From an uncultured Ruminiclostridium sp. (GTDB taxonomy: Bacteria > Bacillota > Clostridia > Oscillospirales > Ruminococcaceae): DNA of 64,000 nucleotides. The first letter of the stretch is position 1; each line of letters starts with the position of its first letter. The position numbers and the translations under genes were made by a program. Location: assembly GCA_947629925.1 (NCBI GenBank), contig CANRFO010000004.1:1-64000 (forward strand), read 5' to 3'. A model generated the notes under the pieces. The model did no database searches, was not told where the DNA came from, and was given only the letters and a program-made list of their open reading frames with translations. This document shows positions 1 to 64,000 of this stretch, piece after piece.

Positions 1-93
1 TTTCTTTCTCAACTTTCAGTCAGCTTTTTTATTTACTGCCTTTTGGCTTTTTTGTTGAGTTTTGCTCTTATCTAAATTCATAAACGCAAAAAG

Positions 94-130
94 GCACAGC
101 TATTCCGTAAAAAATTACGGTCAACTGTGC
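94..130 (-). terminator. Terminator-like hairpin after the aldolase gene
   Basis: A two-part stem is visible: GCACAG (94-99) pairs with CTGTGC (125-130), and CCGTAA (105-110) pairs with TTACGG (115-120), with a small internal loop between them. Read on the minus strand, the hairpin is followed by five U residues (complement of 88-92). It lies about 110 bases past the stop codon of the aldolase gene, so it is probably that gene's intrinsic terminator. The rest of 1-238 shows nothing I can assign. Confidence 0.6.
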
Positions 131-238
131 GATTTTAACGAATACGATTTACAAATCCCATGATGAGGTGTACCTTATTTCTTTAATATTTTACGGTGAT
201 TATATCATATTTTAACGAGAAAGTCAATTCCCCTATTA

Positions 239-1216
239 TCAATAATTTTCCAGCAGGGATTTATAAAATTCGCAGTAGTCGCTGCGGTGCTCGGCGGTGA
301 AGTTCATCGCCTCACGAGGGTGACGGTTAAGCTGACCTGTAAACATATATTGCAGGTCATAGCCCCACATAACTCCCTGTTGCTTTAAGGGTATCATATA
401 TTTCTCTATAAATTCAAGAAGGCTGTAAAGGCTGTATTTTGGGTTTTTCAGAAATCCCAGAAGAAGCTCCATAGCGCAGTTCCCTGCTCCTCTTCCCATT
501 CCCATTGCGGTGGCGTCAAGGTAAGAAACGCCGTAAGAAAGCGTTTCTATCGTGTTGGCAAAGGCAAGGTTCTGATTGTTATGAGCGTGAAAGCCAACCT
601 TCTTGCCGCATTTTTCGGCAGCCTCAAGGTAAGTCTGGGCAAGCTGAGCGGCGTTTTCGGGATAAAGAGAGCCGTAGCTGTCTACAAGATAGATAACATC
701 CGCATTTGACTCCCCTATCATAGTGAGAGCTTCGCTCACCTGATTAAGGTTTGCCTGAGAGATAGCCATTATATTGCAGGTAGTTTCGTATCCCAAATCA
801 TGAAGGTAGTTTATCATTTCAACAGCCGCAGGAATCTGATGGATATAACAGGCTACACGCACCATATCTATAACGCTTTCGCTTTTGGGCAGAAAGTCGG
901 TCTTGAAGTCACATCTTCCAACGTCCGCCATTACAGCTATCTTCATATCGGAAATGTTTTCACCGACGATAGAACGGATATCCTCTTCGTTGCAAAACTT
1001 CCATTTGCCGAAATCGCTTTCCTTAAACAGATTTTTGCTGGCTTTGTAGCCGAACTCCATATAGTCGATACCGCTTTTGATGTTGGTTTTGTAAAGCTCC
1101 TTCACAAATTCATCGGTAAACTCGAAGTTGTTGCAAAGTCCGCCGTCTCTTATGGTTGCGTCAAGTACCTTTATATCGGCTCTGACGCTCATCAGATTGC
1201 CTTTTCTGGGTGTCAT
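239..1216 (-). CDS. HMGL-like aldolase (4-hydroxy-2-oxovalerate aldolase-type TIM barrel)
   Basis: This 325-residue protein begins with the metal-binding signature of the HMG-CoA lyase / DRE-TIM family (VLDATIRDGG near residue 18). It also has FHAHNNQNLAFAN near residue 210, where the two His residues would bind the divalent metal. That supports a metal-dependent aldolase or acyltransferase of the pyruvate carboxyltransferase-like superfamily. The exact substrate cannot be read from the sequence: 4-hydroxy-2-oxovalerate aldolase is the nearest named family, but no partner acetaldehyde dehydrogenase is next to it. The start used has AGGAG nine bases upstream. A second in-frame ATG eight codons on (about 1192) also has a plausible site (AAAAGG), so the first eight residues are uncertain. 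It has its own strong promoter and a terminator, so it is probably monocistronic. Confidence 0.75.
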   Translation of the reverse strand: MTPRKGNLMSVRADIKVLDATIRDGGLCNNFEFTDEFVKELYKTNIKSGIDYMEFGYKASKNLFKESDFGKWKFCNEEDIRSIVGENISDMKIAVMADVGRCDFKTDFLPKSESVIDMVRVACYIHQIPAAVEMINYLHDLGYETTCNIMAISQANLNQVSEALTMIGESNADVIYLVDSYGSLYPENAAQLAQTYLEAAEKCGKKVGFHAHNNQNLAFANTIETLSYGVSYLDATAMGMGRGAGNCAMELLLGFLKNPKYSLYSLLEFIEKYMIPLKQQGVMWGYDLQYMFTGQLNRHPREAMNFTAEHRSDYCEFYKSLLENY

Positions 1217-1269
1217 TTCATTTTCTCCTATTTTTCTTTAATATATTAAATCAATTATAAACTCTTTGT

Positions 1270-1298
1270 ATTATATCACAATGAAATTATTTTGTCAA
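1270..1298 (-). promoter_or_regulatory. Sigma-A promoter of the aldolase gene
   Basis: On the minus strand a consensus TTGACA (complement of 1293-1298) is separated by exactly 17 bp from a consensus TATAAT (complement of 1270-1275), with an extended -10 TGA just upstream. Transcription would start near 1263, giving a leader of about 47 bases. Confidence 0.85.
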
Positions 1299-1317
1299 TC
1301 AAACGGGAAAAATGTAA

Positions 1318-1344
1318 ACAGCCGCAGATAATTTCTGCGGCTGT
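1318..1344 (-). terminator. Terminator hairpin after the aquaporin gene
   Basis: An 11-bp perfect stem (1318-1328 with 1334-1344) closes a 5-base loop, 20 bases past the aquaporin stop codon. On the minus strand it is followed by a U-rich but interrupted stretch (TTTACATTTTT). It separates the aquaporin gene from the aldolase promoter. Confidence 0.7.
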
Positions 1345-1364
1345 TCTGTTAAAATGCTAATATC

Positions 1365-2039
1365 TTATTTGTCGCTCTTGGGTTTGGAAGTGAGGAACTT
1401 GTAAACAAGCGCCGCCAGTACGCCGCCGATAAGGGGAGCAACGATGAATACCCACACGTTTGCAAGAGCATCGCCGCCTACAAAGAGATCAGGTCCGAAG
1501 CTGCGGGCGGGATTTACGGAAGTGCCTGTGAAGTAAATGCCGAGGATATGCACAAGCGTCAGTGAAAGACCGATAACAAGACCTGCAACCGCGCTGTTTT
1601 CAACCTTTGAGGTAACGCCGAGAATTGCAATTACGAAAACAAACGTGAGTATTACTTCAATAAGGATCGAAAGAAGAATGTCGCCGTTATAAAGTCCGTT
1701 AGTGCCAAGTCTGCTTTCCTTGCCCACAAATGCCATAAGAGCAGCTGCGCCTACGATAGCACCAAGGAACTGAGCGATAACGTAGCCGATAAAATCCTTG
1801 ACGGTCATTTTTCCGCTTACAAGCATAGCTATGGAAACAGCAGGATTGATGTGGCAGCCTGAGATGTTGCCGATAGAGTATGCCATTGCTACGATAACAA
1901 GACCGAACGCAAGTGCGGTCATAAGGTAAGCGGGTCCATTCTCAACAGAGCAGCCTGTAACAACAGCGGTGCCGCAGGCGAAAAATACCAGTACGAATGT
2001 GCCGATAAATTCCGCAACATATTTTTTCAGAGCATCCAT
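1365..2039 (-). CDS. Aquaporin (MIP family water channel)
   Basis: A 224-residue integral membrane channel with six hydrophobic segments and the two half-helix signatures of the MIP family: NPA at residues 65-67 and NPAR at 176-179. The region before the second motif (LVHIL...GTSVNPAR) keeps the His, Thr and Arg expected of the narrow, water-selective filter of AqpZ-type channels rather than the wider glycerol-facilitator filter. It probably conducts water, possibly small solutes. The start has GGAGG nine bases upstream. It is a single-gene unit with its own promoter, a structured leader of about 108 bases and a terminator, so regulation at the leader is possible. Nothing nearby suggests glycerol use. 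Confidence 0.88.
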   Translation of the reverse strand: MDALKKYVAEFIGTFVLVFFACGTAVVTGCSVENGPAYLMTALAFGLVIVAMAYSIGNISGCHINPAVSIAMLVSGKMTVKDFIGYVIAQFLGAIVGAAALMAFVGKESRLGTNGLYNGDILLSILIEVILTFVFVIAILGVTSKVENSAVAGLVIGLSLTLVHILGIYFTGTSVNPARSFGPDLFVGGDALANVWVFIVAPLIGGVLAALVYKFLTSKPKSDK

Positions 2040-2147
2040 AAAGAAAAACCTCCAGATTTAAAAATAACGGCGGACATTGCGCCTGCCGCAGGTTTAAAGG
2101 AACGTAAGCTTTAGGCTTTAAAAGCCATACAGCTTGGCGTTATTCCT
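2040..2147 (-). promoter_or_regulatory. Structured 5' leader of the aquaporin mRNA
   Basis: Between the predicted transcription start (about 2147) and the ATG, two hairpins can be drawn. The first spans 2101-2141 and combines AACG/CGTT, AAGCT/AGCTT and GGCTT/AAGCC helices on one axis. The second lies at 2068-2088 (CGGC with GCCG, or alternatively GGCG with CGCC). The ribosome-binding site GGAGG (complement of 2049-2053) follows. I do not recognise a known riboswitch class. Confidence 0.4.
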
Positions 2148-2153
2148 ATTAAC

Positions 2154-2182
2154 AGTTTACCATATTTTTACTCAGTTGTCAA
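2154..2182 (-). promoter_or_regulatory. Promoter of the aquaporin gene
   Basis: Consensus TTGACA (complement of 2177-2182), a 17-bp spacer, then TAAACT (complement of 2154-2159) preceded by an extended -10 TGG. The strong -35 and TGn element compensate for the weak -10. Confidence 0.75.
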
Positions 2183-2270
2183 TATTTACAGCTATTTTAA
2201 AATAATGATGAAAAACTCAGTTTTTGATTTCTTTATTCTCTTAGATAATTAAAACTGAAATAATTTAATT

Positions 2271-2813
2271 TTATTCACCATACTCTGCTATATAAGGGAG
2301 ATTTCTGTAATATTCTCCGCAGTCCAATCCATATCCAACAGCAAAAAAATCAGGTATTGTAAATAAAACTTCATCAGCTCTGAAGTCAACTGTTCTTCTG
2401 TCTGGCTTGTCAAGAAGCGCAATGACCTTCAACGAGAGCGGCGATCTTTTTTTAAGAAGATCAACAATATCATTAAGAGTTCGTCCTGTATCCACTATAT
2501 CCTCTGCTATGATAACATGATACTTGCTTATATCCTGTTTCAAATCGAGATTTATTCTGACATTACCTGATGACTGAGTGCCATTATAATAACTTTCTGC
2601 TGCCATAAATCCAATTTCACACGGTATCGTTATATTTTTAAGCAGATCGGCCGCAAATATAAAAGAACCTTTCAATATACTTACTATCAGAAGAGGCTTA
2701 TCTCTGTACTCAATACTTATTTTCTCCCCTGCGGATTTAACGGCTTTATGTATTTCTTCTTCAGATATGACAATTCGTTTAATTTTTCTTTGATATTCCT
2801 CAGTATTTTGCAT
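2271..2813 (-). CDS. hpt: Hypoxanthine phosphoribosyltransferase
   Basis: A 180-residue type I phosphoribosyltransferase that salvages hypoxanthine (and usually guanine) to IMP/GMP using PRPP in the cytoplasm. The PRPP loop is clear at residues 100-112 (VIIAEDIVDTGRT, with the two acidic residues and the TGRT turn). The pyrophosphate-binding SILKGSF is near residue 45 and a C-terminal purine-pocket region (IPDFFAVGYGLDC) is present. Length fits the family. The start at 2813 is chosen because an AAGGGG site precedes it and because the predicted transcription start lies near 2854, which excludes an upstream in-frame ATG at 2870. It is transcribed alone. In many Firmicutes this gene sits beside tilS and ftsH; here it does not. 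Confidence 0.92.
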   Translation of the reverse strand: MQNTEEYQRKIKRIVISEEEIHKAVKSAGEKISIEYRDKPLLIVSILKGSFIFAADLLKNITIPCEIGFMAAESYYNGTQSSGNVRINLDLKQDISKYHVIIAEDIVDTGRTLNDIVDLLKKRSPLSLKVIALLDKPDRRTVDFRADEVLFTIPDFFAVGYGLDCGEYYRNLPYIAEYGE

Positions 2814-2860
2814 GATCAGCTTCCCCTTGCAAATTTTTAACAGTTTCAAATATATGTTAT

Positions 2861-2889
2861 ATTTTATCATTTTTTTATTTTTCCGTCAA
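2861..2889 (-). promoter_or_regulatory. Promoter of hpt
   Basis: TTGACG (complement of 2884-2889), a 17-bp spacer and TAAAAT (complement of 2861-2866) with an extended -10 TGA. Transcription would start near 2854, about 40 bases before the hpt ATG at 2813. Confidence 0.75.
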
Positions 2890-3151
2890 GAAATGGTAAA
2901 AAGAAGTGCTGATTTTTTGTAACCGCGTTAATGCAGAGTTTAAAAGGATTTGCAAAATCGTTTTCGTATTATTTTATTTTTCGAAATATTTTTTTAAATT
3001 CTTAATTGAAATTGTAACCTGTCTTTTTTCATTTTGCTGATTTTTATTGGTTTTCCACGAAAAGAAGGGTTAAAAATTCTACTATTTGCACTGAAACTCA
3101 ATATAAAATTTGACAAAAAATGAGAAAGTGTTTTAAAAGTCCGCAAATCTA

Positions 3152-3180
3152 TTGACAGAGCGGTTTTTTGGCGTTATAAT
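3152..3180 (+). promoter_or_regulatory. Consensus sigma-A promoter of the secreted-protein gene
   Basis: An exact TTGACA (3152-3157) and exact TATAAT (3175-3180) are separated by 17 bp. Transcription would begin near 3187, giving an 86-base leader. Such a fully consensus promoter suggests strong constitutive expression unless a repressor acts. Confidence 0.85.
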
Positions 3181-3272
3181 CAAGGAGCCGAAAGGTTAGA
3201 AAAAATTCCCAATTCTGCTTTACAAAATACTTCAACGGATTTTTCCGTAACAGAAAGGTATGGTGAAAAAAA

Positions 3273-6200
3273 ATGAAAAAGCTGACAAAAATCACATCTG
3301 CTATCGTTACAGCCGCTTTGGCGGTCACTTCAACGGCTCCGTTTCCTGTTCAGTTCTTAAATGCACAGATTTACGCATATGCTTCAGAGTCAGACAATTA
3401 TTTCTATGAACAGTTGACAGATGAGGCAAAACCTTTCTATGACGGTATGGAGAATATGTATCGGCAAGGCATTATGAAAACAGGCAACGGCGACTATGAC
3501 CTTGTGAGCAACGGCCATATCACATCTGAAAAAGTTGCTGAATACGGCGGAGGCGGACCATACTTACTTTCTTTGTTTGGCGCAGCAAGAGACGCTTTTT
3601 ACGCCGATCATGCCGACATATTCTATGTTGACTTTTCTTACCTTTCTGTAAGAGTTACTAAAGACATTGACAACATTTATCATGTTTATATAGGTTCAGG
3701 ACGCAGCGACAATTACTATACCGAAGGCTTCACAAACGAAGGACAAGTCGATTCGGCAATATCGTATTATGAAGCAGTAGTAAACAATTTAGCTGCACAG
3801 GCTGACTCCGTTACTGCAGAAGAAGGAGAAAGTCTTGACGCTGAAAAAGTAAAGTTTGTTCATGATTACATAATAGATCATACTTCATATCGTCTTGAAA
3901 ATGTGTGCAGGCGTGAAAATATAGGTCTTATAAGAACCGCTTACGGCGCTCTTGTAAACGGTGAAAGCGTTTGTGAAGGATATTCAAGAGCTTTGAAGGC
4001 AGTACTTGACAGGTTGGGTATTCCCTGTGTTCTTGTTTACGGCATATATATGCATAACGAAAATACGCCCGAACTTCATATGTGGTGTGAAGTAAGGATA
4101 GACGGTATATGGTACGCTGTCGATGCAACTATGGACGATCCGTATGTAAAAAACAGCACAAGTACCCTTGACGGATTTGAAAATCAAGACTATCTGCTTG
4201 TCGGGCAGTCTACCATGAGCAGACAGCATTTTCCAAGCGGTATAATGTCCGAGGCTGAATATGAATTTTCTTATCCTCCCCTCAGCATTGACGGCTTCAA
4301 TGTTGAAACGATAAGCAACTATAACGGTCTTACCGTAAAATTCAAATCTGACGGTGAACTTGAAGACGAAGAAGCAGGCGTATTCTATGTAAGCTACAAC
4401 GGAATGGGCGTGGCAAAAGCAGCTGAACAAGGAAAATACCTGATCGCCAAAATGGATATCTATTATGAAAACACGGACGAATGGATAATGGGAGAATGGG
4501 GATATCTCCTTCCCGACGTTTATTCCGCAATAGAGGATTTTGACACGGAGGTAAGGCTTCCACTCCCTCATGTACAGTATGTACAGTTTGCAATTACGGA
4601 TATCGCCCCCGGAGATTATAAATCTGACCCTAACCGTACAAGATATTTAGGCGACCCTATGATGTTTGAAGCTTATACGGGAACGATTTACAATCCTTCA
4701 GGCAATTACCTGAAGCCTCCTTATGTGCAAAGCATCACGCCTGCTATGAACGGAAGGATAACAATAGGAAGATCCTATCATGTTGTGGCGGTTTATGACG
4801 ATCCGCTTCAGCTTGAAACCGAAGATTCCGTTCCCGATATAGTTATGTATGCTGAAAGTGCGCTTCCTAACACTCAGACCACCGCTATGGAGTATGCAAG
4901 ATATGGCAACTTTGTATGGGACGGAGACAGAACAATAGAATTTGATTTTACTCCCAGCGATATGTGGATGGACGATATGACCTTGTACACATTCTCTGTA
5001 AAAGGTCTGGTCGGAAGCAGAAGCCTTAAAGCTCCCAATGACATTTGCTATGGTGCAAGCTTCAATATGTGTCCTTGCGCTTACAGATCACAGGGATATG
5101 ACTGGGCTTTGTTCGGAAAACCGACTCTTATGGATAACATTGATTTGGATACAAGCAGCTGGATCACTGACAACGGTGAAAAAATTGCCGACGAACTGAA
5201 AGACAGAATGGTTTTGGTAGCTTCTTCCCCTACTCATAATCAGACGGATGAAATGATTGAAATGATCGAGGGGCAAACAGGTGAAAATGTTCTTTCAGAA
5301 GAAACGTTCAACATTCATCTTACTGTCTGCAAGGCTCAAGTAGTAAAAACAGGAGATAAGGTACGAGTTCAGCTCGGCTTCCCCGCAGGATACGGTCCAG
5401 ATGACGAAGGCGTAACATTTAAGGCATATCACTTCTTTAAAGACGACGCAGGAAATATAACAGGCGTGGAAGAAATACCATGCATAATAACAAAATACGG
5501 TCTTATCATTCTTTGCGACTCCTTCAGTCCATACGCCGTAGTTGCCGTTAAGGACGATGGACAGAAAACGGAAAATACCGCTAAAAATGTTCTTGTAACT
5601 GTTTCTGAAGGTGGAAGCATTTCAGGCGACAAAATTTTCACACTTGACAGCGGCGAAAGCGAAACTCTTACTGTAAACGCCAAAGAAGGTTTTGAAATAG
5701 ACAGTATAACGGTTGCGGGAAAGAATGTAGAGATAACAAATGAAGAAACTATGGAAATAACCATAAGCAACGAAGAGATCGCTGATCTTAACGGTATTGT
5801 GAACGTCGCTTTTGCGGCAAAATCTGTCCATGAAAAAGAAAAAGAAAGAGAAGAAACAGTGGCTCAGGTCGAAGTTTCTCCCGCAAAAATAGAGTTAGAA
5901 GAAAGTATAAGCGTAAAAGCGGGCTATTCAATCAAGCTTGAGCCTAAGATAACTAACAGCAAACTGTCTGATATAAACAGCTATCAATGGTATAAAGATG
6001 ATTTATTGCTGACAGGAGAAAATTCTCCTTCCCTTTCCATTAAAAAAGCAACACTTGATGATGTAGGTGTATATAAAATAGAAGTGACTACTTCATATGG
6101 TGCGTCAAGCATAACGTCTGACAAATCGATAAACGTCATTGTTGAAGAAAACGGAATCGAACATTCACCAAATATCGGAAATAACTGGCAGGTTCCTTCT

Positions 6201-6518
6201 ACCAGTAACGACAATGAAAACAACAATGACAATATAAACAATGAAGAACAGCCTGCTAATACCGAACCATCATCAAGCACGGACAATTCTGATATTGAAG
6301 CTGTTGTAACAGAAGCTGAAACTACTCAGGCAGAAAATACGGCAGTACAGACAGAAAGCACGGAAAATACAGTTGAAATTGCAGATACTGAAATTCCCGA
6401 CAACAATTCGGGTGAAAGAAATCCTATTACAGGTAGCGCGGGAATAATTGCTGAAGTTACAGGGCTTGCCGTTATAGGAATAGGGATAACTTTATTCATC
6501 AAGAAAAAACGCGGGTAA
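3273..6518 (+). CDS. Secreted transglutaminase-like protein with Ig-like domain and NPITG wall-sorting-like C-terminus
   Basis: A 1081-residue extracellular protein. Residues 1-38 form a signal peptide (basic start, hydrophobic Ala/Val/Thr core). A transglutaminase-like core follows with a visible Cys-His-Asp triad: C234 (SVCEGYS), H269 (HMWCEV) and D284 (AVDATMDD). Such domains act as proteases, transglutaminases or inactive binding modules. Around residues 770-850 is a bacterial-repeat type beta domain, and around 875-960 an Ig-like domain (YQWYKDD ... DDVGVYKIEV). An Asn/Thr/Glu-rich linker then leads to NPITG (residues 1050-1054), a hydrophobic stretch and a KKKRG tail, which resembles a sortase signal and predicts attachment to the cell wall. 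No sortase gene is in the window. The natural substrate is unknown. The only other gene in the same direction nearby is the hydrolase at 6593. Confidence 0.8.
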   Translation: MKKLTKITSAIVTAALAVTSTAPFPVQFLNAQIYAYASESDNYFYEQLTDEAKPFYDGMENMYRQGIMKTGNGDYDLVSNGHITSEKVAEYGGGGPYLLSLFGAARDAFYADHADIFYVDFSYLSVRVTKDIDNIYHVYIGSGRSDNYYTEGFTNEGQVDSAISYYEAVVNNLAAQADSVTAEEGESLDAEKVKFVHDYIIDHTSYRLENVCRRENIGLIRTAYGALVNGESVCEGYSRALKAVLDRLGIPCVLVYGIYMHNENTPELHMWCEVRIDGIWYAVDATMDDPYVKNSTSTLDGFENQDYLLVGQSTMSRQHFPSGIMSEAEYEFSYPPLSIDGFNVETISNYNGLTVKFKSDGELEDEEAGVFYVSYNGMGVAKAAEQGKYLIAKMDIYYENTDEWIMGEWGYLLPDVYSAIEDFDTEVRLPLPHVQYVQFAITDIAPGDYKSDPNRTRYLGDPMMFEAYTGTIYNPSGNYLKPPYVQSITPAMNGRITIGRSYHVVAVYDDPLQLETEDSVPDIVMYAESALPNTQTTAMEYARYGNFVWDGDRTIEFDFTPSDMWMDDMTLYTFSVKGLVGSRSLKAPNDICYGASFNMCPCAYRSQGYDWALFGKPTLMDNIDLDTSSWITDNGEKIADELKDRMVLVASSPTHNQTDEMIEMIEGQTGENVLSEETFNIHLTVCKAQVVKTGDKVRVQLGFPAGYGPDDEGVTFKAYHFFKDDAGNITGVEEIPCIITKYGLIILCDSFSPYAVVAVKDDGQKTENTAKNVLVTVSEGGSISGDKIFTLDSGESETLTVNAKEGFEIDSITVAGKNVEITNEETMEITISNEEIADLNGIVNVAFAAKSVHEKEKEREETVAQVEVSPAKIELEESISVKAGYSIKLEPKITNSKLSDINSYQWYKDDLLLTGENSPSLSIKKATLDDVGVYKIEVTTSYGASSITSDKSINVIVEENGIEHSPNIGNNWQVPSTSNDNENNNDNINNEEQPANTEPSSSTDNSDIEAVVTEAETTQAENTAVQTESTENTVEIADTEIPDNNSGERNPITGSAGIIAEVTGLAVIGIGITLFIKKKRG

Positions 6519-6592
6519 AAATGCATTTAACCAAGATGCATAAACAAGACAAATGAAAGAGAAATCAGAGTTTAACAAGGATAAAGCTATAT

Positions 6593-7357
6593 ATGTCAAA
6601 CTGGTTTACCATTGAAAAAATTGACTCTCAGACATTTGCAATCAGTGAATACAAACATTGGGAGGAAACGCACTGTTATCTGTTATGCGGTCAAGAAAGA
6701 GCGATTTTGATTGATACAGGCTTAGGTGTTTCCAATATCAAAAAAGTCGTGGATACTTTGACGGAATTACCCGTTATGGCAGTTACTACCCATGTTCACT
6801 GGGACCACATAGGCGGGCATCGGTGTTTTGATAATATAGCTGTGCATGAATCTGAAAAAGATTGGCTATCCGTTAAATTTCCGATACCGCTGCAAATTGT
6901 CAAGAATAATTTAACAAAATTTCCTTGCGAATTTCCAACAGAATTTGATATTGACAACTATAAAATCTTTAAAGGAAAACCGCAAAGAGTTTTTAGTGAC
7001 GGCGATCTGCTTGATCTGGGAAATCGAAAGATTCAGGTCGTTCACACACCAGGACACTCTCCAGGACACTGCTGTTTCTATGAATCGGATAAAGAGTATC
7101 TGTTTTCAGGGGATTTGATTTACAAAGGTTGCCTTTACGCGTTTTACCCGACTACCGACCCGCAGCTTTTTTATAATTCAATAAAACGTGTGCAGAAATA
7201 TAAAATCACAAGAATTCTACCAGGTCATCATCAGTTGGATATTCCTGTTTCCTTAATAGACGAAATTGAAGACGGATTCGCGCAGATAGAGAGAAGCGGC
7301 AAACTTAAACAAGGAAATGGGTTATTTGAATTTAAAGATTTTCAGATTCAGATATAA
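6593..7357 (+). CDS. Metallo-beta-lactamase-fold hydrolase
   Basis: A 254-residue protein with the complete metal-binding set of the MBL superfamily: HVHWDH (H67, H69, D71, H72), TPGHSPGH near residue 150, the bridging Asp in FSGDLIY near 170 and LPGHH near 213. It is a two-metal hydrolase of the glyoxalase II / RNase Z-like fold. There is no signal peptide, so it should be cytoplasmic. The substrate (thioester, lactone, phosphodiester) cannot be decided from sequence. It starts 75 bases after the secreted-protein gene with no promoter I can see between them, so the two may be co-transcribed. An AAGGA element lies about 12 bases before the ATG. A bidirectional terminator follows. Confidence 0.8.
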   Translation: MSNWFTIEKIDSQTFAISEYKHWEETHCYLLCGQERAILIDTGLGVSNIKKVVDTLTELPVMAVTTHVHWDHIGGHRCFDNIAVHESEKDWLSVKFPIPLQIVKNNLTKFPCEFPTEFDIDNYKIFKGKPQRVFSDGDLLDLGNRKIQVVHTPGHSPGHCCFYESDKEYLFSGDLIYKGCLYAFYPTTDPQLFYNSIKRVQKYKITRILPGHHQLDIPVSLIDEIEDGFAQIERSGKLKQGNGLFEFKDFQIQI

Positions 7358-7407
7358 ATTGTATATTTTTTCTGTCGATGAATTTTAAATTTACTCTCTT
7401 ATATGTA

Positions 7408-7433
7408 AAAAGCAGACTTTACAGTCTGCTTTT
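7408..7433. terminator. Bidirectional terminator between the MBL hydrolase and spo0A
   Basis: Perfect 11-bp stem AAAAGCAGACT (7408-7418) with AGTCTGCTTTT (7423-7433) and a 4-base loop. T-runs follow on the plus strand and, in complement, on the minus strand. It separates two convergent genes. Confidence 0.85.
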
Positions 7434-7456
7434 TCTTTTATGCAAAAAACTTTTTT

Positions 7457-8254
7457 TCAGCTTTTCAAAGCGACCTCGCCAGTTTTGATCTGAAGCCTGA
7501 GCTTGTCCGAAATAAGAGCGATAAATTCGGAGTTGGTAGGCTTGCCCTTGGTGTTGCGTATTGTATAGCCGAAGTAGGAGTTAAGAACGTCTACATCTCC
7601 TCTGTCCCATGCAAGCTCTATCGCGTGCCTTATCGCGCGCTCAACTCTTGAGGAGGTCGTCCTGAATTCAGCCGCAACAGTAGGATAAAGCTGTTTCGTT
7701 ATGCTGTTTATCATCTCGTTGTTTTCAACACACAGCATTATGGCGTATCTTAAAAAGTGATAGCCTTTGATGTGAGCAGGTATGCCTATCTGGTGTATTA
7801 TGTCGGTTACTATACATTCAAGGTCCTGCTGACGAGACGGTTCTTTTATAAATCTGTCAAAGTCTATGTCTGATGTTTTCCTGTCCTGTGTGTCGGACTC
7901 CGCTATCCTTCTCATAAGCTCCGAGGGTTCAAAAGGCTTTACCATAAATGCTGAAGCTCCGAGATATAAGGCTTCTTCCTCCAGCACGGGCATAGGGTGA
8001 TCGGCGGTTATGATGACCGTCGGAAGCTCGCCAAGCTTTTTCAGCTCCCTTATCAAGCCAATAGAATCAAGACCGGGCATTTTAGCCTCGATGATGAGTA
8101 TGTCGGGCATGGAATATTCCTTCACATACTGAAGGAGTGTAAGACCGTTGGGTTTTCTTGTAACTGCAAAGGCGCCTGCTGTTTTCAGCATATTAGCCCA
8201 TGCTATCCCCTGATCGGGGATATCGTTTCCGATCAGAACTTTAGAGCTGCTCAT
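7457..8254 (-). CDS. spo0A: Spo0A-like response regulator with Glu at the phospho-acceptor position
   Basis: A 265-residue protein with a receiver domain (1-120) and a C-terminal Spo0A DNA-binding domain (about 150-262). The latter is very well conserved: HQIGIPAHIKGYHFLR, the SRVERAIRHAIELAW recognition region and FGYTIRNTKGKPTNSEF. Spo0A is the master regulator of sporulation entry and is normally activated by phosphorylation of Asp56. Here position 56 is Glu (codon GAG at 8087-8089), and the first residue of the acidic pocket (position 10) is Asn, with D11 kept. The conserved Thr (IITA) and Lys (MVKPFE) are present. This suggests a regulator uncoupled from the phosphorelay, possibly constitutively active. 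The start is set by AAAGGAG ten bases upstream; an earlier in-frame Met lies inside the promoter. spoIVB, its usual neighbour, is absent. Confidence 0.9.
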   Translation of the reverse strand: MSSSKVLIGNDIPDQGIAWANMLKTAGAFAVTRKPNGLTLLQYVKEYSMPDILIIEAKMPGLDSIGLIRELKKLGELPTVIITADHPMPVLEEEALYLGASAFMVKPFEPSELMRRIAESDTQDRKTSDIDFDRFIKEPSRQQDLECIVTDIIHQIGIPAHIKGYHFLRYAIMLCVENNEMINSITKQLYPTVAAEFRTTSSRVERAIRHAIELAWDRGDVDVLNSYFGYTIRNTKGKPTNSEFIALISDKLRLQIKTGEVALKS

Positions 8255-8304
8255 AGATGTCTCTCCTTTTATGGGAATAATGTACGATAATATGTCGCAA
8301 TATG

Positions 8305-8333
8305 ATGATAGCATAATATATTGAAAAATACAA
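8305..8333 (-). promoter_or_regulatory. Promoter of spo0A
   Basis: TTGTAT (complement of 8328-8333), a 17-bp spacer and TATCAT (complement of 8305-8310) with an extended -10 TGC. It predicts a start near 8298 and a leader of about 44 bases. It looks like a sigma-A promoter; I see no clear sigma-H element. Confidence 0.6.
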
Positions 8334-8640
8334 GAGTTTTTTTGAAAAAATACAAAAAATAATGAAAGTGGATTTTAAGAGGCAAAGAAAGGAGTCGGAA
8401 GAAAAAGCAGCAACGATAAAAATGTATAATAAGCTTATAAAACGGCAAAACAGTCACAAAAACAAAGAAGAAAGCAACAGTCTGTCGAAATATATCGCAA
8501 TAAGGAGAAAAACGCCTGACCACTGCAATTCAAGCAGAAATCGGCGATTTTTTCGATTTATTTTTGCTTTGTAATACAATTGCATACTATTTTAAATTTT
8601 TTCGCATTTTCGGGGGATTTTTTTAAAAATAAAGTCGTTC

Positions 8641-8678
8641 TATTGATATAGAGATAATTTATTGATATCGAGATAAAT
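8641..8678. repeat. Two tandem copies of a 19-bp A+T-rich repeat
   Basis: Positions 8641-8659 and 8660-8678 are direct repeats that match at 17 of 19 positions (core TATTGATATNGAGATAA). They lie between spo0A and tRNA-Pro, far from any promoter seen. Function unknown; a protein-binding site is possible. Confidence 0.6.
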
Positions 8679-8793
8679 TTTAGATATTATACTTTAAAAT
8701 TTTCTAAATACATAAAAATAAACACCCCTACAAATTTGGAGCGTATTGAAACCGTCAGCTGATGCGTTATTGTTACCAAATAGATTACATAAA

Positions 8794-8822
8794 AATGCAC
8801 TCCTATATTAAAGGAGTGCATT
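8794..8822 (-). terminator. Terminator of tRNA-Pro
   Basis: Perfect 11-bp stem AATGCACTCCT (8794-8804) with AGGAGTGCATT (8812-8822) and a 7-base loop, 17 bases past the tRNA 3' end. On the minus strand it ends in a short U-run. Confidence 0.8.
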
Positions 8823-8838
8823 AAAGCCATCCAGCGTC

Positions 8839-8914
8839 TGGTCGGGGTGACCGGGCTCGAACCGACGACATCCAGTTCCCAAAACTGGCGCGCTACCAAC
8901 TGCGCTACACCCCG
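8839..8914 (-). tRNA. tRNA-Pro (anticodon UGG)
   Basis: The minus strand folds into a full 76-base cloverleaf. The acceptor stem is CGGGGTG/CACCCCG with discriminator A and an encoded CCA end. The D arm is GCGC...GCGC, the anticodon stem CCAGT/ACTGG with loop TTTGGGA (anticodon UGG, G37) and the T arm CCGGT...TTCGAGC. It reads CCN proline codons. It is transcribed alone from a consensus promoter, divergent from nifJ. Confidence 0.95.
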
Positions 8915-8965
8915 AAATTATTCATAAAACATAACACAAACAATAAGTAATTTTCCGACTTTTGT

Positions 8966-8994
8966 ATTATACACCGCTGATTCGATGATGTCAA
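8966..8994 (-). promoter_or_regulatory. Promoter of tRNA-Pro
   Basis: Exact TTGACA (complement of 8989-8994) and exact TATAAT (complement of 8966-8971) with a 17-bp spacer, about 45 bases upstream of the mature tRNA 5' end. Confidence 0.85.
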
Positions 8995-9042
8995 GAGTTT
9001 TTTTAAAAACATTACAAAATTATAAAATGTGCAAATCAAGTG

Positions 9043-9071
9043 TTTACAAATAAAGCAAAATGTGATATAAT
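9043..9071 (+). promoter_or_regulatory. Promoter of nifJ
   Basis: TTTACA (9043-9048), a 17-bp spacer and exact TATAAT (9066-9071) with an extended -10 TGA. Transcription would begin near 9078, only a few bases before the first helix of the structured leader. Confidence 0.85.
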
Positions 9072-9078
9072 TTTTAAG

Positions 9079-9170
9079 ATAACACAAGCATGGACTTTAA
9101 TAAAGGATCCTATAAAAGTCCGCAAGAAATAGGCTGCGTTGCTTTTGGCAGCCGAGAAAAGCTTGTGTCA
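9079..9170 (+). promoter_or_regulatory. Structured three-helix 5' leader of the nifJ mRNA
   Basis: Three perfect helices enclose one another in a three-way junction. P1 is ACACAAGC (9082-9089) with GCTTGTGT (9161-9168). P2 is GGACTTT (9092-9098) with AAAGTCC (9115-9121). P3 is GGCTGC (9132-9137) with GCAGCC (9148-9153). Joining strands are purine-rich (GCAAGAAATA and GAGAAAA). P1 starts about four bases from the predicted RNA 5' end and closes five bases before the ribosome-binding site at 9174. It has the architecture of an aptamer or other cis-regulatory RNA, but does not carry TPP, purine or other riboswitch signatures I know. Confidence 0.55.
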
Positions 9171-9191
9171 AAAAGAAGGAGGAATATTCCA

Positions 9192-12100
9192 ATGGCAAGA
9201 CAAAAGCTGACGATGGATGGTAATACCGCTGCCGGTCACGTTTCGTATGCGTTTACCGAAGTTGCTGCGATCTACCCCATCACCCCCTCGTCCGTAATGG
9301 CCGAAGTCACCGACTCATGGGCTACTGCGGGCAGGAAAAATATGTTCGGCACAGAAGTAAAGATCGTTGAAATGCAGTCTGAAGCTGGCGCCGCAGGTGC
9401 AGTTCACGGTTCGCTTACCGCAGGCGCGCTCACTACTACATACACTGCATCACAGGGCCTGCTGCTGATGATCCCGAATATGTACAAAATAGCAGGTGAG
9501 CTGCTCCCCAGCGTTATTCACGTTTCTGCGCGTGCGCTGGCTACTCATGCGCTTTCAATTTTCGGCGATCACAGCGATATTTACGCCTGCCGTCAGACAG
9601 GTTACGCAATGCTCTGCTCCACTAACCCTCAGGAGGTTATGGATTTGGGCGCTGTTGCTCACCTTTCCACTATAAAGGGCAGAGTTCCTTTCCTGCATTT
9701 CTTTGACGGTTTCAGAACCTCTCACGAGATCCAGAAGATCGAAGTATGGGATTATGATACTCTTAAAGGAATGGTTGACGAGGATGCACTTGCTGAATTC
9801 CGCAGCCGTGCATTAAATCCTGAGCATCCTACTCTTCGCGGTACCGCTCAGAACCCTGACATCTTCTTCCAGGCAAAGGAAGCGTCAAACAACTATTATA
9901 ATGCTCTTCCCTCGATCGTTACCGAATACATGGACAAGGTAAACAAGGAAATCGGCACTGACTACAAGCTGTTCAACTACTACGGCGCTCCCGACGCTGA
10001 ACAGGTTATCGTTGCAATGGGCTCCGTTTGCGACACCATTGAAGAAACTATCGATTATCTGTTGGCTCAGGGCAAGAAGGTCGGTCTTGTAAAGGTAAGA
10101 CTTTACCGTCCTTTCTGTGTAGACGCTTTCGTAGACGCAATTCCTTCCACTGTAAAGAAAATCTCTGTTCTTGACAGAACAAAGGAACCCGGCGCTCTTG
10201 GTGAACCTTTGTATCTTGACGTTGTTGCTGCTCTCAAGAGAGCGGGCAAGTTTACCGACGTTCCCGTATTCAGCGGACGTTATGGTTTGGGTTCAAAGGA
10301 CTGCAACCCTGCTCAGATCATTGCCGTTTACAACAATGACAGCAAGCCCCAGTTCACTATCGGTATCGAGGACGATGTTACCAATCTGTCCCTGCCTATT
10401 ACCGAAAATCCCAACACAACTCCTGAAGGCACTACCTGCTGTAAGTTCTGGGGTCTTGGTTCTGACGGTACTGTCGGCGCTAACAAGAACTCTATTAAGA
10501 TCATAGGCGACCATACTGATATGTATGCGCAAGCTTATTTCGCTTATGACTCAAAGAAGTCAGGCGGCGTTACCATTTCTCACCTGCGTTTCGGTAAAAA
10601 GCCTATTAAGTCAACTTATTTCGTAAACAAGGCTAACTTTGTTGCCTGCCACAACCCCAGCTATATTGACAAGTACAATATGGTTCAGGACGTTATCCCC
10701 AGCGGCAGCTTCCTGCTGAACTGCCAGTGGAGCGTTGACGAGCTGGACGAAAAGCTCCCTGCTCCCGTAAAGGCATATATCGCCAAGAATAACATCAATT
10801 TCTACATCATCAATGCTATCAAGGTAGCAAAGGAAATTGGTCTGGGCAACAAGACAAACACTGTTCTTCAGTCTGCATTCTTCTCGATCGCCAACATTAT
10901 CCCGGGCGATGAGGCAATCGACTATATGAAGAAAGCTGCTTACAAATCATTTGCCAAGAAAGGCGAAGATATTGTAAATATGAACTATGCCGCTATCGAA
11001 AGAGGCGCAGGCGAAGTTATCAAGGTCGATGTTCCCGCTGAATGGGCTAACTGCGAAGGCGGTCTTCCTGTTCACGTTGCTGAAAGTGACAGAAAAGAGC
11101 TTGCTGACTTCATCAACAATATCCAGATTCCCTGCAACGCTCAGAGAGGCGACGAGCTCCCCGTTTCTGCATTCACTTCAATGCCCGATGGCACATTTCC
11201 TCAGGGCTCCGCAGCATTTGAAAAACGCGGTATTGCAGTAGACGTTCCCGAATGGCTCCCTGAAAACTGCATTCAGTGCAACCAGTGTTCTGTTGTTTGT
11301 CCTCACGCTGTTATCCGTCCCGTTATCATGAGCGAAGATGAAGCTGCTAAGGCTCCTGCTTCAACCAAGGTCAAGGACGCTACCGGTATGCCCGGCAACA
11401 AGTTCACAATGGCAATTTCCGTTCTGGACTGCACAGGCTGTGGCGCTTGTGTAAATACCTGCCCTGCAAAGGTAAAGGCTCTTGCTATGAAGCCTCTGGA
11501 TTCTCAGCTTGACCAGCAGGAAGCATTTGATTATGCTCACAAGTTCCAGTCCAAGCCCGAAGTTCTTGAGAAGTTCAAGGAAAGCACTGTTAAGGGCAGT
11601 CAGTTCAAGCAGCCCCTGCTTGAGTTCTCAGGCGCATGCGCAGGCTGCGGCGAAACTCCTTATGCTAAGCTGGTAACTCAGCTCTTCGGCGACAGAATGT
11701 ATATTGCCAATGCAACAGGCTGCTCCTCTATCTGGGGCGGTTCCGCACCTTCAACTCCTTACACTGTAAATGCTGAGGGCAAGGGTCCTGCTTGGGGCAA
11801 CTCCCTGTTTGAGGATAACGCTGAGTTCGGTTTCGGTATGTTCTTGGCTCAGGATACTTTGAGAGCTCGCGCTCAGGCTCATCTGAAGGCTCTTGACGAA
11901 AAGGCAGAAAACGCTGATGTAAAGGCAAAAATAGCCAAGTATTTTGAAACTGCTAATGACGGCGCTGCAAATGCCGCTGCCACCAAGGAACTGGTTGCTG
12001 CTCTTGAAGCTTGCAGTTGTGACAACGAGGACAAGAAGGAAGTTCTCAAGCTGAAGGATTACCTGTCCAAGAAATCCAACTGGATATTCGGCGGCGACGG

Positions 12101-12734
12101 CTGGGCATACGACATCGGTTACGGCGGTGTTGACCATGTTCTGGCAAGTGGCAAGAACGTAAACGTAATGGTATTCGATACCGAAGTTTACTCCAACACC
12201 GGCGGCCAGGCTTCCAAGGCAACTCCTATCGGCGCTATTGCTCAGTTTGCAGCAGGCGGCAAGGAGATCAAGAACAAAGATCTTGCGGGTATCGCAATGA
12301 AGTACGGTTATGTTTATGTTGCACAGGTTGCTCTGGGTGCTGACAAGAACCAGTGCCTGAAAGCAATTATGGAAGCAGAAGCATATGACGGTCCTTCCCT
12401 GATTATCTGCTACGCTCCCTGCATCAACCATGGTATCAAGGGCGGTCTTGCTATCGCTCAGCAGGTTGAAAAGGAAGCAGTTGAAGCAGGATACTGGAAC
12501 CTGTTCCGCTTTAATCCTGCTCTTGCAGAAGAAGGAAAGAATCCGTTCACTCTTGACTGCAAGGCTCCCACAGGCGACTACAGGGCATTTATGATGAGAG
12601 AAGTTCGTTACAACTCTCTTGCTCGTCAGAATCCTGAAAAGGCGGCTGTACTGTTCGACAAGGCAGTTGAAAACTCCAAGAAGAGATATGATGATCTGGT
12701 AGGTCTGGTAGATTACTATAAGCCTGCTGAATAA
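9192..12734 (+). CDS. nifJ: Pyruvate:ferredoxin (flavodoxin) oxidoreductase
   Basis: A 1180-residue single-chain PFOR that oxidises pyruvate with CoA to acetyl-CoA and CO2, reducing ferredoxin, in the cytoplasm. Domains in order: N-terminal pyrimidine-binding part (AAIYPITPSS), the CoA/transketolase-like middle, a two-cluster ferredoxin domain with CIQCNQCSVVCP (about residue 693) and CTGCGACVNTCP (about 747), and the TPP-binding domain (GDGWAYDIGYGG near 968) with the additional cluster cysteines CAGCGET. Length is typical. The start at 9192 is preceded by AGAAGGAGGAA; an in-frame ATG at 9090 lies inside the leader structure and is not the start. With pduL downstream on the same strand it supplies the acetate branch of fermentation. 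A structured leader and a strong terminator frame the gene. Confidence 0.97.
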   Translation: MARQKLTMDGNTAAGHVSYAFTEVAAIYPITPSSVMAEVTDSWATAGRKNMFGTEVKIVEMQSEAGAAGAVHGSLTAGALTTTYTASQGLLLMIPNMYKIAGELLPSVIHVSARALATHALSIFGDHSDIYACRQTGYAMLCSTNPQEVMDLGAVAHLSTIKGRVPFLHFFDGFRTSHEIQKIEVWDYDTLKGMVDEDALAEFRSRALNPEHPTLRGTAQNPDIFFQAKEASNNYYNALPSIVTEYMDKVNKEIGTDYKLFNYYGAPDAEQVIVAMGSVCDTIEETIDYLLAQGKKVGLVKVRLYRPFCVDAFVDAIPSTVKKISVLDRTKEPGALGEPLYLDVVAALKRAGKFTDVPVFSGRYGLGSKDCNPAQIIAVYNNDSKPQFTIGIEDDVTNLSLPITENPNTTPEGTTCCKFWGLGSDGTVGANKNSIKIIGDHTDMYAQAYFAYDSKKSGGVTISHLRFGKKPIKSTYFVNKANFVACHNPSYIDKYNMVQDVIPSGSFLLNCQWSVDELDEKLPAPVKAYIAKNNINFYIINAIKVAKEIGLGNKTNTVLQSAFFSIANIIPGDEAIDYMKKAAYKSFAKKGEDIVNMNYAAIERGAGEVIKVDVPAEWANCEGGLPVHVAESDRKELADFINNIQIPCNAQRGDELPVSAFTSMPDGTFPQGSAAFEKRGIAVDVPEWLPENCIQCNQCSVVCPHAVIRPVIMSEDEAAKAPASTKVKDATGMPGNKFTMAISVLDCTGCGACVNTCPAKVKALAMKPLDSQLDQQEAFDYAHKFQSKPEVLEKFKESTVKGSQFKQPLLEFSGACAGCGETPYAKLVTQLFGDRMYIANATGCSSIWGGSAPSTPYTVNAEGKGPAWGNSLFEDNAEFGFGMFLAQDTLRARAQAHLKALDEKAENADVKAKIAKYFETANDGAANAAATKELVAALEACSCDNEDKKEVLKLKDYLSKKSNWIFGGDGWAYDIGYGGVDHVLASGKNVNVMVFDTEVYSNTGGQASKATPIGAIAQFAAGGKEIKNKDLAGIAMKYGYVYVAQVALGADKNQCLKAIMEAEAYDGPSLIICYAPCINHGIKGGLAIAQQVEKEAVEAGYWNLFRFNPALAEEGKNPFTLDCKAPTGDYRAFMMREVRYNSLARQNPEKAAVLFDKAVENSKKRYDDLVGLVDYYKPAE

Positions 12735-12756
12735 TCAAAGTAGCAGATAAATATTT

Positions 12757-12786
12757 AAGCGGCAGCTGTTTAAGCTGCCGCTTTTT
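12757..12786 (+). terminator. Terminator of nifJ
   Basis: A G+C-rich 8-bp stem GCGGCAGC (12759-12766) with GCTGCCGC (12774-12781), extended by AA/TT, and followed by TTTTT. It lies 22 bases past the nifJ stop. Confidence 0.92.
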
Positions 12787-12823
12787 ATAATAAATTGAGG
12801 AAACAAATGTAAATATTTAGAAT

Positions 12824-13276
12824 TTATAAGCAAAATAGATTTATAATCTTTAAGTCACATTCATCAACATACCCTATATTCTCTTTAAAATCCCATAAAC
12901 AAATTTCATCCATTTCATCATCGTCTTTTTTATCAAAAGGTGATAATTTTTCTTTAAAACAATTATAAACTGCTTGATATGCAATTTCTCCATTGGGTTT
13001 TTTAACTTTTATTAATCCTTTAAATGTCAATTCAGAAATTTTTTGATGTGTTTCTTCGAATAATTCACGCTCGGCAGCCGCTCTTGCAGTTTCTCCTGCT
13101 TCTATTCCACCAGAAGGAAGTTCCCATTGTTTTCGATATTTGTTAAATCCAAATAAAAAATTACCATTTATGTTTACAATAACATACGATCCTGTAACAT
13201 TATATTTATCTATTTCATTTTCTTCCATTATAAAGTAATCCAATAATACCCATCCACATTTATTTTTTGCAAACAT
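12824..13276 (-). CDS. Nudix hydrolase
   Basis: A 150-residue Nudix-fold pyrophosphohydrolase. The Nudix box is visible around residues 57-79 (GGIEAGE followed seven residues later by RELFEET), holding the Glu residues that bind Mg2+. The box's usual Gly after REUXEEX is His, a tolerated change. Such enzymes cleave nucleoside diphosphates linked to another moiety; the substrate is not predictable. The start at 13276 is chosen because GGGAG lies eight bases upstream; an in-frame ATG five codons earlier has no site. It begins 26 bases after mrp and probably shares its promoter. The gene is noticeably richer in A+T than its neighbours, which may mean recent acquisition. Confidence 0.85.
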   Translation of the reverse strand: MFAKNKCGWVLLDYFIMEENEIDKYNVTGSYVIVNINGNFLFGFNKYRKQWELPSGGIEAGETARAAAERELFEETHQKISELTFKGLIKVKKPNGEIAYQAVYNCFKEKLSPFDKKDDDEMDEICLWDFKENIGYVDECDLKIINLFCL

Positions 13277-13302
13277 ACAATAAACTCCCATAGTTACAAT
13301 AT

Positions 13303-14133
13303 TTAAAGCGTTTCCGTAATCTTTAAAAAAAATTCATCAAGTACAGGCTCTTCCATTTCGTCACCCTGTCCGTTATCCGCCATTGATGCAATAACGGGAT
13401 CAATAGGAAGTCTGCAAACTGATTTTATACCGAATTTCTCAGCTTCGGCATTTATATGACTTTCACCGAAAATATTGTGTTCCTTTCCGCATTGGTCGCA
13501 CTTAAAATAGCTCATATTCTCAATTATTCCGAGAATCGGGATATTCATTGTTTTTGCCATATTCACTGCCTTTTCGACCACCATAGACACAAGCTCCTGA
13601 GGGCTGGTAACTACAATAATTCCATCAACGGGAATGGACTGAAAAACGGTAAGAGGAACATCGCCCGTTCCCGGAGGCATATCTATGAACATATAATCCA
13701 CATCGCCCCAGATAACGTCCGTCCAGAACTGTTTAACTACGCCTGCAATAACGGGTCCTCTCCAGATCACGGGCGCTTTTTCATCTTCAAGAAGAAGATT
13801 TAAGGACATTACGCTTATTCCCTTTTTGGTCATTACAGGGAGTATCCCGTTTTCATCGCCGTAAGCACGGCTATGAAGTCCGAACACCTGAGGAATAGAA
13901 GGACCTGTTATATCCGCATCGAGAATGGCAGTGCGATTCCCTTTTTTATTGGAAACGGCGGCAAGCATAGATGTGACCATACTTTTTCCAACGCCGCCTT
14001 TTCCGCTTACAACGGCAATTACTTTGTTTATTTTAGACATTTTATGAGGCTGCTCGATAAAGCTGGTTTGTTCGCTCTGACGTGAGGAACAGCTTTCACC
14101 GCAGGAGGAGCAGTCATGTGTACATTCGCTCAT
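13303..14133 (-). CDS. mrp: Mrp/NBP35-family iron-sulfur cluster carrier ATPase
   Basis: A 276-residue P-loop ATPase of the Mrp/ApbC family, which binds and transfers [4Fe-4S] clusters to apo-proteins in the cytoplasm. The deviant Walker A motif SGKGGVGKS is near residue 43 and the cluster-binding CDQC pair near 213 (MSYFKCDQCG). The N-terminus adds a short Cys-rich segment (four-plus Cys in residues 4-17), as in some NBP35-like forms. The upstream promoter overlaps the rlmN stop codon. The Nudix gene follows closely. The many Fe-S enzymes here (PFOR, RlmN, MiaB, PyrK) are possible clients. Confidence 0.92.
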   Translation of the reverse strand: MSECTHDCSSCGESCSSRQSEQTSFIEQPHKMSKINKVIAVVSGKGGVGKSMVTSMLAAVSNKKGNRTAILDADITGPSIPQVFGLHSRAYGDENGILPVMTKKGISVMSLNLLLEDEKAPVIWRGPVIAGVVKQFWTDVIWGDVDYMFIDMPPGTGDVPLTVFQSIPVDGIIVVTSPQELVSMVVEKAVNMAKTMNIPILGIIENMSYFKCDQCGKEHNIFGESHINAEAEKFGIKSVCRLPIDPVIASMADNGQGDEMEEPVLDEFFLKITETL

Positions 14134-14174
14134 AATTATATTTTCCTTTCAAAGTTGAAATTGATACTTATTAT

Positions 14175-14203
14175 ATTGTAGCAAAAACTTATACAATTGT
14201 CAA
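14175..14203 (-). promoter_or_regulatory. Promoter of mrp and the Nudix gene
   Basis: Exact TTGACA (complement of 14198-14203), a 17-bp spacer and TACAAT (complement of 14175-14180) with an extended -10 TGC. The -35 element overlaps the rlmN stop codon. Confidence 0.8.
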
Positions 14204-15198
14204 TCATATTCAGCGCTCAACTGTCCGCAGGCGGCTTTTATCCCCGTTCCAAATTCCCTGCGGAATATTGCGTTTACACCACTCTTTTTTAATGTATCAA
14301 AAAATATATCCGCATTTTTTGACCGTTTAAATTCAGAATTTTCTGTTTCATTATACGGAATAAGGTTTACATAACAGTTTATTCCTTTTATCAATTCTGC
14401 AAGCTGAACAGCGTTTTCTGTGCTGTCGTTTATTCCGTCAAGCAAAATATACTCAAAAGCGATCCGCTTTCCGTAATTGCCTGAATATTCTTTTACTGCT
14501 TCTATCAGCTCTGCTACGCCATATTTTTTATTTATCGGCATAATTTGTGAACGCAGTTCATCCGTGGGTGCATGAAGGCTGACAGCTAAGTTGAATTGGC
14601 AGTTGATTTCAGAAAGCCGCTCGATTTGTGGTATAAGGCCACAAGTCGACAGCGTTATGTTTTTACCGCCAAAAGCAAGACCATAAGGGCAGGATAAAAT
14701 TTCAATAAAATCCTTTAGATTCTCAAAATTATCCAACGGCTCACCTATTCCCATTATGGAAATGTGCTTTATTTCGCAATATTGCCGCATAAATAACACT
14801 TGAGCCGTCATTTCGCCTGCTGTCAGGTTGCGCCGTCTTTTCAGTTTCCCGCTCTGGCAGAAAGAACATCCCATGGAGCAGCCGACCTGCGTGGAAACAC
14901 AAAGTCCTGCGCCGTAATCGTGTTTCATTATTACAGTTTCAACTTTGTCCCCGTCAGAAAATGACAAAAGCGCTTTTACAGTCGTACCGTCGTCCTGAAC
15001 AGTTGTTTCTATCGGTAAAGTGAAAGAAAAATTTTCTTTTATCAGCCGTTTTGTTCTATCGCTCAGCTCAGTTATATCTTCTATTTTAAGGTTTTCGCGA
15101 TAAATTGATTTAAACAGTATTTTTGCCTTGGCTTTATTTTCTCCGCGAAGCTCAAAATATTCCTCCAGAGCTTTAAAAGTCATTCCGTAAAAATCCAT
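14200..15198 (-). CDS. rlmN: 23S rRNA (adenine-2503-C2)-methyltransferase RlmN
   Basis: A 332-residue radical-SAM enzyme that methylates A2503 of 23S rRNA (and A37 of some tRNAs). The cluster motif CSMGCSFC (Cx3Cx2C) lies near residue 106, and the second catalytic cysteine region is CVSTQVGC just before it. The C-terminal methyl-carrying cysteine is in AACGQL near residue 323. MGIGEPLDN and the SLHAPTDELR region match the family. Length is slightly short of the usual 345-350 but complete. It has its own promoter. Confidence 0.93.
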   Translation of the reverse strand: MDFYGMTFKALEEYFELRGENKAKAKILFKSIYRENLKIEDITELSDRTKRLIKENFSFTLPIETTVQDDGTTVKALLSFSDGDKVETVIMKHDYGAGLCVSTQVGCSMGCSFCQSGKLKRRRNLTAGEMTAQVLFMRQYCEIKHISIMGIGEPLDNFENLKDFIEILSCPYGLAFGGKNITLSTCGLIPQIERLSEINCQFNLAVSLHAPTDELRSQIMPINKKYGVAELIEAVKEYSGNYGKRIAFEYILLDGINDSTENAVQLAELIKGINCYVNLIPYNETENSEFKRSKNADIFFDTLKKSGVNAIFRREFGTGIKAACGQLSAEYD

Positions 15199-15228
15199 GA
15201 TGATTTTCCTTTTTCTGTATTTATAACA

Positions 15229-15257
15229 ATTTTACCATATAATCAAGTGAAAATCAA
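15229..15257 (-). promoter_or_regulatory. Promoter of rlmN
   Basis: TTGATT (complement of 15252-15257), a 17-bp spacer and TAAAAT (complement of 15229-15234) with an extended -10 TGG. Confidence 0.7.
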
Positions 15258-15273
15258 CTTGGAAAAAGATTTT

Positions 15274-16584
15274 TTACGATTTAAGATTTCCCGTAGCAGG
15301 GTCATCCAAAAGCTTTCCGTCCTCTGAAAACCTTGAGCCGTGGCAAGGACAATCCCAGCTTTTTTCCGCGATGTTATATTTTAACGCACAGCCTAAATGG
15401 GGACAACGTTTTTTTCTGAAAGAAATCAGATTTGCGGTTGATGACGCTATGTTTACAAAAAGCTGAGGATGAATAATGCTTCGGGATGGAGAAAAAAGAG
15501 ACTCATAATCGTTTTTCCTGCCACATATCAAATCACATATAACACCTGCGGCGATCATAGATGAAGTCATTCCCCATTTGTTAAAGCCCGTGATAACATA
15601 TAAACCGTCAGTAGATGACGAATATTTTCCTATATAAGGTACTCCATCAAGCGTCATGCAGTCCTGAGCCGCCCAGTTATATTTTTCAGCAGACTGAGGA
15701 TAGTGTTCAAGTGCGAATGTGCGGAGTTCCTGCCAGTTTCCGCCTGATTTTCCGGTTTTGTGTCCTCCGCCACCAACAAGCAGTAAGTCTTTGAAGCTTC
15801 TGAAAGACATGCCGTTTTCTTCACCATCAACATACATTCCTTCCATATGCGGAGCATTTTCAAGAGCAATAACATATGAACGGCTTTGATACATTTTAAG
15901 AAAATATGAACCGTGTTTGTTCAAAAACGGAAAATGTGAAGCTATCACTATATTCTTTGCCGTAATTGTTCCGCTACCTGTTACCGCTTTATGCGGTTTC
16001 AGCTCACGAATAAATGTTTTTTCATATATATTCAGTTCAGACGCTATCTGAGAAAAGAATTTTATCGGATCAAACTGTGCCTGATTATTAAACTTTACTG
16101 CTCCTGCAGTTTCAAACGGAAGCTCCTCCGTATGGACAAATTCAGCGGGAAAAAGAAGCCTTCGCACAGATTCAAGCTCTTTTTCCAAAATTCTCCTGTT
16201 ATTCAGTGTATATACATATGAAGGAGCCTTTTCAAAATCACACGGATAAGTTTCAGATAAACGTCGGTACTGTTCAATTGCGTCCTGTCCGGCTTCAAGA
16301 TACAGCCCTGCCTTTTCATATCCGATCGTCTTTATTAACTTATGATATATAAGTCCGTGCTGAGATGTGATCTTTGCGGTAGTTCCACCTGTTTCTCCCG
16401 AAAGGATACGGTCTCCTTCAGTAAGAATATAATCTATTCCCCTTTGCTTCAAAAAATAGGCGCATAATATTCCTGCCGCCCCGCCGCCGATTATGAGGAC
16501 GTCGGTTTTTGCATCGCCATGAAGTGGTTCAAAAACAGGTATATTGTAGGTATCCTGCCACAAACGTTTCTGACATTGTTCCAT
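15274..16584 (-). CDS. FAD-dependent oxidoreductase fused to a Rieske [2Fe-2S] domain
   Basis: A 436-residue two-domain protein. Residues 30-360 form a DAO-type (D-amino-acid-oxidase-like) FAD fold with the dinucleotide motif GGGAAGILCAYFL near residue 32. Residues about 390-436 form a C-terminal Rieske centre with C394-P-H396 and C412-P-C-H415, the two-Cys two-His set that binds a [2Fe-2S] cluster. Proteins of this architecture occur in many bacteria without a settled substrate. The start at 16584 has AAAGGAG six bases upstream, better than the ATG seven codons earlier. It stands alone upstream of rlmN; I could not identify its promoter. Confidence 0.85.
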   Translation of the reverse strand: MEQCQKRLWQDTYNIPVFEPLHGDAKTDVLIIGGGAAGILCAYFLKQRGIDYILTEGDRILSGETGGTTAKITSQHGLIYHKLIKTIGYEKAGLYLEAGQDAIEQYRRLSETYPCDFEKAPSYVYTLNNRRILEKELESVRRLLFPAEFVHTEELPFETAGAVKFNNQAQFDPIKFFSQIASELNIYEKTFIRELKPHKAVTGSGTITAKNIVIASHFPFLNKHGSYFLKMYQSRSYVIALENAPHMEGMYVDGEENGMSFRSFKDLLLVGGGGHKTGKSGGNWQELRTFALEHYPQSAEKYNWAAQDCMTLDGVPYIGKYSSSTDGLYVITGFNKWGMTSSMIAAGVICDLICGRKNDYESLFSPSRSIIHPQLFVNIASSTANLISFRKKRCPHLGCALKYNIAEKSWDCPCHGSRFSEDGKLLDDPATGNLKS

Positions 16585-16674
16585 ATTCTGCTCCTTTAAA
16601 ATCATATTTCTGAAAGTTAGCTTTTGTATTTTTCAATAAAATATCATGTTTTTTAAAAAAGAGGTAAAAAGGAC

Positions 16675-16703
16675 TGGAAAAATAAAGAAGAATGTGATAT
16701 AAT
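16675..16703 (+). promoter_or_regulatory. Promoter of the small membrane peptide gene and pduL
   Basis: Exact TATAAT (16698-16703) with an extended -10 TGA and a weak -35 TGGAAA (16675-16680) at a 17-bp spacer. Transcription would start near 16710. Confidence 0.6.
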
Positions 16704-16734
16704 TTATTGAAGAATATAGAAAGGAGCGAATGAA

Positions 16735-16842
16735 ATGAAACAAAAGAACAGGGAAAAATGGCAGTTGGTTATAAAAATAGGCGCTTTTGTGCTGGCTGTT
16801 GTCATTGCTGTGGGTTATATTCTTTCATCGCTTCTTTACTGA
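16735..16842 (+). CDS. Small single-span membrane peptide (35 aa)
   Basis: An ATG with AAAGGAG ten bases upstream opens a 35-codon frame. It has a basic N-terminus (MKQKNREKW) and then one hydrophobic segment of about 20 residues (GAFVLAVVIAVGYILSSLL), ending in Tyr. This predicts a one-span membrane peptide with the N-terminus inside. It lies between an extended -10 promoter and pduL, 19 bases before the pduL start, so the two are very likely one transcript. I do not recognise a family, and no function is implied by sequence. Confidence 0.6.
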   Translation: MKQKNREKWQLVIKIGAFVLAVVIAVGYILSSLLY

Positions 16843-16861
16843 AAAATAAGGAGGAAAATGT

Positions 16862-17440
16862 ATGTCTAAGATTTTAGTTGAAACTTCAGCAAGACATGTA
16901 CATGTTACAAAAGAAACACTTGAAATCCTGTTTGGAAAAGGTCATGAACTTACAAAGAAAAAAGACCTTTCTCAGCCCGGTCAGTTTGCATGTGAGGAAA
17001 GAATAACAGTCGTAGGTCCTAAAAAAACTTTGCCTAATGTTTCCATTCTTGGACCTTGCCGCAGCGCAGATCAGGTCGAACTGTCCGCCACAGACGCACG
17101 CTCTATCGGTCTTCCTATTTTTATAAGAGAAAGCGGAGATATTGCAGGAACTCCCGGCTGTAAGCTTATAGGCCCCTGCGGAGAGGTTGATATAAAAGAA
17201 GGCGTTATAGTTGCTAAGCGTCACATTCACCTGGTTCCTGAAACCGCAGAAAAACTGGGCGTTAAGAATAAGGACAATGTATGGGTAAAAATCTCTACCC
17301 CTGAACGTTCTGCTATCCTTGGTGATGTTGTTATCAGAGTAAGCGAAAACTTTGCTGATGCAATGCACATTGATACAGATGAATCCAATGCAATAGGAGC
17401 AACACCTGAACTTTACGGTGAAATTATAAAAGAATTATAA
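16862..17440 (+). CDS. pduL: PduL-type phosphate acyltransferase
   Basis: A 192-residue PduL family enzyme that interconverts acyl-CoA and acyl phosphate (acetyl-CoA to acetyl phosphate in fermenters). Both halves of the duplicated beta-barrel carry the zinc-binding His motifs, SARHVHV near residue 8 and AKRHIHLV near 121. GPCRSADQVE and GDIAGTPG are also family-typical. There is no N-terminal encapsulation peptide, so it is probably the free cytoplasmic form and not a microcompartment enzyme. With PFOR it would allow ATP formation through acetate kinase, which is not in the window. AGGAGG lies just upstream of the ATG. A bidirectional terminator follows. Confidence 0.92.
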   Translation: MSKILVETSARHVHVTKETLEILFGKGHELTKKKDLSQPGQFACEERITVVGPKKTLPNVSILGPCRSADQVELSATDARSIGLPIFIRESGDIAGTPGCKLIGPCGEVDIKEGVIVAKRHIHLVPETAEKLGVKNKDNVWVKISTPERSAILGDVVIRVSENFADAMHIDTDESNAIGATPELYGEIIKEL

Positions 17441-17445
17441 AAATG

Positions 17446-17477
17446 ATAAACAGGCGGCTTTTTAACCGCCTGTTTAT
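17446..17477. terminator. Bidirectional terminator between pduL and ytaF
   Basis: A perfect 12-bp stem ATAAACAGGCGG (17446-17457) pairs with CCGCCTGTTTAT (17466-17477). T-rich flanks follow on either strand. It sits between two convergent genes. Confidence 0.85.
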
Positions 17478-17480
17478 TAT

Positions 17481-18008
17481 TTAAAATAATTTGATCACTG
17501 CAATAAGCATTATTACCACTCCTCCGATTTTTTGAATAAATGCTGGTGCGCGTCGGTTCAATTTAAGTCCTGCCAAATTTCCTATGAATATAGTAAAAAA
17601 TGTGACCATCGGAGCAATAATCATGAGCAAAACAATTCCGTCATCTTCGGCAAGACCTGCGCCAAAACCTGCCGCTATTCCGTCCATAGACATTGATATA
17701 GCAAAAAGGACTGATTTTGTAAACGACAGCTTTTCAGGCTGCTTAGCCTCAGGCTTTTGAAAAAATTTTATAAATCCTGTGATAAACAGTATCAGAAAGC
17801 TCCCTAAGACGGTTAAAAATTTCGGTATGTATTGTTCTGCAAAATCTGCAAGAATCACAGATACAACAAGAAAGCCACTGCATATTATGCTGATGATTAG
17901 CGTGTGTAAAAAGCTTATCTTCATTCCACAAATCCCATAGCTTACAGCCGCTGCAAACGAGTCAACCGACAGCGCTGCCGTAAGCAAAAGAACTTCTATA
18001 AATAACAA
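17481..18008 (-). CDS. ytaF: YtaF/MntP-like multi-span membrane protein
   Basis: A 175-residue membrane protein with about six hydrophobic spans and the duplicated motif of the MntP/YtaF family: ALSVDSFAAAVSYG near residue 12 and ISMSMDGIAAGFGAG near 107, each with a conserved Asp inside a span. MntP members export manganese; YtaF members are linked to sporulation. The motif pattern and short length fit YtaF better, but I cannot exclude ion export. The start codon is TTG (18006-18008). Its AAGGGGG binding site lies in the 3' arm of a terminator-like hairpin, so translation may depend on how that hairpin folds. Confidence 0.75.
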   Translation of the reverse strand: MLFIEVLLLTAALSVDSFAAAVSYGICGMKISFLHTLIISIICSGFLVVSVILADFAEQYIPKFLTVLGSFLILFITGFIKFFQKPEAKQPEKLSFTKSVLFAISMSMDGIAAGFGAGLAEDDGIVLLMIIAPMVTFFTIFIGNLAGLKLNRRAPAFIQKIGGVVIMLIAVIKLF

Positions 18009-18009
18009 G

Positions 18010-18049
18010 AAAATCCCCCTTGAGCAGAATATGCCGCAAGGGGGATTTT
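18010..18049 (-). terminator. Terminator-like hairpin that contains the ytaF ribosome-binding site
   Basis: A perfect 13-bp stem pairs AAAATCCCCCTTG (18010-18022) with CAAGGGGGATTTT (18037-18049), loop 14 bases. On the minus strand it follows the histidine phosphatase stop at once and ends in TTTT, so it looks like that operon's terminator. The 3' arm includes AAGGGGG, which is the only ribosome-binding site for the TTG start of ytaF six bases later. Confidence 0.75.
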
Positions 18050-18050
18050 G

Positions 18051-18728
18051 TTACTTTGTCAGCAGCTCTTCCTGATCTCCCCACCACATCTTATGCGGAG
18101 CAAGCTCAGGGTCATTGTTTATATGAGAACAATCATTTATAAAAATTTCAGTCGAATTAAAATGTTCATCAAAAGAATAACAGCTTATGGCTGTGTTATC
18201 AAGCCAAGGACAGGAGTCGATCTCAGACAACGGGAGCCCACGAAGAAAACAGCAGAGATTTCTTAAAGCACAGCCATGTGAAACTATAAGAATAGACTTG
18301 CCTTGATTTTCACGCACTATTTTCATTACGCCTCTGCTCACACGGTCGTACACCTGACGCATTGATTCGCCTGTTTCAGTTTTGAAATTCGGAAAATCAT
18401 TTTCCCAAGCGGGATATGTAGAAGGGAAAAGAGAAGCAAGCTCATTCCACTTGTGTCCGTCCATTTCACCCCCATCTATCTCTGCAAATGCTTCATCGGG
18501 AATTATCCGCACATTATGAAAACGATTTGCCGCCTGAGCAGTTTTAAACGCTCTTTTTAAAGGAGAAGAATATATTATGTCAAACGGAATTTCCTTGCAG
18601 CGCTCGGCTAAACAGTCAAGCTGACGCTCACCCTTTGGAGTGATGTCACAGTCTATCCTGCCCTGAAATATCTCGGTGATGTTTCCTTCCGCCTCACAGT
18701 GCCTGATAAGATATAATGTTGTCACCAT
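18051..18728 (-). CDS. Histidine phosphatase family protein
   Basis: A 225-residue member of the phosphoglycerate-mutase-like (histidine phosphatase) superfamily. The catalytic motif LIRHCEAEGN is at residues 7-16 (phospho-His10, with RHCE in place of the common RHGE). The second His is in IVSHGCALR near residue 163, and the Arg and Glu of SSPLKRA and FAEIDGGEMDG are present. These enzymes remove phosphate from sugars, nucleotides or cofactors; a substrate is not evident. Its ATG overlaps the pyrD stop (ATGGTGA), so it is translationally coupled to the pyrimidine operon, which hints at a nucleotide-related phosphoester. The strong hairpin right after the stop ends the operon. Confidence 0.85.
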   Translation of the reverse strand: MVTTLYLIRHCEAEGNITEIFQGRIDCDITPKGERQLDCLAERCKEIPFDIIYSSPLKRAFKTAQAANRFHNVRIIPDEAFAEIDGGEMDGHKWNELASLFPSTYPAWENDFPNFKTETGESMRQVYDRVSRGVMKIVRENQGKSILIVSHGCALRNLCCFLRGLPLSEIDSCPWLDNTAISCYSFDEHFNSTEIFINDCSHINNDPELAPHKMWWGDQEELLTK

Positions 18729-19636
18729 GGCTGAACAGTTCCTACTATTTCTTCAAGAGAATCCAAATTATTGTCCTCCATATACTTTTCAAGTCCGTCA
18801 ATGACTTTGAGAGGAGAATACGGGTCGGTAAATATAGCCGTTCCCATTTGTATCGCTTTTGCTCCCGCCATCATCACTTCTATTGCGTCGGCAGCGGTGG
18901 TTATTCCGCCCATTCCGACAACATCAATATCAACAGCATTTGCTACCTGCCACACCATTCTTAACGCCACGGGAAAAACAGCAGGTCCCGAAAAACCGCC
19001 GACATTATTTTTCAGGATAGGACGACGCGTTTTTATATCTATTCTCATACCGAGAAGAGTATTTATCAGGGAAAGACAATCTGCGCCCTCAGCTTCAACA
19101 GCTTTGGCAATATCAACAATGTTAGTCACATTAGGCGTCAGCTTTACCATAAGAGGCTTTTTAGTGACGGCACGAACGGTTTTTGTGACTGAGGCGGCAC
19201 CCTCGCAGGTAATGCCCCAGCTTGCGCCACCCTGTTTTACATTTGGGCATGAAATGTTAAGCTCTATCATATCAACATTTGTGCCGTCAAGGCGTTCCAC
19301 CGCCTGTTTATAATCATCAAGAGTTGCTCCTGCGATATTTGCGATGATTACGTTCCCGTCCTTTTTTAATTGAGGGAGATAGCCTGTAATGAACATATCT
19401 ATCCCGGGATTTTGAAGCCCTACGGAATTTAGCATTCCCGCAGGAGTTTCTGCGATCCTCGGAGCGGGATTTCCGTTTCTAGGTTCCAATGTAGTTCCCT
19501 TACATGAAATTCCGCCAAGTTTATTGAGCGGATATAAGTCGGTGTAATCCTGACCGAAGCCGTAAGTTCCCGATGCAGCTATGACGGGGTTTGGAAACCT
19601 TACTCCCGCTACCGTAACAGAAAGATCCTTGCTCAC
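18722..19636 (-). CDS. pyrD: Dihydroorotate dehydrogenase, type 1B catalytic subunit
   Basis: A 304-residue FMN TIM-barrel enzyme oxidising dihydroorotate to orotate. The active-site loop NISCPNVKQGG near residue 128 has the Cys base typical of class 1. The FMN-phosphate site GMGGITTAADAIEVMMAGA is near residue 240. Because pyrK directly precedes it, the enzyme is the type 1B heterotetramer that passes electrons to NAD+. The start is GTG (19634-19636), overlapping the pyrK stop as GTGA, with GAGGAGG a few bases upstream inside pyrK. Coupled translation should keep the subunits equal. Confidence 0.95.
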   Translation of the reverse strand: MSKDLSVTVAGVRFPNPVIAASGTYGFGQDYTDLYPLNKLGGISCKGTTLEPRNGNPAPRIAETPAGMLNSVGLQNPGIDMFITGYLPQLKKDGNVIIANIAGATLDDYKQAVERLDGTNVDMIELNISCPNVKQGGASWGITCEGAASVTKTVRAVTKKPLMVKLTPNVTNIVDIAKAVEAEGADCLSLINTLLGMRIDIKTRRPILKNNVGGFSGPAVFPVALRMVWQVANAVDIDVVGMGGITTAADAIEVMMAGAKAIQMGTAIFTDPYSPLKVIDGLEKYMEDNNLDSLEEIVGTVQPW

Positions 19637-20415
19637 AGTACCACCTCCTCGGCTTTAAAAACAGGACCGTCCTTGCAAACACGCAGGACAAAATCTCTGC
19701 CGCCTTTTCTTATATTGCAGGCACAGCCTACACAAGCCCCGACGCCGCACGCCATTCGCTGCTCCAGAGATACTTCGCAGGGAATGTTATACACCCTTGC
19801 GGTATTTATAACGGCTTTAAGCATAGGAGTAGGACCACAGGCATATATCATAGCGGCCTTTCCCTTTTCAAGCTCTTCTATCAAGGGAAAAGTTACCAGT
19901 CCCTTTTCGCCGTAGCTGCCATCGTCTGTGCAAACGGCAGTTTCTGCGCCCACACGTTTAAAATCCTCTTCAAGGATAACTCTGCCTTTACTGCGAAATC
20001 CGAGAACAGCTTTTACTTTATTCTTATCTTTATATTCCGCCGCAGTTCCCAGCATAGGAGGAACGCCTATTCCTCCTCCTACAACGATCACCGTCTTATC
20101 GGAAGAAAGCTCCTTAATAGTGAAGCCGTTTCCAAGCGGAGCTATCATATCCATTTTATCACCGACTTCAAGCTGTGACAGTTTATCTGTACCCGCACCG
20201 CGAACCTCAAATACGATTCGTAGAGTTCCTTCTTTTTTATCTATTTCACATATTGAAATAGGGCGGCGCAGGGTATAGCCTTCGGCTTTTATATGGACAA
20301 ACTGCCCCGATTTTGCAGAAGATACGGGTTCAGGACAGTGAATAATATATGAAAAAATTCCGTCGGCTATTTCTTCCTTTTTTAATATAGTATAACTGTC
20401 GCAATAAAACGCCAT
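19633..20415 (-). CDS. pyrK: Dihydroorotate dehydrogenase electron-transfer subunit
   Basis: A 260-residue flavoprotein of the ferredoxin reductase type that moves electrons from PyrD's FMN through FAD and a [2Fe-2S] cluster to NAD+. The FAD-binding region LRRPISICEI is near residue 55 and the nucleotide-binding GGGIGVPPM near 108. The four cluster cysteines are in the C-terminal CGVGACVGCAC ... VCKDGP segment, about residues 223-250. It overlaps the preceding membrane-protein gene by one base and pyrD by four. Confidence 0.95.
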   Translation of the reverse strand: MAFYCDSYTILKKEEIADGIFSYIIHCPEPVSSAKSGQFVHIKAEGYTLRRPISICEIDKKEGTLRIVFEVRGAGTDKLSQLEVGDKMDMIAPLGNGFTIKELSSDKTVIVVGGGIGVPPMLGTAAEYKDKNKVKAVLGFRSKGRVILEEDFKRVGAETAVCTDDGSYGEKGLVTFPLIEELEKGKAAMIYACGPTPMLKAVINTARVYNIPCEVSLEQRMACGVGACVGCACNIRKGGRDFVLRVCKDGPVFKAEEVVL

Positions 20416-20945
20416 TATTGTTTCTCCTTTTCAGTTTCACTTTGAGGTTGGATTCTCTTCACTCTGTCTACCGCAAAATAGATAATTATGCCTGCAAGAA
20501 TTAAATCGAAAAAAAACTGCGGGGTTATCAAACGGTCATAAGCAGCTCTCATTATATTCTGATGGATGCACATCCCCTCAAATACTGCCAGAAGGGCTGG
20601 TATTCTCAGGCAGGTTATGGATGTTATGACAATATCACTGTATTTTTGTGCATTCGTTTCATTTACGATATATTTTTTCGGCATTTTTCGGGGCAGATAT
20701 ATCATAAGAAGAGATACGGCTATAACTGCGGCGGATATAACTATCCAGATGATATTCCACTGCCATACGACCAGACCGTCGATCTCGCTGTTTGTGCTTG
20801 TAATAAGACTGTTCATAGAGTTTATAAAATCCCCGAAGGACAGGACACACTGAACAGTAGCAATAAAAATTATTACAGCAACAGCGTCAAGGACCATTTG
20901 CAGAACAGTATAATTTCGTTTTACCTTTAATGTACCTATTTTCAT
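20415..20945 (-). CDS. Uncharacterised four-span membrane protein inside the pyr operon
   Basis: A 176-residue protein with about four hydrophobic segments (near residues 17-37, 62-84, 105-125 and 143-163) and a charged C-terminal tail ending SETEKEKQ. I recognise no family. It lies between carB and pyrK, 19 bases from carB and overlapping pyrK's ATG by one base, so it is firmly inside the pyrimidine operon. By position it could be a transporter, a membrane anchor or an unrelated passenger; the sequence does not show known substrate-binding motifs. Confidence 0.7.
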   Translation of the reverse strand: MKIGTLKVKRNYTVLQMVLDAVAVIIFIATVQCVLSFGDFINSMNSLITSTNSEIDGLVVWQWNIIWIVISAAVIAVSLLMIYLPRKMPKKYIVNETNAQKYSDIVITSITCLRIPALLAVFEGMCIHQNIMRAAYDRLITPQFFFDLILAGIIIYFAVDRVKRIQPQSETEKEKQ

Positions 20946-20964
20946 TTTAAGACCATTTCACCAA

Positions 20965-23900
20965 TCAGATTTTAGTTATATCGACCATTTCAACATCGTC
21001 AATTGATTTATGCATTTCAAGGCAGGATGCCAAAGCGTTTGCAGTGTCGATCGAAGTCATGCAGGCAATTGAACGTTCTACCGCTTTTCTTCTCATTTTA
21101 ACACTGTCACGGGCAGGGTCGCGTCCTGTTTCCGAGGTGGATATAACATAACTTATTTTTCCGCTCTCAAGGAGAGATATAACATTAGGCTCCTTATGCT
21201 CATTTATGCGGTAGGTAAAGTTGGTGGCTATCATATTTCTGTTAAGGAGCGAAGCGGTGCCACTAGTGGCATAGATATCAAATCCCAACGCTTCAAAACG
21301 GCTGGCAAGGTCAATTATTTCAGGTTTATCCTGATTCCTCACCGAGAAAAGCACACCGCCCTCGTACTGCATTTTAAAGCCTGCGGCGATAAGTCCCTTG
21401 TAAAGTGCCTCGGAAAACGTCCTCGCTATGCCGAGACATTCACCTGTGGATTTCATTTCAGGTCCAAGCTGCGTGTCAACGTCGTGGAGCTTTTCAAAGC
21501 TGAATACAGGGACTTTTACCGCTACATAATCGCCTACGGGATAAAGTCCGCTTGAATAACCCTGCTCCTTCAGCGAATGACCAAGCATAATCTTAGTAGC
21601 GATATCTACCATAGGAACACCTGTCACCTTGCTGATGTAAGGTACAGTCCTGGAAGAACGTGGGTTTACCTCAATCACATAGACCTGATGATTATATACA
21701 ACATATTGGATATTTACAAGTCCGATAACATTAAGGGCTTTTGCAAGGCGCTCAGTGTAAGTTATGATGACCTTTTTCACGCGCTCACTGAGAGTCTGAG
21801 CAGGATATACTGAAATACTGTCGCCGCTGTGTACGCCTGCACGCTCGATATGCTCCATTATTCCCGGGATAAGGAAATCGGTGCCGTCGCAGATAGCGTC
21901 TACTTCAACTTCCGTTCCCATCATATATTTGTCGATAAGTACAGGATTTTCCAGCTTATGTGAAGTAATTATTTTCATATACTCAATAACATCACTGTCA
22001 GCATTTGCTATTATCATATTCTGACCGCCAAGCACATATGAAGGACGAAGCAGAACGGGATAGCCAAGTTCATTTGCTGCGGCTAAAGCCTCTTCAACAG
22101 TGAATACCGTTTCACCTGCGGGGCGGGGAATGTCGCATTTTTCAAGAAGCTCGTCAAACAGTTCTCTGTCCTCGGCGGCGTCTATGCTTTCAGCACAGGT
22201 TCCCATGATGTTTGCGCCTATCTCCTGCAAGTGCTTTGTGAGTTTTATAGCCGTCTGTCCTCCAAACTGAACTACCACGCCGTCAGGCTTTTCAGTAGCG
22301 ATAAGGCTATCAACATCTTCAAATGTAAGAGGGTCAAAGTAAAGTCGGTCTCCTGTATCAAAGTCGGTGGATACGGTTTCGGGGTTATTGTTGCAAAGTA
22401 TCGCCTCACAACCAAGCTCTTTCAGCGCCCATACACAGTGGACTGAACAGTAATCAAACTCGATTCCCTGTCCTATTCTTATAGGACCTGAACCGAAAAC
22501 AAGTACTTTTTTCTTGTCAGTTGGGTGCTGCTGTAAAAATTCTTCGGCTTCGTTCTCCTCATCATATGTGCTGTAAAAATAAGGAGTTTCAGCGGAAAAT
22601 TCCGCAGCGCAGGTGTCTACCATCTTGTAAACTGCGTGACGCTTTTTAATTCCCCACTCCTCAAGCGATTTTCCTGAAATAGACTCTATAGACTTGTCAA
22701 GATAGCAATATTTCTTTGCGGTTTCGTATTTTTCCTGAGTCAAAATGCCGTCAGAAAGCCAATCCTCAAGCTCCTTAAGATTTTTCAGCTTGCTGACAAA
22801 CCACTTGTCTATCTTAGTGATCTCGCATATCGTATCAACGGAAATTCCGCGCTTTAAAGCCTCAAACACACAGAAGGAACGGTCAACGTCTATATCATGG
22901 AGTTTTTCCAACACTTCCTCATTGGTAAGAGTTGTAAATGTTTTTTTGCGCATAGTGTCCATTCCAAGCTCAATTGAGCGGACAGCTTTCATCATTGCCG
23001 CCTCAAAGCTGGTGCCTATCGCCATTATCTCGCCTGTGGCTTTCATCTGTGTGCCAAGTGTCTTCTTTGCGTATACAAATTTATCAAAAGGCCATTTGGG
23101 GAATTTTACAACTACATAGTCAAGAGCGGGCTCAAAGCAGGCGTAAGTCTTGCCCGTGACCTGATTGACTATTTCGTCAAGAGAATAGCCTATCGCTATT
23201 CTTGTAGCGACCTTTGCTATGGGGTAGCCTGTCGCTTTTGACGCCAATGCAGACGAACGGCTTACACGGGGATTTACTTCTATTACTGCATATTCAAAGC
23301 TGTCGGGATTTAATGCAAACTGACAGTTGCAGCCGCCCTCGACTTTTAACGCCTGAATTATGTTCAAGGCGGCTGTACGGAGCATTTGATATTCCTTATC
23401 CGCAAGAGTTACAGCAGGGGCTATAACTATGCTGTCGCCTGTGTGTACGCCTACGGGGTCAAAGTTTTCCATAGAACAAACGGTTATAACATTACCCTTT
23501 GCGTCACGAATAACTTCAAACTCTATTTCTTTCCAGCCGCTTATACAGCGTTCAACAAGTATCTGATGTATCGGGGACATTCTCAGTCCGTTTATAGCTA
23601 TCTCGTGAAGCTCGTCAGCGTTGTTCGCTATGCCGCCGCCTGTTCCTCCCAAGGTAAATGCGGGGCGGACTATAACGGGATAACCTATCTCGTTATTGGC
23701 AAAATCCATTGCGTCCTCCAAGGTTTCCACTACCTTTGAGGGGATACATGGCTCACCTATTTCCTCCATTGTATCTTTAAACGCCTGTCTGTCCTCTGCC
23801 TTGTGTATTGTGAGAGGGTCGGCGCCAAGCAGCTTTACATTATGGCTCTCCAAAAATCCCTCTTCAGCAAGCTGCATTGAAAGGGTAAGACCTGTCTGTC

Positions 23901-24174
23901 CGCCTAAAGTAGACAGGATACTGTCAGGCTTTTCTATTTCTATTATCTTTTTCAGGCAATCAAGAGTAAGCGGCTCAATATATATCTTGTCTGCCATATG
24001 CTTGTCAGTCATTATGGTGGCGGGGTTGGAGTTTACCAAAACTACCTCCAAGCCCTCCTGCTTCAACACACGGCAAGCCTGAGAGCCTGCGTAGTCAAAT
24101 TCGGCTGCCTGTCCTATAACTATCGGACCTGAACCTATCATAAGAACTTTTTTTATATCACTTCTCAGCGGCAT
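20965..24174 (-). CDS. carB: Carbamoyl-phosphate synthase large subunit
   Basis: A full-length 1069-residue CarB, which makes carbamoyl phosphate from bicarbonate, ammonia (channelled from CarA) and two ATP. The two homologous ATP-grasp halves are plain: GSGPIVIGQAAEFDYAG near residue 13 and GSGPIRIGQGIEFDYCS near 560, with RPAFTLGGTGGG and RPSYVLGGQNM in the respective grasp domains. The C-terminal MGS-like allosteric domain starts near 930. Its ATG shares one base with the carA stop (TAATG). The product feeds UMP synthesis and arginine; the operon context says pyrimidines here. Confidence 0.97.
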   Translation of the reverse strand: MPLRSDIKKVLMIGSGPIVIGQAAEFDYAGSQACRVLKQEGLEVVLVNSNPATIMTDKHMADKIYIEPLTLDCLKKIIEIEKPDSILSTLGGQTGLTLSMQLAEEGFLESHNVKLLGADPLTIHKAEDRQAFKDTMEEIGEPCIPSKVVETLEDAMDFANNEIGYPVIVRPAFTLGGTGGGIANNADELHEIAINGLRMSPIHQILVERCISGWKEIEFEVIRDAKGNVITVCSMENFDPVGVHTGDSIVIAPAVTLADKEYQMLRTAALNIIQALKVEGGCNCQFALNPDSFEYAVIEVNPRVSRSSALASKATGYPIAKVATRIAIGYSLDEIVNQVTGKTYACFEPALDYVVVKFPKWPFDKFVYAKKTLGTQMKATGEIMAIGTSFEAAMMKAVRSIELGMDTMRKKTFTTLTNEEVLEKLHDIDVDRSFCVFEALKRGISVDTICEITKIDKWFVSKLKNLKELEDWLSDGILTQEKYETAKKYCYLDKSIESISGKSLEEWGIKKRHAVYKMVDTCAAEFSAETPYFYSTYDEENEAEEFLQQHPTDKKKVLVFGSGPIRIGQGIEFDYCSVHCVWALKELGCEAILCNNNPETVSTDFDTGDRLYFDPLTFEDVDSLIATEKPDGVVVQFGGQTAIKLTKHLQEIGANIMGTCAESIDAAEDRELFDELLEKCDIPRPAGETVFTVEEALAAANELGYPVLLRPSYVLGGQNMIIANADSDVIEYMKIITSHKLENPVLIDKYMMGTEVEVDAICDGTDFLIPGIMEHIERAGVHSGDSISVYPAQTLSERVKKVIITYTERLAKALNVIGLVNIQYVVYNHQVYVIEVNPRSSRTVPYISKVTGVPMVDIATKIMLGHSLKEQGYSSGLYPVGDYVAVKVPVFSFEKLHDVDTQLGPEMKSTGECLGIARTFSEALYKGLIAAGFKMQYEGGVLFSVRNQDKPEIIDLASRFEALGFDIYATSGTASLLNRNMIATNFTYRINEHKEPNVISLLESGKISYVISTSETGRDPARDSVKMRRKAVERSIACMTSIDTANALASCLEMHKSIDDVEMVDITKI

Positions 24175-25283
24175 TATTTATGCTCCTCCATAAGCTGAAT
24201 AAATTCATCGAAAAGGTATGCGGTGTCCTGCGGTCCGCCGCAGGCTTCAGGGTGGAACTGGACTGTAAATGCGGGAGCGTTGGTGTATTTTACTCCCTCG
24301 CAGGTTTTGTCATTGGCGTTTATATGGCTCACCTTGCCCACTTCGGGGGAAATGCTTTCATTTACAACTGCGTAGCCGTGATTCTGGCTGGTTATAAACG
24401 TGCGGTCCATATCAATATCGGTAACAGGCTGATTCCCGCCTCTGTGACCGTACTTCAGCTTTACAGTGATTCCGCCGTTGGCAAGGGCTAAAAGCTGATG
24501 TCCAAGACATATTCCGAAGGTAGGTATCTGTTTTTCTATAAGGTCGTGGAGAGTTGCGATGGATTCTTTGTTATCCGTAGGATCTCCCGGACCGTTTGAC
24601 AGCATTATTCCGTCGGGAGCAAAGGCTGTTATTTCATCAGCGGTGACGTTGGAGGGGAATACGGTCACATCACAGCCACGCTTTTCCAGTTCACGCCTTA
24701 TGTTATATTTATAGCCGTAATCTATCAAGGCGACCTTGTATTTTTTCTCGGTTTTATTTTCGGAATATTTTGTGGGTTTGCTTACCGTTACTTTAGGAAC
24801 AGGCTTTTCTATGCGGAAAGAGCGTATTTTTTCAAGCGCTGCCGCTTTGAACTGCTCATCAGGCTCGTGTGTGGTTATCATTCCGTTCATTACACCTGTT
24901 TCACGGATTATTCTTGTAAGGCGGCGGGTGTCTATATCATAAAGTCCGATTATGCCGTTTTCTTTAAGATATTCGTCAATTCCCTTTTCACAACGGAAAT
25001 TTGAGGGGACTTTACAGTATTCACGGACAATATAGCCGCTTACCACACTTCCCTCAGATTCTTTATCAATTGAATTTATGCCGTAATTCCCTATAAGGGG
25101 AAAAGTCTGTGTGACGATCTGTCCGCAGTAGCTGGGGTCGGTCAGAGTTTCCTGATAACCTGTCATAGCGGTGGTGAAAACTACCTCTCCTATTACCTCG
25201 CCCTCTGCGCCAAAGCTCTTTCCCTTGAACACAGTCCCGTCAGATAATATAAGATAAGCTGTTTTTGCAGTCAAAAAATCCAT
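24174..25283 (-). CDS. carA: Carbamoyl-phosphate synthase small (glutaminase) subunit
   Basis: A 369-residue CarA. The C-terminal class I glutamine amidotransferase domain (about 185-365) has the nucleophile in FGICLGHQLLA near residue 258 and the His-Glu pair in FHPEACGG near 342. The N-terminal domain carries the family's DGTVFKGKSFG and GYQETLTDPSY. The start at 25283 is preceded by GGAGG at a five-base spacing; an in-frame ATG four codons earlier overlaps that site and is rejected. It lies 28 bases after pyrF. Confidence 0.96.
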   Translation of the reverse strand: MDFLTAKTAYLILSDGTVFKGKSFGAEGEVIGEVVFTTAMTGYQETLTDPSYCGQIVTQTFPLIGNYGINSIDKESEGSVVSGYIVREYCKVPSNFRCEKGIDEYLKENGIIGLYDIDTRRLTRIIRETGVMNGMITTHEPDEQFKAAALEKIRSFRIEKPVPKVTVSKPTKYSENKTEKKYKVALIDYGYKYNIRRELEKRGCDVTVFPSNVTADEITAFAPDGIMLSNGPGDPTDNKESIATLHDLIEKQIPTFGICLGHQLLALANGGITVKLKYGHRGGNQPVTDIDMDRTFITSQNHGYAVVNESISPEVGKVSHINANDKTCEGVKYTNAPAFTVQFHPEACGGPQDTAYLFDEFIQLMEEHK

Positions 25284-25311
25284 TTTTACCTCCATGGGAA
25301 TTTTTTATGCG

Positions 25312-26244
25312 TCAGTTTAATTCTATCCTGGTTACAAATCCCATTATTTCGTCACGCATACGGATCGCTTCACGGCGAGCCGCCTGCGCAAAATCTTTTT
25401 CATCGCACTTTTCCTTTTGATAAGCACACATAATTCCTCTTGAACTGTTTACAATGCCGCCAAGACCGTTTTTGTCAAATGCGGCTGATATGTCCTTGGC
25501 ACTTGCGCCCTGAGCACCATAGCCGGGGATAAGAAAGAAAGTATGCGGTAATCTTTCACGAAGTATTGCTATCTGTTCAGGATATGTAGCGCCCGCCACT
25601 ATGCCGACGCCGCTGTAACCGTATTTTCCCATAAGGTCTTTGCCCCATTCCTCGCACATATCGCCCATTATCTCGTAAACCGTGCGGTCACCTATCTTCA
25701 TATCCTGCAATTCACCTGAAGATGGATTGGAGGTTTTTGCAAGGACGAACATTCCCTTGTCATATTCGTTGCAGACCTTTATGACAGGCTTTATGCCATC
25801 GCTGCCAAGATAACCGTTCACTGTCAGGGCGTCTCCGAGAAAAGGCTCAAATTCTTCGCTTCCCACTTTTACCTTTCCAAGATGAGCGGCGGCGTAGGCC
25901 TCCATTGTGCTGCCTATGTCGTTGCGCTTGCCGTCGGTTATTACGAACATTCCCTTGCTGCGGGCATATTCCTGAGTTTTGTACAGCGTTTTTACTCCTG
26001 CGTAGCCGTACATCTCGTAATATGCCGCCTGCGGTTTTACTGCGGGGACTATGTCGCAGAGTGCGTCTATTAGCTCCTTATTGAACCATAAAAGCGCTTT
26101 TGCCGCACCTTTCAAGGTTTCGCCGTATTTTTCAAAGGCTTTTTTCTTAATGTATTCGGGAACGTAATCCAGCTTCGGGTCAAGTCCTGCAACGGTCGGA
26201 TTTTGCTTTTCCGCTATTTTCTCGATAAGTCTGTCAAGTGACAT
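25312..26244 (-). CDS. pyrF: Orotidine-5'-phosphate decarboxylase (long, type 2 form)
   Basis: A 310-residue OMP decarboxylase, the last step to UMP. The catalytic array is visible as DGKRNDIGST near residue 95 (Lys and Asp of the DxKxxD motif), and the phosphate-binding end as PGYGAQG near 247. It is the longer group 2 form, not the 230-residue Bacillus type. The ribosome-binding site AAGGAGG is embedded in the last codons of pyrC, two bases separating the genes. Confidence 0.94.
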   Translation of the reverse strand: MSLDRLIEKIAEKQNPTVAGLDPKLDYVPEYIKKKAFEKYGETLKGAAKALLWFNKELIDALCDIVPAVKPQAAYYEMYGYAGVKTLYKTQEYARSKGMFVITDGKRNDIGSTMEAYAAAHLGKVKVGSEEFEPFLGDALTVNGYLGSDGIKPVIKVCNEYDKGMFVLAKTSNPSSGELQDMKIGDRTVYEIMGDMCEEWGKDLMGKYGYSGVGIVAGATYPEQIAILRERLPHTFFLIPGYGAQGASAKDISAAFDKNGLGGIVNSSRGIMCAYQKEKCDEKDFAQAARREAIRMRDEIMGFVTRIELN

Positions 26245-26246
26245 TA

Positions 26247-27539
26247 TTATTCCTCCTTTTCTTTGTTCTCATCTTTATATACTATCTCACCATTCAGAAT
26301 GGTATATTTGACTTTTCCTGTAAATGTCATGCCTTTAAAGCAAGTGTTTTTTGACTTTGAACGGAGCTTTTCAGGCTCTACTGTCCACTGCTCAGTCTCG
26401 CTGAATATGGCAATATCGGCGGGAGAACCTATGGACAAAGTTCCACCACCTATTCCCAATATTTCACGAGGACGAACACACATAAGATCAACAAGCTGTA
26501 CATGGGTTATTTTCCCCGTATTGAGAAGCATGGTTACGGTTGCAGCAAGTGATGTTTCAAGTCCTACAACTCCGTTGGGAGCAGTCAGAAAATCTGATTT
26601 TTCTTCGGCAGTATGCGGAGCGTGGTCAGTGACTATGCAGTCTATCGTGCCGTCGCATATTGCTTCGGTTATTGCGTCAACATCTGCCTGTTCACGAAGA
26701 GGCGGGTTCATTCTGTAATCGGCGTCACGGCTGAACAGCTTGTCCTCCGTGAGAGTGAAGTAATGCGGAGCAGTTTCGCAGGTGACCTTTGATTCCTTGC
26801 TTTTTGCAAGGCGAATTATATTTACAGCTTCTTTCGTGGAAACATGAGCTATATGGATCGGCATTCTCTGTTCGCCCGCAAGGAATATCTCACGGGCGGT
26901 GATGTAATTCTCGCTGGAGCGAGCCATTCCCTTTACGCCCATAGTTTCGCTTACAGCGCCTTTGTTGATTATTCCGCCGTCTATTATGTCAAGGTCCTCA
27001 CAATGACTTATTATTGCAAGGCGCTCAAGCGCTGCTTTGCGGATAGCCTGTTTCATTATTTTTGCGTTTTTTACAGGTCTTCCGTCATCGCTTACAGCAA
27101 CACAGCCTGCTTCCTTCAAAGCTGCAAAATCAGTGAGTTCTTCTCCCGACAAGCCTTTTGTGATTGCGCCTACGGGATACACCTTTGCTTTGGCGGTCTT
27201 TGCTTTTTCAAGAATGTATGAAACGATTTCCGCATTATCTATTGGCGGCGTGGTATTGGGCATACAGGCGACAGCAGTCACTCCTCCCGCTGCGGCAGCT
27301 TCACAGGCGGTATAAATATCTTCCTTGTGGGTCTGCCCCGGGTCGCGGAGATGAACATGCATATCACATATTCCCGGAATAACAGTAAGGCCATGACAAT
27401 TTATCACATTGGAATTTTCAGGAATAAACAGAGTTTTTCCCAGCTCGGCGATCACACCGTCTTTTATTCTTATATCCAGCGTTTCGTCTATACCGTTTTT
27501 GCTGTCTACCACATGACCGTTGGTAAGATAAAGCTCCAT
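26247..27539 (-). CDS. pyrC: Dihydroorotase
   Basis: A 430-residue class I dihydroorotase that closes carbamoyl aspartate to dihydroorotate. The zinc ligands are in DMHVHLRDPGQTHKED near residue 59, further His residues in ISHCEDLDI and HIAHVST, and the catalytic Asp in IVTDHAPH near 305. It is the first gene of the pyrimidine operon, with GAGGGG eight bases upstream of the ATG. pyrB (aspartate carbamoyltransferase), which makes its substrate, is not in the window. Confidence 0.96.
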   Translation of the reverse strand: MELYLTNGHVVDSKNGIDETLDIRIKDGVIAELGKTLFIPENSNVINCHGLTVIPGICDMHVHLRDPGQTHKEDIYTACEAAAAGGVTAVACMPNTTPPIDNAEIVSYILEKAKTAKAKVYPVGAITKGLSGEELTDFAALKEAGCVAVSDDGRPVKNAKIMKQAIRKAALERLAIISHCEDLDIIDGGIINKGAVSETMGVKGMARSSENYITAREIFLAGEQRMPIHIAHVSTKEAVNIIRLAKSKESKVTCETAPHYFTLTEDKLFSRDADYRMNPPLREQADVDAITEAICDGTIDCIVTDHAPHTAEEKSDFLTAPNGVVGLETSLAATVTMLLNTGKITHVQLVDLMCVRPREILGIGGGTLSIGSPADIAIFSETEQWTVEPEKLRSKSKNTCFKGMTFTGKVKYTILNGEIVYKDENKEKEE

Positions 27540-27601
27540 TTTTATATCCCCTCATGATAAGTTTGATGTCAAGAGCAATTCAAAAAATCCCTATTCATTT
27601 T

Positions 27602-27630
27602 ATTATACAATATTCTGTCAGATTTAGCAA
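27602..27630 (-). promoter_or_regulatory. Promoter of the pyr operon
   Basis: TTGCTA (complement of 27625-27630), a 17-bp spacer and exact TATAAT (complement of 27602-27607). The leader would be about 56 bases. It is too short for a PyrR attenuator, and I see no anti-terminator/terminator pair in it. Confidence 0.75.
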
Positions 27631-27652
27631 CTGATTTTTCAAATTTTTCTGT

Positions 27653-27683
27653 AAAAAAACCACCCGAAAAACGAGTGGTTTTT
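27653..27683 (-). terminator. Terminator after the transketolase genes
   Basis: AAAACCACCCG pairs with CGAGTGGTTTT around a five-A loop with one mismatch. On the minus strand seven U residues follow (complement of 27653-27659). It lies right after the tktB-like stop codon and closes the long upstream gene run. Confidence 0.85.
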
Positions 27684-27687
27684 GAAA

Positions 27688-28623
27688 TTATTTGCCTAAT
27701 GTATCTTTAACTACCTTGACAATATTATCAGCACTGAGTCCAAACTCTTTCAAAAGCGCTGCCGCAGGGCCGCTGTGTCCGAAGCAGTCCTGAACGCCTA
27801 TTCTGATAACGGGAACAGGAACGGTTTCGGCAACTACTTCAGAAACGGCGCTGCCAAGTCCGCCGATTACAGAATGTTCTTCAACGGTGACGATCTTTCC
27901 TGTTTCCTTGGCGGCTCTGATGATAATATCACGATCAATGGGCTTTATTGTATGAATGTTGATAACACGGGCGTTAATTCCCTGCTCTGCAAGGATCTTT
28001 CCCGCCTCGACAGCTTCAGCTACCATAAGTCCTGTTGCAATAACGGTGATATCTGTGCCGCTTCTCAGCTCAATGCCATTGCCAAGCTCAAATTTATAAG
28101 TAGCGGGGTCATTAAAAACAGGCACTGCCAGTCTGCCGAAACGCATATAGGTAGGTCCTTCAAAATCAGCCATCGCCAGAACAGCCGCCTTTGCCTCAAC
28201 ATCGTCGGCGGGATTGATAACGGTCATCCCGGGAAGAACACGCATTAAAGTTATATCCTCGTTGCACTGGTGAGAGGCGCCGTCCTCGCCAACGGAAATT
28301 CCCGCATGAGTTGCACCTATCTTAACATTGAGATGAGGATAGCAAATGCTGTTTCTTACTATTTCAAATGCTCTGCCTGCGGCAAACATTGCAAAGCTGC
28401 TGGCAAAAACAAGTTTTCCCGTTGTGGCAATACCTGCCGCAACGCCCATCATATCAGCCTCCGCAATTCCGCAATCAAAGAAACGGTCGGGGCAAGCCTT
28501 TTTATATATTCCTGTTTTTGTAGCGGCGGCAAGGTCAGCATCGAGAACGATAAGGTCGGGACGTTTTTCCGCCAACATTACAAGGGCTTCGCCATAGCTT
28601 TCACGAGTTGCTTTCTTTTCCAT
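27688..28623 (-). CDS. Transketolase, C-terminal subunit
   Basis: A 311-residue protein equivalent to the pyrimidine-binding and C-terminal domains of transketolase (ATRESYGEALVMLAEKRPDLIVLDADLA at the start, GATHAGISVGEDGASHQ near residue 105). It pairs with the upstream N-terminal subunit to form the TPP enzyme of the non-oxidative pentose phosphate pathway, transferring two-carbon units. The split gene pair is common in Clostridia. It starts 13 bases after the partner, with AAGGGAG upstream of the ATG. Confidence 0.93.
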   Translation of the reverse strand: MEKKATRESYGEALVMLAEKRPDLIVLDADLAAATKTGIYKKACPDRFFDCGIAEADMMGVAAGIATTGKLVFASSFAMFAAGRAFEIVRNSICYPHLNVKIGATHAGISVGEDGASHQCNEDITLMRVLPGMTVINPADDVEAKAAVLAMADFEGPTYMRFGRLAVPVFNDPATYKFELGNGIELRSGTDITVIATGLMVAEAVEAGKILAEQGINARVINIHTIKPIDRDIIIRAAKETGKIVTVEEHSVIGGLGSAVSEVVAETVPVPVIRIGVQDCFGHSGPAAALLKEFGLSADNIVKVVKDTLGK

Positions 28624-28636
28624 ATCTGTTCTCCCT

Positions 28637-29479
28637 TCACTTTGTCAGCTCGTCCAGCTTAGCCTGAAGCTCGGACATAGCGATATTGTACTGTTCTTCA
28701 TTAGGTGCGGCACCGTGCCATGAGACCTGGTTTTCCATATAGCTTACGCCCTTACCCTTTACGGATTTCTGGATTATGGCGACAGGCTGATTTGCTACTG
28801 TTTCTGCCTCGTTGAAGGCTTTGTCGATAGCATCAAAATCGTGACCATCAATTACGATAACATGCCAGCCGAACGCCTTGAATTTTTCATCTATGGGATA
28901 AGGACTCATAACTTCGCTTATTTTGCCGTCTATCTGCAAGCCATTGTTGTCGATAACAGCTACAAGATTGTCAAGCTGATAATGAGCGGCGAACATAGCC
29001 GCCTCCCAGACTTGGCCTTCCTCTATCTCACCGTCGCCAAGGATAGCGTATACTTTGTAGGTCTCATTGTCCAGCTTTCCTGACAAAGCCATACCGCAGG
29101 CAGCGGAAATTCCCTGACCGAGCGAGCCTGTGCTCATATCAACGCCGGGGACTTTTCCGATAACAGGATGTCCCTGAAGATAGCTGTCAATATGGCGGAG
29201 GGTTTTCAGATCCTCAACAGGGAAAAAACCTCTGTGTGCAAGAACAGAATATAGAGCGGGAGCAGTGTGTCCTTTTGAAAGCACTAGCCTGTCCCTGTCG
29301 CTCATTGTAGGATTTTTCGGGTCAACGTTCATACGGTTGAAGTAAAGGTAGGTGAGAGTGTCGCATACCGAGAGAGAGCCGCCGGGATGACCGCATTTTG
29401 CGTTGTAGACACCTTCGATTATGCCCATTCTTACCTTGGTGGCAGTTATTTCCAACTGCTTTTTAAGTTCCTTGTCCAT
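28637..29479 (-). CDS. Transketolase, N-terminal (TPP-binding) subunit
   Basis: A 280-residue protein carrying the TPP pyrophosphate-binding half of transketolase. The motif GDGEIEEGQVWEAAMFA...LDNLVAVIDNNGLQ lies around residues 145-180, and the family's CGHPGGSLS and LSKGHTAPALY are near 28-80. Together with the following gene it makes a complete enzyme. AGGAGG lies upstream of the ATG, 12 bases after the methyltransferase-pyrophosphatase gene. No sugar-phosphate partners (such as transaldolase) are adjacent. Confidence 0.93.
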   Translation of the reverse strand: MDKELKKQLEITATKVRMGIIEGVYNAKCGHPGGSLSVCDTLTYLYFNRMNVDPKNPTMSDRDRLVLSKGHTAPALYSVLAHRGFFPVEDLKTLRHIDSYLQGHPVIGKVPGVDMSTGSLGQGISAACGMALSGKLDNETYKVYAILGDGEIEEGQVWEAAMFAAHYQLDNLVAVIDNNGLQIDGKISEVMSPYPIDEKFKAFGWHVIVIDGHDFDAIDKAFNEAETVANQPVAIIQKSVKGKGVSYMENQVSWHGAAPNEEQYNIAMSELQAKLDELTK

Positions 29480-29491
29480 AGTTTCCTCCTG

Positions 29492-30502
29492 TTACATTAT
29501 TATTTCGGTATCAAAATATTTCTCCTGAAATTCTGTTGCTTTTTCTATTTCTTCTTTTGTGAAAGAAACGCCGTCTTTTGCAACTATCCATTTGTCCTCA
29601 ACGTCGTTGAAACGGTGAGCGACTGCGATAACTTTGCCTGAAAATGATTTTACAGGCTCATTTTCGCCAAGATAATATGCGTCCTGTTCCGCTCCGTCAC
29701 CCGCAATAACACCGTTTACATAGCCGTAATTTACAGGATAAATAAGATCTTTATGTCTTGGATGAGCGCTGCCTAAAGGTCGATCTATCGTTCCGCTAAC
29801 TTCTTTTCCGATAATATCAGAAAAATCAAGGTTTGAAACAGGTTTGCTGAGCTTTGCACAAATGTGGTAGTGATGATTGTTTTGTATTATTTTTTCATGA
29901 AGGCAATTGAGAATATGACGGACACGAAGAAGCTGAAAATCAGGCTCAAAAAGGCGCTTTACGTCTTCAAAGTCCACAAAGAAATGCGGAACGCCGTTTT
30001 CGGGTCCTTCTTCCGTTTTCACGATAGTATTTTCATCTATTTTAGGAAATTTTCCCTCTTTAAAGGATTGTGATTCCTTTGAACAAAGGGTCAGGTATAT
30101 TTCGCCGTCTGGCTTCAAAATTCTTTTAATGTCGGAAAGTATCTTTGAAAAGCCTTCGGTGTCCGTGTGGGAAATCGTAAGGTAGGAGAAAATGCAGTCG
30201 AAAGAATTTTCTCTGAAGGGCAGATTTGCCATATCGCTGACAAGAGTGCGGATATTTAATCCCAAACGGTCGGAGCTTTCTCTGACTTGCTTTACAGCGT
30301 AATCGGAAATGTCAACGGCGGTCACCTTAAAGCCATTTTGAGCAAACAAAAGTGAATGTCTGCCAAGACCGCAGCCAAGATCCAGAACTGAGCGCTTGCC
30401 GTCGATTTTCCACTTTTGACAGTAATAGTAGCTTTCTTCAGCAGGGTCGAGCCATATGGAATCATCGACTATTTCCCAGTTCCAGCCCTTTGAATTGACC
30501 AT
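29492..30502 (-). CDS. SAM methyltransferase fused to an inorganic-pyrophosphatase-like domain
   Basis: A 336-residue two-domain protein. Residues about 1-215 are a class I methyltransferase with VLDLGCGLGRHSLLFA (SAM motif I) near residue 39, DIS at the end of strand 2 and the PFRENSFDCIFS region. Residues 229-336 match short inorganic-pyrophosphatase-like proteins of Firmicutes (TIDRPLGSAHP, YPVNYGYV, GDGAEQDAYYLG, DVEDKWIVA, FQEKYF), including the acidic residues that bind metal. The frame is continuous with no break between domains. The methyl acceptor is unknown. Its place between a HAD phosphatase and transketolase says little about function. A strong GGGGAGGG site precedes the ATG. Confidence 0.8.
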   Translation of the reverse strand: MVNSKGWNWEIVDDSIWLDPAEESYYYCQKWKIDGKRSVLDLGCGLGRHSLLFAQNGFKVTAVDISDYAVKQVRESSDRLGLNIRTLVSDMANLPFRENSFDCIFSYLTISHTDTEGFSKILSDIKRILKPDGEIYLTLCSKESQSFKEGKFPKIDENTIVKTEEGPENGVPHFFVDFEDVKRLFEPDFQLLRVRHILNCLHEKIIQNNHHYHICAKLSKPVSNLDFSDIIGKEVSGTIDRPLGSAHPRHKDLIYPVNYGYVNGVIAGDGAEQDAYYLGENEPVKSFSGKVIAVAHRFNDVEDKWIVAKDGVSFTKEEIEKATEFQEKYFDTEIIM

Positions 30503-30515
30503 TTTGCCCTCCCCT

Positions 30516-31322
30516 TTACAGCTTTTCTATGTAATCTATCAATTCAGCGATTGCGCCGCTGTTGTTATCGCAAACTACAAGGTCGGCTACCTCTTTCGCC
30601 TCGTTCTGAGCGGAGGCGACTGCAACACCGAGATCTGCGTCACGAATGAGCTCCACATCGTTGTTATAATCGCCTACTCCAACGGTAAAAGCATCAGTCC
30701 TGTTCATAATTTCCAACAGGCGCTTAAAACCGCTGCCTTTATTTACTCCGTTAGGGAGCATCTCAAAATAATGTATCTCGCTGCGTACCCAGTGAGCAGC
30801 GTTCATATAATCGGGTCTTTCCTGAACAAAATCTATAAGGTTTTGTATCACATTGGGTGGATATGCAAATAGGATCTTCAGCCAATCTCCCGGAACATCA
30901 TCTACATTGCATAAAATAGGCTTTACATTTTCAAGCGCAAGGTGCTGACGTTCTATCTCGTTCATTGAGGGAACATAAACGTCTTCCGCACAAAGCACTT
31001 CGCAGCCCATATCGGGAAAAGTGGACAGTATTTCTTTTAAAACAGGCTTTGCGGAAGGATCAAGGGAGCTGTGCCAGAGAAATTTACCCTGTTCAAAGTC
31101 ATAAACAGCAGAACCGTTGAAAATTACTGCGGGAGTATCCAAGGCTATGCGGTCGGCAATGGGCTTTGCCATAGAATATCCCCTTCCTGTGGCTAAAGTA
31201 AAAGTTCCGCCGCCTTTGCGAAAGCGGTCTATTGCTTTCATATCGCAATCAAGTATCTGTTTTTGGTCGGTGACTAAAGTACCGTCTATGTCGGTCATTA
31301 TGATAACGTCTTTAAAATCCAT
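30516..31322 (-). CDS. Cof-type HAD phosphatase
   Basis: A 268-residue haloacid-dehalogenase hydrolase of the Cof/YwpJ group. The nucleophile motif is TDIDGTLVT (residues 10-18), the second motif NGSAVYD lies near 82, the conserved Lys is in NGVNKGSG near 195 and the acidic loop GVGDYNNDVELI is near 213. The large IIB cap suggests sugar phosphates, pyridoxal phosphate or flavin phosphates as substrates; no more can be said. GAGG lies five bases before the ATG. The gene follows the pseudouridine synthase by eight bases. Confidence 0.87.
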   Translation of the reverse strand: MDFKDVIIMTDIDGTLVTDQKQILDCDMKAIDRFRKGGGTFTLATGRGYSMAKPIADRIALDTPAVIFNGSAVYDFEQGKFLWHSSLDPSAKPVLKEILSTFPDMGCEVLCAEDVYVPSMNEIERQHLALENVKPILCNVDDVPGDWLKILFAYPPNVIQNLIDFVQERPDYMNAAHWVRSEIHYFEMLPNGVNKGSGFKRLLEIMNRTDAFTVGVGDYNNDVELIRDADLGVAVASAQNEAKEVADLVVCDNNSGAIAELIDYIEKL

Positions 31323-31330
31323 TAAAACCT

Positions 31331-32230
31331 CTATTTAATATTTTTAAGCATTTTTTCAAAATATTCAGGGAGCGGCGAGGTGAAGAACAGTTCTTTTCCC
31401 GTTATCGGGTGAGTAAAACCTATCTCACGAGCATGAAGGCACTGCCCCTCAAGCCATTTGGGCTTACCGTCACCGTAAACAGGGTCGCCTGCAACGGGAT
31501 GTCCTATATATGCCATATGGACACGTATCTGATGGGTGCGCCCTGTTTCAAGAATTAAACGGAGATGAGTGTATTTCCCATAATTTTCTATTACCTCGTA
31601 ATGGGTTATCGCTTCCCTGCCGTCAGGAGATACTGCCATTTTCTTTCTGTCGGTTTTATGGCGGGCAATTGGGGCGTTGACTGTACCGTTTTCCTTTATT
31701 CCGCCAAGAACAACTGCTTCATAACGGCGGGTAAAGCTGTGTACTTTGATTTGTTCGGCAAGTCCGTTATGGGCTGTATCGTTTTTTGCAACTATCAGCA
31801 GACCGCTGGTATCCTTATCTATTCTATGCACTATTCCGGGGCGTATAACGCCGTTTATTCCCGATAAGCTGTCTTTACAATGGTACATCAATGCGTTGAC
31901 AAGAGTTCCCGAATAATGTCCTGCGGCGGGGTGAACTACCATTCCCTTAGGCTTGTTCACAACAAGCAGGTCGCTGTCCTCGTAAACTATATCCAACGGG
32001 ATATTTTCGGGGAGTATCTCAGGTTCTTCCATATCGGGAAGAGTTATTTCGATCACATCTCCCACCTTTATACGGTAGTTCTTTTTACATTTTGAGCCGT
32101 TTACAAGGCAGTTACCGTTTTCAAGCAATTCCTCTGCAAAGGAACGGGAAAGTTCGGTATTATCCGAAATATATTTATCTGCACGCTGTTCGGCAAATTC
32201 ATCAGTAACAGTAAGATAAATTTTATTCAT
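31331..32230 (-). CDS. RluD-family 23S rRNA pseudouridine synthase
   Basis: A 299-residue RluA/RluD-type pseudouridine synthase. An S4 RNA-binding domain occupies residues 14-70. The catalytic domain follows with the signature GIVHRIDKDTSGLLIVAKN near residue 130, where the Asp of HRIDKDTSG is the nucleophile. The S4 domain and length fit RluD (helix 69 of 23S rRNA), but related enzymes cannot be excluded. Its ATG overlaps the lspA end by eight bases, the usual lspA-rluD order of Firmicutes. Confidence 0.92.
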   Translation of the reverse strand: MNKIYLTVTDEFAEQRADKYISDNTELSRSFAEELLENGNCLVNGSKCKKNYRIKVGDVIEITLPDMEEPEILPENIPLDIVYEDSDLLVVNKPKGMVVHPAAGHYSGTLVNALMYHCKDSLSGINGVIRPGIVHRIDKDTSGLLIVAKNDTAHNGLAEQIKVHSFTRRYEAVVLGGIKENGTVNAPIARHKTDRKKMAVSPDGREAITHYEVIENYGKYTHLRLILETGRTHQIRVHMAYIGHPVAGDPVYGDGKPKWLEGQCLHAREIGFTHPITGKELFFTSPLPEYFEKMLKNIK

Positions 32231-32747
32231 CGGTCTTATCGGTGCCGTCAGTTTCGGCGGATCTGATTTTTTTGTTTTTGGATTGCTTTACTTCATCGGT
32301 CACATAAAAGAAAATTAGCATGATCGTGCCTGTCACTGCACAAATATCGGCAAAGTTAAATACCGCAAAATTTATTATCCTTAAATCAATAAAATCAACT
32401 ACATAACCGTTGAATATACGGTCGATAAGGTTTCCTATGCCACCTGCAAGAATAAGCGCAAACGACCAGATATATATCGGTCTTTTCACCCGTTTTGTCA
32501 ACATCAATATAATAACCCCCAAAATAACTATGGAGGTTAATATAATCAAAAACAATTGTTTATCACGCAGTATGCTGAATGCTGCGCCTGTGTTTTCCTG
32601 ATATGTTAAGTTAAGCCACTGCTTATCACCAAAGCTGATAAGATTTATGGAATGTTCAGGTTTGATATATGTCACAGCAAGCCATTTTGTAAGCTGATCT
32701 GCGCCGACCAGCAATACAGCCGCAGCAAGAGCAATATAAGTCGTCAT
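32223..32747 (-). CDS. lspA: Lipoprotein signal peptidase (signal peptidase II)
   Basis: A 174-residue inner-membrane aspartyl protease that cleaves lipoprotein signal peptides after lipid attachment. It has four membrane spans, NTGAAFSIL near residue 56, and the two catalytic Asp regions GGIGNLIDRI (about 105) and VDFIDL...FNFAD (about 118-132). The last 30 residues are highly charged. No clear ribosome-binding site precedes the ATG, so translation may be coupled to divIVA 30 bases upstream. Confidence 0.94.
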   Translation of the reverse strand: MTTYIALAAAVLLVGADQLTKWLAVTYIKPEHSINLISFGDKQWLNLTYQENTGAAFSILRDKQLFLIILTSIVILGVIILMLTKRVKRPIYIWSFALILAGGIGNLIDRIFNGYVVDFIDLRIINFAVFNFADICAVTGTIMLIFFYVTDEVKQSKNKKIRSAETDGTDKTDE

Positions 32748-32777
32748 CTGTATTTTTCCGTTCTTCGCTGTTTTATA

Positions 32778-33755
32778 TTATTCGTCGTCTTTATTGTTTG
32801 AACCGAATTTAAGCTTTTCAAAGCGGGATTTATGCTTCGATTTATCAAATAAAGGCGATTCGTCATCTTCCTCATCATCTCCGCCGTCGGCAAAAGCAGG
32901 TTCATAAGCTATATCGGTAGTTCTTTCAAGGAAAATATCCTCATTTTCCCTTATTTCTTCTTCAATTTCATTTTCAGGTTGCGCTGAAACGGTATCCTGA
33001 AGCTGAACAGGTTCAGGCTCAGGCTCGGTAACAGGCGTAGGTGCAGGGACCTCGGCAGTTTGCTGTACCATAACAGGTGCAGGTGCAGGCGTCGGTGCGG
33101 TTTTAGGAGCCTCTGCGGGTTTAAGAGTGTCCTTTACATTTTTTATATAATCGTTTTCGCATTTTTCAGGAATTGATTTTACAAAGTCTATATGCTCCTG
33201 ATACTGTTTCATGAGACGGTCAAGGTAGGCGTTGCTTTCATCACGGGTCTTTGCAATAATGGATTCCAGCTTTTTTATCTCAGCTTCCATCTGAGCCTGA
33301 ATATCTGCGGATTTACGTTCACATTCGGCAACGATCCTGTCTTTTTCGGCATTTGCGTCGGCAACAAGCTTTTCGCAATATGCTTCCTTTTCGCGTACCT
33401 TTGCTTCGGCATCCTTTATCATATTATCAGATTTCATTTGAGCATCGCTTATCATCTTGTCTGATTTTGCTTTTGCGTCAGCTTCCATATTTTCAGCCTT
33501 TTCTTTTGCTGCGGAAACAACTGAACTGCTTTGTTTGCGGGCGTCAAGAAGAGCTTCCTTTATTGCGTCTTCATCACTGCGGTACTCCCTTATTTTATCA
33601 GCCAGAACCTCCATCTTTTTTTCCATGTCATCGTTCTGTCTTTGAAGGGCAGCAAATTCGGAGGACATTTCCTGAAGAAATTCGTCTACGTCTTCCATAC
33701 GATATCCGTTAAAGCCTTTGTCAAACCTTTTTTCTATGATGTCATTTGCATCCAT
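32778..33755 (-). CDS. divIVA: DivIVA-family coiled-coil protein
   Basis: A 325-residue DivIVA/GpsB-type protein. The N-terminal lipid-binding part has the hallmark KGFNGYRMEDVDEFL (residues 12-26). A long coiled coil covers about 30-210, rich in Lys/Glu/Ala. A Pro/Ala/Val-rich low-complexity linker follows (about 220-260) and then an acidic tail. DivIVA marks negatively curved membranes and organises septa and poles. The position behind sepF and ylmH is the conserved division cluster. The Pro-rich linker is longer than in Bacillus. GGAGG precedes the ATG. Confidence 0.92.
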   Translation of the reverse strand: MDANDIIEKRFDKGFNGYRMEDVDEFLQEMSSEFAALQRQNDDMEKKMEVLADKIREYRSDEDAIKEALLDARKQSSSVVSAAKEKAENMEADAKAKSDKMISDAQMKSDNMIKDAEAKVREKEAYCEKLVADANAEKDRIVAECERKSADIQAQMEAEIKKLESIIAKTRDESNAYLDRLMKQYQEHIDFVKSIPEKCENDYIKNVKDTLKPAEAPKTAPTPAPAPVMVQQTAEVPAPTPVTEPEPEPVQLQDTVSAQPENEIEEEIRENEDIFLERTTDIAYEPAFADGGDDEEDDESPLFDKSKHKSRFEKLKFGSNNKDDE

Positions 33756-33772
33756 TCGGGAATCCTCCGTTT

Positions 33773-34522
33773 TTACTTATATTTTTTTACAATTATGTGA
33801 TTTTTTCCTTTTTTGGTAACACCTAACGTATCAGAAAAAATAAATTTTCCATACCCTTTTACGGAAAAAATATCGCCTGTATCAAGATTTTCGGATACCG
33901 AACAACATTCGGCACCGTTTATGATAACACCGCCCTGTTTTATCAAAGCGGCAGATTTTTCACGGCTCAGATTGCTCACAGAAGCAACCACTGCATCGAT
34001 CCTAAAAGAAGCAGTAACAAGGCTCAGCTCATCATACTGCTGTTCAGGCAAAGGAACAGTTATTCCCTGTGCAGTCTTTACTCCGACGCGACCCACTTTA
34101 TCTATCTCATTGAGCAAAAGCGAAGCGACCGTTCTTGTAGCAAACACCACCGCCGCACCTTCGGATACTGCGATATCGCCGATCTGGTCACGCTTTATTC
34201 CCAAAGACATAAGCGCACCGAGAAAGTCGCGATGAGACAGTCTATCCTTGCTGCGGAAGGTAAAAGTTACTGCTTGAAGCGGAAAATCATCATTTTCAGC
34301 ATAAGGAGACGCAAAAATCTTTCTTACCGCATCGTCATGCCCTCCCCAAAAACAGTAATCCACTCCCACGCTTGCTGCGACTGTTTCGGCAAGATGCTGT
34401 TCTCTTTCAGTCAGAAACGCACTGAAACGGGGGGAAAATGTCTTTTCCCCCAACGTTATCAGGTCGGAAATATGTCGGCAGAATTCTTTTTCCTCACCGT
34501 TTAAAGGCAGGAACGACTTCAT
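33773..34522 (-). CDS. ylmH: YlmH-like S4-domain RNA-binding protein
   Basis: A 249-residue protein matching the YlmH family. It has an N-terminal region containing FSPRFSAFLTERE and a C-terminal S4 domain around residues 175-235 (REKSAALIKQGGVIINGAECC) that binds structured RNA. Bacillus YlmH is associated with the ribosome and rescue of stalled nascent chains. It sits in the conserved sepF-ylmH-divIVA order and its ATG overlaps the sepF stop by one base. Confidence 0.88.
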   Translation of the reverse strand: MKSFLPLNGEEKEFCRHISDLITLGEKTFSPRFSAFLTEREQHLAETVAASVGVDYCFWGGHDDAVRKIFASPYAENDDFPLQAVTFTFRSKDRLSHRDFLGALMSLGIKRDQIGDIAVSEGAAVVFATRTVASLLLNEIDKVGRVGVKTAQGITVPLPEQQYDELSLVTASFRIDAVVASVSNLSREKSAALIKQGGVIINGAECCSVSENLDTGDIFSVKGYGKFIFSDTLGVTKKGKNHIIVKKYK

Positions 34523-34971
34523 TACATAAAGTCTGCGGCGTTATTTCCCAGCTCTTCGATCATATCGCCGGAAATATCCACATTATAAGGCACAAGTATG
34601 TAAGAAGTATTTGCAATACGCTTCAGTTCGCCGTCAGCAGCGTAAGTTACGCCTGCCAAAAAGTCGATAAGACGATTGGCGATATCCTTGTTGGTATTGT
34701 CAAGGTTAAGAACAACAGCTCTCTTGTTCTTGAAATGATCCGCAATAGCAGCGGCGTCATTGAACTTTTCAGCTTTTACGACGATCACCTGAAGTCTGGT
34801 GGTTGCGGGAATGTTCAGCACCTTACCTGTTTTAGGGGTGCTTGCTGCTCCGCGCCTGAGACCGAAATCATCATCATAACCTCTTGATTCGTTTTCGGTT
34901 TCTTCGGTAATGTCGTTTTCTTCCTCTTCCTCATACCCGGTTATTCTTTTGAAAGCATCTACAAATCCCAT
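34522..34971 (-). CDS. sepF: Cell division protein SepF
   Basis: A 149-residue FtsZ-interacting protein. It has an N-terminal amphipathic membrane-binding helix (MGFVDAFKRITGY), an acidic linker and a C-terminal globular domain (about 60-145) containing VLNLDNTNKDIANRLIDFLAG, the family's dimer core. It tethers and shapes the Z-ring. AAAGGA lies about nine bases upstream of the ATG. Confidence 0.93.
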   Translation of the reverse strand: MGFVDAFKRITGYEEEEENDITEETENESRGYDDDFGLRRGAASTPKTGKVLNIPATTRLQVIVVKAEKFNDAAAIADHFKNKRAVVLNLDNTNKDIANRLIDFLAGVTYAADGELKRIANTSYILVPYNVDISGDMIEELGNNAADFM

Positions 34972-35020
34972 AATTTTAATTCCTTTCCTATATATAAAGC
35001 TTTATGCTTTATTTAACATT

Positions 35021-35734
35021 TTACTTTCTGCTACCGAACAGTGCGCTTCCGATACGAACAAGGTTTGAACCTGACATGACCGCCTGTTCGTAATCGTCGG
35101 ACATTCCCATGGAAAGAGTATCTATTCCCTTTCCGTACTTTAAACGGCAATCATCATATATTTGCTTCATCTGCTCAAAATATCGGCGGCTGCTTCCGTT
35201 TGTGTCGGGAGGAGGTATCGTCATGAATCCTCGGAGATTTACTCCCGAAAGTTCCCTGCAATAATCGGAAATCTCACTGACTTCTTCGGGCAAGATCCCG
35301 CCCTTGGTTTCTTCTTTTCCGATATTTACTTCTATCAATATATCCATGACTCGTCCGACAGCAACTGCCCGTCTGCTTATTTCATCAGCCAGCTTTTTGC
35401 TGTCAACTGAATGTATCATGCTTACCTTATCAATTATATACTTAACTTTATTATTTTGCAAGCCCCCGATAAAATGAATTTCACATTTTTTGCTGTAATA
35501 TTCATATTTCCCGAGAAATTCCTGCACTCGGTTCTCGCCGAGAAGGTTTATTCCAAGTTCAGCGGCATAATTTACCTTTTCATAAGGAACAGTTTTTGTG
35601 ACCGCCATAAGCCTTACTTCATCGTTTCGACCTGATTTTACGATTGCATTGCATATGTTTTCGCTTATCCTCAGATAATTTTCCTTAACCTGAGCCAAAG
35701 CTTCAGGGTCACTGCAAAACGATTTTTCCGTCAT
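35021..35734 (-). CDS. yggS: YggS-family PLP-binding protein
   Basis: A 237-residue alanine-racemase-fold protein that binds pyridoxal phosphate and keeps its pool balanced. The Schiff-base Lys is in RLMAVTKTVPYE, and LGENRVQEFLGK, FIGGLQNNKVKYI and SMGMSDDYEQAV are all family-typical. The start at 35734 gives the usual length and N-terminus. It overlaps the end of the upstream HlyD-like gene by 26 bases. In Firmicutes it stands directly before sepF, as here. Confidence 0.93.
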   Translation of the reverse strand: MTEKSFCSDPEALAQVKENYLRISENICNAIVKSGRNDEVRLMAVTKTVPYEKVNYAAELGINLLGENRVQEFLGKYEYYSKKCEIHFIGGLQNNKVKYIIDKVSMIHSVDSKKLADEISRRAVAVGRVMDILIEVNIGKEETKGGILPEEVSEISDYCRELSGVNLRGFMTIPPPDTNGSSRRYFEQMKQIYDDCRLKYGKGIDTLSMGMSDDYEQAVMSGSNLVRIGSALFGSRK

Positions 35735-36947
35735 ATAAATCCGTCCCTTCGGTAATAACTGAATCATACAAAGACAAATAGCCCTCTTTGTCGGTAGTAT
35801 CTCTAACAAGGGTATAATCGCCTTCGGTTCTGATAAGGTCGATTTTACGGAAATATATATTCACGCCGATCTTTATGTAAACGCCCATATTTCCTTCTTC
35901 ATCGAAATGAACGGCGGAAGAAGGTATTCTCATGCCGCTGTATTCGTCAAACATTATCCTGAGCTGAGAAGTGCGGCTGTTTACCAAAGACTGATTGAAT
36001 ATATCAAAATCAAGCACAAGTATTTTATTGCCCGAAGATGTTTCTTTTACGCTTTCTACTGTTGCGGTCTCAATGGTTGTACCGTTTCCGATACGAACGT
36101 TAAGAACAGCGTCCTCATAAAGATTCAACGCGGCATTTGCGGGAATGATACATACCATTTTCCATTTATAATCGGAAACGATTTTTCCGATCACCGAAGA
36201 AGAACCATTGGATATATTCGGGTTTCGGATTATTTCTTCTATTCTTTCTTCGGTCAGATTTGAAATAGAATCATATGTAAGAACAGTTTCATACCCGTCC
36301 ACCGAGCTTACAAAATACCCTGTGTCCTGAAGCGTCAGGTCGCTCGGCTGAGATGTTATCTGTGCGCTCAGTGAAGTTATGCGATCTTCAAGCTCAGTTA
36401 TTTTTGCCGAATAATCAGAAACGGTCCCGTTTACTATCTGTCTTTTGCTCTGAAGGTTCAGATAGGCGTTTTTCATATCGGCGGCGGCACTGTAATTTCC
36501 GTCATTTATATACTGCACCATTCGGGTGTGGTTTTCATATATCTGATTTGAAAAAGCTTCAAGCTGCGAGCTGTCACTTCCTATAAGGTTTTCAGCATCA
36601 TGAAGCACTTCTATCTGGCGGTTCAGCTCATCGATCTGAAGCTGAGCCGAAAGATCGTTACGGGAAGAATAGATCTTTGCTATCACGGAATTTTTCGCCA
36701 GCTTTTCACCGTCTGCATAAACATAGCTTATTATTCCCGTGCCGTTATAATTTACATTCCGCTCATCACGGACATATATCCCTTTAACCTGAAGAGAATC
36801 CTCAAAGGTATACAACTCGGCAGGTTCGGTTTTTATAGGATTATAAAAATGAATAACAAGCTGGCTCACAACGGTGATTATAAGAAACAACGCCACAAGA
36901 AACCATACTATCCGAGTTGTGATAGCAGTCTGCTTTTTTTCTGCCAT
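35709..36947 (-). CDS. HlyD-like membrane-anchored adaptor protein
   Basis: A 412-residue protein with one N-terminal membrane span (about residues 13-33), then an extracytoplasmic part. This part has a split biotinyl-lipoyl-like barrel (VNYNGTGIISYVYADGEKLAKNSVIAKIYS), a coiled-coil hairpin around 95-200 and a beta domain. The architecture is that of HlyD/membrane-fusion proteins, here in a Gram-positive. No partner transporter lies next to it. It is placed between hfq and the yggS-sepF division genes, so a cell-envelope role linked to division is possible but unproven. Confidence 0.75.
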   Translation of the reverse strand: MAEKKQTAITTRIVWFLVALFLIITVVSQLVIHFYNPIKTEPAELYTFEDSLQVKGIYVRDERNVNYNGTGIISYVYADGEKLAKNSVIAKIYSSRNDLSAQLQIDELNRQIEVLHDAENLIGSDSSQLEAFSNQIYENHTRMVQYINDGNYSAAADMKNAYLNLQSKRQIVNGTVSDYSAKITELEDRITSLSAQITSQPSDLTLQDTGYFVSSVDGYETVLTYDSISNLTEERIEEIIRNPNISNGSSSVIGKIVSDYKWKMVCIIPANAALNLYEDAVLNVRIGNGTTIETATVESVKETSSGNKILVLDFDIFNQSLVNSRTSQLRIMFDEYSGMRIPSSAVHFDEEGNMGVYIKIGVNIYFRKIDLIRTEGDYTLVRDTTDKEGYLSLYDSVITEGTDLYDGKIVLQ

Positions 36948-36949
36948 AA

Positions 36950-37201
36950 TTATTCAGCCGCTTCCTCCTCGTGGTCAAAAGCGTCAAGCAGTGAAATGCT
37001 CTTAAAAGGTGTTATCGTACTTATAGCATGCTTATATATCAGGTTTTGCTTTCCATCGGTGTCAAGAATAACAGTATAGTTGTCAAAGCCTCTTACAACG
37101 CCTTTAAACTGAAATCCGTTAGTGATAAAGATCGTTACCGGTATTTTTTCCTTTCTTGCCTGATTAAGAAAAACATCCTGCAAATTAATATCCTTTGCCA
37201 T
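36950..37201 (-). CDS. hfq: RNA chaperone Hfq
   Basis: An 83-residue Sm-like protein. The Sm1 region ([23 protein letters not shown] as split segments from residue 9) and the Sm2 motif [10 protein letters not shown] near 56 are clear. A short acidic tail (DHEEEAAE) follows. It forms a hexamer that binds small RNAs and A-rich mRNA sites. The start at 37201 has AAAGGA six bases upstream. The conserved miaA-hfq order is kept, and an extended -10 element precedes the gene. Confidence 0.94.
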
Positions 37202-37306
37202 TTCTTTGTCCTTTCTCTTTTTGTCGAATAGCGCAAATGCAGTTTTCATAGGCTTTTAAGCAAGACTGCTGCAAAATTTTACCTGTCGAAGCCTATACTT
37301 TAATAT

Positions 37307-37315
37307 ATTATAACA
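37307..37315 (-). promoter_or_regulatory. Extended -10 promoter candidate for hfq
   Basis: On the minus strand TGTTATAAT (complement of 37307-37315) combines an exact TATAAT with the TGn extension. The -35 region is poor. It would start transcription near 37300, giving hfq an independent promoter downstream of miaA. Confidence 0.45.
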
Positions 37316-37319
37316 CATT

Positions 37320-38264
37320 TTAAGAAAAAAAGCTATATCTTTTCACTAAATTTTCAGCGATTTCCGAAATTTTTGCGTCATTTGTCATAAAATCAGGAGA
37401 AAGCCTGTTAAGACGCGGTTCTTTGTTGAACCATGTGAGCTGCCGCTTGGCATAATTACGCGTAGCCTGTTTAAGCGATGAAACGCATTCCGAAAGGCTC
37501 TTTTCGCCGTCAAGATAAGGTTTCAGCTCCTTGTACCCAATCGCCTGAGCGGAAGTAACATAATCATCATGGGTAAAAAATTCCTTTGCCTCGTCGATAA
37601 GACCTTTTTCAAGCATTATATCAACCCGTCTGTCAATGCGGGAATAAAGCTCCTCACGGGGAAAATCAGGCATTAAAAAGCAAGGTTCATAAGGACTGTC
37701 GTTAAGACGGCTGTTTGCCTCAGCTTCCGAAATAGTTCGTCCGCTCAGATGATATACTTCCAGCGCTCGGATTATACGGTTCTGATTATTCGGGTGGAGC
37801 TTATCAGCAGTTTTCGGGTCGATACTGTTCAGCTTTTCCCACAACGCCCTGTTGCCGTTTTCTGCGGCAAAAACTTTCATTTCTCCTCGAAAAGCGGGAT
37901 CACTTCCCGTGTCATCAAAGGTGATGTTATTTATCAGTGAAGAAATGTACAGACCTGTTCCTCCAACTATAACAGGAAGTTTATTTCGACTTTTTATCTC
38001 TTCTATACACGGATGGGCAAGCTCAACATAATCTGCTACCGAAAAAGACTCGGTAAGCGGAAGAAAATCCATCAAGTGATGAGGTATCCCGCACTTTTCT
38101 TCTTCAGAAGGCTTCGCTGAAGCTATGTCCATGCCTTTATATATCTGCATCGAATCGGCTGAAACGATCTCGCCGTTCAGCTTTTCGGCAAGCGCAACTC
38201 CAAGCGCAGTCTTTCCCGAAGCTGTCGGTCCACATATAACGAGAGTAAAAATCTTGCCGTTCAT
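37320..38264 (-). CDS. miaA: tRNA dimethylallyltransferase
   Basis: A 314-residue enzyme that prenylates A37 of tRNAs reading UNN codons. The P-loop GPTASGKTALG is at residues 9-19, followed by VSADSMQIYKGMDI, GGTGLYIS near 100 and the tRNA-binding C-terminal region ending in FNKEPR. The start at 38264 overlaps the mutL stop as ATGA. MiaB, which acts on the same base afterwards, is encoded in the same gene run upstream. Confidence 0.95.
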   Translation of the reverse strand: MNGKIFTLVICGPTASGKTALGVALAEKLNGEIVSADSMQIYKGMDIASAKPSEEEKCGIPHHLMDFLPLTESFSVADYVELAHPCIEEIKSRNKLPVIVGGTGLYISSLINNITFDDTGSDPAFRGEMKVFAAENGNRALWEKLNSIDPKTADKLHPNNQNRIIRALEVYHLSGRTISEAEANSRLNDSPYEPCFLMPDFPREELYSRIDRRVDIMLEKGLIDEAKEFFTHDDYVTSAQAIGYKELKPYLDGEKSLSECVSSLKQATRNYAKRQLTWFNKEPRLNRLSPDFMTNDAKISEIAENLVKRYSFFS

Positions 38265-40201
38265 CGCTGTATCCTTCCGAAATTCTTTTCGATACTGCGC
38301 TTTGACATTGTAACAACAATAGGTCTTCCGTGAGGACAATAGCGAATTGTCGGGTCGTCCATAACACGTTTAGCGAGAATTTCAAGCTCCTCAGACGAAG
38401 TGACTTCATGCGCTTTTATAGCGCCTTTGCAAGCAACTGAATGAAGAATGTTGTCAAAAAGCTCACTTTCTATATTATCGCCGCCTGAAATAAGTATATC
38501 CGCTATCCTTTGCACTGTATCCTCAGGAGAAAAATCAGTAAGCAGCGAGGGAAATGCAGTGAGTTTTGCCTTAAAATCGTCGTCAAATGTCAAATCTATT
38601 CCCAAATCTTCAAGATAGTCCGCGTTATCTGCAAGAGCGGTATATTCCTCGGGTGAAAGAGTTATCGGAACACTTTCGGTCAGAAGCTGAGCGCTGCTGA
38701 CCAGTTCTTCCTTCAGCTTTTCAAAACGTATCCGCTCATGGGCTGCATGTTTATCTATCAATATCAGTTCGTCATTTTGTTCACAAATTATATATGTTCT
38801 GAACAATTCACCTATAAATTTTAAAACAGGTTTTTGTTCTTTCTCAACAATAGGGTCAGGTGTCTGTATACTTTTTTCTTCCAAGGTTCCGCTTACTATA
38901 AAACTTGACTTATCCAAAAACTTGTAGTTTTCGGTATCTATTTTTACCTCTTCGTCATCATCTATTTTTTCCTGTATGAAAATATTTTTCGGTGGAAGAG
39001 GTTTATATATGGCTTTTGAAGCGTTGAGCGAAGAATGCTGCGCTCTGTTTGGTGAAGAAGTTTTATATATCTCTTCAAGCACAGGAGCAGGTTTTTCAAC
39101 AGTTTCACTTTGCAAAGAAGAAGGTGATTCGAGTTTCGGTGCAACTTGCGGCTTTATCGACGCATTATAAACAGGTTCCGAATTTTTCGGTATCGATATT
39201 TCCTTTCGGTTTTCGGCATTCAATATGCCGTTTTTGACTGCAAGGTAGACTGTTTCAAAAATAAGGCGGTCGTTTGAAAAACGCACTTCGGTTTTTGAGG
39301 GACTTACATTTACATCAAGGTCACAGGGAGACATTTCAACACTAATAACACAAGCAGGAAATTTACCTACCATTATGCTGTTTTTATAGCCTTCCTCAAG
39401 CGCCGCCATGCAGGTAGCGCTACGGACAGAACGACGGTTTATAAAGAAATACTGCATCTGACGATTGGCACGGCAGGCATGAGGGACCGAAATATATCCG
39501 CTTACATGGATACCGTTCTGCTCATAGTCAACTTCAGTGAGCGACGCGGCGAACTGCCTTCCGAAAACAGAATATATGGCGGAATAAGTTTTTCCGTCTC
39601 CCGAAGTAAATCGAACGGTTTTATTATCACGAATAAAAGTAAATGCTATTTCAGGGTGAGCAAGCGCAAGGCGGTCAACAACAGATTGAACATAATTCCC
39701 TTCTGTCACGTCTTTTTTCATGAATTTGAGGCGGGCGGGAGTATTAAAGAAAATGTCGCGCATTATGACAGTTGTGCCGTCAGGACAGCCTGTATGCTCG
39801 TACAGCGTTTCTTCTCCGCCTTCTATGCGGTAAGATGTACCAAGATCGTCTTCAGAGCGCTTTGTCATAAGTTCTACTTTTGTTACTGCGGCAACTGAAG
39901 CAAGAGCTTCACCTCGGAAGCCCAACGTAGATATATTTTCAAGCTGATCAGCAGTTGAAAGCTTGCTTGTGGCATGGCGAAGAAATGCGGTAGGAACATC
40001 GTCAAACGCCATGCCGCAGCCGTTGTCCGTAACGCGCATATATGTTATTCCGCCGTTTTTTATTTCAACCGTGATACGGCTTGAACCTGCGTCGATTGAA
40101 TTTTCAACAAGCTCCTTTATCACTGATGAGGGACGCTCTATCACCTCACCGGCAGCAATAAGCTCATAAACGCTTTTATCCAGCAGTTTTATTCTTGCCA
40201 T
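38261..40201 (-). CDS. mutL: DNA mismatch repair protein MutL
   Basis: A 646-residue GHKL ATPase. N-terminal motifs are GEVIERPSSVIKELVENSIDAGS, DNGCGM and LGFRGEALAS. A variable linker covers about 335-450. The C-terminal dimerisation/endonuclease domain has DKHAAHERIRFE near 492 (the DQHA(X)2E(X)4E endonuclease motif, here with DKHA), CKGAIKAHE and CPHGRPI near 628, so the strand-nicking activity of non-methyl-directed repair is probably kept. It is 18 bases behind mutS. Confidence 0.95.
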   Translation of the reverse strand: MARIKLLDKSVYELIAAGEVIERPSSVIKELVENSIDAGSSRITVEIKNGGITYMRVTDNGCGMAFDDVPTAFLRHATSKLSTADQLENISTLGFRGEALASVAAVTKVELMTKRSEDDLGTSYRIEGGEETLYEHTGCPDGTTVIMRDIFFNTPARLKFMKKDVTEGNYVQSVVDRLALAHPEIAFTFIRDNKTVRFTSGDGKTYSAIYSVFGRQFAASLTEVDYEQNGIHVSGYISVPHACRANRQMQYFFINRRSVRSATCMAALEEGYKNSIMVGKFPACVISVEMSPCDLDVNVSPSKTEVRFSNDRLIFETVYLAVKNGILNAENRKEISIPKNSEPVYNASIKPQVAPKLESPSSLQSETVEKPAPVLEEIYKTSSPNRAQHSSLNASKAIYKPLPPKNIFIQEKIDDDEEVKIDTENYKFLDKSSFIVSGTLEEKSIQTPDPIVEKEQKPVLKFIGELFRTYIICEQNDELILIDKHAAHERIRFEKLKEELVSSAQLLTESVPITLSPEEYTALADNADYLEDLGIDLTFDDDFKAKLTAFPSLLTDFSPEDTVQRIADILISGGDNIESELFDNILHSVACKGAIKAHEVTSSEELEILAKRVMDDPTIRYCPHGRPIVVTMSKRSIEKNFGRIQR

Positions 40202-40219
40202 ACGTTTTCCTTTCAGCTA

Positions 40220-42820
40220 TCATACCAGCTTTTTCAAATCATCAAGTATCTGCCATGCATCTCTCGGAGTAAGATCGTCCATATCGAGATTTTTTAATGT
40301 CTGTATAACTTTATTTTTGTTTATTTCGGAAAAATCAAGCTGTAACTTATCATCAGCTTCTTTTTTCAATCTTGATTCAAGGTCTATCTTGCTGTCGCGC
40401 TCCATAAAGGATAAAGCAGTCTTTGCCTCTTCTATGACCTTTTTGGGCAAGCCTGCAAGCTTTGCGACTTCTATGCCGTAGCTGTCGTCGGTCCCGCCTT
40501 CCACTATCTTATGCAGGAATTTGATGTCATCGGCGCGCTTAACAACAGCCACGCTGAAGTTTCTTATACCTTCGTTGTCCTTTTCCAAAGCGATAAGCTC
40601 ATGATAGTGTGTTGCGAAAAGAGTACGGCATCCGATAGATTTTCCGTTTATGTATTCGGCTACGGCTTTGGCTATGCTTATTCCGTCGAAAGTAGACGTT
40701 CCTCTGCCTATTTCGTCCATTATAACAAGACTTTGCCTTGTGGCGCTCGAAAGTATCTCCGCAACCTCGTTCATCTCGACCATAAAAGTTGACTGTCCTG
40801 CGGAAAGGTCGTCGCTGGCGCCGACACGGGTGAATATCTTGTCCACAACGCCGATACGGGCGTATTTTGCAGGCACAAATGAACCTATCTGAGCCATAAG
40901 AGTTATAAGCGCTACCTGACGCATGAAGGTGGATTTACCCGACATATTGGGACCTGTTATCATCAGAAGGCGATTTTGTTTTAAATCAAGATAAGCGTCA
41001 TTCGGCGCAAAAGGAATATCCGTAAGAATTTTTTCTATAACAGGATGACGTCCAGCTTTTATATCAATAACATTCTCAAGGCTTATTTCAGGTTTGACAT
41101 AGTTATTTTCCACTGCGACCTGAGCAAAACAAGAAAGCACATCTATATCGGATATTGCTTCAGCGGTGCATAGAACACTTTCCATGCGCTCGGTAATAAA
41201 ACGGCGTATCTCTGAAAAGATCTGCGCTTCAAGCTTGAGTGACTTGTCGCCTGCTGTCATAAGCTCCTGTTCTATATTTTTAAGCTCTTCGGTGACATAA
41301 CGCTCGCAATTTGCCAAAGTCTGACGACGGATATAATGCTCCGGAGCGCGCTCCGAAGCGCCCTTTGATATTTCTATATAATATCCGAAAACGCGATTAT
41401 AACCAACGCGCAGGGTCTTTATACCTGTCGCTTCACGCTCACGCTCTTCTATTGAGGATAGAATATTTTTACCGCCGCCTGTTATACTGCGAAGGTGGTC
41501 AAGCTCAGCGTTAAATCCATCCTTTATATACCCGCCGTCCTTGGTTGTAACAGGCGGCTCGTCAACTATCGCATTTGAGACAAGCGCAGTTATTTCATCA
41601 TGAGTGCTTACCGCTGCTTTAAGCTTGTTGATAAGCGGCGAATCAAATTTCTCAAGGGCTGACTTCAGTTCGGGAAGCTTTTCGCACGCCTTTCCCAAAG
41701 AAAAAATATCTCTCGGAGTTGCCAGCTTATACGCTACACGGGACATAAGACGTTCAAGGTCATATATGCCGCTCAGTGCTTCTCTGAGCGCTCCAAGCGA
41801 TGTTATATCCGAAGAAAAGTTTTCAACTGCGTCAAGGCGCGCCATTATGCGAGTCTGCTGCATAAGAGGCTGAGTTATATACTGTTTCAGGCGGCGTTTT
41901 CCCATGCCTGTTTTTACTTTGTCAAGGACCCAAAGCAGCGAGCCTCGGCGTTCCTTATTTCGCATTGTTTCGGTAAGCTCAAGATTTCTTCGCGTGGAAA
42001 GGTTAAGCTCCATATACTCGTTTCCGCCGTGGACTATAAACTTGACCGAACGAGGGACTTCGCTTTTGTATGTTTCGTTTATATAATTGAACAAAGCATA
42101 GACAGCTTTCCTGCAAAGCGGCATATTGTCGGGGATAATACCGCTGCTTTCGGTTATGAACTGGCTATTCAGCGCTTCAATATTGGAGGGAGAATAATTT
42201 TCATCAGGAAGTACATCACCTATACAGCGGGAAAGTCTGTCAGCGATAAACTGCTGAACCTCGTCAAGCTTGGTAAACTGCTCATTAAAAAGCATTTCTG
42301 AAGGCATATAATTGCCCAGTTCTCCGATTATTCCCTTTGATAGTTCAGAATCGCTCTTCCCGCTTTTTTCAAGAAGATGTATCTCACCTGTTGAAACATC
42401 TGCAAACACAAGCCCGCAGGATTTTTCCTCGCGGAAAAGACAAAGAATAAAATTGTTTCTGTCTTCGTCCAACATTCCCTCTTCAATTACCGTACCTGGA
42501 GTAATTATACGCACGACCTCACGGCGCACAAGACCTTTCGCAAGAGACGGATCTTCAACTTGCTCACAGATAGCCAAACGGTGCCCGTTCTCAACTATGC
42601 GCTTTATGTACTGTGTGCAGGCATGGTGAGGCACTCCGCACATGGGAACGCCCGCGCGGGAAGTAAGAGCAAGTTCAAGCTCCTTGGACATTTTTTCCGC
42701 ATCATCGGCGAACATCTCATAAAAATCCCCCAGCCTGAAAAAAAGAATATAATTGGGATACTCAGCGCGTATCTGATTATACTGCGCCAGCATGGGGGTA
42801 ACTTTTTCTTCCTTTTCCAA
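40220..42820 (-). CDS. mutS: DNA mismatch repair protein MutS
   Basis: An 866-residue mismatch-recognition ATPase. The mismatch-contacting Phe-x-Glu is in FFRLGDFYEMF near residue 25. The ATPase core has GPNMSGKSTFMRQ near 607, the Walker B VIMDEIGRGTSTFDG, and ATHYHEL. I prefer a TTG start (42818-42820) that gives the normal N-terminus (EKEEKVTPMLAQY) and has an AGGCAGG element eight bases upstream. An ATG 16 codons earlier (42868) lacks a ribosome-binding site but cannot be excluded. It is co-directional with mutL. Confidence 0.93.
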   Translation of the reverse strand: MEKEEKVTPMLAQYNQIRAEYPNYILFFRLGDFYEMFADDAEKMSKELELALTSRAGVPMCGVPHHACTQYIKRIVENGHRLAICEQVEDPSLAKGLVRREVVRIITPGTVIEEGMLDEDRNNFILCLFREEKSCGLVFADVSTGEIHLLEKSGKSDSELSKGIIGELGNYMPSEMLFNEQFTKLDEVQQFIADRLSRCIGDVLPDENYSPSNIEALNSQFITESSGIIPDNMPLCRKAVYALFNYINETYKSEVPRSVKFIVHGGNEYMELNLSTRRNLELTETMRNKERRGSLLWVLDKVKTGMGKRRLKQYITQPLMQQTRIMARLDAVENFSSDITSLGALREALSGIYDLERLMSRVAYKLATPRDIFSLGKACEKLPELKSALEKFDSPLINKLKAAVSTHDEITALVSNAIVDEPPVTTKDGGYIKDGFNAELDHLRSITGGGKNILSSIEEREREATGIKTLRVGYNRVFGYYIEISKGASERAPEHYIRRQTLANCERYVTEELKNIEQELMTAGDKSLKLEAQIFSEIRRFITERMESVLCTAEAISDIDVLSCFAQVAVENNYVKPEISLENVIDIKAGRHPVIEKILTDIPFAPNDAYLDLKQNRLLMITGPNMSGKSTFMRQVALITLMAQIGSFVPAKYARIGVVDKIFTRVGASDDLSAGQSTFMVEMNEVAEILSSATRQSLVIMDEIGRGTSTFDGISIAKAVAEYINGKSIGCRTLFATHYHELIALEKDNEGIRNFSVAVVKRADDIKFLHKIVEGGTDDSYGIEVAKLAGLPKKVIEEAKTALSFMERDSKIDLESRLKKEADDKLQLDFSEINKNKVIQTLKNLDMDDLTPRDAWQILDDLKKLV

Positions 42821-42903
42821 AATACATACCTGCCTTGATGTTTTATTATGACAATCATTCATTCTCATTGACAGAGAGTCTGAAGTTTTTGATCAAACGT
42901 TTT

Positions 42904-42927
42904 ATAGCCCGAACAAGTCCGGGCTAT
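42904..42927 (-). other. Hairpin between ylbF and mutS
   Basis: ATAGCCCG (42904-42911) pairs with CGGGCTAT (42920-42927) around an 8-base loop. No U-run follows on the minus strand, so it does not look like a terminator. It could protect an RNA end or partially separate ylbF from mutS expression. Confidence 0.4.
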
Positions 42928-42941
42928 TCAGTGATGATGTT

Positions 42942-43355
42942 TTAATGACAGCCGCTGCAAGTGGAACAGTCAGATGTGCAGCCGCTAGGTCTGTACTGGC
43001 AGGTATCGGGATCTTCTCCGTCACAGCAGAGGGAAATTATGCCCTGGATTTCCTGAAGGAGCTGGTCGATTGCGCCTTTCATAACAGCGAAATTTGCCAT
43101 ATTTGCATTTTCCATAACCTTTGCATAGCTCTCCTGAAGTTCAGCGTTAAGACGCTGGACTTTCTCGTCGTCGCGGGAATCATCAGGCTTGTTCATTTCA
43201 AGCTGAAGATTCTGACGCTTCAGGTTAAATTCTCCGATAAGCTGCTGAAGCGCTTCGTCCTTATCGTTGGCTTCTTTTGCCTCGATATATGCCTTATAGC
43301 GTTCATCATTCTGTATTGCCTTTCCAAGTTCTCTTGCAGCCTTGATCGCATCCAT
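42942..43355 (-). CDS. ylbF: YlbF/YmcA-family protein with a seven-cysteine tail
   Basis: A 137-residue helical protein of the YlbF/YmcA family. In Bacillus these form the Ric complex with YaaT, which binds [4Fe-4S] clusters and promotes RNase Y-dependent mRNA maturation. Residues 1-105 match the helical domain (ARELGKAIQNDERYKAYIEAKE). The last 28 residues carry seven Cys (110, 111, 119, 126, 130, 133, 136), a likely metal or cluster site. The neighbours miaB and mutS give no direct link, although miaB is itself an Fe-S enzyme. Confidence 0.85.
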   Translation of the reverse strand: MDAIKAARELGKAIQNDERYKAYIEAKEANDKDEALQQLIGEFNLKRQNLQLEMNKPDDSRDDEKVQRLNAELQESYAKVMENANMANFAVMKGAIDQLLQEIQGIISLCCDGEDPDTCQYRPSGCTSDCSTCSGCH

Positions 43356-43378
43356 AATATTTTTTCCTTTCTTTCACT

Positions 43379-44782
43379 TCAGTTTATTTTTTCACCTATC
43401 AGCGCCCATGGGAGCGCCTTGGTAATTTTTACGTTCACAAAAGTTCCTATATCGTTTTCTGTTCCGTTGAAATCAACTATTATATTCTGCCTTGATTTGC
43501 CTGTATAATACTTTTTGTCAGTTCTTCCCTCTCCGTCGCAAAGAACGTTCAGTATCTTTCCCTCGTACTTCATATAACTTTCGCTTCCGCACTGTCCCTG
43601 CACTTCAAGAAGCTCACGAAACCACTTGCCTTTTTCGTCAGAGCTTACAGGATCTTCCATTTGGGCCGCCTTTGTGCCTAAACGCGGACTGTAAATAAAA
43701 GTAAAAGCTGAGTCAAAACGCACTTGTTTCATAAGAGACAGTGTTTCTTCAAAATCTTCACGAAGTTCACCCGGGAAACCGACAATAATATCAGTGGTAA
43801 GGTTTAAATCTGGAATGCGGTTCCTTGCGTAATCAACAAGCTGTAAATAATGTTCTCTTGTATAGCCGCGGTTCATAGCCTTCAATATTCTATCGCTTCC
43901 GCACTGAACAGGAAGGTGAATATGATGACAAATATGACTGCTTTCAGCTATAACGTCAATAAGCCGTTTTGTACAGTCCTTAGGGTGGGACGTCATAAAC
44001 TCTATCCTGAATTCACCCTCCAGACTGTCCAGACGTTTTAAAAGCTCAGGGAAATCCACATCTGTTCCTTTTCCATAGGAATTTACGTTCTGTCCAAGAA
44101 GGAGAATATCTTTACAGCCGTCAGAGATGAGGGCTTTAACTTCATCAATTATATCTGACGGAGCGCGGGAACGCTCTCTACCTCTAACATAAGGAACAAC
44201 ACAATATGTACAGAAGTTATTGCAGCCATACATTATTGGAACGCTTGCCTTTATTTTGCTTTCTCTTTTTACAGGCAGACCTTCAGCTATGATCCCATCA
44301 CTTTCGGTTATATCTAATACCCTGCCTCCCTCAAAAACAATGCTGCACAAAAGCTGAGGAAGAGTATGAAGAACGTGGGTACCAAAAATCATATCAACAA
44401 AAGGAAAGGTTTTTTGAAGACGTTTTGCGGTTTCTTCCTGCTGAACCATACAACCACATACGGCAATTATAAGGTCGGGATTTTTCTTTTTCAGGTGCTT
44501 CAGCGCGCCAACATTACCGAAAACGCGCTCAACGGCATTCTCGCGTACCGCACAGGTGTTGAATAATATAAGATCGGCTTTTGCAGTATCTTCGGTAAAA
44601 TCATAGCCCATTTCAGACAGTATGCCCTTTATTCGCTCACCGTCACTTACATTCTGCTGGCAACCGTAGCTATGTACATACGCTAAAGGAGGAGTAGATC
44701 TTATATGAAAAGCGGATCGGATCTTCTGTATGTATATGCGCTGCTCTTCAAGTTCTTCCGATGTAACTGTTCTTACAGACAA
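43379..44782 (-). CDS. miaB: tRNA methylthiotransferase MiaB
   Basis: A 467-residue radical-SAM enzyme that converts i6A37 of tRNA to ms2i6A37. It has an N-terminal UPF0004 domain with three cluster Cys (SYGCQQN, FNTCAVRE and VCGCM), a radical-SAM motif CNNFCTYCVVPYVRGRERSR near residue 183, and a C-terminal TRAM domain ending before ALIGEKIN. The start chosen is TTG (44780-44782), with AAAGGAAG at a suitable distance. A longer ATG-initiated frame would run into the comF gene and adds 54 residues unlike the family. The pathway partner MiaA is in the same run. Confidence 0.94.
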   Translation of the reverse strand: MSVRTVTSEELEEQRIYIQKIRSAFHIRSTPPLAYVHSYGCQQNVSDGERIKGILSEMGYDFTEDTAKADLILFNTCAVRENAVERVFGNVGALKHLKKKNPDLIIAVCGCMVQQEETAKRLQKTFPFVDMIFGTHVLHTLPQLLCSIVFEGGRVLDITESDGIIAEGLPVKRESKIKASVPIMYGCNNFCTYCVVPYVRGRERSRAPSDIIDEVKALISDGCKDILLLGQNVNSYGKGTDVDFPELLKRLDSLEGEFRIEFMTSHPKDCTKRLIDVIAESSHICHHIHLPVQCGSDRILKAMNRGYTREHYLQLVDYARNRIPDLNLTTDIIVGFPGELREDFEETLSLMKQVRFDSAFTFIYSPRLGTKAAQMEDPVSSDEKGKWFRELLEVQGQCGSESYMKYEGKILNVLCDGEGRTDKKYYTGKSRQNIIVDFNGTENDIGTFVNVKITKALPWALIGEKIN

Positions 44783-44838
44783 AAATGTTCTTCCTTTCAA
44801 ATCTTTATATGTAATTATATCATAAATTTCTGCTGTTT

Positions 44839-45498
44839 TCAAGTAAGCATTGCGGTTTTTGCAAAAACAGAGGCGGCAACAAAAACAGCTCCCGATCCCT
44901 TTAAAACCTTTGCCGCTTCGGAAACAGTGCTTCCGGTAGTGCATACGTCATCAATTATAAGTACTGACCTTCCGTAAAGGTTTTTAATGTTGCAAGCTGC
45001 AAAAATATCTTTCATATTCTCACGGCGTTCCTTTGCAGAAAGGGTTTTCTGTTCCTTAGCATCTCTTGTCTTTCTCAGGAACGCTTTACAGGGTTTTCCC
45101 GAAAGCTTGGCAAGTTCTTTTGCTATAAGCTTTGTCTGGTTGTAACCACGGCGGTTAATATCCTTTCGACGCATCGGAATATATGTGATGAAATCAATAT
45201 TACTGAGCGATCCCGAAGACAACAAGGACTGAAAAATCATAAATGCAGCAGCAGACAGAGCATAACCGCTGCTTTCGTTTTTCATCTTGTAAATAAAAGG
45301 AATGCTGTAATCGTCATACGTTGTAACTGCGGTAAAAAAATCCACATTTTGTATATCCTCTTGTTCAGGCGGAGCGGAAAGCTTGTCCCTGCACGCACTG
45401 CAAAAATATTCGTCAAAAGAGATGTAACTGTCGCAGAAAGGACAGCGATTGGGATATACTATATCAAGAACAAGGCGCTTTAAAAGATAAGCATTCAT
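44839..45498 (-). CDS. comF: ComF-family phosphoribosyltransferase-like protein
   Basis: A 219-residue ComF/GntX family protein. An N-terminal zinc-finger-like segment (CPFCDSY ... FCSACRDKL, residues 18-40) is followed by a PRTase fold with the PRPP-like loop VLIIDDVCTTGST near residue 178. In naturally competent bacteria ComF helps take up or process single-stranded DNA. ComFA is not adjacent; the neighbouring recD2 helicase is compatible with a DNA-processing role. GGAAG lies shortly before the ATG. Confidence 0.88.
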   Translation of the reverse strand: MNAYLLKRLVLDIVYPNRCPFCDSYISFDEYFCSACRDKLSAPPEQEDIQNVDFFTAVTTYDDYSIPFIYKMKNESSGYALSAAAFMIFQSLLSSGSLSNIDFITYIPMRRKDINRRGYNQTKLIAKELAKLSGKPCKAFLRKTRDAKEQKTLSAKERRENMKDIFAACNIKNLYGRSVLIIDDVCTTGSTVSEAAKVLKGSGAVFVAASVFAKTAMLT

Positions 45499-45530
45499 TT
45501 TTTCACTTCCGATAAAGAATTTCAGGGCTG

Positions 45531-47744
45531 CTAATCGCTCTCGCCGTTCATACTTCTGAGCAGCATCGCCTTTATGCAGGAATAACGCAGAGTACGTCTG
45601 TCGTTTTGCACCATTGAATAGACCTGCTGTTTTTTTCCTATGATTATTATTATATTTTTTGCACGGGTAACACCTGTGTAAAGAAGATTTCGATATTCGA
45701 GGTTTTTGCTGACCGAGGACAAAGGCATTATGACAGCGTTATACTCGCTTCCCTGACTTTTATGGATAGTAACAGCATAGGCAAGGTCAAGCTTCCTCAG
45801 CATATCAGGAGTATAGCTTGCCCGTCTTCCGTCGTAATTTACAACCACGTTTCCGCTGTATTTGTCTATCTCATCTATATACCCTATGTCGCCGTTAAAG
45901 ATACCTCTTCCGTATTCTGAGCCTTTATTCCACTCTATGTCGTAATCGTTCTTTATTTGCATAACTTTATCGCCTGTGCGGAAAACAGTTTCATATACCT
46001 TTACCTCGTCCTTTCCCTTTGATGGAGGATTGAGAGCAAGCTGAAGCTCACGGTTGAGTTCTTTAGTTCCTGCTCTTCCGAGGCGAGTGGGAGTCAATAC
46101 CTGTATATCCTCAAGGGGAGAATAACCGTAGGTTTTAGGAAGGCGAGTTTTTGTAAGTTCTATTATAAGCTTGGGGATGTTCTCTTCATCTTGGCAGGGC
46201 ATAAAGAAAAAGTCGTTTTTTCGGTCGTCAAGGTCAGGATTTTCACCCTTAACAATACGGTGAGCATTAGTGACGATAAGGCTTTCAGCCGCCTGACGAA
46301 AAATCTCCGTAAGCTCAACGCTCGGTATCTCTCCGCTTGCCAAAAGGTCACGCAGAACATTACCTGCGCCGACTGAAGGAAGCTGATTGCTGTCACCTAC
46401 CATTATAAGGGAAGCAGAGGGCTTCAGAGCACGGAGGAGCGCTTCAAACAACAATACGTCTACCATTGACATTTCATCAACTATTACAACATCTGCTTTA
46501 AGATTGTTTTTTTCGTTTTTCTTGAATTTAAGCTTGTCGCCCGATTCAAAATCCACTTCAAGCAGACGGTGTATCGTTCTGGCATTTTCACCGGTAAGTT
46601 CGCTCATTCTTTTGGCGGCGCGTCCTGTCGGCGCTGCAAGCGATATACTGCGCTTTTGCTGTTTCAAAAGACGAATAACACCGTTGAGCGTAGTCGTTTT
46701 ACCTGTTCCAGGACCGCCTGTAAGAATAAACAGCTTATTTGCTATACAGCCGTTTATAGCAGCTTTTTGAAGGGTTTCGTATTTTATGTTTTCAGTGAAC
46801 TCCACTCCTGCTATTTCTTCAGAAAGGTCTTTTATGATAGGAACTGACGTTTTCAGCATTTCCGAAAGGCGCTGAGCTATATAACATTCTGCCCTATAAT
46901 ATTCTTTAAGATAAAGATAGTCTCGTTCTCCAAGACGCAATATCTCAGTCTGTCCGCTTTTTACAGACTCGTCTATACCTCTGTGGACAGCTTCGCTGCC
47001 TAAGCTTAAAAAAGACATTGCCGCTTCCGCGGCTTTTTTCATAGGCAGGCAGGTATGCCCTGCGTTGGCGTTTTCGCGAAGTATGTACAAAACTGCGGCA
47101 ATAACGCGGTTAACGTTGTCTGCACCTATGCCTTCAGAGTTTGCTATCGCATCAGCCTGCTCAAAATCTACGCCAAGCTCTTCATCACACAATATATACG
47201 GATTTTCGCGTATAAAAGCAATCGAGGCAGATTCGTACTTTTTCCATACCGCGGCAGCCACAGCAGGAGTAATATTAAACTTTTGCAGATACTCTACAAC
47301 ATTTTTCATTCCGCTGAGCTTTCGGTACTCGGAGCTTATAAACAGCGCGCGGTCGCCTGTAACTCCTTTTAATTCAGCAAGGCGCAGAGGGTCGTTTTCT
47401 ATTATATCAAGAGCTTCATCACCGTAATTGTCAACGATTTTTTTCGCAAGTGAGGGTCCGACGCCTTTTATTATGCCTGAACCCAGATACTTTCGTATCT
47501 CGGCGGGCGTAGAGGGAGGGGTTCGGGTACAGCTTACAGCACGAAACTGCCTCCCGTATTTTGAGCTTGTTGTGTAGCTGCCGTACAGCTCCAGACGCTC
47601 TCCCTCGGAAATATCCCCAAGCTCGCCGACAACTGTTATCATAACGCCGCCGCTGTCAAGGTCAAAAACTATGTAACCGCTGTCAAGATTTTTAAATATG
47701 ACTGCGTCAACACTTCCGTTTATTTTTTCAAGAATTTCTTCCAT
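45531..47744 (-). CDS. recD2: ATP-dependent RecD2-type DNA helicase
   Basis: A 737-residue superfamily 1B 5'-3' helicase. An N-terminal OB-like part (EEILEKINGSVDAVIFKNLDSGY in parts) and helix-hairpin-helix elements come first. Then come motif I TGGPGTGKTTTLNG near residue 345, motif II VDEMSMVD, PTGRAAKRMSE, and the C-terminal TIHKSQGSEYN near 680. It is the RecB/C-independent form that protects against mismatch- and replication-linked damage, consistent with mutS/mutL downstream. The ATG at 47744 gives the family N-terminus. An AAGGG lies nearly on top of it, so coupling to the small upstream ORF that overlaps by 17 bases is likely. Confidence 0.93.
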   Translation of the reverse strand: MEEILEKINGSVDAVIFKNLDSGYIVFDLDSGGVMITVVGELGDISEGERLELYGSYTTSSKYGRQFRAVSCTRTPPSTPAEIRKYLGSGIIKGVGPSLAKKIVDNYGDEALDIIENDPLRLAELKGVTGDRALFISSEYRKLSGMKNVVEYLQKFNITPAVAAAVWKKYESASIAFIRENPYILCDEELGVDFEQADAIANSEGIGADNVNRVIAAVLYILRENANAGHTCLPMKKAAEAAMSFLSLGSEAVHRGIDESVKSGQTEILRLGERDYLYLKEYYRAECYIAQRLSEMLKTSVPIIKDLSEEIAGVEFTENIKYETLQKAAINGCIANKLFILTGGPGTGKTTTLNGVIRLLKQQKRSISLAAPTGRAAKRMSELTGENARTIHRLLEVDFESGDKLKFKKNEKNNLKADVVIVDEMSMVDVLLFEALLRALKPSASLIMVGDSNQLPSVGAGNVLRDLLASGEIPSVELTEIFRQAAESLIVTNAHRIVKGENPDLDDRKNDFFFMPCQDEENIPKLIIELTKTRLPKTYGYSPLEDIQVLTPTRLGRAGTKELNRELQLALNPPSKGKDEVKVYETVFRTGDKVMQIKNDYDIEWNKGSEYGRGIFNGDIGYIDEIDKYSGNVVVNYDGRRASYTPDMLRKLDLAYAVTIHKSQGSEYNAVIMPLSSVSKNLEYRNLLYTGVTRAKNIIIIIGKKQQVYSMVQNDRRTLRYSCIKAMLLRSMNGESD

Positions 47745-47883
47745 ACCCTTGTTCTCTCGATTTATTTTTTTGTCTAAACATACATGACAGCTTTTCCACA
47801 ATGCAGGAATACAAAAAACGCAAAAAGACGCCTCCGCCCAAAATCCCACAGAACACCGAAAGGAAAAACCATACAAACTGCAT
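47728..47883 (-). CDS. Small membrane protein overlapping the recD2 start (51 aa)
   Basis: A 51-codon frame begins at 47883 with an excellent ribosome-binding site GAGGTGA six bases upstream. It has a hydrophobic N-terminal segment (FVWFFLSVFCGILGGGVFL, residues 3-21) and a basic C-terminal half (MFRQKNKSREQGYGRN). It overlaps the first 17 bases of recD2, whose own site is badly spaced, so its translation may drive recD2. I recognise no family. The alternative is a non-coding leader with an incidental site. Confidence 0.5.
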   Translation of the reverse strand: MQFVWFFLSVFCGILGGGVFLRFLYSCIVEKLSCMFRQKNKSREQGYGRNS

Positions 47884-47927
47884 AAAATATCACCTCAGCG
47901 TATTTTATGCAGTAAACCGAAAACACG

Positions 47928-48893
47928 TTACATTTTACATAGAATGGCGTTCCAGTCCTCTTTTTCGGTTATGCTCAATATCTCAATATTATTTTCAGTT
48001 AAAGCCGTCTTTACCTCGTCAAGGCGCTGTGTTATTATGCCTGATACTATCAGAGTTCCGTTTTCTTTCAGAAATCCCCTGAACAAAGGAGACATGGCGA
48101 TAATCACATCTGCGACGATATTTGCTGTGATAATGTCATAACCTGTGCCTATTTTTTCACGCAGGGACTTATCATCAATTATATTTCCGCAGTAGACGGT
48201 ATATTTTGTTTTGTCAAAGCCGTTCTGCTCTATGTTTTCAGAAGCGGTATTCACAGCGTTCTGAAATACATCGGTAAGTGTCACGCTTTTTGCTCCCAGC
48301 AAGAGAGCGGCAATTGACAGGATACCGCTGCCGCAGCCTAAGTCCAACAAACGTTCTCCGCCCTTTATCTGCTGTTCAAGCAGTTCCATAACAAGGCGGG
48401 TGGTGTGGTGCTGACCTGTTCCGAAGGAAGAGGCGGGGTCGATCTCAAGAATTTTTCTGCCGCCGCTGTCATTTACTTCCTCCCAAGTTGGCTTTATTAT
48501 CAGCTTTTCACCTACATTAAAGGGCTTATAATACTGTTTCCAGTTGTTCGCCCAATCTTCCTCGCTCACATTGTCGGTTTCGATTTCAAGAGAGCCGTAA
48601 AAGTTGTCGGTATCTTTTGCTTTTATTTCGGAAAGAGCGCCTTTCAGTGCGGAAAACATCTCTGCTCCCTGCTCATTTTGCTGAAGATAAAGGGTTATGT
48701 GTGTCTTTACGTTTTTCAAGTTCATAAGACTGTCGTCAACATAATCCCAGTTCATATCCTTGTTTTCAAGAAAATCCTCAAAATCGGCGCTGTCGTGTAT
48801 CTCAAAGCCTGTTATCCCAAGCTCGCTGACAAGAGAGGTGAGAGGATAGACAGCCTGCGAATTTGTGTATACGTTTATTTTTTTGAAGTCCAT
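47928..48893 (-). CDS. prmA: Ribosomal protein L11 methyltransferase
   Basis: A 321-residue PrmA that trimethylates ribosomal protein L11. The N-terminal L11-binding domain covers about residues 1-130 (NVSEEDWANNWKQYYKPF). The SAM-binding core has LLDLGCGSGILSIAA near 185 and ITANIVADVIIAM near 251. PASSFGTGQHHTT is diagnostic of the family. GGAGGAG precedes the ATG. It is the first gene of the long minus-strand run ending at transketolase. Confidence 0.94.
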   Translation of the reverse strand: MDFKKINVYTNSQAVYPLTSLVSELGITGFEIHDSADFEDFLENKDMNWDYVDDSLMNLKNVKTHITLYLQQNEQGAEMFSALKGALSEIKAKDTDNFYGSLEIETDNVSEEDWANNWKQYYKPFNVGEKLIIKPTWEEVNDSGGRKILEIDPASSFGTGQHHTTRLVMELLEQQIKGGERLLDLGCGSGILSIAALLLGAKSVTLTDVFQNAVNTASENIEQNGFDKTKYTVYCGNIIDDKSLREKIGTGYDIITANIVADVIIAMSPLFRGFLKENGTLIVSGIITQRLDEVKTALTENNIEILSITEKEDWNAILCKM

Positions 48894-48934
48894 TTGCTCC
48901 TCCGAAAAAGAATATGTTGTATATGTTCTTTTCT

Positions 48935-48963
48935 ATTATGCAATATTTTGAAGAAAAATTCAA
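48935..48963 (-). promoter_or_regulatory. Promoter of prmA
   Basis: TTGAAT (complement of 48958-48963), a 17-bp spacer and CATAAT (complement of 48935-48940). Transcription would start near 48928. Confidence 0.65.
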
Positions 48964-48983
48964 TAGAGATAAGGAAAAAAATT

Positions 48984-49019
48984 AAAAAATTTCCGCTCTG
49001 TACAAAACAGAACGGAAAA
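48984..49019 (-). terminator. Terminator of folT-proC
   Basis: TTTCCGCTCTGT pairs with ACAGAACGGAAA (one mismatch) around a short A-rich loop. On the minus strand it is followed by a long U-rich stretch (complement of 48974-48989). It directly follows the proC stop codon. Confidence 0.85.
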
Positions 49020-49024
49020 TAATT

Positions 49025-49825
49025 TTATTTTGCAAGCTCGTATGCTCTGTTGGTGCAGGCACGGCAGGCATTTTTTACGGTTTCCTCAAGAGCGCCCGCA
49101 TACAGCTTGTCGAGCCCTGCAAGAGTTGTGCCGCCGGGAGAGCTTACCTGCTTAATAAGCTGTTCCACGGTCATTCCGCTGTCGGTGAGCATTTTTGCGC
49201 TGCCCACAAGGGACTGAGCGAAAAGCTGTAAAGCAGCGTTTTCGTCAATGCCGACTTCCTTTGCGTAATCTACAAAGCCTTTTGCAAAGAGATAGATAAA
49301 AGCGGGAGAGCTGCCGTTTATGCAGATTATTTCTTTCATTTTGTCGGCAGGGATCTCCATTACCATTCCGCAGGATGAGATAACGGATTTTGCAAAGGCA
49401 AAATCGTCGTCGCTTATAGCTCCGTCACGGGCGATGGCGCTTGCGCCAAGTCCCAGCATTGCAGGGGTATTTGGCATTACAACGGCGACCTTTGCGGCGG
49501 GATTGGTGCGCTGTTTGATGAAATCGGCGGTTATTCCAGCACAAATACTGATGAAAACATGGTTTTCAGTAACATACGGCTTTATGGTATCAAGAATGTC
49601 GCCTAAAACCTGGGGTTTTACAGCAAGGAGGATATACTGACATTTCTCGGTAAGCTCATGCTCGCTTGCACAGGGGGTGACATTGTATTTTGCCAATGCG
49701 TTCAGCTTTTCACTGTCCTTGTCATAGGCATATACGGCGCAGTCACTGAATTTTCCGCTGTCTGAAAGTCCTTTTATTATGGCGCCGCCCATATTGCCTG
49801 CGCCGAGAAAACCGAGGTTTTTCAT
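49025..49825 (-). CDS. proC: Pyrroline-5-carboxylate reductase
   Basis: A 266-residue NAD(P)H-dependent enzyme for the last step of proline synthesis. The Rossmann motif GFLGAGNMGGAII is at residues 4-16, AVKPQ near 69 and the C-terminal dimer signature VSSPGGTT near 231. AAGGAG lies eight bases upstream. It follows folT by 18 bases and would be co-transcribed with it behind the THF riboswitch; proB and proA are not in the window. Confidence 0.95.
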   Translation of the reverse strand: MKNLGFLGAGNMGGAIIKGLSDSGKFSDCAVYAYDKDSEKLNALAKYNVTPCASEHELTEKCQYILLAVKPQVLGDILDTIKPYVTENHVFISICAGITADFIKQRTNPAAKVAVVMPNTPAMLGLGASAIARDGAISDDDFAFAKSVISSCGMVMEIPADKMKEIICINGSSPAFIYLFAKGFVDYAKEVGIDENAALQLFAQSLVGSAKMLTDSGMTVEQLIKQVSSPGGTTLAGLDKLYAGALEETVKNACRACTNRAYELAK

Positions 49826-49843
49826 TATCTATTCTCCTTTTTG

Positions 49844-50434
49844 TTATCTTGTTTGTCTGCCTTTAAACATACGGTTGTACGCCAGTTTGACAGGAATAAG
49901 CACTATCGGCATAAGCACAAGCGCTGCCGCAAAGCCGACGGCGTTAGTCCCAATTCTGGCGTAAATAAGCGACCAAAGGCTTTCGTCAGAGCCGCCGATA
50001 AAGCCGTAGCTGTACAACGCCCATGTGTTAAGGATAAGGTTGCACAATATTACTACAACAAGACGTGTAATGGCAATCTTTATGTACTGCTTAGGGGATC
50101 TGTCGGGAGTGAAACTGTAAAGTCCTAAGCCGTATATCATTCCCTCCAATGCCGTTATAAGAGCGAGCCAGGGGAGAAAGCCTGCCGTAGGATTTACCAA
50201 CCAGCCCACAAGGTCGCAGGCAAAGCCTGCAACAAGACCCACCGTGGGACCGAACAGCATTCCGATCACGGCAAGAGCAAGATAAGCAAAGTTTATCTTG
50301 ATAGCTTCGCCTATGCGAATGGAACCAAATCCGTCGAGGACCACGAATATCGCTATGAATACGCCGACGGCGGCAATACAGCGAATGTCGTGCAACTCAC
50401 GGAGAGAGCGTTTGAAACTGTTAAAAACAGCCAT
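49844..50434 (-). CDS. folT: Folate ECF transporter substrate-binding subunit FolT
   Basis: A 196-residue integral membrane protein with about six spans typical of ECF S components: a conserved first helix (CIAAVGVFIAIFVVLDGFGSIRIG) and the glycine-rich GMLFGPTVGLVAGFACDLVGWL. The assignment to folate rests on the THF riboswitch directly upstream, the standard leader of folT genes. The shared energising module (EcfA, EcfA', EcfT) is elsewhere. The start at 50434 has AAGGAGG six bases upstream; an in-frame ATG 33 codons earlier lies in the leader and is rejected. Confidence 0.9.
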   Translation of the reverse strand: MAVFNSFKRSLRELHDIRCIAAVGVFIAIFVVLDGFGSIRIGEAIKINFAYLALAVIGMLFGPTVGLVAGFACDLVGWLVNPTAGFLPWLALITALEGMIYGLGLYSFTPDRSPKQYIKIAITRLVVVILCNLILNTWALYSYGFIGGSDESLWSLIYARIGTNAVGFAAALVLMPIVLIPVKLAYNRMFKGRQTR

Positions 50435-50504
50435 ACTGTACCTCCTTTTTTGCACGCTAATACATAAAAAGCGGTAAGTATGGCTTACCTTGTTCGATTT
50501 TATG

Positions 50505-50606
50505 CACAGCGAGATGCGAAAACCGAACCGCAAGCAATTTTGCTTTTCGTCCCGACGGCAACTCTCCGTCCGTCAGGCACTTAACGCTCGGTTTCCTACT
50601 CTGTTG
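50505..50606 (-). promoter_or_regulatory. THF riboswitch
   Basis: The minus strand carries the conserved blocks of the tetrahydrofolate riboswitch: AGAGTAGG, then GCGTTAAGTGCC, GGAGTTGCC-like (GGAGAGTTGCCG), GGGACGAA, GGTTCGG and GCATCTCGCT. The order and spacing fit the class, with P1 closed by ACAG/CTGT. Downstream a GGTAAG/CTTACC hairpin followed by CTTTTTA lies before the folT binding site and is a plausible expression platform. Binding of reduced folate should lower folT expression. Confidence 0.88.
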
Positions 50607-50616
50607 TTTATATAAA

Positions 50617-50662
50617 GCCCTCGTCTGATTTTCTGATGAGAAAATCAGACGTTTTGCAGGGC
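50617..50662 (-). terminator. Long hairpin after the DUF3795 gene
   Basis: A perfect 13-bp stem (50622-50634 with 50639-50651, loop GATG) is flanked by a second helix GCCCT (50617-50621) with AGGGC (50658-50662). On the minus strand the outer helix is followed by TTTATAT, a modest U-tract. It probably terminates the upstream gene and insulates the riboswitch. Confidence 0.6.
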
Positions 50663-50727
50663 GGGTCTGTGTTACTTGAGATTTTGATACAACACGAAAA
50701 AACTTTATATTTTAAATAAACGAAAAG

Positions 50728-51102
50728 TCACTTCTTCCCTGTTTTGATAAAGTCGATCAGTTTCTCCACATCATCAAAGTCGTCATAATTGCCATTAACT
50801 CCTTCACGATGATAAGCAACGCCCGCTTTTTCATTCCGTTCAAGGCAATCTAAAAGCTCTTCTTCTCCGTATCTTTTGATAAACAGGGTAAAGCCGTAAG
50901 GTTTGATCTTAGACAACAATCCTTTTCTGCATTCATCTTTACATTCATAACAATGTGTATGACTTTTCTCAATAGAGCATTTTCTGTTTTCGCACCAGTC
51001 CTTGTCGGGACATTCGTCCGAATTGCACCCGCTGCAGTGTTCGTTTTCGCTGCATAAGCAGCACGCCAGTCCACAGCGTGCTATTCCAAGTTCACGTTTC
51101 AT
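50728..51102 (-). CDS. Cysteine-rich DUF3795 protein
   Basis: A 124-residue cytoplasmic protein. Its first 60 residues contain about 12 Cys (RCGLACCLCSENEHC, CNSDECPD, CENRKC, HCYECKDEC), a pattern seen in DUF3795 proteins and suggesting zinc or Fe-S binding. The second half is charged and helical. No activity is known to me. AGGAG lies before the ATG. It follows pfkA by about 60 bases and could be co-transcribed with it. Confidence 0.8.
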   Translation of the reverse strand: MKRELGIARCGLACCLCSENEHCSGCNSDECPDKDWCENRKCSIEKSHTHCYECKDECRKGLLSKIKPYGFTLFIKRYGEEELLDCLERNEKAGVAYHREGVNGNYDDFDDVEKLIDFIKTGKK

Positions 51103-51159
51103 TTGATCTCTCCTGTAAATCCCAGTTTATTCATATCAAAATCATCAAAATGGCGTGCG

Positions 51160-52119
51160 TCAGAAGCTGATCTCATCGGCAATTCTGTAAAGCTCGTCTT
51201 CAAAGGGCTTTTTCATAGAAAGAGCTTCCTGAATGTCATAGTCAACTATCTTGTTGTTCTGGATACCGACTACACGGTTGCCCTTGCCCTCAAAGAGGAG
51301 CTGTACAGCGTAATAGCCGAGCTGGCTCGCGGCGATACGGTCGCGGATAGTGGGAGAACCGCCTCTCTGAACATGTCCGAGAATTGTGGCACGGCTTTCA
51401 ACACCTGTCTTTTCCTCTATCTGCTTAGCAATCTCGCCTGAATTTCCTACGCCTTCGGATACTACAACTATGAAATGGTGCTTGCCTGTTGCCTGAGTCT
51501 GTTTTATCTTATCGCATACAGCCTCAATGCTCCATGGCTTTTCGGGAACAATTATGCAGGTAGCACCGCAGGCTATGCCTGTATTTACTGCTATGTAGCC
51601 TGCGTTTCTGCCCATTACTTCAACCACTGAGCAGCGGTCGTGGGACTGAGATGTGTCGCGGAGCTTGTCAACAAGCTCCATAGCGGTATTCATAGCCGTA
51701 TCATAACCGATAGTATATTCGCTCATAGCAATATCGTTGTCGATAGTGCCCGGTATGCCTACGCAGGGGATACCTCTTGCGGAAAGGTCTGCGGCGCCTC
51801 TGAAAGAACCGTCGCCGCCTATTACGACTATTCCCTCTATTCCGTTGTCGATACAGGTCTGCTTAGCCTTCTGCAAGCCTTCCTCGTGACGGAATTCCTG
51901 ACAGCGGGCGGTGTAAAGCATTGTACCGCCGTGCTGGATAACGTCAGATACGCTTCTTACGGACAAGGGCTTTATCTCGCCGTTTATAAGTCCGTTATAG
52001 CCTCTGTATATGCCCATGACCTCCATGCCTTTGGAAAGAGCTGCACGAACGACCGCTCTTATTGCGGCATTCATGCCCGGAGCGTCGCCGCCGCTGGTAA
52101 GTACGCCTATCTTTTTCAT
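51160..52119 (-). CDS. pfkA: ATP-dependent 6-phosphofructokinase
   Basis: A 319-residue enzyme of exactly the bacterial length, phosphorylating fructose 6-phosphate to the 1,6-bisphosphate. GVLTSGGDAPGMNAAIR is at residues 4-20. GGDGSF near 102 holds the Gly after GGD that indicates ATP, not pyrophosphate, as donor. The catalytic region PGTIDNDI is near 124 and VEVMGRNAGY near 159. The start at 52119 has AAAGGA upstream. It has its own promoter behind dnaE. Confidence 0.95.
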   Translation of the reverse strand: MKKIGVLTSGGDAPGMNAAIRAVVRAALSKGMEVMGIYRGYNGLINGEIKPLSVRSVSDVIQHGGTMLYTARCQEFRHEEGLQKAKQTCIDNGIEGIVVIGGDGSFRGAADLSARGIPCVGIPGTIDNDIAMSEYTIGYDTAMNTAMELVDKLRDTSQSHDRCSVVEVMGRNAGYIAVNTGIACGATCIIVPEKPWSIEAVCDKIKQTQATGKHHFIVVVSEGVGNSGEIAKQIEEKTGVESRATILGHVQRGGSPTIRDRIAASQLGYYAVQLLFEGKGNRVVGIQNNKIVDYDIQEALSMKKPFEDELYRIADEISF

Positions 52120-52183
52120 AACAATATCGTCCTTTCGTATTTTACGACGGGTCAAAATTACCCGCTAATTTCCTAACATTACT

Positions 52184-52212
52184 ATTTTACTCTTTTATCT
52201 TGAAATCGTCAA
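52184..52212 (-). promoter_or_regulatory. Promoter of pfkA
   Basis: TTGACG (complement of 52207-52212), a 17-bp spacer and TAAAAT (complement of 52184-52189). The leader of about 58 bases contains a small CGGGT/ACCCG hairpin. Confidence 0.7.
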
Positions 52213-52235
52213 TAGTTTTTTTGACTAATTTTTTA

Positions 52236-55200
52236 CTATTTTATTATAATGTTGTCTTTTCCGCATATTTTTTCCAGCTCCGAAAATAAATCCGCCGACA
52301 TGGTTATTCCTGAAATTCCCTTTGGTCTGGCGGTTTTGCGGGTATTTCCAAAGCAGAATTTGACCTCATTTTCACCCTGATTTTTCAAAAGAAGCTTATA
52401 GACCTTTTCAAGCTCAGGTGAATTTTCAGATTCAAGCTTTATATAGACGGTCTTGAGTTCAGGCTGAGCGTTTTCCGCGGTTTTGGCAGCTTCAAGAGAA
52501 TTTATCACCAGCTTTGGGTCGTCGTCCTCACGATAACTGTCATTGGAAATAGTTGCGTTCAGTTTATATATTCCGCCTTCGTGAAGTATATCCGATATTT
52601 TTTCGTAAAGGTCGCTGAAAATTATCGCCTCTATAACTCCGCTTCTGTCCTCAAACTCTGCAAAGCACATCTGCTTTCCGTTTTTTTGCGTATGCTGCTT
52701 TTTTGAAATGAGCATAGCGACAACAGGCTGCTTCTGACCGTCATGAAAACCGTTCAGATTTTCTTTTGCGGAATTTATCACGGTGTAAATATTTTTACAG
52801 CCCATATGCTTGATAAGCGATTCGTATCTGTCGACAGGGTGTCCTGAAATATAAAAGCCTGCGCTTTCCTTTTCCATATGCAAAAGCTGATCATGACGAA
52901 ATTCTTCCACGTCAGGCATTTCAAATCCCGTCGACAAATCCCTTTCGGCAGCCGTAAACATATCTATCTGCCCGTCTATATTGGTGTTTCTGTGGGCGGA
53001 GAGCTGAGCGAGAATGTTTTCATAGCTCATGAACATTGAGCGACGATTGTGACCGAGACTGTCCAAAGCGCCCGATTTTATCAGCGCTTCTACTGCGCGC
53101 TTGTTTAAGTCGGGTCCTGCAAGACGTGAGCAAAAATCGTAAAGAGATGTATATAAACCGTTTTTACGCTTCTCAACGATGGAATTTATCACGTTCCTGC
53201 CAAGATTCTTTATGGCAAGCAAGCCGTATCTGACCCCTTCTCCCTCTATGGAAAAGCTTAAAAAGCTGCTGTTTACATCAGGGGGAAGAAGCTTTACATG
53301 GTGCTTTTCAAGGTCGGAAATATATTCGTTAAGCTTTCCCGCCGAATCCATAACGCTTGTCATAAGGGATATCATATATTCTTTGTAGTGGTGACAGCGA
53401 AGATAAGCCGTTCTGTATGAAAGCCATGCATATGCGGCAGCGTGACTTTTGTTGAACGCATATGAAGCAAATGACGACATCTCGTTGAATATTTCGGTCG
53501 CCACCTGCTCGGAAACACCGTTTTTTATCGCACCGCAATTCGTGTCGGTTCCATATATGAACGCGCTTCGTTCCTTTTCCATCACGTCTTTCTTTTTCTT
53601 TGCCATGGCGCGGCGGACAAGGTCTGCTCTTCCGTATGAATAACCGCCTATGGTTCGGCATATCTGCATTACCTGCTCCTGATACACTATAACGCCGTAG
53701 GTAACGTCAAGAATGTTCTTTAAAAGCGGGTGACGATAGGTTATTTTTTCAGGATTGTGACGGTTTTCAATATATGCGGGGATAGATTGCATGGGACCGG
53801 GACGGTAAAGAGAAATCACCGCTATCAGATCCTCGATCGATTCAGGCTTCAGTCTTGCCAGCACAGACGTCATTCCTGCACTTTCAAACTGGAACACGCC
53901 TGCGGTCTGTCCTGCCGTAAGCATGGAGAAAACCTCTTTGTCATCCTCAGGGATTTTTTCTATGTCAAAATCGGGATAATTACGCCTGATAAGGTTTTCA
54001 CTGTCCTTTACCACTGTAAGATAACGAAGTCCGAGAAAGTCCATTTTAAGCAGGCCCAACTGCTCCAGCGTATCCTTCGGGTACTGAGTCACAACACAGT
54101 TGTCCGACTTCTGGACAGGGACATAATCGGTGACGGCATCGCGGGTTATAACTATTCCCGCAGCGTGCATTGAGGCATGGCGAGGCATACCTTCAAGCTT
54201 TAACGCTGTGTTTATGAGCTTTTCTATCTCTGTATCAGTTTTAACAGCCTGCGCAAGTTTAGGCTCCTCCTTGAGAGAACGCTCAATAGAAGGATTGACG
54301 CTGAACGGTATCATTTTGGCGACGCTGTCTACCTTCGCATAAGGCATACCCATCGCACGGCCTACGTCGCGTATTGCCGCCTTTGCAGCCATTGTACCGA
54401 ACGTTATTATCTGAGCTACATGATCGCTTCCGTATTTTTCCGCAACATAGTCGATTACCTCCTGCCGTCTGATGTAACAAAAGTCTACGTCAAAATCAGG
54501 CATTGTAACGCGCTCGGTATTTAAAAAGCGCTCAAACAGCAGATTGAAGCGCAGCGGGTCAATAGCGGTTATTTTCAAAGCGTAGGCGCAAATGCTCCCA
54601 ACTCCCGAACCTCTTCCAGGTCCCACAGGAATGTCACGGCTTCTTGCGAAGGCGATAAAGTCGGCAACTATAAGAAAATAATCGACATAACCCATATCGG
54701 TTATTGTTTTTATCTCATACTCGGCTCTTGATATCACCTCTTCAGGCAGAGGGTCGCTGTAACGCTCTTTAAGTCCGCTGTATACAGCGTTCCTGAAATA
54801 CGCGTTATTGTCGGATACTCCTTCAATAGTGTATTTTGGGAGTTTTATGCTTCCGAACTCTATTTCAACGTTACAGCGCTTGGCAATAGAAACGGTGTTT
54901 TTTACCGCTTCTTCATCAAATAAAGCGGACATTTGTTCGGCGGATTTTATATAAAGCTCCTTGCTGTTGAAGTTAAGAGGATTTTTTTCGTTTATCGTAG
55001 TGTTGGTGGAAATAGCGGTAAGGACGCGCTGTATCTCGCTGCTTTCCTCTGTCAGATAGTGGGCGTCGTTTGTTGCGACAACAGGTATTCCTGTTTCTGC
55101 AGAAATACGATATATCATGGGGTTGATCTTTTTCTGACCGCTGAGCCCGTGATCCTGAAGCTCAAGGAAATAGTTTTCCTTTCCGAAAATGTCACGATAA

Positions 55201-55682
55201 TCAAGCGCAGTACGTTTTGCGGCTTCATAGTCGTTAGAAAGAAGATGGCGGGCGACCTCGCCCGACAAACAGGCAGAAAGACAGATAAGCCCCTCGTGAT
55301 ATTTTTTCAATGTCTCCCTGTCACAGCGGGGCTTGCTGTAAAAACCGTTGATATTGGCGTCTGAAACAAGCTTTACAAGATTATTATATCCTGTGTTGTT
55401 TTCGCAGAGAAGGATAAGATGATGTGGCGAGCTGTCCTGCTTTCCATCTTTATCAAAACGGGTCCTTGGAGCAACGTAAACCTCACAGCCTATAATCGGT
55501 TTAATTCCTGCGTCTTTCATGGCACGGTAAAAGTCAATGCAGCCGTACATAACGCCATGGTCGGTGATAGCGCAGGCAGTCTGTCCCAATTCCTTTAAAC
55601 GGGAAACAAGCCCCTTGATTCGGCAGGCGCCGTCAAGAAGGCTGTACTCTGTATGAACATGAAGATGGACAAAATCTGTCAT
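52236..55682 (-). CDS. dnaE: DNA polymerase III alpha subunit (DnaE type)
   Basis: A 1148-residue replicative polymerase. The N-terminal PHP domain begins LHVHTEYSLLDGACRI (residues 7-22). The polymerase active site has GPGRGSGVGS near 355 and PDFDVDFCY near 404, holding catalytic Asp residues. A helix-hairpin-helix element is near 840, and an OB domain follows from about 980 (PVVAMLISKKQH). This is the DnaE form, which in Firmicutes works beside PolC. GAGGTGA lies upstream, within the end of whiA. It closes the hprK-to-dnaE run. Confidence 0.96.
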   Translation of the reverse strand: MTDFVHLHVHTEYSLLDGACRIKGLVSRLKELGQTACAITDHGVMYGCIDFYRAMKDAGIKPIIGCEVYVAPRTRFDKDGKQDSSPHHLILLCENNTGYNNLVKLVSDANINGFYSKPRCDRETLKKYHEGLICLSACLSGEVARHLLSNDYEAAKRTALDYRDIFGKENYFLELQDHGLSGQKKINPMIYRISAETGIPVVATNDAHYLTEESSEIQRVLTAISTNTTINEKNPLNFNSKELYIKSAEQMSALFDEEAVKNTVSIAKRCNVEIEFGSIKLPKYTIEGVSDNNAYFRNAVYSGLKERYSDPLPEEVISRAEYEIKTITDMGYVDYFLIVADFIAFARSRDIPVGPGRGSGVGSICAYALKITAIDPLRFNLLFERFLNTERVTMPDFDVDFCYIRRQEVIDYVAEKYGSDHVAQIITFGTMAAKAAIRDVGRAMGMPYAKVDSVAKMIPFSVNPSIERSLKEEPKLAQAVKTDTEIEKLINTALKLEGMPRHASMHAAGIVITRDAVTDYVPVQKSDNCVVTQYPKDTLEQLGLLKMDFLGLRYLTVVKDSENLIRRNYPDFDIEKIPEDDKEVFSMLTAGQTAGVFQFESAGMTSVLARLKPESIEDLIAVISLYRPGPMQSIPAYIENRHNPEKITYRHPLLKNILDVTYGVIVYQEQVMQICRTIGGYSYGRADLVRRAMAKKKKDVMEKERSAFIYGTDTNCGAIKNGVSEQVATEIFNEMSSFASYAFNKSHAAAYAWLSYRTAYLRCHHYKEYMISLMTSVMDSAGKLNEYISDLEKHHVKLLPPDVNSSFLSFSIEGEGVRYGLLAIKNLGRNVINSIVEKRKNGLYTSLYDFCSRLAGPDLNKRAVEALIKSGALDSLGHNRRSMFMSYENILAQLSAHRNTNIDGQIDMFTAAERDLSTGFEMPDVEEFRHDQLLHMEKESAGFYISGHPVDRYESLIKHMGCKNIYTVINSAKENLNGFHDGQKQPVVAMLISKKQHTQKNGKQMCFAEFEDRSGVIEAIIFSDLYEKISDILHEGGIYKLNATISNDSYREDDDPKLVINSLEAAKTAENAQPELKTVYIKLESENSPELEKVYKLLLKNQGENEVKFCFGNTRKTARPKGISGITMSADLFSELEKICGKDNIIIK

Positions 55683-55687
55683 GAAAT

Positions 55688-56545
55688 TTATTCACCTCTT
55701 TTATTCCTGAGCTTGTCCGCAAACTCGCTTATGCGTTTGAGTCTGTGATAAACTCCGCTTCGGCTTATGGGAGGCACAAGCATTTTACCGATCTCGCTGA
55801 GCGGAAGCTCGATTTTTTCACGTCGGAGCACCGCAAGAGCCTGAAGCTCATCAGGAAGCTTACCTATGCCGCCGTTTTTTTCGATATATTCTATATCGTC
55901 CTGCTGACGTCGGCTTGCAGCAACGGTTTTTTCTATATTTGCGGACTCACAGTTTACAGCGCGGTTCACATCGTTGCGGACGCCTTTATATATCTTTGCG
56001 TTCATTATCTCCATAGAGCTTATCATGGCGCCTATAAATGTCAAAATATCGCTTATGGCTTCGCTTTCTTTTGCGTAAAGGATACTTTTTCCTTTGCGGG
56101 TACTGCTTTTTATCCTCATTCCGCTCTCGTTTATAAGGCGGCAGAGCGATTGGCTCTTTTCGCTGTTCCCCACTGCAAGCTCAAGATGATAGTCCTTATT
56201 AGGGTCGGATACGACGCCGCACGCCAAAAAAACGCCGCGGAGAAACAATCCTGTATTTTTATCGCTTCCGTCAACATATGCTGTGTTTACAACAGGATCG
56301 TCGGCTTTTACGGGAACTTTTTCAAAATTAAGCAAAAAGCCGTTTCTGCCGCGAAACGTGCAGGATTCGGCAAAAGCTTTTTCGCCTGAAATGTGCTGTA
56401 AAAATAAGGATATTTCAGGGCTTTCGGTAAAATATTTTTTTCTGTCCTTCAGACAGTACAAAAAACCGTACAGTACGATTTTTTCGCTCTTATGCGACAG
56501 ATCGCATTCGCAAAGCTCACGCTTTATATCCGCTGTAAATGACAT
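55688..56545 (-). CDS. whiA: DNA-binding protein WhiA
   Basis: A 285-residue protein with an N-terminal degenerate LAGLIDADG-like domain (residues about 85-200, FLRGVFLACGVVSDPNKDYHLE in parts) and a C-terminal helix-turn-helix (LPLSEIGKMLVPPISRSGVYHRLKRI). WhiA influences division and chromosome segregation in Gram-positives. The start matches the family N-terminus (MSFTADIKRELCE), although the AAGGA element lies only about two bases before the ATG, which is unusually close. Translation is probably coupled to rapZ four bases upstream. Confidence 0.94.
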   Translation of the reverse strand: MSFTADIKRELCECDLSHKSEKIVLYGFLYCLKDRKKYFTESPEISLFLQHISGEKAFAESCTFRGRNGFLLNFEKVPVKADDPVVNTAYVDGSDKNTGLFLRGVFLACGVVSDPNKDYHLELAVGNSEKSQSLCRLINESGMRIKSSTRKGKSILYAKESEAISDILTFIGAMISSMEIMNAKIYKGVRNDVNRAVNCESANIEKTVAASRRQQDDIEYIEKNGGIGKLPDELQALAVLRREKIELPLSEIGKMLVPPISRSGVYHRLKRISEFADKLRNKRGE

Positions 56546-56549
56546 ATCC

Positions 56550-57413
56550 TTATTTCTTGCCTTTATCTACGTCGCGATGAAGGATACGGGCTTTATATCC
56601 TTCTTCCACAAGATGGGAGTAAAGCTGTTCGGTGTAGGTAACGCTGCGGTGTCTTCCGCCTGTACAGCCGACAGCTATGACTAACTGACTTTTTCCTTCG
56701 GCAATATACAACGGCAGAAGAAAATCTATCATATCAAACATTTTGGAGCGCATTTCAGTTGCCGTATCAAAGCTCATAACGTAATCCTGAACGCATTTAT
56801 CAAGTCCCGAAAATTCACGAAGCTCAGGGACATGAAAAGGATTCGGCATACAGCGAACATCAAATACCAAATCAGCCTCCGCAGGAATACCGTGCATAAA
56901 GCCAAAGCTTACACAGCTGATAAGCAAAGTATCGGAAATGTCTTCAACAAAGAGATTTCTGACTGCTTCGCGAAGATTCGTGGTATTCATATGAGTGGTA
57001 TCTATGAAATAATCGGCAAAATGCTTTATGGGAGTTAAAATATCGGCTTCGGCGTCTATCGCTTTATCAATGTCTCCGCCCGCCATATCAAGAAGCGGAT
57101 GCTTACGGCGGGTCTCCTTGTATCTGCGCTTTATCTCGTCATGCTCTGCACTTACGAAAAGGACCTTTGCGTTTATTTTATCACTGCGGAGCTTGCTGAT
57201 GTTTTCCTGCAAATTCAAAAAAAGTGAACCGCCGCGTATATCGGTGACCAATGCGATTTTGTCGATTGTTCCGTTTTCACGGCATATCTCGGCAAATTTA
57301 GGTATGAGCTGAGGAGGCATATTGTCTATACAAAAGAAGCCCGCGTCCTCAAGCACATTTACAGTCTGAGATTTACCAGAACCTGATAACCCCGTGATTA
57401 TTACAAATTCCAT
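56550..57413 (-). CDS. rapZ: RNase adapter / nucleotide-binding protein RapZ (YvcJ)
   Basis: A 287-residue P-loop protein. Walker A GLSGSGKSQTVNVLEDAGFFCIDN is near residues 8-31 (shown by its first half GLSGSGKS), TDIRGG near 58, and the C-terminal GCTGGRHRSVTYTE near 250 is diagnostic. In Enterobacteria RapZ controls GlmS through small RNAs; in Firmicutes its role is less clear. It lies next to whiA as usual, but the gluconeogenesis factor gene yvcK, normally between them, is missing here. Confidence 0.94.
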   Translation of the reverse strand: MEFVIITGLSGSGKSQTVNVLEDAGFFCIDNMPPQLIPKFAEICRENGTIDKIALVTDIRGGSLFLNLQENISKLRSDKINAKVLFVSAEHDEIKRRYKETRRKHPLLDMAGGDIDKAIDAEADILTPIKHFADYFIDTTHMNTTNLREAVRNLFVEDISDTLLISCVSFGFMHGIPAEADLVFDVRCMPNPFHVPELREFSGLDKCVQDYVMSFDTATEMRSKMFDMIDFLLPLYIAEGKSQLVIAVGCTGGRHRSVTYTEQLYSHLVEEGYKARILHRDVDKGKK

Positions 57414-57458
57414 ATTTGTATTGTTTCCCCTGTTTCATATTCCGTACAATTTATACGG

Positions 57459-58364
57459 CTATTCCCATATTATGACCTCACAGGCAAGCTCTCTGCCTGA
57501 GGTTTCCCTTACCTTTTCCTTTATCGTTTCAATTAGCTTTTTTGTATCTTCAAATGTTGCGTTATTTTTGTTTATTACAAATCCGCAGTGCTTTTCGCTG
57601 ACGGCGGCTCCTCCCACTGAAAAGCCGCGCAGCCCCGCGGCTTCTATAAGTCTTCCCGCAAAATCACCTTCGGGTCGCTTGAAAGTGCTTCCCGCACTGG
57701 GATATTCAAGAGGCTGCTTTTCGCGGCGCTTGTTCATAAGCTCCTGCATTTTTGCGGTTATTTCAGCTTTGTTGTCCGTTTTATGAAGTTTAACCGTCAT
57801 TTCGGTAATGATATAAGGCTTTCCGCTGAAAAAGCTGTGACGGTAAGACAGATCGGCTTTATCAGCGGTAAGCACATTCATATTCCCATGCTCATCAACG
57901 TAGGTACAGCTTTCAAATACATCCTTTATTTCACCGCCGTAAGCTCCTGCGTTCATATAAACCGCTCCGCCTACACTTCCAGGAATACCGTAAGCAAATT
58001 CGAGCCCTGACAAACAATTCTGCTCGGCAGTTTTACAAAGCGATGTAAGCGACGCGCCTGCTTCGCAGATCACGCGGTCTTCATTCACCGTTATCCTGCT
58101 CATTTCAGAAGAAATGAGTATAACAGGAAATCTTACGCCTTTATCGGAAATCAGCAAATTACTGCCGCGTCCCATAACTCTGAACGGTATATTCTCGGAA
58201 TCAAAGGCTTTCACAATATCGCAAAGAGCTTCGGCGGAAGCGGGTTTTATAAGGAAAGGGCACGGTCCGCCTATTCTAAAGCTGGTATACTGTGACAAGG
58301 GTTCGTTCTCAAGATAAGAAACGCCGTATTTTTCGCAGATCTTCCCAATACGCAAGTTGTTCAA
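57459..58364 (-). CDS. murB: UDP-N-acetylenolpyruvoylglucosamine reductase
   Basis: A 301-residue FAD enzyme reducing enolpyruvyl-UDP-GlcNAc to UDP-MurNAc for peptidoglycan. The FAD-binding part has YTSFRIGGP near residue 24 and GRGSNLLISDKG near 68. The catalytic region YPSAGSTFKRP near 220 has the active-site Ser, and GAYGGEIKDV near 140 is typical of type II MurB. The start is TTG (58362-58364), with GGAGG five bases upstream. A longer GTG frame has no binding site and would overlap the glucokinase gene. Confidence 0.94.
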   Translation of the reverse strand: MNNLRIGKICEKYGVSYLENEPLSQYTSFRIGGPCPFLIKPASAEALCDIVKAFDSENIPFRVMGRGSNLLISDKGVRFPVILISSEMSRITVNEDRVICEAGASLTSLCKTAEQNCLSGLEFAYGIPGSVGGAVYMNAGAYGGEIKDVFESCTYVDEHGNMNVLTADKADLSYRHSFFSGKPYIITEMTVKLHKTDNKAEITAKMQELMNKRREKQPLEYPSAGSTFKRPEGDFAGRLIEAAGLRGFSVGGAAVSEKHCGFVINKNNATFEDTKKLIETIKEKVRETSGRELACEVIIWE

Positions 58365-58381
58365 GCTGTCCTCCGTAAAAA

Positions 58382-59332
58382 TCACTTCAGGCGGCACAGG
58401 AATGCGGCGCCGATTATGCCTGCGTCGTTGCTCAGTTTGCAGACGTCAAGCTTTGTGCTGTTATTCGGGTCGATACAGTAGGAATCGCGTTCGATTATTT
58501 CCTTCAGCGGACGTGTAAGATTTTCGCCTTCTTTGCAGACTCCGCCGCCTATGAGCAATACCTCGGGCTGGAATATGTTGACCATGTTCACAAGTCCGCA
58601 GCCGAGATACTCTATATATTCCTTTACGACATTCTTAGCGGTTTCATCATCCGCTCTCATGCCGTCGAAGGCGGTCTTTCCGTCTACATTGTCAAGAGAA
58701 CCTGCTATATCCCAGAGCTTGCTGCTTTTATTCTCTTCCATCGCCTTTTTGGTGGCGTTTATAAGGCCTGTCGCGCTGGAATAGGCTTCAAAGCAGCCCT
58801 TTCTGCCGCAGGTGCAGGATCTTCCGTTGTATTCGATAACAGTGTGCCCAAGCTCGGCGCCGCAGAAGTTGAATCCTGTGTATATCTTGCCGTCTATTAT
58901 AACTCCTCCGCCGACTCCCGTTCCGAGAGTAATTACAAGGACATTGTCGTAGCCTTTGCCTGCACCTGCCAGATACTCGCCGAATGCCGCCGCGTTAGCG
59001 TCGTTTTCAACGAAAATATCCTTGCTGAGTCTTTCCGCAAGCATTTTACCCAGAGGAGTATTTTTAAATCCAAGGTTATTGCTGTAAAGGACTACGCCTG
59101 TACTGCGGTTTGCAGCTCCTGGAGTTCCTATGCCTACGGATTCAATATCGTCAAGAGTGAGTTTGGCATTTTCAAGGGCAATATTTACCGCTTCACAGAT
59201 CCCGTCAACTATTCCCTCTGCGGGACGAGGCAGGTTGGTTTTTACGCTGCTGCGGGATACGATGTTGTAATTCTCGTCCACAATTCCTACTTTTATGTTG
59301 GTTCCGCCCAAATCAATTCCTATATTATACAT
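58382..59332 (-). CDS. glcK: ROK-family glucokinase
   Basis: A 316-residue sugar kinase. The phosphate-binding motif IDLGGTNIKVGIV is at residues 4-16, the catalytic ENDANAAAFGE near 109 and the zinc motif CTCGRKGCFEAYSS near 177, all diagnostic for ROK kinases. The absence of a DNA-binding N-terminus argues for an enzyme, not a repressor. Glucose is the likely substrate given pfkA and hprK nearby. AAGGAG precedes the ATG. Confidence 0.9.
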   Translation of the reverse strand: MYNIGIDLGGTNIKVGIVDENYNIVSRSSVKTNLPRPAEGIVDGICEAVNIALENAKLTLDDIESVGIGTPGAANRSTGVVLYSNNLGFKNTPLGKMLAERLSKDIFVENDANAAAFGEYLAGAGKGYDNVLVITLGTGVGGGVIIDGKIYTGFNFCGAELGHTVIEYNGRSCTCGRKGCFEAYSSATGLINATKKAMEENKSSKLWDIAGSLDNVDGKTAFDGMRADDETAKNVVKEYIEYLGCGLVNMVNIFQPEVLLIGGGVCKEGENLTRPLKEIIERDSYCIDPNNSTKLDVCKLSNDAGIIGAAFLCRLK

Positions 59333-59352
59333 TATATTTTTCTCCTTCGTTT

Positions 59353-60093
59353 TTATTCAAAAATGTTGCGCTGTCTGTGTCTTGTTATAAAGTCCTTCAT
59401 ACGGCGCTCGTCAAGGCTCAGCACAAGTTCCTGCGGGAATTTTACTTCCTCGATAAGCTCGGCGGCGCGGTCAAACGCACCGATGGTGTTCCAGAAATGA
59501 GAGTCGCTGTCTACAACGATGTTAGTTCCCTCCTCGGCGCATACGGAAAGCAAATGACGGTAAAATTTATACGCTTCGCTGTGAAGAGGGTTATCAGGGT
59601 CGCGTATGCGGGCGACATTCAGTTCCATCGCTTTCCCGTACTCACGGCAAGCGACGCATACCTCCCTTATATCATAGGCAAAATCAGGTGAATCGGTGTG
59701 TCCGAGGCAGTTTACACGAAGGTTTTCGATCGCCTTTATATACGACTCGGTATGCTGAGTCATAGTTCCCGGCATACACGCGGGGTGGTGATAACAGGCG
59801 ATTATCCAATCAAGAGCAGGGTACATATCAGCGGGAATATCAAGATTTCCGTTATGATCAATAAAATTAGCCTCAACGCCTCTGACTAAAAATACATCGC
59901 CTATTTTCCGCGGAAGGGTCTTTTGATTGTAAAAGTGCCACTCATGGGGAGAATCGGGCATTTTTACACAATGATCGGTCATTGCCATTATCTTTATGCC
60001 CTTTCTTTCCGCCTCGGCAGCGTTTTCCGTTACGGTGGAATAAGCATGAGATGAGGCGATTGTGTGAGTGTGCATATCTGCTATGAATTGCAT
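59353..60093 (-). CDS. PHP-domain phosphatase (YcdX-like)
   Basis: A 246-residue PHP-family metal-dependent phosphoesterase. The first metal motif DMHTHT is at residues 6-11, with further ligands in AMTDHCVKM near 38, GVEANF near 67, HTD near 127 and DSDSHF near 195. These form the trinuclear metal site. The start at 60093 removes a 33-residue upstream extension that overlaps hprK and is unlike the family. No strong binding site is seen, so coupling to hprK is likely. The substrate is unknown. Confidence 0.83.
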   Translation of the reverse strand: MQFIADMHTHTIASSHAYSTVTENAAEAERKGIKIMAMTDHCVKMPDSPHEWHFYNQKTLPRKIGDVFLVRGVEANFIDHNGNLDIPADMYPALDWIIACYHHPACMPGTMTQHTESYIKAIENLRVNCLGHTDSPDFAYDIREVCVACREYGKAMELNVARIRDPDNPLHSEAYKFYRHLLSVCAEEGTNIVVDSDSHFWNTIGAFDRAAELIEEVKFPQELVLSLDERRMKDFITRHRQRNIFE

Positions 60094-60118
60094 TGTGTTT
60101 AACCGTTTTGACCTTTCA

Positions 60119-61072
60119 TCAGGTGATTTTTGTAATAGTGTCTGCGCTTTCCATGTCCATTCCCAAATTGTCAAGAAGCTCCTGCGCGGCATTATAGCCC
60201 ATACGCTTCTGACGGTTGTTCATGGCGGCGACTTCAAGAATTACAGCCAGATTTCGTCCAGGCTTGACAGGAACGGTGATATACGGAACACGTACTCCCA
60301 ATATCGACATATAGTGATTGTCAACTCCCATGCGGTCGTAAACCTTTTCGGGATTCCATATTTCCATTTCCACGACCATGTCTATCTTTTCACTAACTTT
60401 TACGGCGCCTATACCGAAGAGCTGTCTTGCATTCACTATGCCTATGCCGCGAAGCTCAAGAAAGTGACGTATATTGTCGGGAGAGCTTCCCACAAGCGTT
60501 ATTGCAGAAGTACGGCGTATCTCCACAGCGTCGTCAGCTACAAGTCGGTGACCTCGCTTTACAAGCTCTATCGCCGTTTCGCTCTTACCAACGCCGCTGT
60601 CACCTAATATAAGCACGCCTTCGCCGTATATCTCGATAAGCACGCCGTGTCTGGTTATTCTCGGAGCAAGGCGAAGGTTCAGAAACGCTATCAAGGCAGA
60701 CATGAACTCGGAGGTGCTTGCTTTGCTGCGCAGAATGGGGACCTCGTTTTCCTTTGCCAGATCAACTATTTCGGGAAAGACCTCAAGATTGCGGGTTATT
60801 ATAACGGCGGGAGGCTTCTGCGAAACCAAATTGGCAAACGATGAAATGCGCTTATCCTCAGAAAGCTGTTCCATAAAGGCAAATTCAGCTTTTCCCACTA
60901 TCTGTATACGCGTGCTGTCAAAGTACTCATAAAAGCCTGTGAGCTGCAATCCCGGGCGATTTACGTCGTTATTCTTTATTTTTATCTCCTTGGGATTGCA
61001 GGGGCAGTAAATCGTTTCAAGAGAATATTCGTCAATGATATCGGCAAGAGGCACATAGTATTCTTTCTTCAT
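60119..61072 (-). CDS. hprK: HPr kinase/phosphorylase
   Basis: A 317-residue bifunctional enzyme that phosphorylates or dephosphorylates Ser46 of HPr, the sensor of carbon catabolite control in Firmicutes. The P-loop GDSGVGKSETAIELVKRGH lies near residue 157 (core GDSGVGKS), the capping motif VADDAVEIRR near 180, and the signature LRGIGIVNARQLFG near 207. The N-terminal domain is of normal length. HPr itself is not in the window. AAAGGA lies upstream of the ATG, 26 bases after ahcY. Confidence 0.95.
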   Translation of the reverse strand: MKKEYYVPLADIIDEYSLETIYCPCNPKEIKIKNNDVNRPGLQLTGFYEYFDSTRIQIVGKAEFAFMEQLSEDKRISSFANLVSQKPPAVIITRNLEVFPEIVDLAKENEVPILRSKASTSEFMSALIAFLNLRLAPRITRHGVLIEIYGEGVLILGDSGVGKSETAIELVKRGHRLVADDAVEIRRTSAITLVGSSPDNIRHFLELRGIGIVNARQLFGIGAVKVSEKIDMVVEMEIWNPEKVYDRMGVDNHYMSILGVRVPYITVPVKPGRNLAVILEVAAMNNRQKRMGYNAAQELLDNLGMDMESADTITKIT

Positions 61073-61098
61073 ATGTTAATTTCCTTTCAGATGTTTTA

Positions 61099-62343
61099 TC
61101 ATTCCGATTCATTCAGGTATGCCTTTTGGGCGGGAGTTAATCTGTCTATTTCTATATTCCAGAATTTCAGCTTTCGTTCAGCCACCTCTTTGTCGATCTC
61201 AGGCGGAACATTTATTATCTTTTCGGTAAGCGTTCCCTTATGCTCGACAAGGTAAAGCGCTGAAAGGAGCTGTATTGCAAAGCTCATGTCCATTATCTCA
61301 GCTGGGTGTCCGTCGCCTGCCGCAAGATTTACAAGTCTTCCTTCGGCAATAACGTTTATCCTTCTTCCGTCGGGAAGCGTATAGCACATTATGTTATTGC
61401 GGGCAAGATGACTTTCTGCGGCTATCTTTTTCAGTCCCACAACATCGACCTCAACATCAAAATGTCCTGCGTTGCAGCAGACAGCATTGTCTTTCATCAC
61501 TCGGAAGCTGTCCTCTCCGATAACATCACGGCAGCCCGTGACCGTTATGAAAAAGTCGCCTATCTTTGCCGCTTCGGTCATTTTCATAACTTTAAATCCG
61601 TCCATTACTGCTTCCATGGCTTTAACGGGGTCAATCTCAGTAACTATAACAGAAGCGCCAAGACCTTTCGCTCTCATGGCGACGCCCTTGCCGCACCAGC
61701 CGTAACCCGCAACAACTACGTTCTTTCCTGCTACGATAAGGTTTGTGGTTCTGTTTATGCCGTCCCATACAGACTGCCCCGTGCCGTAGCGGTTGTCGAA
61801 CAGATGCTTGCAGTCAGCGTCATTCACAAGCACCATAGGAAATTTAAGCTTTCCCGCGTCATTCATGGCGCGCAGGCGATGGATCCCCGTTGTGGTCTCC
61901 TCGCAGCCTCCGATAACATTTTCTATAAGGTGGGGATATTCGGTGTGTATAATATGTACAAGATCCCCGCCGTCATCTATTATGATATTGGGAGCTGCCT
62001 TTATCACCTGCGATATGTGACGGTGATATTCCTCATCTGTGGCATTGTACCATGCAAAAACGTTCAGCCCGTCTTTAACAAGTGCAGCGGCAACGTCGTC
62101 CTGTGTGGACAAGGGATTGCTTCCTGTAATGAACATTTCGGCTCCTCCTGCGGCAAAGACCTTGCACAAATAGGCGGTCTTTGCTTCAAGATGAACTGAA
62201 AGAGCTATTTTTATGCCCTTAAAAGGCTTATTCTTCTCAAATTCTTCCTCTATGCTGCGCAGCAGGGGCATATTGTTCTTTACCCATTCTATCTTGCGCC
62301 TGCCGCTTTCCCAGAGGCTTACATCGCGTATTTCGCTTGACAT
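61099..62343 (-). CDS. ahcY: S-adenosylhomocysteine hydrolase
   Basis: A 414-residue NAD-dependent enzyme splitting SAH to adenosine and homocysteine, thereby recycling the product of methylation. NAD-binding VAGYGWCGKGVAMRAKGLGA (in part GYGWCGKG) is near residue 220. The catalytic region DGGDLVH near 128 and the HFDVEVD and PDGRRINVIAEGRLVNLA regions are all present. The short form (no 40-residue insert) is common in Clostridia and Archaea. It heads the run containing hprK through dnaE. AAAGGA lies ten bases before the ATG. Confidence 0.94.
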   Translation of the reverse strand: MSSEIRDVSLWESGRRKIEWVKNNMPLLRSIEEEFEKNKPFKGIKIALSVHLEAKTAYLCKVFAAGGAEMFITGSNPLSTQDDVAAALVKDGLNVFAWYNATDEEYHRHISQVIKAAPNIIIDDGGDLVHIIHTEYPHLIENVIGGCEETTTGIHRLRAMNDAGKLKFPMVLVNDADCKHLFDNRYGTGQSVWDGINRTTNLIVAGKNVVVAGYGWCGKGVAMRAKGLGASVIVTEIDPVKAMEAVMDGFKVMKMTEAAKIGDFFITVTGCRDVIGEDSFRVMKDNAVCCNAGHFDVEVDVVGLKKIAAESHLARNNIMCYTLPDGRRINVIAEGRLVNLAAGDGHPAEIMDMSFAIQLLSALYLVEHKGTLTEKIINVPPEIDKEVAERKLKFWNIEIDRLTPAQKAYLNESE

Positions 62344-62459
62344 GGAGCGAGGTTCCTTTCTCTTATCATTTAAAATAGGAATTTGATTTACAAAGATATC
62401 GCGTCAGATAACATTATGCTGTTTTGTTTTACGCAGGCTTTTTAACAATGTCTGCACAT

Positions 62460-62476
62460 ATACAATTTTATTGTAT
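62460..62476. repeat. Perfect inverted repeat over the ahcY -10 region
   Basis: ATACAAT (62460-62466) and ATTGTAT (62470-62476) are exact inverted copies around TTT. The right arm includes the ahcY -10 hexamer. The symmetry fits a dimeric repressor site, but could be chance in A+T-rich DNA. Confidence 0.5.
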
Positions 62477-62498
62477 CACAAAATGTAAAAAACTGCAA
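62470..62498 (-). promoter_or_regulatory. Promoter of ahcY
   Basis: TACAAT (complement of 62470-62475) with an extended -10 TGA, and a weak -35 TTGCAG (complement of 62493-62498) at 17 bp. Confidence 0.5.
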
Positions 62499-62555
62499 GA
62501 GAAAAAGTATTCTTTATATGTAGAATTTTTATAATGAATGAAATAAAAATTTTTC

Positions 62556-62584
62556 TTGCATTATCCGCGGGTTTATGGTATTAT
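62556..62584 (+). promoter_or_regulatory. Promoter of gltX
   Basis: TTGCAT (62556-62561), a 17-bp spacer and TATTAT (62579-62584) with an extended -10 TGG. The leader is about 56 bases. Confidence 0.7.
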
Positions 62585-62646
62585 ATGGGGTAAAGATATT
62601 TTAATAAGGGTGCGGAAAGGAGAAGCGTTTTTTCGCTGAAATAAAT

Positions 62647-64000
62647 ATGGATTATAATGCATTGGCAGAACTGTTGTTTCCCGACGTGGACAAGACTCCA
62701 GATTATTATGAAAAGCTCTATCCCGAAAGAGATCTGCCCGAGGGCGCAAAGGTGACAAGATTTGCGCCAAGCCCTACGGGATTTGTTCATTTCGGAGGAC
62801 TTTATCCCGTTCTTGTATCGGAAAGGCTTGCACATCAGAGCGGCGGCGTTCTGTATCTGAGAATTGAGGACACCGACTCAAAGAGAGCGGTCGAGGGCGC
62901 AGAATACGACCTTATCAACGTTTTCAATAACTTCGGCATAAATTTTGACGAAAGCGTTGTTAAAGAAGGCGCATACGGTCCATACCGCCAAAGTGAGCGC
63001 AGGGAAATTTACCGCACTTACGCAAAGGACCTTGTACGTCAGGGCAAAGCGTATCCTTGTTTCTGCACCGAAGAAGAGATGAAAGAGCTTAGGGAAAGGC
63101 AGGAGGCTCAAAAAGTAACTCCGGGTTATTACGGTGAGTATGTTAAGTGCAGAAACCTTAGTCTTGAAGAAGTAAAGGAAAGACTTGACAAGGGTCTGCC
63201 TTATGTTTTAAGGCTGCGTTCAGAGGGCGATCCCGAACGCAAGATAAAATTCACCGACCTTATAAAAGGGACAATAGAGGTAACTGAAAATCATATCGAC
63301 CATATTCTGCTTAAAAGCGACGGTATGCCTACCTATCACCTTGCTCATGCGGTGGACGACCACCTGATGAGGACAACTCATGTGGTAAGAGGAGAGGAAT
63401 GGCTTTCCAGTCTGCCTTATCACATTCAGCTTTTCAACGCTCTTGGCTTTAAACTGCCGAAATATCTGCACTTGTCACAGCTTATGAAAAAAGAAGGAGA
63501 TTCAAAGAAAAAGCTGTCAAAGAGGGATAAGGGCGCGGGAATGAGCGATTATATAAGCGACGGCTATCCCGCTGAAAGCGTTGTGGAATATGTTATGACG
63601 CTGCTTAACAGCAACTTCGAGGACTGGCGCAGGGCAAATCCCGACGCTGATATAAACGATTTTCCTTTTTCCGTGAAGAAGATAAGTCCGAGCGGTTCAC
63701 TGTTCGATTTAGTAAAGCTGGGAGACGTGAGCAAAAACACTGTTTCCAGAATGACCGCCGAACAGGTGTATGACAGGCTGACAAAGTGGGCAAAGGAATT
63801 TGACAGCGACTTTTATCAGGTCCTGTCCCGTGACGAGGCTTACACAAAGGCGATACTTCAGATAGGACGAGGCGGCAACAAGCCCAGAAAAGACCTTGAA
63901 ACATGGAAAGACGCCAAAGGCTATATGGGATTTTTCTATCCTGAATACTTCAGCTATCAGGATATGATAGAGGGATTTGACAAATTTGATATTATTGCTT
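62647..64000 (+). CDS. gltX: Glutamate--tRNA ligase (3' end outside the window)
   Basis: The first 451 codons of a class I aminoacyl-tRNA synthetase that charges tRNA-Glu. The HIGH-type motif is in RFAPSPTGFVHFGG near residue 38. The frame continues with LRIEDTDSKRAVEGA, GPYRQSERREIY, CFCTEEEM, TYHLAHAVDDHLM and the KMSKS-type motif KKLSKRDKGA near 289. The N-terminal extension of about 35 residues before the HIGH region is seen in the long clostridial form. The AAAGGAG site (62616-62622) is 24 bases from the ATG, but a small AGCG/CGCT hairpin between them could shorten the effective distance. The frame is open to the window edge. Confidence 0.93.
   Translation, partial: MDYNALAELLFPDVDKTPDYYEKLYPERDLPEGAKVTRFAPSPTGFVHFGGLYPVLVSERLAHQSGGVLYLRIEDTDSKRAVEGAEYDLINVFNNFGINFDESVVKEGAYGPYRQSERREIYRTYAKDLVRQGKAYPCFCTEEEMKELRERQEAQKVTPGYYGEYVKCRNLSLEEVKERLDKGLPYVLRLRSEGDPERKIKFTDLIKGTIEVTENHIDHILLKSDGMPTYHLAHAVDDHLMRTTHVVRGEEWLSSLPYHIQLFNALGFKLPKYLHLSQLMKKEGDSKKKLSKRDKGAGMSDYISDGYPAESVVEYVMTLLNSNFEDWRRANPDADINDFPFSVKKISPSGSLFDLVKLGDVSKNTVSRMTAEQVYDRLTKWAKEFDSDFYQVLSRDEAYTKAILQIGRGGNKPRKDLETWKDAKGYMGFFYPEYFSYQDMIEGFDKFDIIA

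Follow-up and report, generated by a model that had tools for sequence, protein, structure and literature searches.

The Spo0A protein encoded in the window, which is the whole stretch of 64,000 nucleotides analysed here from an uncultured Ruminiclostridium sp., carries Glu at position 56 in place of the phospho-acceptor Asp, and loss of this Asp recurs across the genus and the order to which the organism belongs (the order of the comparison set being, as we take it, Oscillospirales). Both domains of the protein are under purifying selection, genes for spore formation are kept, and 0A-box-like sites stand upstream of spo0A. From these sequences we infer that this is probably an atypical Spo0A with a pseudo-receiver, active without phosphorylation of Asp56 and set by the amount of Spo0A made and by a partner or ligand. 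The start of sporulation in the window bacterium and in many of its relatives is thus probably foreign to the textbook scheme.

The gene, its second copy and its surroundings

The spo0A gene occupies 7457..8254 on the minus strand and encodes 265 amino acids, with a receiver at residues 1-120, a linker and a DNA-binding domain at about 145-258. By eye, it has a good ribosome-binding site (AAAGGAGAG) and, by eye only, a promoter-like TTGTAT-17 nt-TATCAT on its 5' side (8305..8333, minus strand). Pfam matches the two domains to Response_reg (PF00072, E 3.6e-14) and Spo0A_C (PF08769, E 8.2e-45), the NCBI equivalog TIGR02875 (spore_0_A) is reached at 234 bits against a cut-off of 200, and the nearest solved structures are Spo0A DNA-binding domains with 54-59% identity. 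In the AlphaFold2 model (mean pLDDT 83), a normal receiver of five strands and five helices stands beside a helical DNA-binding domain like that of Spo0A; with a pTM of 0.52, how the two are placed relative to each other is unsure. The window gene is the organism's true Spo0A.

The earlier note had read Glu at the acceptor place of a Spo0A homologue, and the codon at 8087..8089 (minus strand) is indeed GAG, within PDILIIEAKMP. Its description of the pocket also held, with AAC for Asn10 as the first residue of the acidic pair (8225..8227, minus strand) and with Asp11 (8222-8224), Thr83 (8006..8008, minus strand; followed by A84 and the acidic D85) and the conserved Lys106 (7937..7939, minus strand) retained, so that the canonical set of Asp56, acidic pair, Thr/Ser and Lys is incomplete at Glu56 and Asn10. 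In the model, strand 2 ends at R33 and strand 3 at E56. A Phe follows two residues after the conserved Lys (K106-P107-F108).

Two Spo0A_C genes, both of them spo0A copies, were found in the window genome (G000; 2.37 Mb, 99.75% complete), with no further Spo0A_C match. The segment 7453..8620 (minus strand) is repeated on contig C7 at 88551-89718 (L113) with 15 mismatches in 1168 bp and an identical protein. Thirteen of the mismatches fall in the furthest-upstream 209 bp and the other two close to the stop codon; the 930 bp core (8411 to 7482) is free of mismatches beside a flank that has diverged by 6%, and this mosaic suggests gene conversion or an effect of assembly. Glu56 together with Asn10 was also found in nine relatives (G001, G005, G008, G016, G029, G033, G035, L037 and L039), and G033 has the pair once more in a diverged additional copy (L146). 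A sequencing error, for which the earlier note would have had us look for Asp56 in close relatives, is excluded as the source of Glu56, since both G000 copies and the nine relatives share it. That a paralogue was taken for Spo0A has likewise next to no chance of being right, given the equivalog match, the lack of any further Spo0A_C gene in G000 and the position of spo0A in five relatives of the same clade, described below. Other Spo0A-like proteins do occur, in the genus (L143, L145-L156) and in other members of the order (L142, L144), and most of these have a receiver and a divergent Spo0A_C domain, the DNA-binding domain of L146 being itself diverged. G009 and G030 carry second Spo0A copies with no acid at position 56.

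The spo0A gene usually adjoins spoIVB. By coordinates it lies directly after spoIVB in the five relatives G035, G016, G033, G001 and G008, and by likeness it lies beside spoIVB in L042; it is apart from spoIVB in G000, G005 and G029. At the spoIVB locus of G000 (C26, L344) the neighbourhood is kept and a cysteine-synthase-like gene, identified by eye, stands where the relatives have spo0A, so spo0A of G000, found at two sites away from spoIVB, has probably moved. A tRNA-Pro gene (TGG; 8839-8914, minus strand) lies upstream of the window copy, and the spo0A genes of L033 and L034 are downstream of other tRNA genes (Thr, Tyr), which places moved spo0A genes near tRNA genes in all three, the tRNA of the window differing from the other two. 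When 11 relatives were compared by tblastx with window 1-20000 and with L113, no convincing shared neighbours of the spo0A copies were found, the matches being spo0A itself, short scattered fragments and a tRNA. Two further observations concern these records. A spoIVB-spo0A pair very like that of the genus occurs in L041, from a record titled Bacteroides sp. (JAMPHV010000058.1), a title that is probably wrong because the pair is clostridial. The window also encodes, at 3273-6518 on the plus strand, a large secreted protein of 1081 amino acids with a signal-like start, a C-terminal anchor-like end and, by eye, a transglutaminase-like stretch.

Residue 56 among the relatives

Position 56 was occupied by something other than Asp in 21/33 Spo0As of the genus, 42/127 of the rest of the order and 3/67 of the rest of the class. 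The genus proteins came from 36 genomes, three of which gave no usable Spo0A (G004, cut at a contig end; G017, no close match; G024, no match), and comprise 17 with Glu, 12 with Asp and four with a gap, the last being a three-residue alignment gap that, placed otherwise, would put a non-acidic residue at 56. Outside the genus, the order had 177 matching genomes, of which 127 were sampled, mostly the best-scoring first; 125 of their proteins have Asp (83), Glu (22), Asn (12), Ser (5), Gly (2) or Trp (1), and two more (G053, and G086 with an internal stop codon) were read separately, both as Asp. Outside the order, the class had 93 matching genomes and 68 of them were sampled, 60 of which gave 57 Asp and three Glu, seven were read separately (all Asp) and one (G307) was masked. 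The acidic-pair, SpoIVA and box tests given below use smaller sets that leave aside the separately read rows. The three Glu rows outside the order share one family code (f42), and in these proteins (L323, L324 and L326, from G331, G277 and G243) His was seen in place of the second acidic residue. Outside the genus, non-Asp rows were spread over 13 of the 22 family codes sampled. The relatives that bear names are mostly filed under Oscillospiraceae.

Other parts of the active site have fared no better. A site in which the acidic pair, D56 and K108 are kept together is seen in 1/33 Spo0As of the genus and 34/125 of the rest of the order, as compared with 54/60 in the rest of the class; the acidic pair by itself is complete in 49/125 of the rest of the order, and the conserved Lys, which all 17 Glu56 members of the genus keep, is replaced by Arg in 11 of its 12 Asp56 members. 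With sites mostly incomplete in genus and order, Glu56 belongs to a broader erosion of the phosphorylation site, of which it is the conspicuous sign, and the idea that this lineage is special through Glu56 does not stand, as the genus has Glu, Asp and gaps and the order also has Asn, Ser, Gly and Trp. A different Asp serving as acceptor would have counted against the earlier note, and none is visible in the alignment. The only conserved Asp near the pocket is D63 (31/31 rows), presumably the usual structural Asp of receivers, and the same residue is as common in groups that bear Asp56 (0.94 in the genus, 0.98 in the rest of the order and 1.00 in the rest of the class).

The genus has also gained new invariant residues, namely W19, R33, G9, G16 and A20. 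Trp19 (8198..8200, minus strand) is found in 33/33 receivers of the genus, 0/125 of the rest of the order and 0/60 of the rest of the class. Arg33 (8156..8158, minus strand), at the end of strand 2, is found in 33/33 of the genus, 3% of the rest of the order and 8% of the rest of the class, and G9 in 33/33, 6% and 0%, respectively. Lys58, two residues beyond the acceptor place (8081..8083, minus strand), is present in 88% of the genus, being absent from the four gap rows, and in 0% elsewhere. Even the four gap rows keep W19 and R33. Since the active site has been lost and invariant residues have been gained, re-use of the receiver seems likelier than its decay.

On the tree of the genus and its near relatives, Asp and Glu appear to have been interchanged about four times. 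In the careful tree, the best tree has 4 Glu changes (bootstrap 5%-95%: 4-4), with starred branches forcing only 2, and in the quick tree starred branches force at least 4, with 5 on the tree. Within the Asn10 clade, the tree suggests a reversion from Glu to Asp in L042 and L043, but only tentatively, one clade of the Glu rows not being rejected (AU p = 0.067). The mapping of Glu56 and Asn10 that the earlier note had proposed found Glu56 in relatives and found it not to be confined to one lineage. Residues 56 and 108 pair almost perfectly in the genus, as 17 E+K, 11 D+R, 1 D+K and 4 gap+R. A coupling between them was considered and rejected, with 4-5 independent pairs on the tree giving a sign test p of 0.5-1, and it is also contradicted by three E+R Spo0As in the same family (G085, G116 and G155).

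Spore genes, selection and upstream sites

The earlier note had named SpoIIE and SpoIVB among the sporulation genes to be sought. Both are present in G000 (frames of 773 and 438 amino acids, respectively), along with SpoIVA, SpoIIGA and a SASP, all SpoIIE matches lying under the curated cut-off (0/60 genomes over it), SpoIVB being counted only at E 1e-50 or better, and the SASP match being the weakest of the genus and covering profile positions 8-51 of 59. Weak SpoIVB matches, which occur in 12/14 control genomes, are probably other PDZ-domain proteins. The 17 Glu56 genomes have SpoIVA in 16, SpoIIE in 15, SpoIVB in 16, SASP in 15 and SpoIIGA in 15, the 12 Asp56 genomes of the genus have 12, 12, 11, 12 and 12 in the same order, and the four gap-at-56 genomes have each marker in all 4. 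One genome, G010 (Glu56, 98% complete), lacks all five markers and so makes up one absence in every Glu56 count; its Spo0A (L137, on contig C11 of G010) was nonetheless seen to retain Glu56, with TGTCGAA upstream of the gene, a hint that this Spo0A may serve something other than sporulation.

In the rest of the order, SpoIVA was found with 79/83 Asp56 and 39/42 non-Asp Spo0As (Fisher p 0.69), where five genomes without SpoIVA were inferred by elimination and one of these (G199) enters the count. As SpoIVA is equally frequent with Asp and with other residues, loss of the acceptor would be no sign of lost sporulation, as judged from genes rather than spores and from five markers of many, and loss of sporulation finds no support. 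Within this wider group, Ruminococcus bromii has been shown to sporulate, according to the available text of PMC5814915. Loss of the phosphorelay, which the earlier note had raised, would carry little weight as a trait of this lineage, the relay being missing from many Clostridia according to the parts consulted of a 2024 review (PMC11210211). Its check for kinases gave a positive answer, with 11 HisKA kinases in G000, three of which (L265, L267 and L270) have, by eye, no regulator gene within 1.5 kb on either side, so kinase input to Spo0A is possible. Spo0E-type phosphatases were found in 0/60 genomes, and this absence is uninformative because it holds whatever the residue at 56.

Strong purifying selection on the DNA-binding domain, which the earlier note had supposed, was borne out. 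In the window clade, the receiver had a pairwise median dN/dS of 0.11 and the binding domain one of 0.02, from 20 and 16 usable pairs of 28; these and all the following values are medians at near-saturated dS with only part of the pairs usable. Two other Glu56 sets had receiver values of 0.03 and 0.11, one of them also yielding a binding-domain value of 0.02 (2 pairs), and two Asp56 sets gave 0.05-0.09 for receivers and 0.02-0.04 for binding domains. The four gap-at-56 Spo0As gave 0.22 and 0.04, and this faster receiver, together with an upstream box in only one of the four, is as expected of relaxation.

The sequence TGTCGAA, which we take to be the 0A-box consensus, occurs in the window at 8483..8489 (plus strand), 235 nt ahead of the spo0A start codon. 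It lies at an equal distance in G005 and G029 and at -243 in G035, and the mismatches between the window and C7 copies fall outside it. The exact 7-mer was sought up to 300 nt upstream of spo0A and compared with a Markov expectation and with five control words of the same composition, which gave counts of 0-5. In the genus it was found with 11/17 Glu56 (expected 0.6), 10/12 Asp56 (expected 0.4) and 1/4 gap-at-56 genes (expected 0.1), in the rest of the order with 34/81 Asp (expected 3.2) and 16/42 non-Asp genes (expected 1.7), and in the rest of the class with 19/56 Asp (expected 1.3) and 4/4 other genes (expected 0.2), the last including the masked G307. Since the word is enriched with Asp and non-Asp alike, binding preference and autoregulation appear to be kept whatever residue stands at 56. 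Around the spoIIE start of G000, a search of 170 nt that allowed one mismatch at most gave no 0A box.

Probable control without the acceptor Asp and what it would mean

The window protein shares with the Spo0A of Bacillus subtilis and of Clostridia outside the order the receiver, the Spo0A_C domain and the upstream 0A-box-like site, but differs in Glu56, in Asn at the start of the acidic pair and in the new W19, R33 and K58, and its gene is duplicated and apart from spoIVB. With the acceptor gone, the usual phosphorylation at position 56 would be impossible, while the receiver and the Spo0A DNA-binding domain are predicted to retain their folds. Binding to 0A boxes, one of them ahead of spo0A itself, is probably retained, and, to judge from the retained genes, the protein probably still starts the sporulation programme. 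Its activity would most likely be set by the amount made, through autoregulation and here through two gene copies, and, in place of a kinase acting on Asp56, by a ligand or partner of the remodelled receiver. DNA binding that no longer depends on phosphate is the simplest account of the data, as it would cover Asn, Ser, Gly, Trp and gaps as well. Set against the earlier proposal of a permanently active or ligand-independent Spo0A, phosphorylation-independent control is thus the best reading, while permanent activity is unsupported. A wider version, in which this whole order of gut anaerobes, many times and independently, freed Spo0A from phosphotransfer while keeping sporulation, and in which the receiver of the genus became a sensor of a ligand or partner, with Trp19, Arg33 and Lys58 as its marks, is put forward only tentatively.

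Such proteins recall the atypical response regulators and pseudo-receivers that lack the Asp, as described in the accessible portions of PMC12632262 and PMC4395418, with which the window protein shares the change from D to E and that of the first acidic residue to N. The constitutive regulator ChxR, treated in the available part of PMC4395418, has Glu at the acceptor place and offers a model for phosphate-independent DNA binding, but has an OmpR/PhoB-type output. In that account, binding was not abolished when the Glu of ChxR was changed to Asp or Ala, so Glu need not be the cause of activity either there or in the window protein. Plant pseudo-response regulators, as presented in the parts seen of PMC12632262, also have Glu at the acceptor place and work without its phosphorylation; unlike the window Spo0A, they are eukaryotic clock proteins with other output domains.

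The reading under which Glu56 mimics phospho-Asp, leaving Spo0A permanently active and controlled only through spo0A expression, is unlikely. Glu is the commonest replacement (17/21 in the genus and 22/42 in the rest of the order), the residues expected to hold it (T83 and K106) are kept, and many regulators are partly activated by a change from Asp to Glu, according to the available text of PMC12632262. However, the Asn, Ser, Gly, Trp or gap found elsewhere with spore genes kept mean that mimicry, which fits G000, explains only part of the pattern, and Asp and Glu appear to have been interchanged repeatedly in the genus and its near relatives. In addition, the consulted part of PMC4395418 (2015), citing Green 1991, holds that Asp-to-Glu alone is not enough in Spo0A, and that of PMC12632262 (a 2025 review) reports for CheY that a Phe two residues after the conserved Lys biases the protein to inactive conformations, which F108 would be expected to favour here.

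Kinase-type input of some other kind may persist, given the 11 HisKA kinases, and the phosphate might be taken by another residue of Spo0A, the receivers being still under purifying selection. This altered phosphorylation is nevertheless improbable, since no new conserved Asp has appeared near the pocket, D63 is common to the Asp56 proteins, and Asp11 is kept beside Asn10 in a site whose acidic pair is incomplete in most of the rest of the order. Decay of the receiver through loss of sporulation is highly improbable as well. It would suit G010, but few markers are missing among the other 16 Glu56 genomes and G000 keeps all five, SpoIVA is retained independently of residue 56, and the receiver is under purifying selection and has new invariant residues. 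Control of Spo0A without phosphorylation of Asp56 accommodates the various replacements and the retained spore genes alike.

Among the matches listed in a search of the open-licence literature by title and start of abstract, there was no report of a natural loss of the acceptor in Spo0A. Spo0A is mentioned 0 times in the main text of PMC12632262 and twice in PMC4395418, as the changed Spo0A and its reference. A natural loss of the breadth seen here is of wider interest than one codon. According to the available text of the 2024 review (PMC11210211), endospore formation has a shared trigger in the phosphorylation of Spo0A at its conserved Asp; if that Asp is missing from around a third of the Spo0As in a gut order (42/127) and most are without an intact site (91/125) while spore genes are kept, the trigger would have been replaced at least there, and the way in which uncultured spore-formers of the gut commit to sporulation would become directly testable. 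The presence of spo0A has been used as a marker of sporulation potential (PMC11536998, in the part available), and presence alone is silent on how the circuit is controlled. The switching of atypical receivers is called a mystery in the abstract of PMC12632262, and these Spo0As would offer naturally occurring pseudo-receivers whose output is known.
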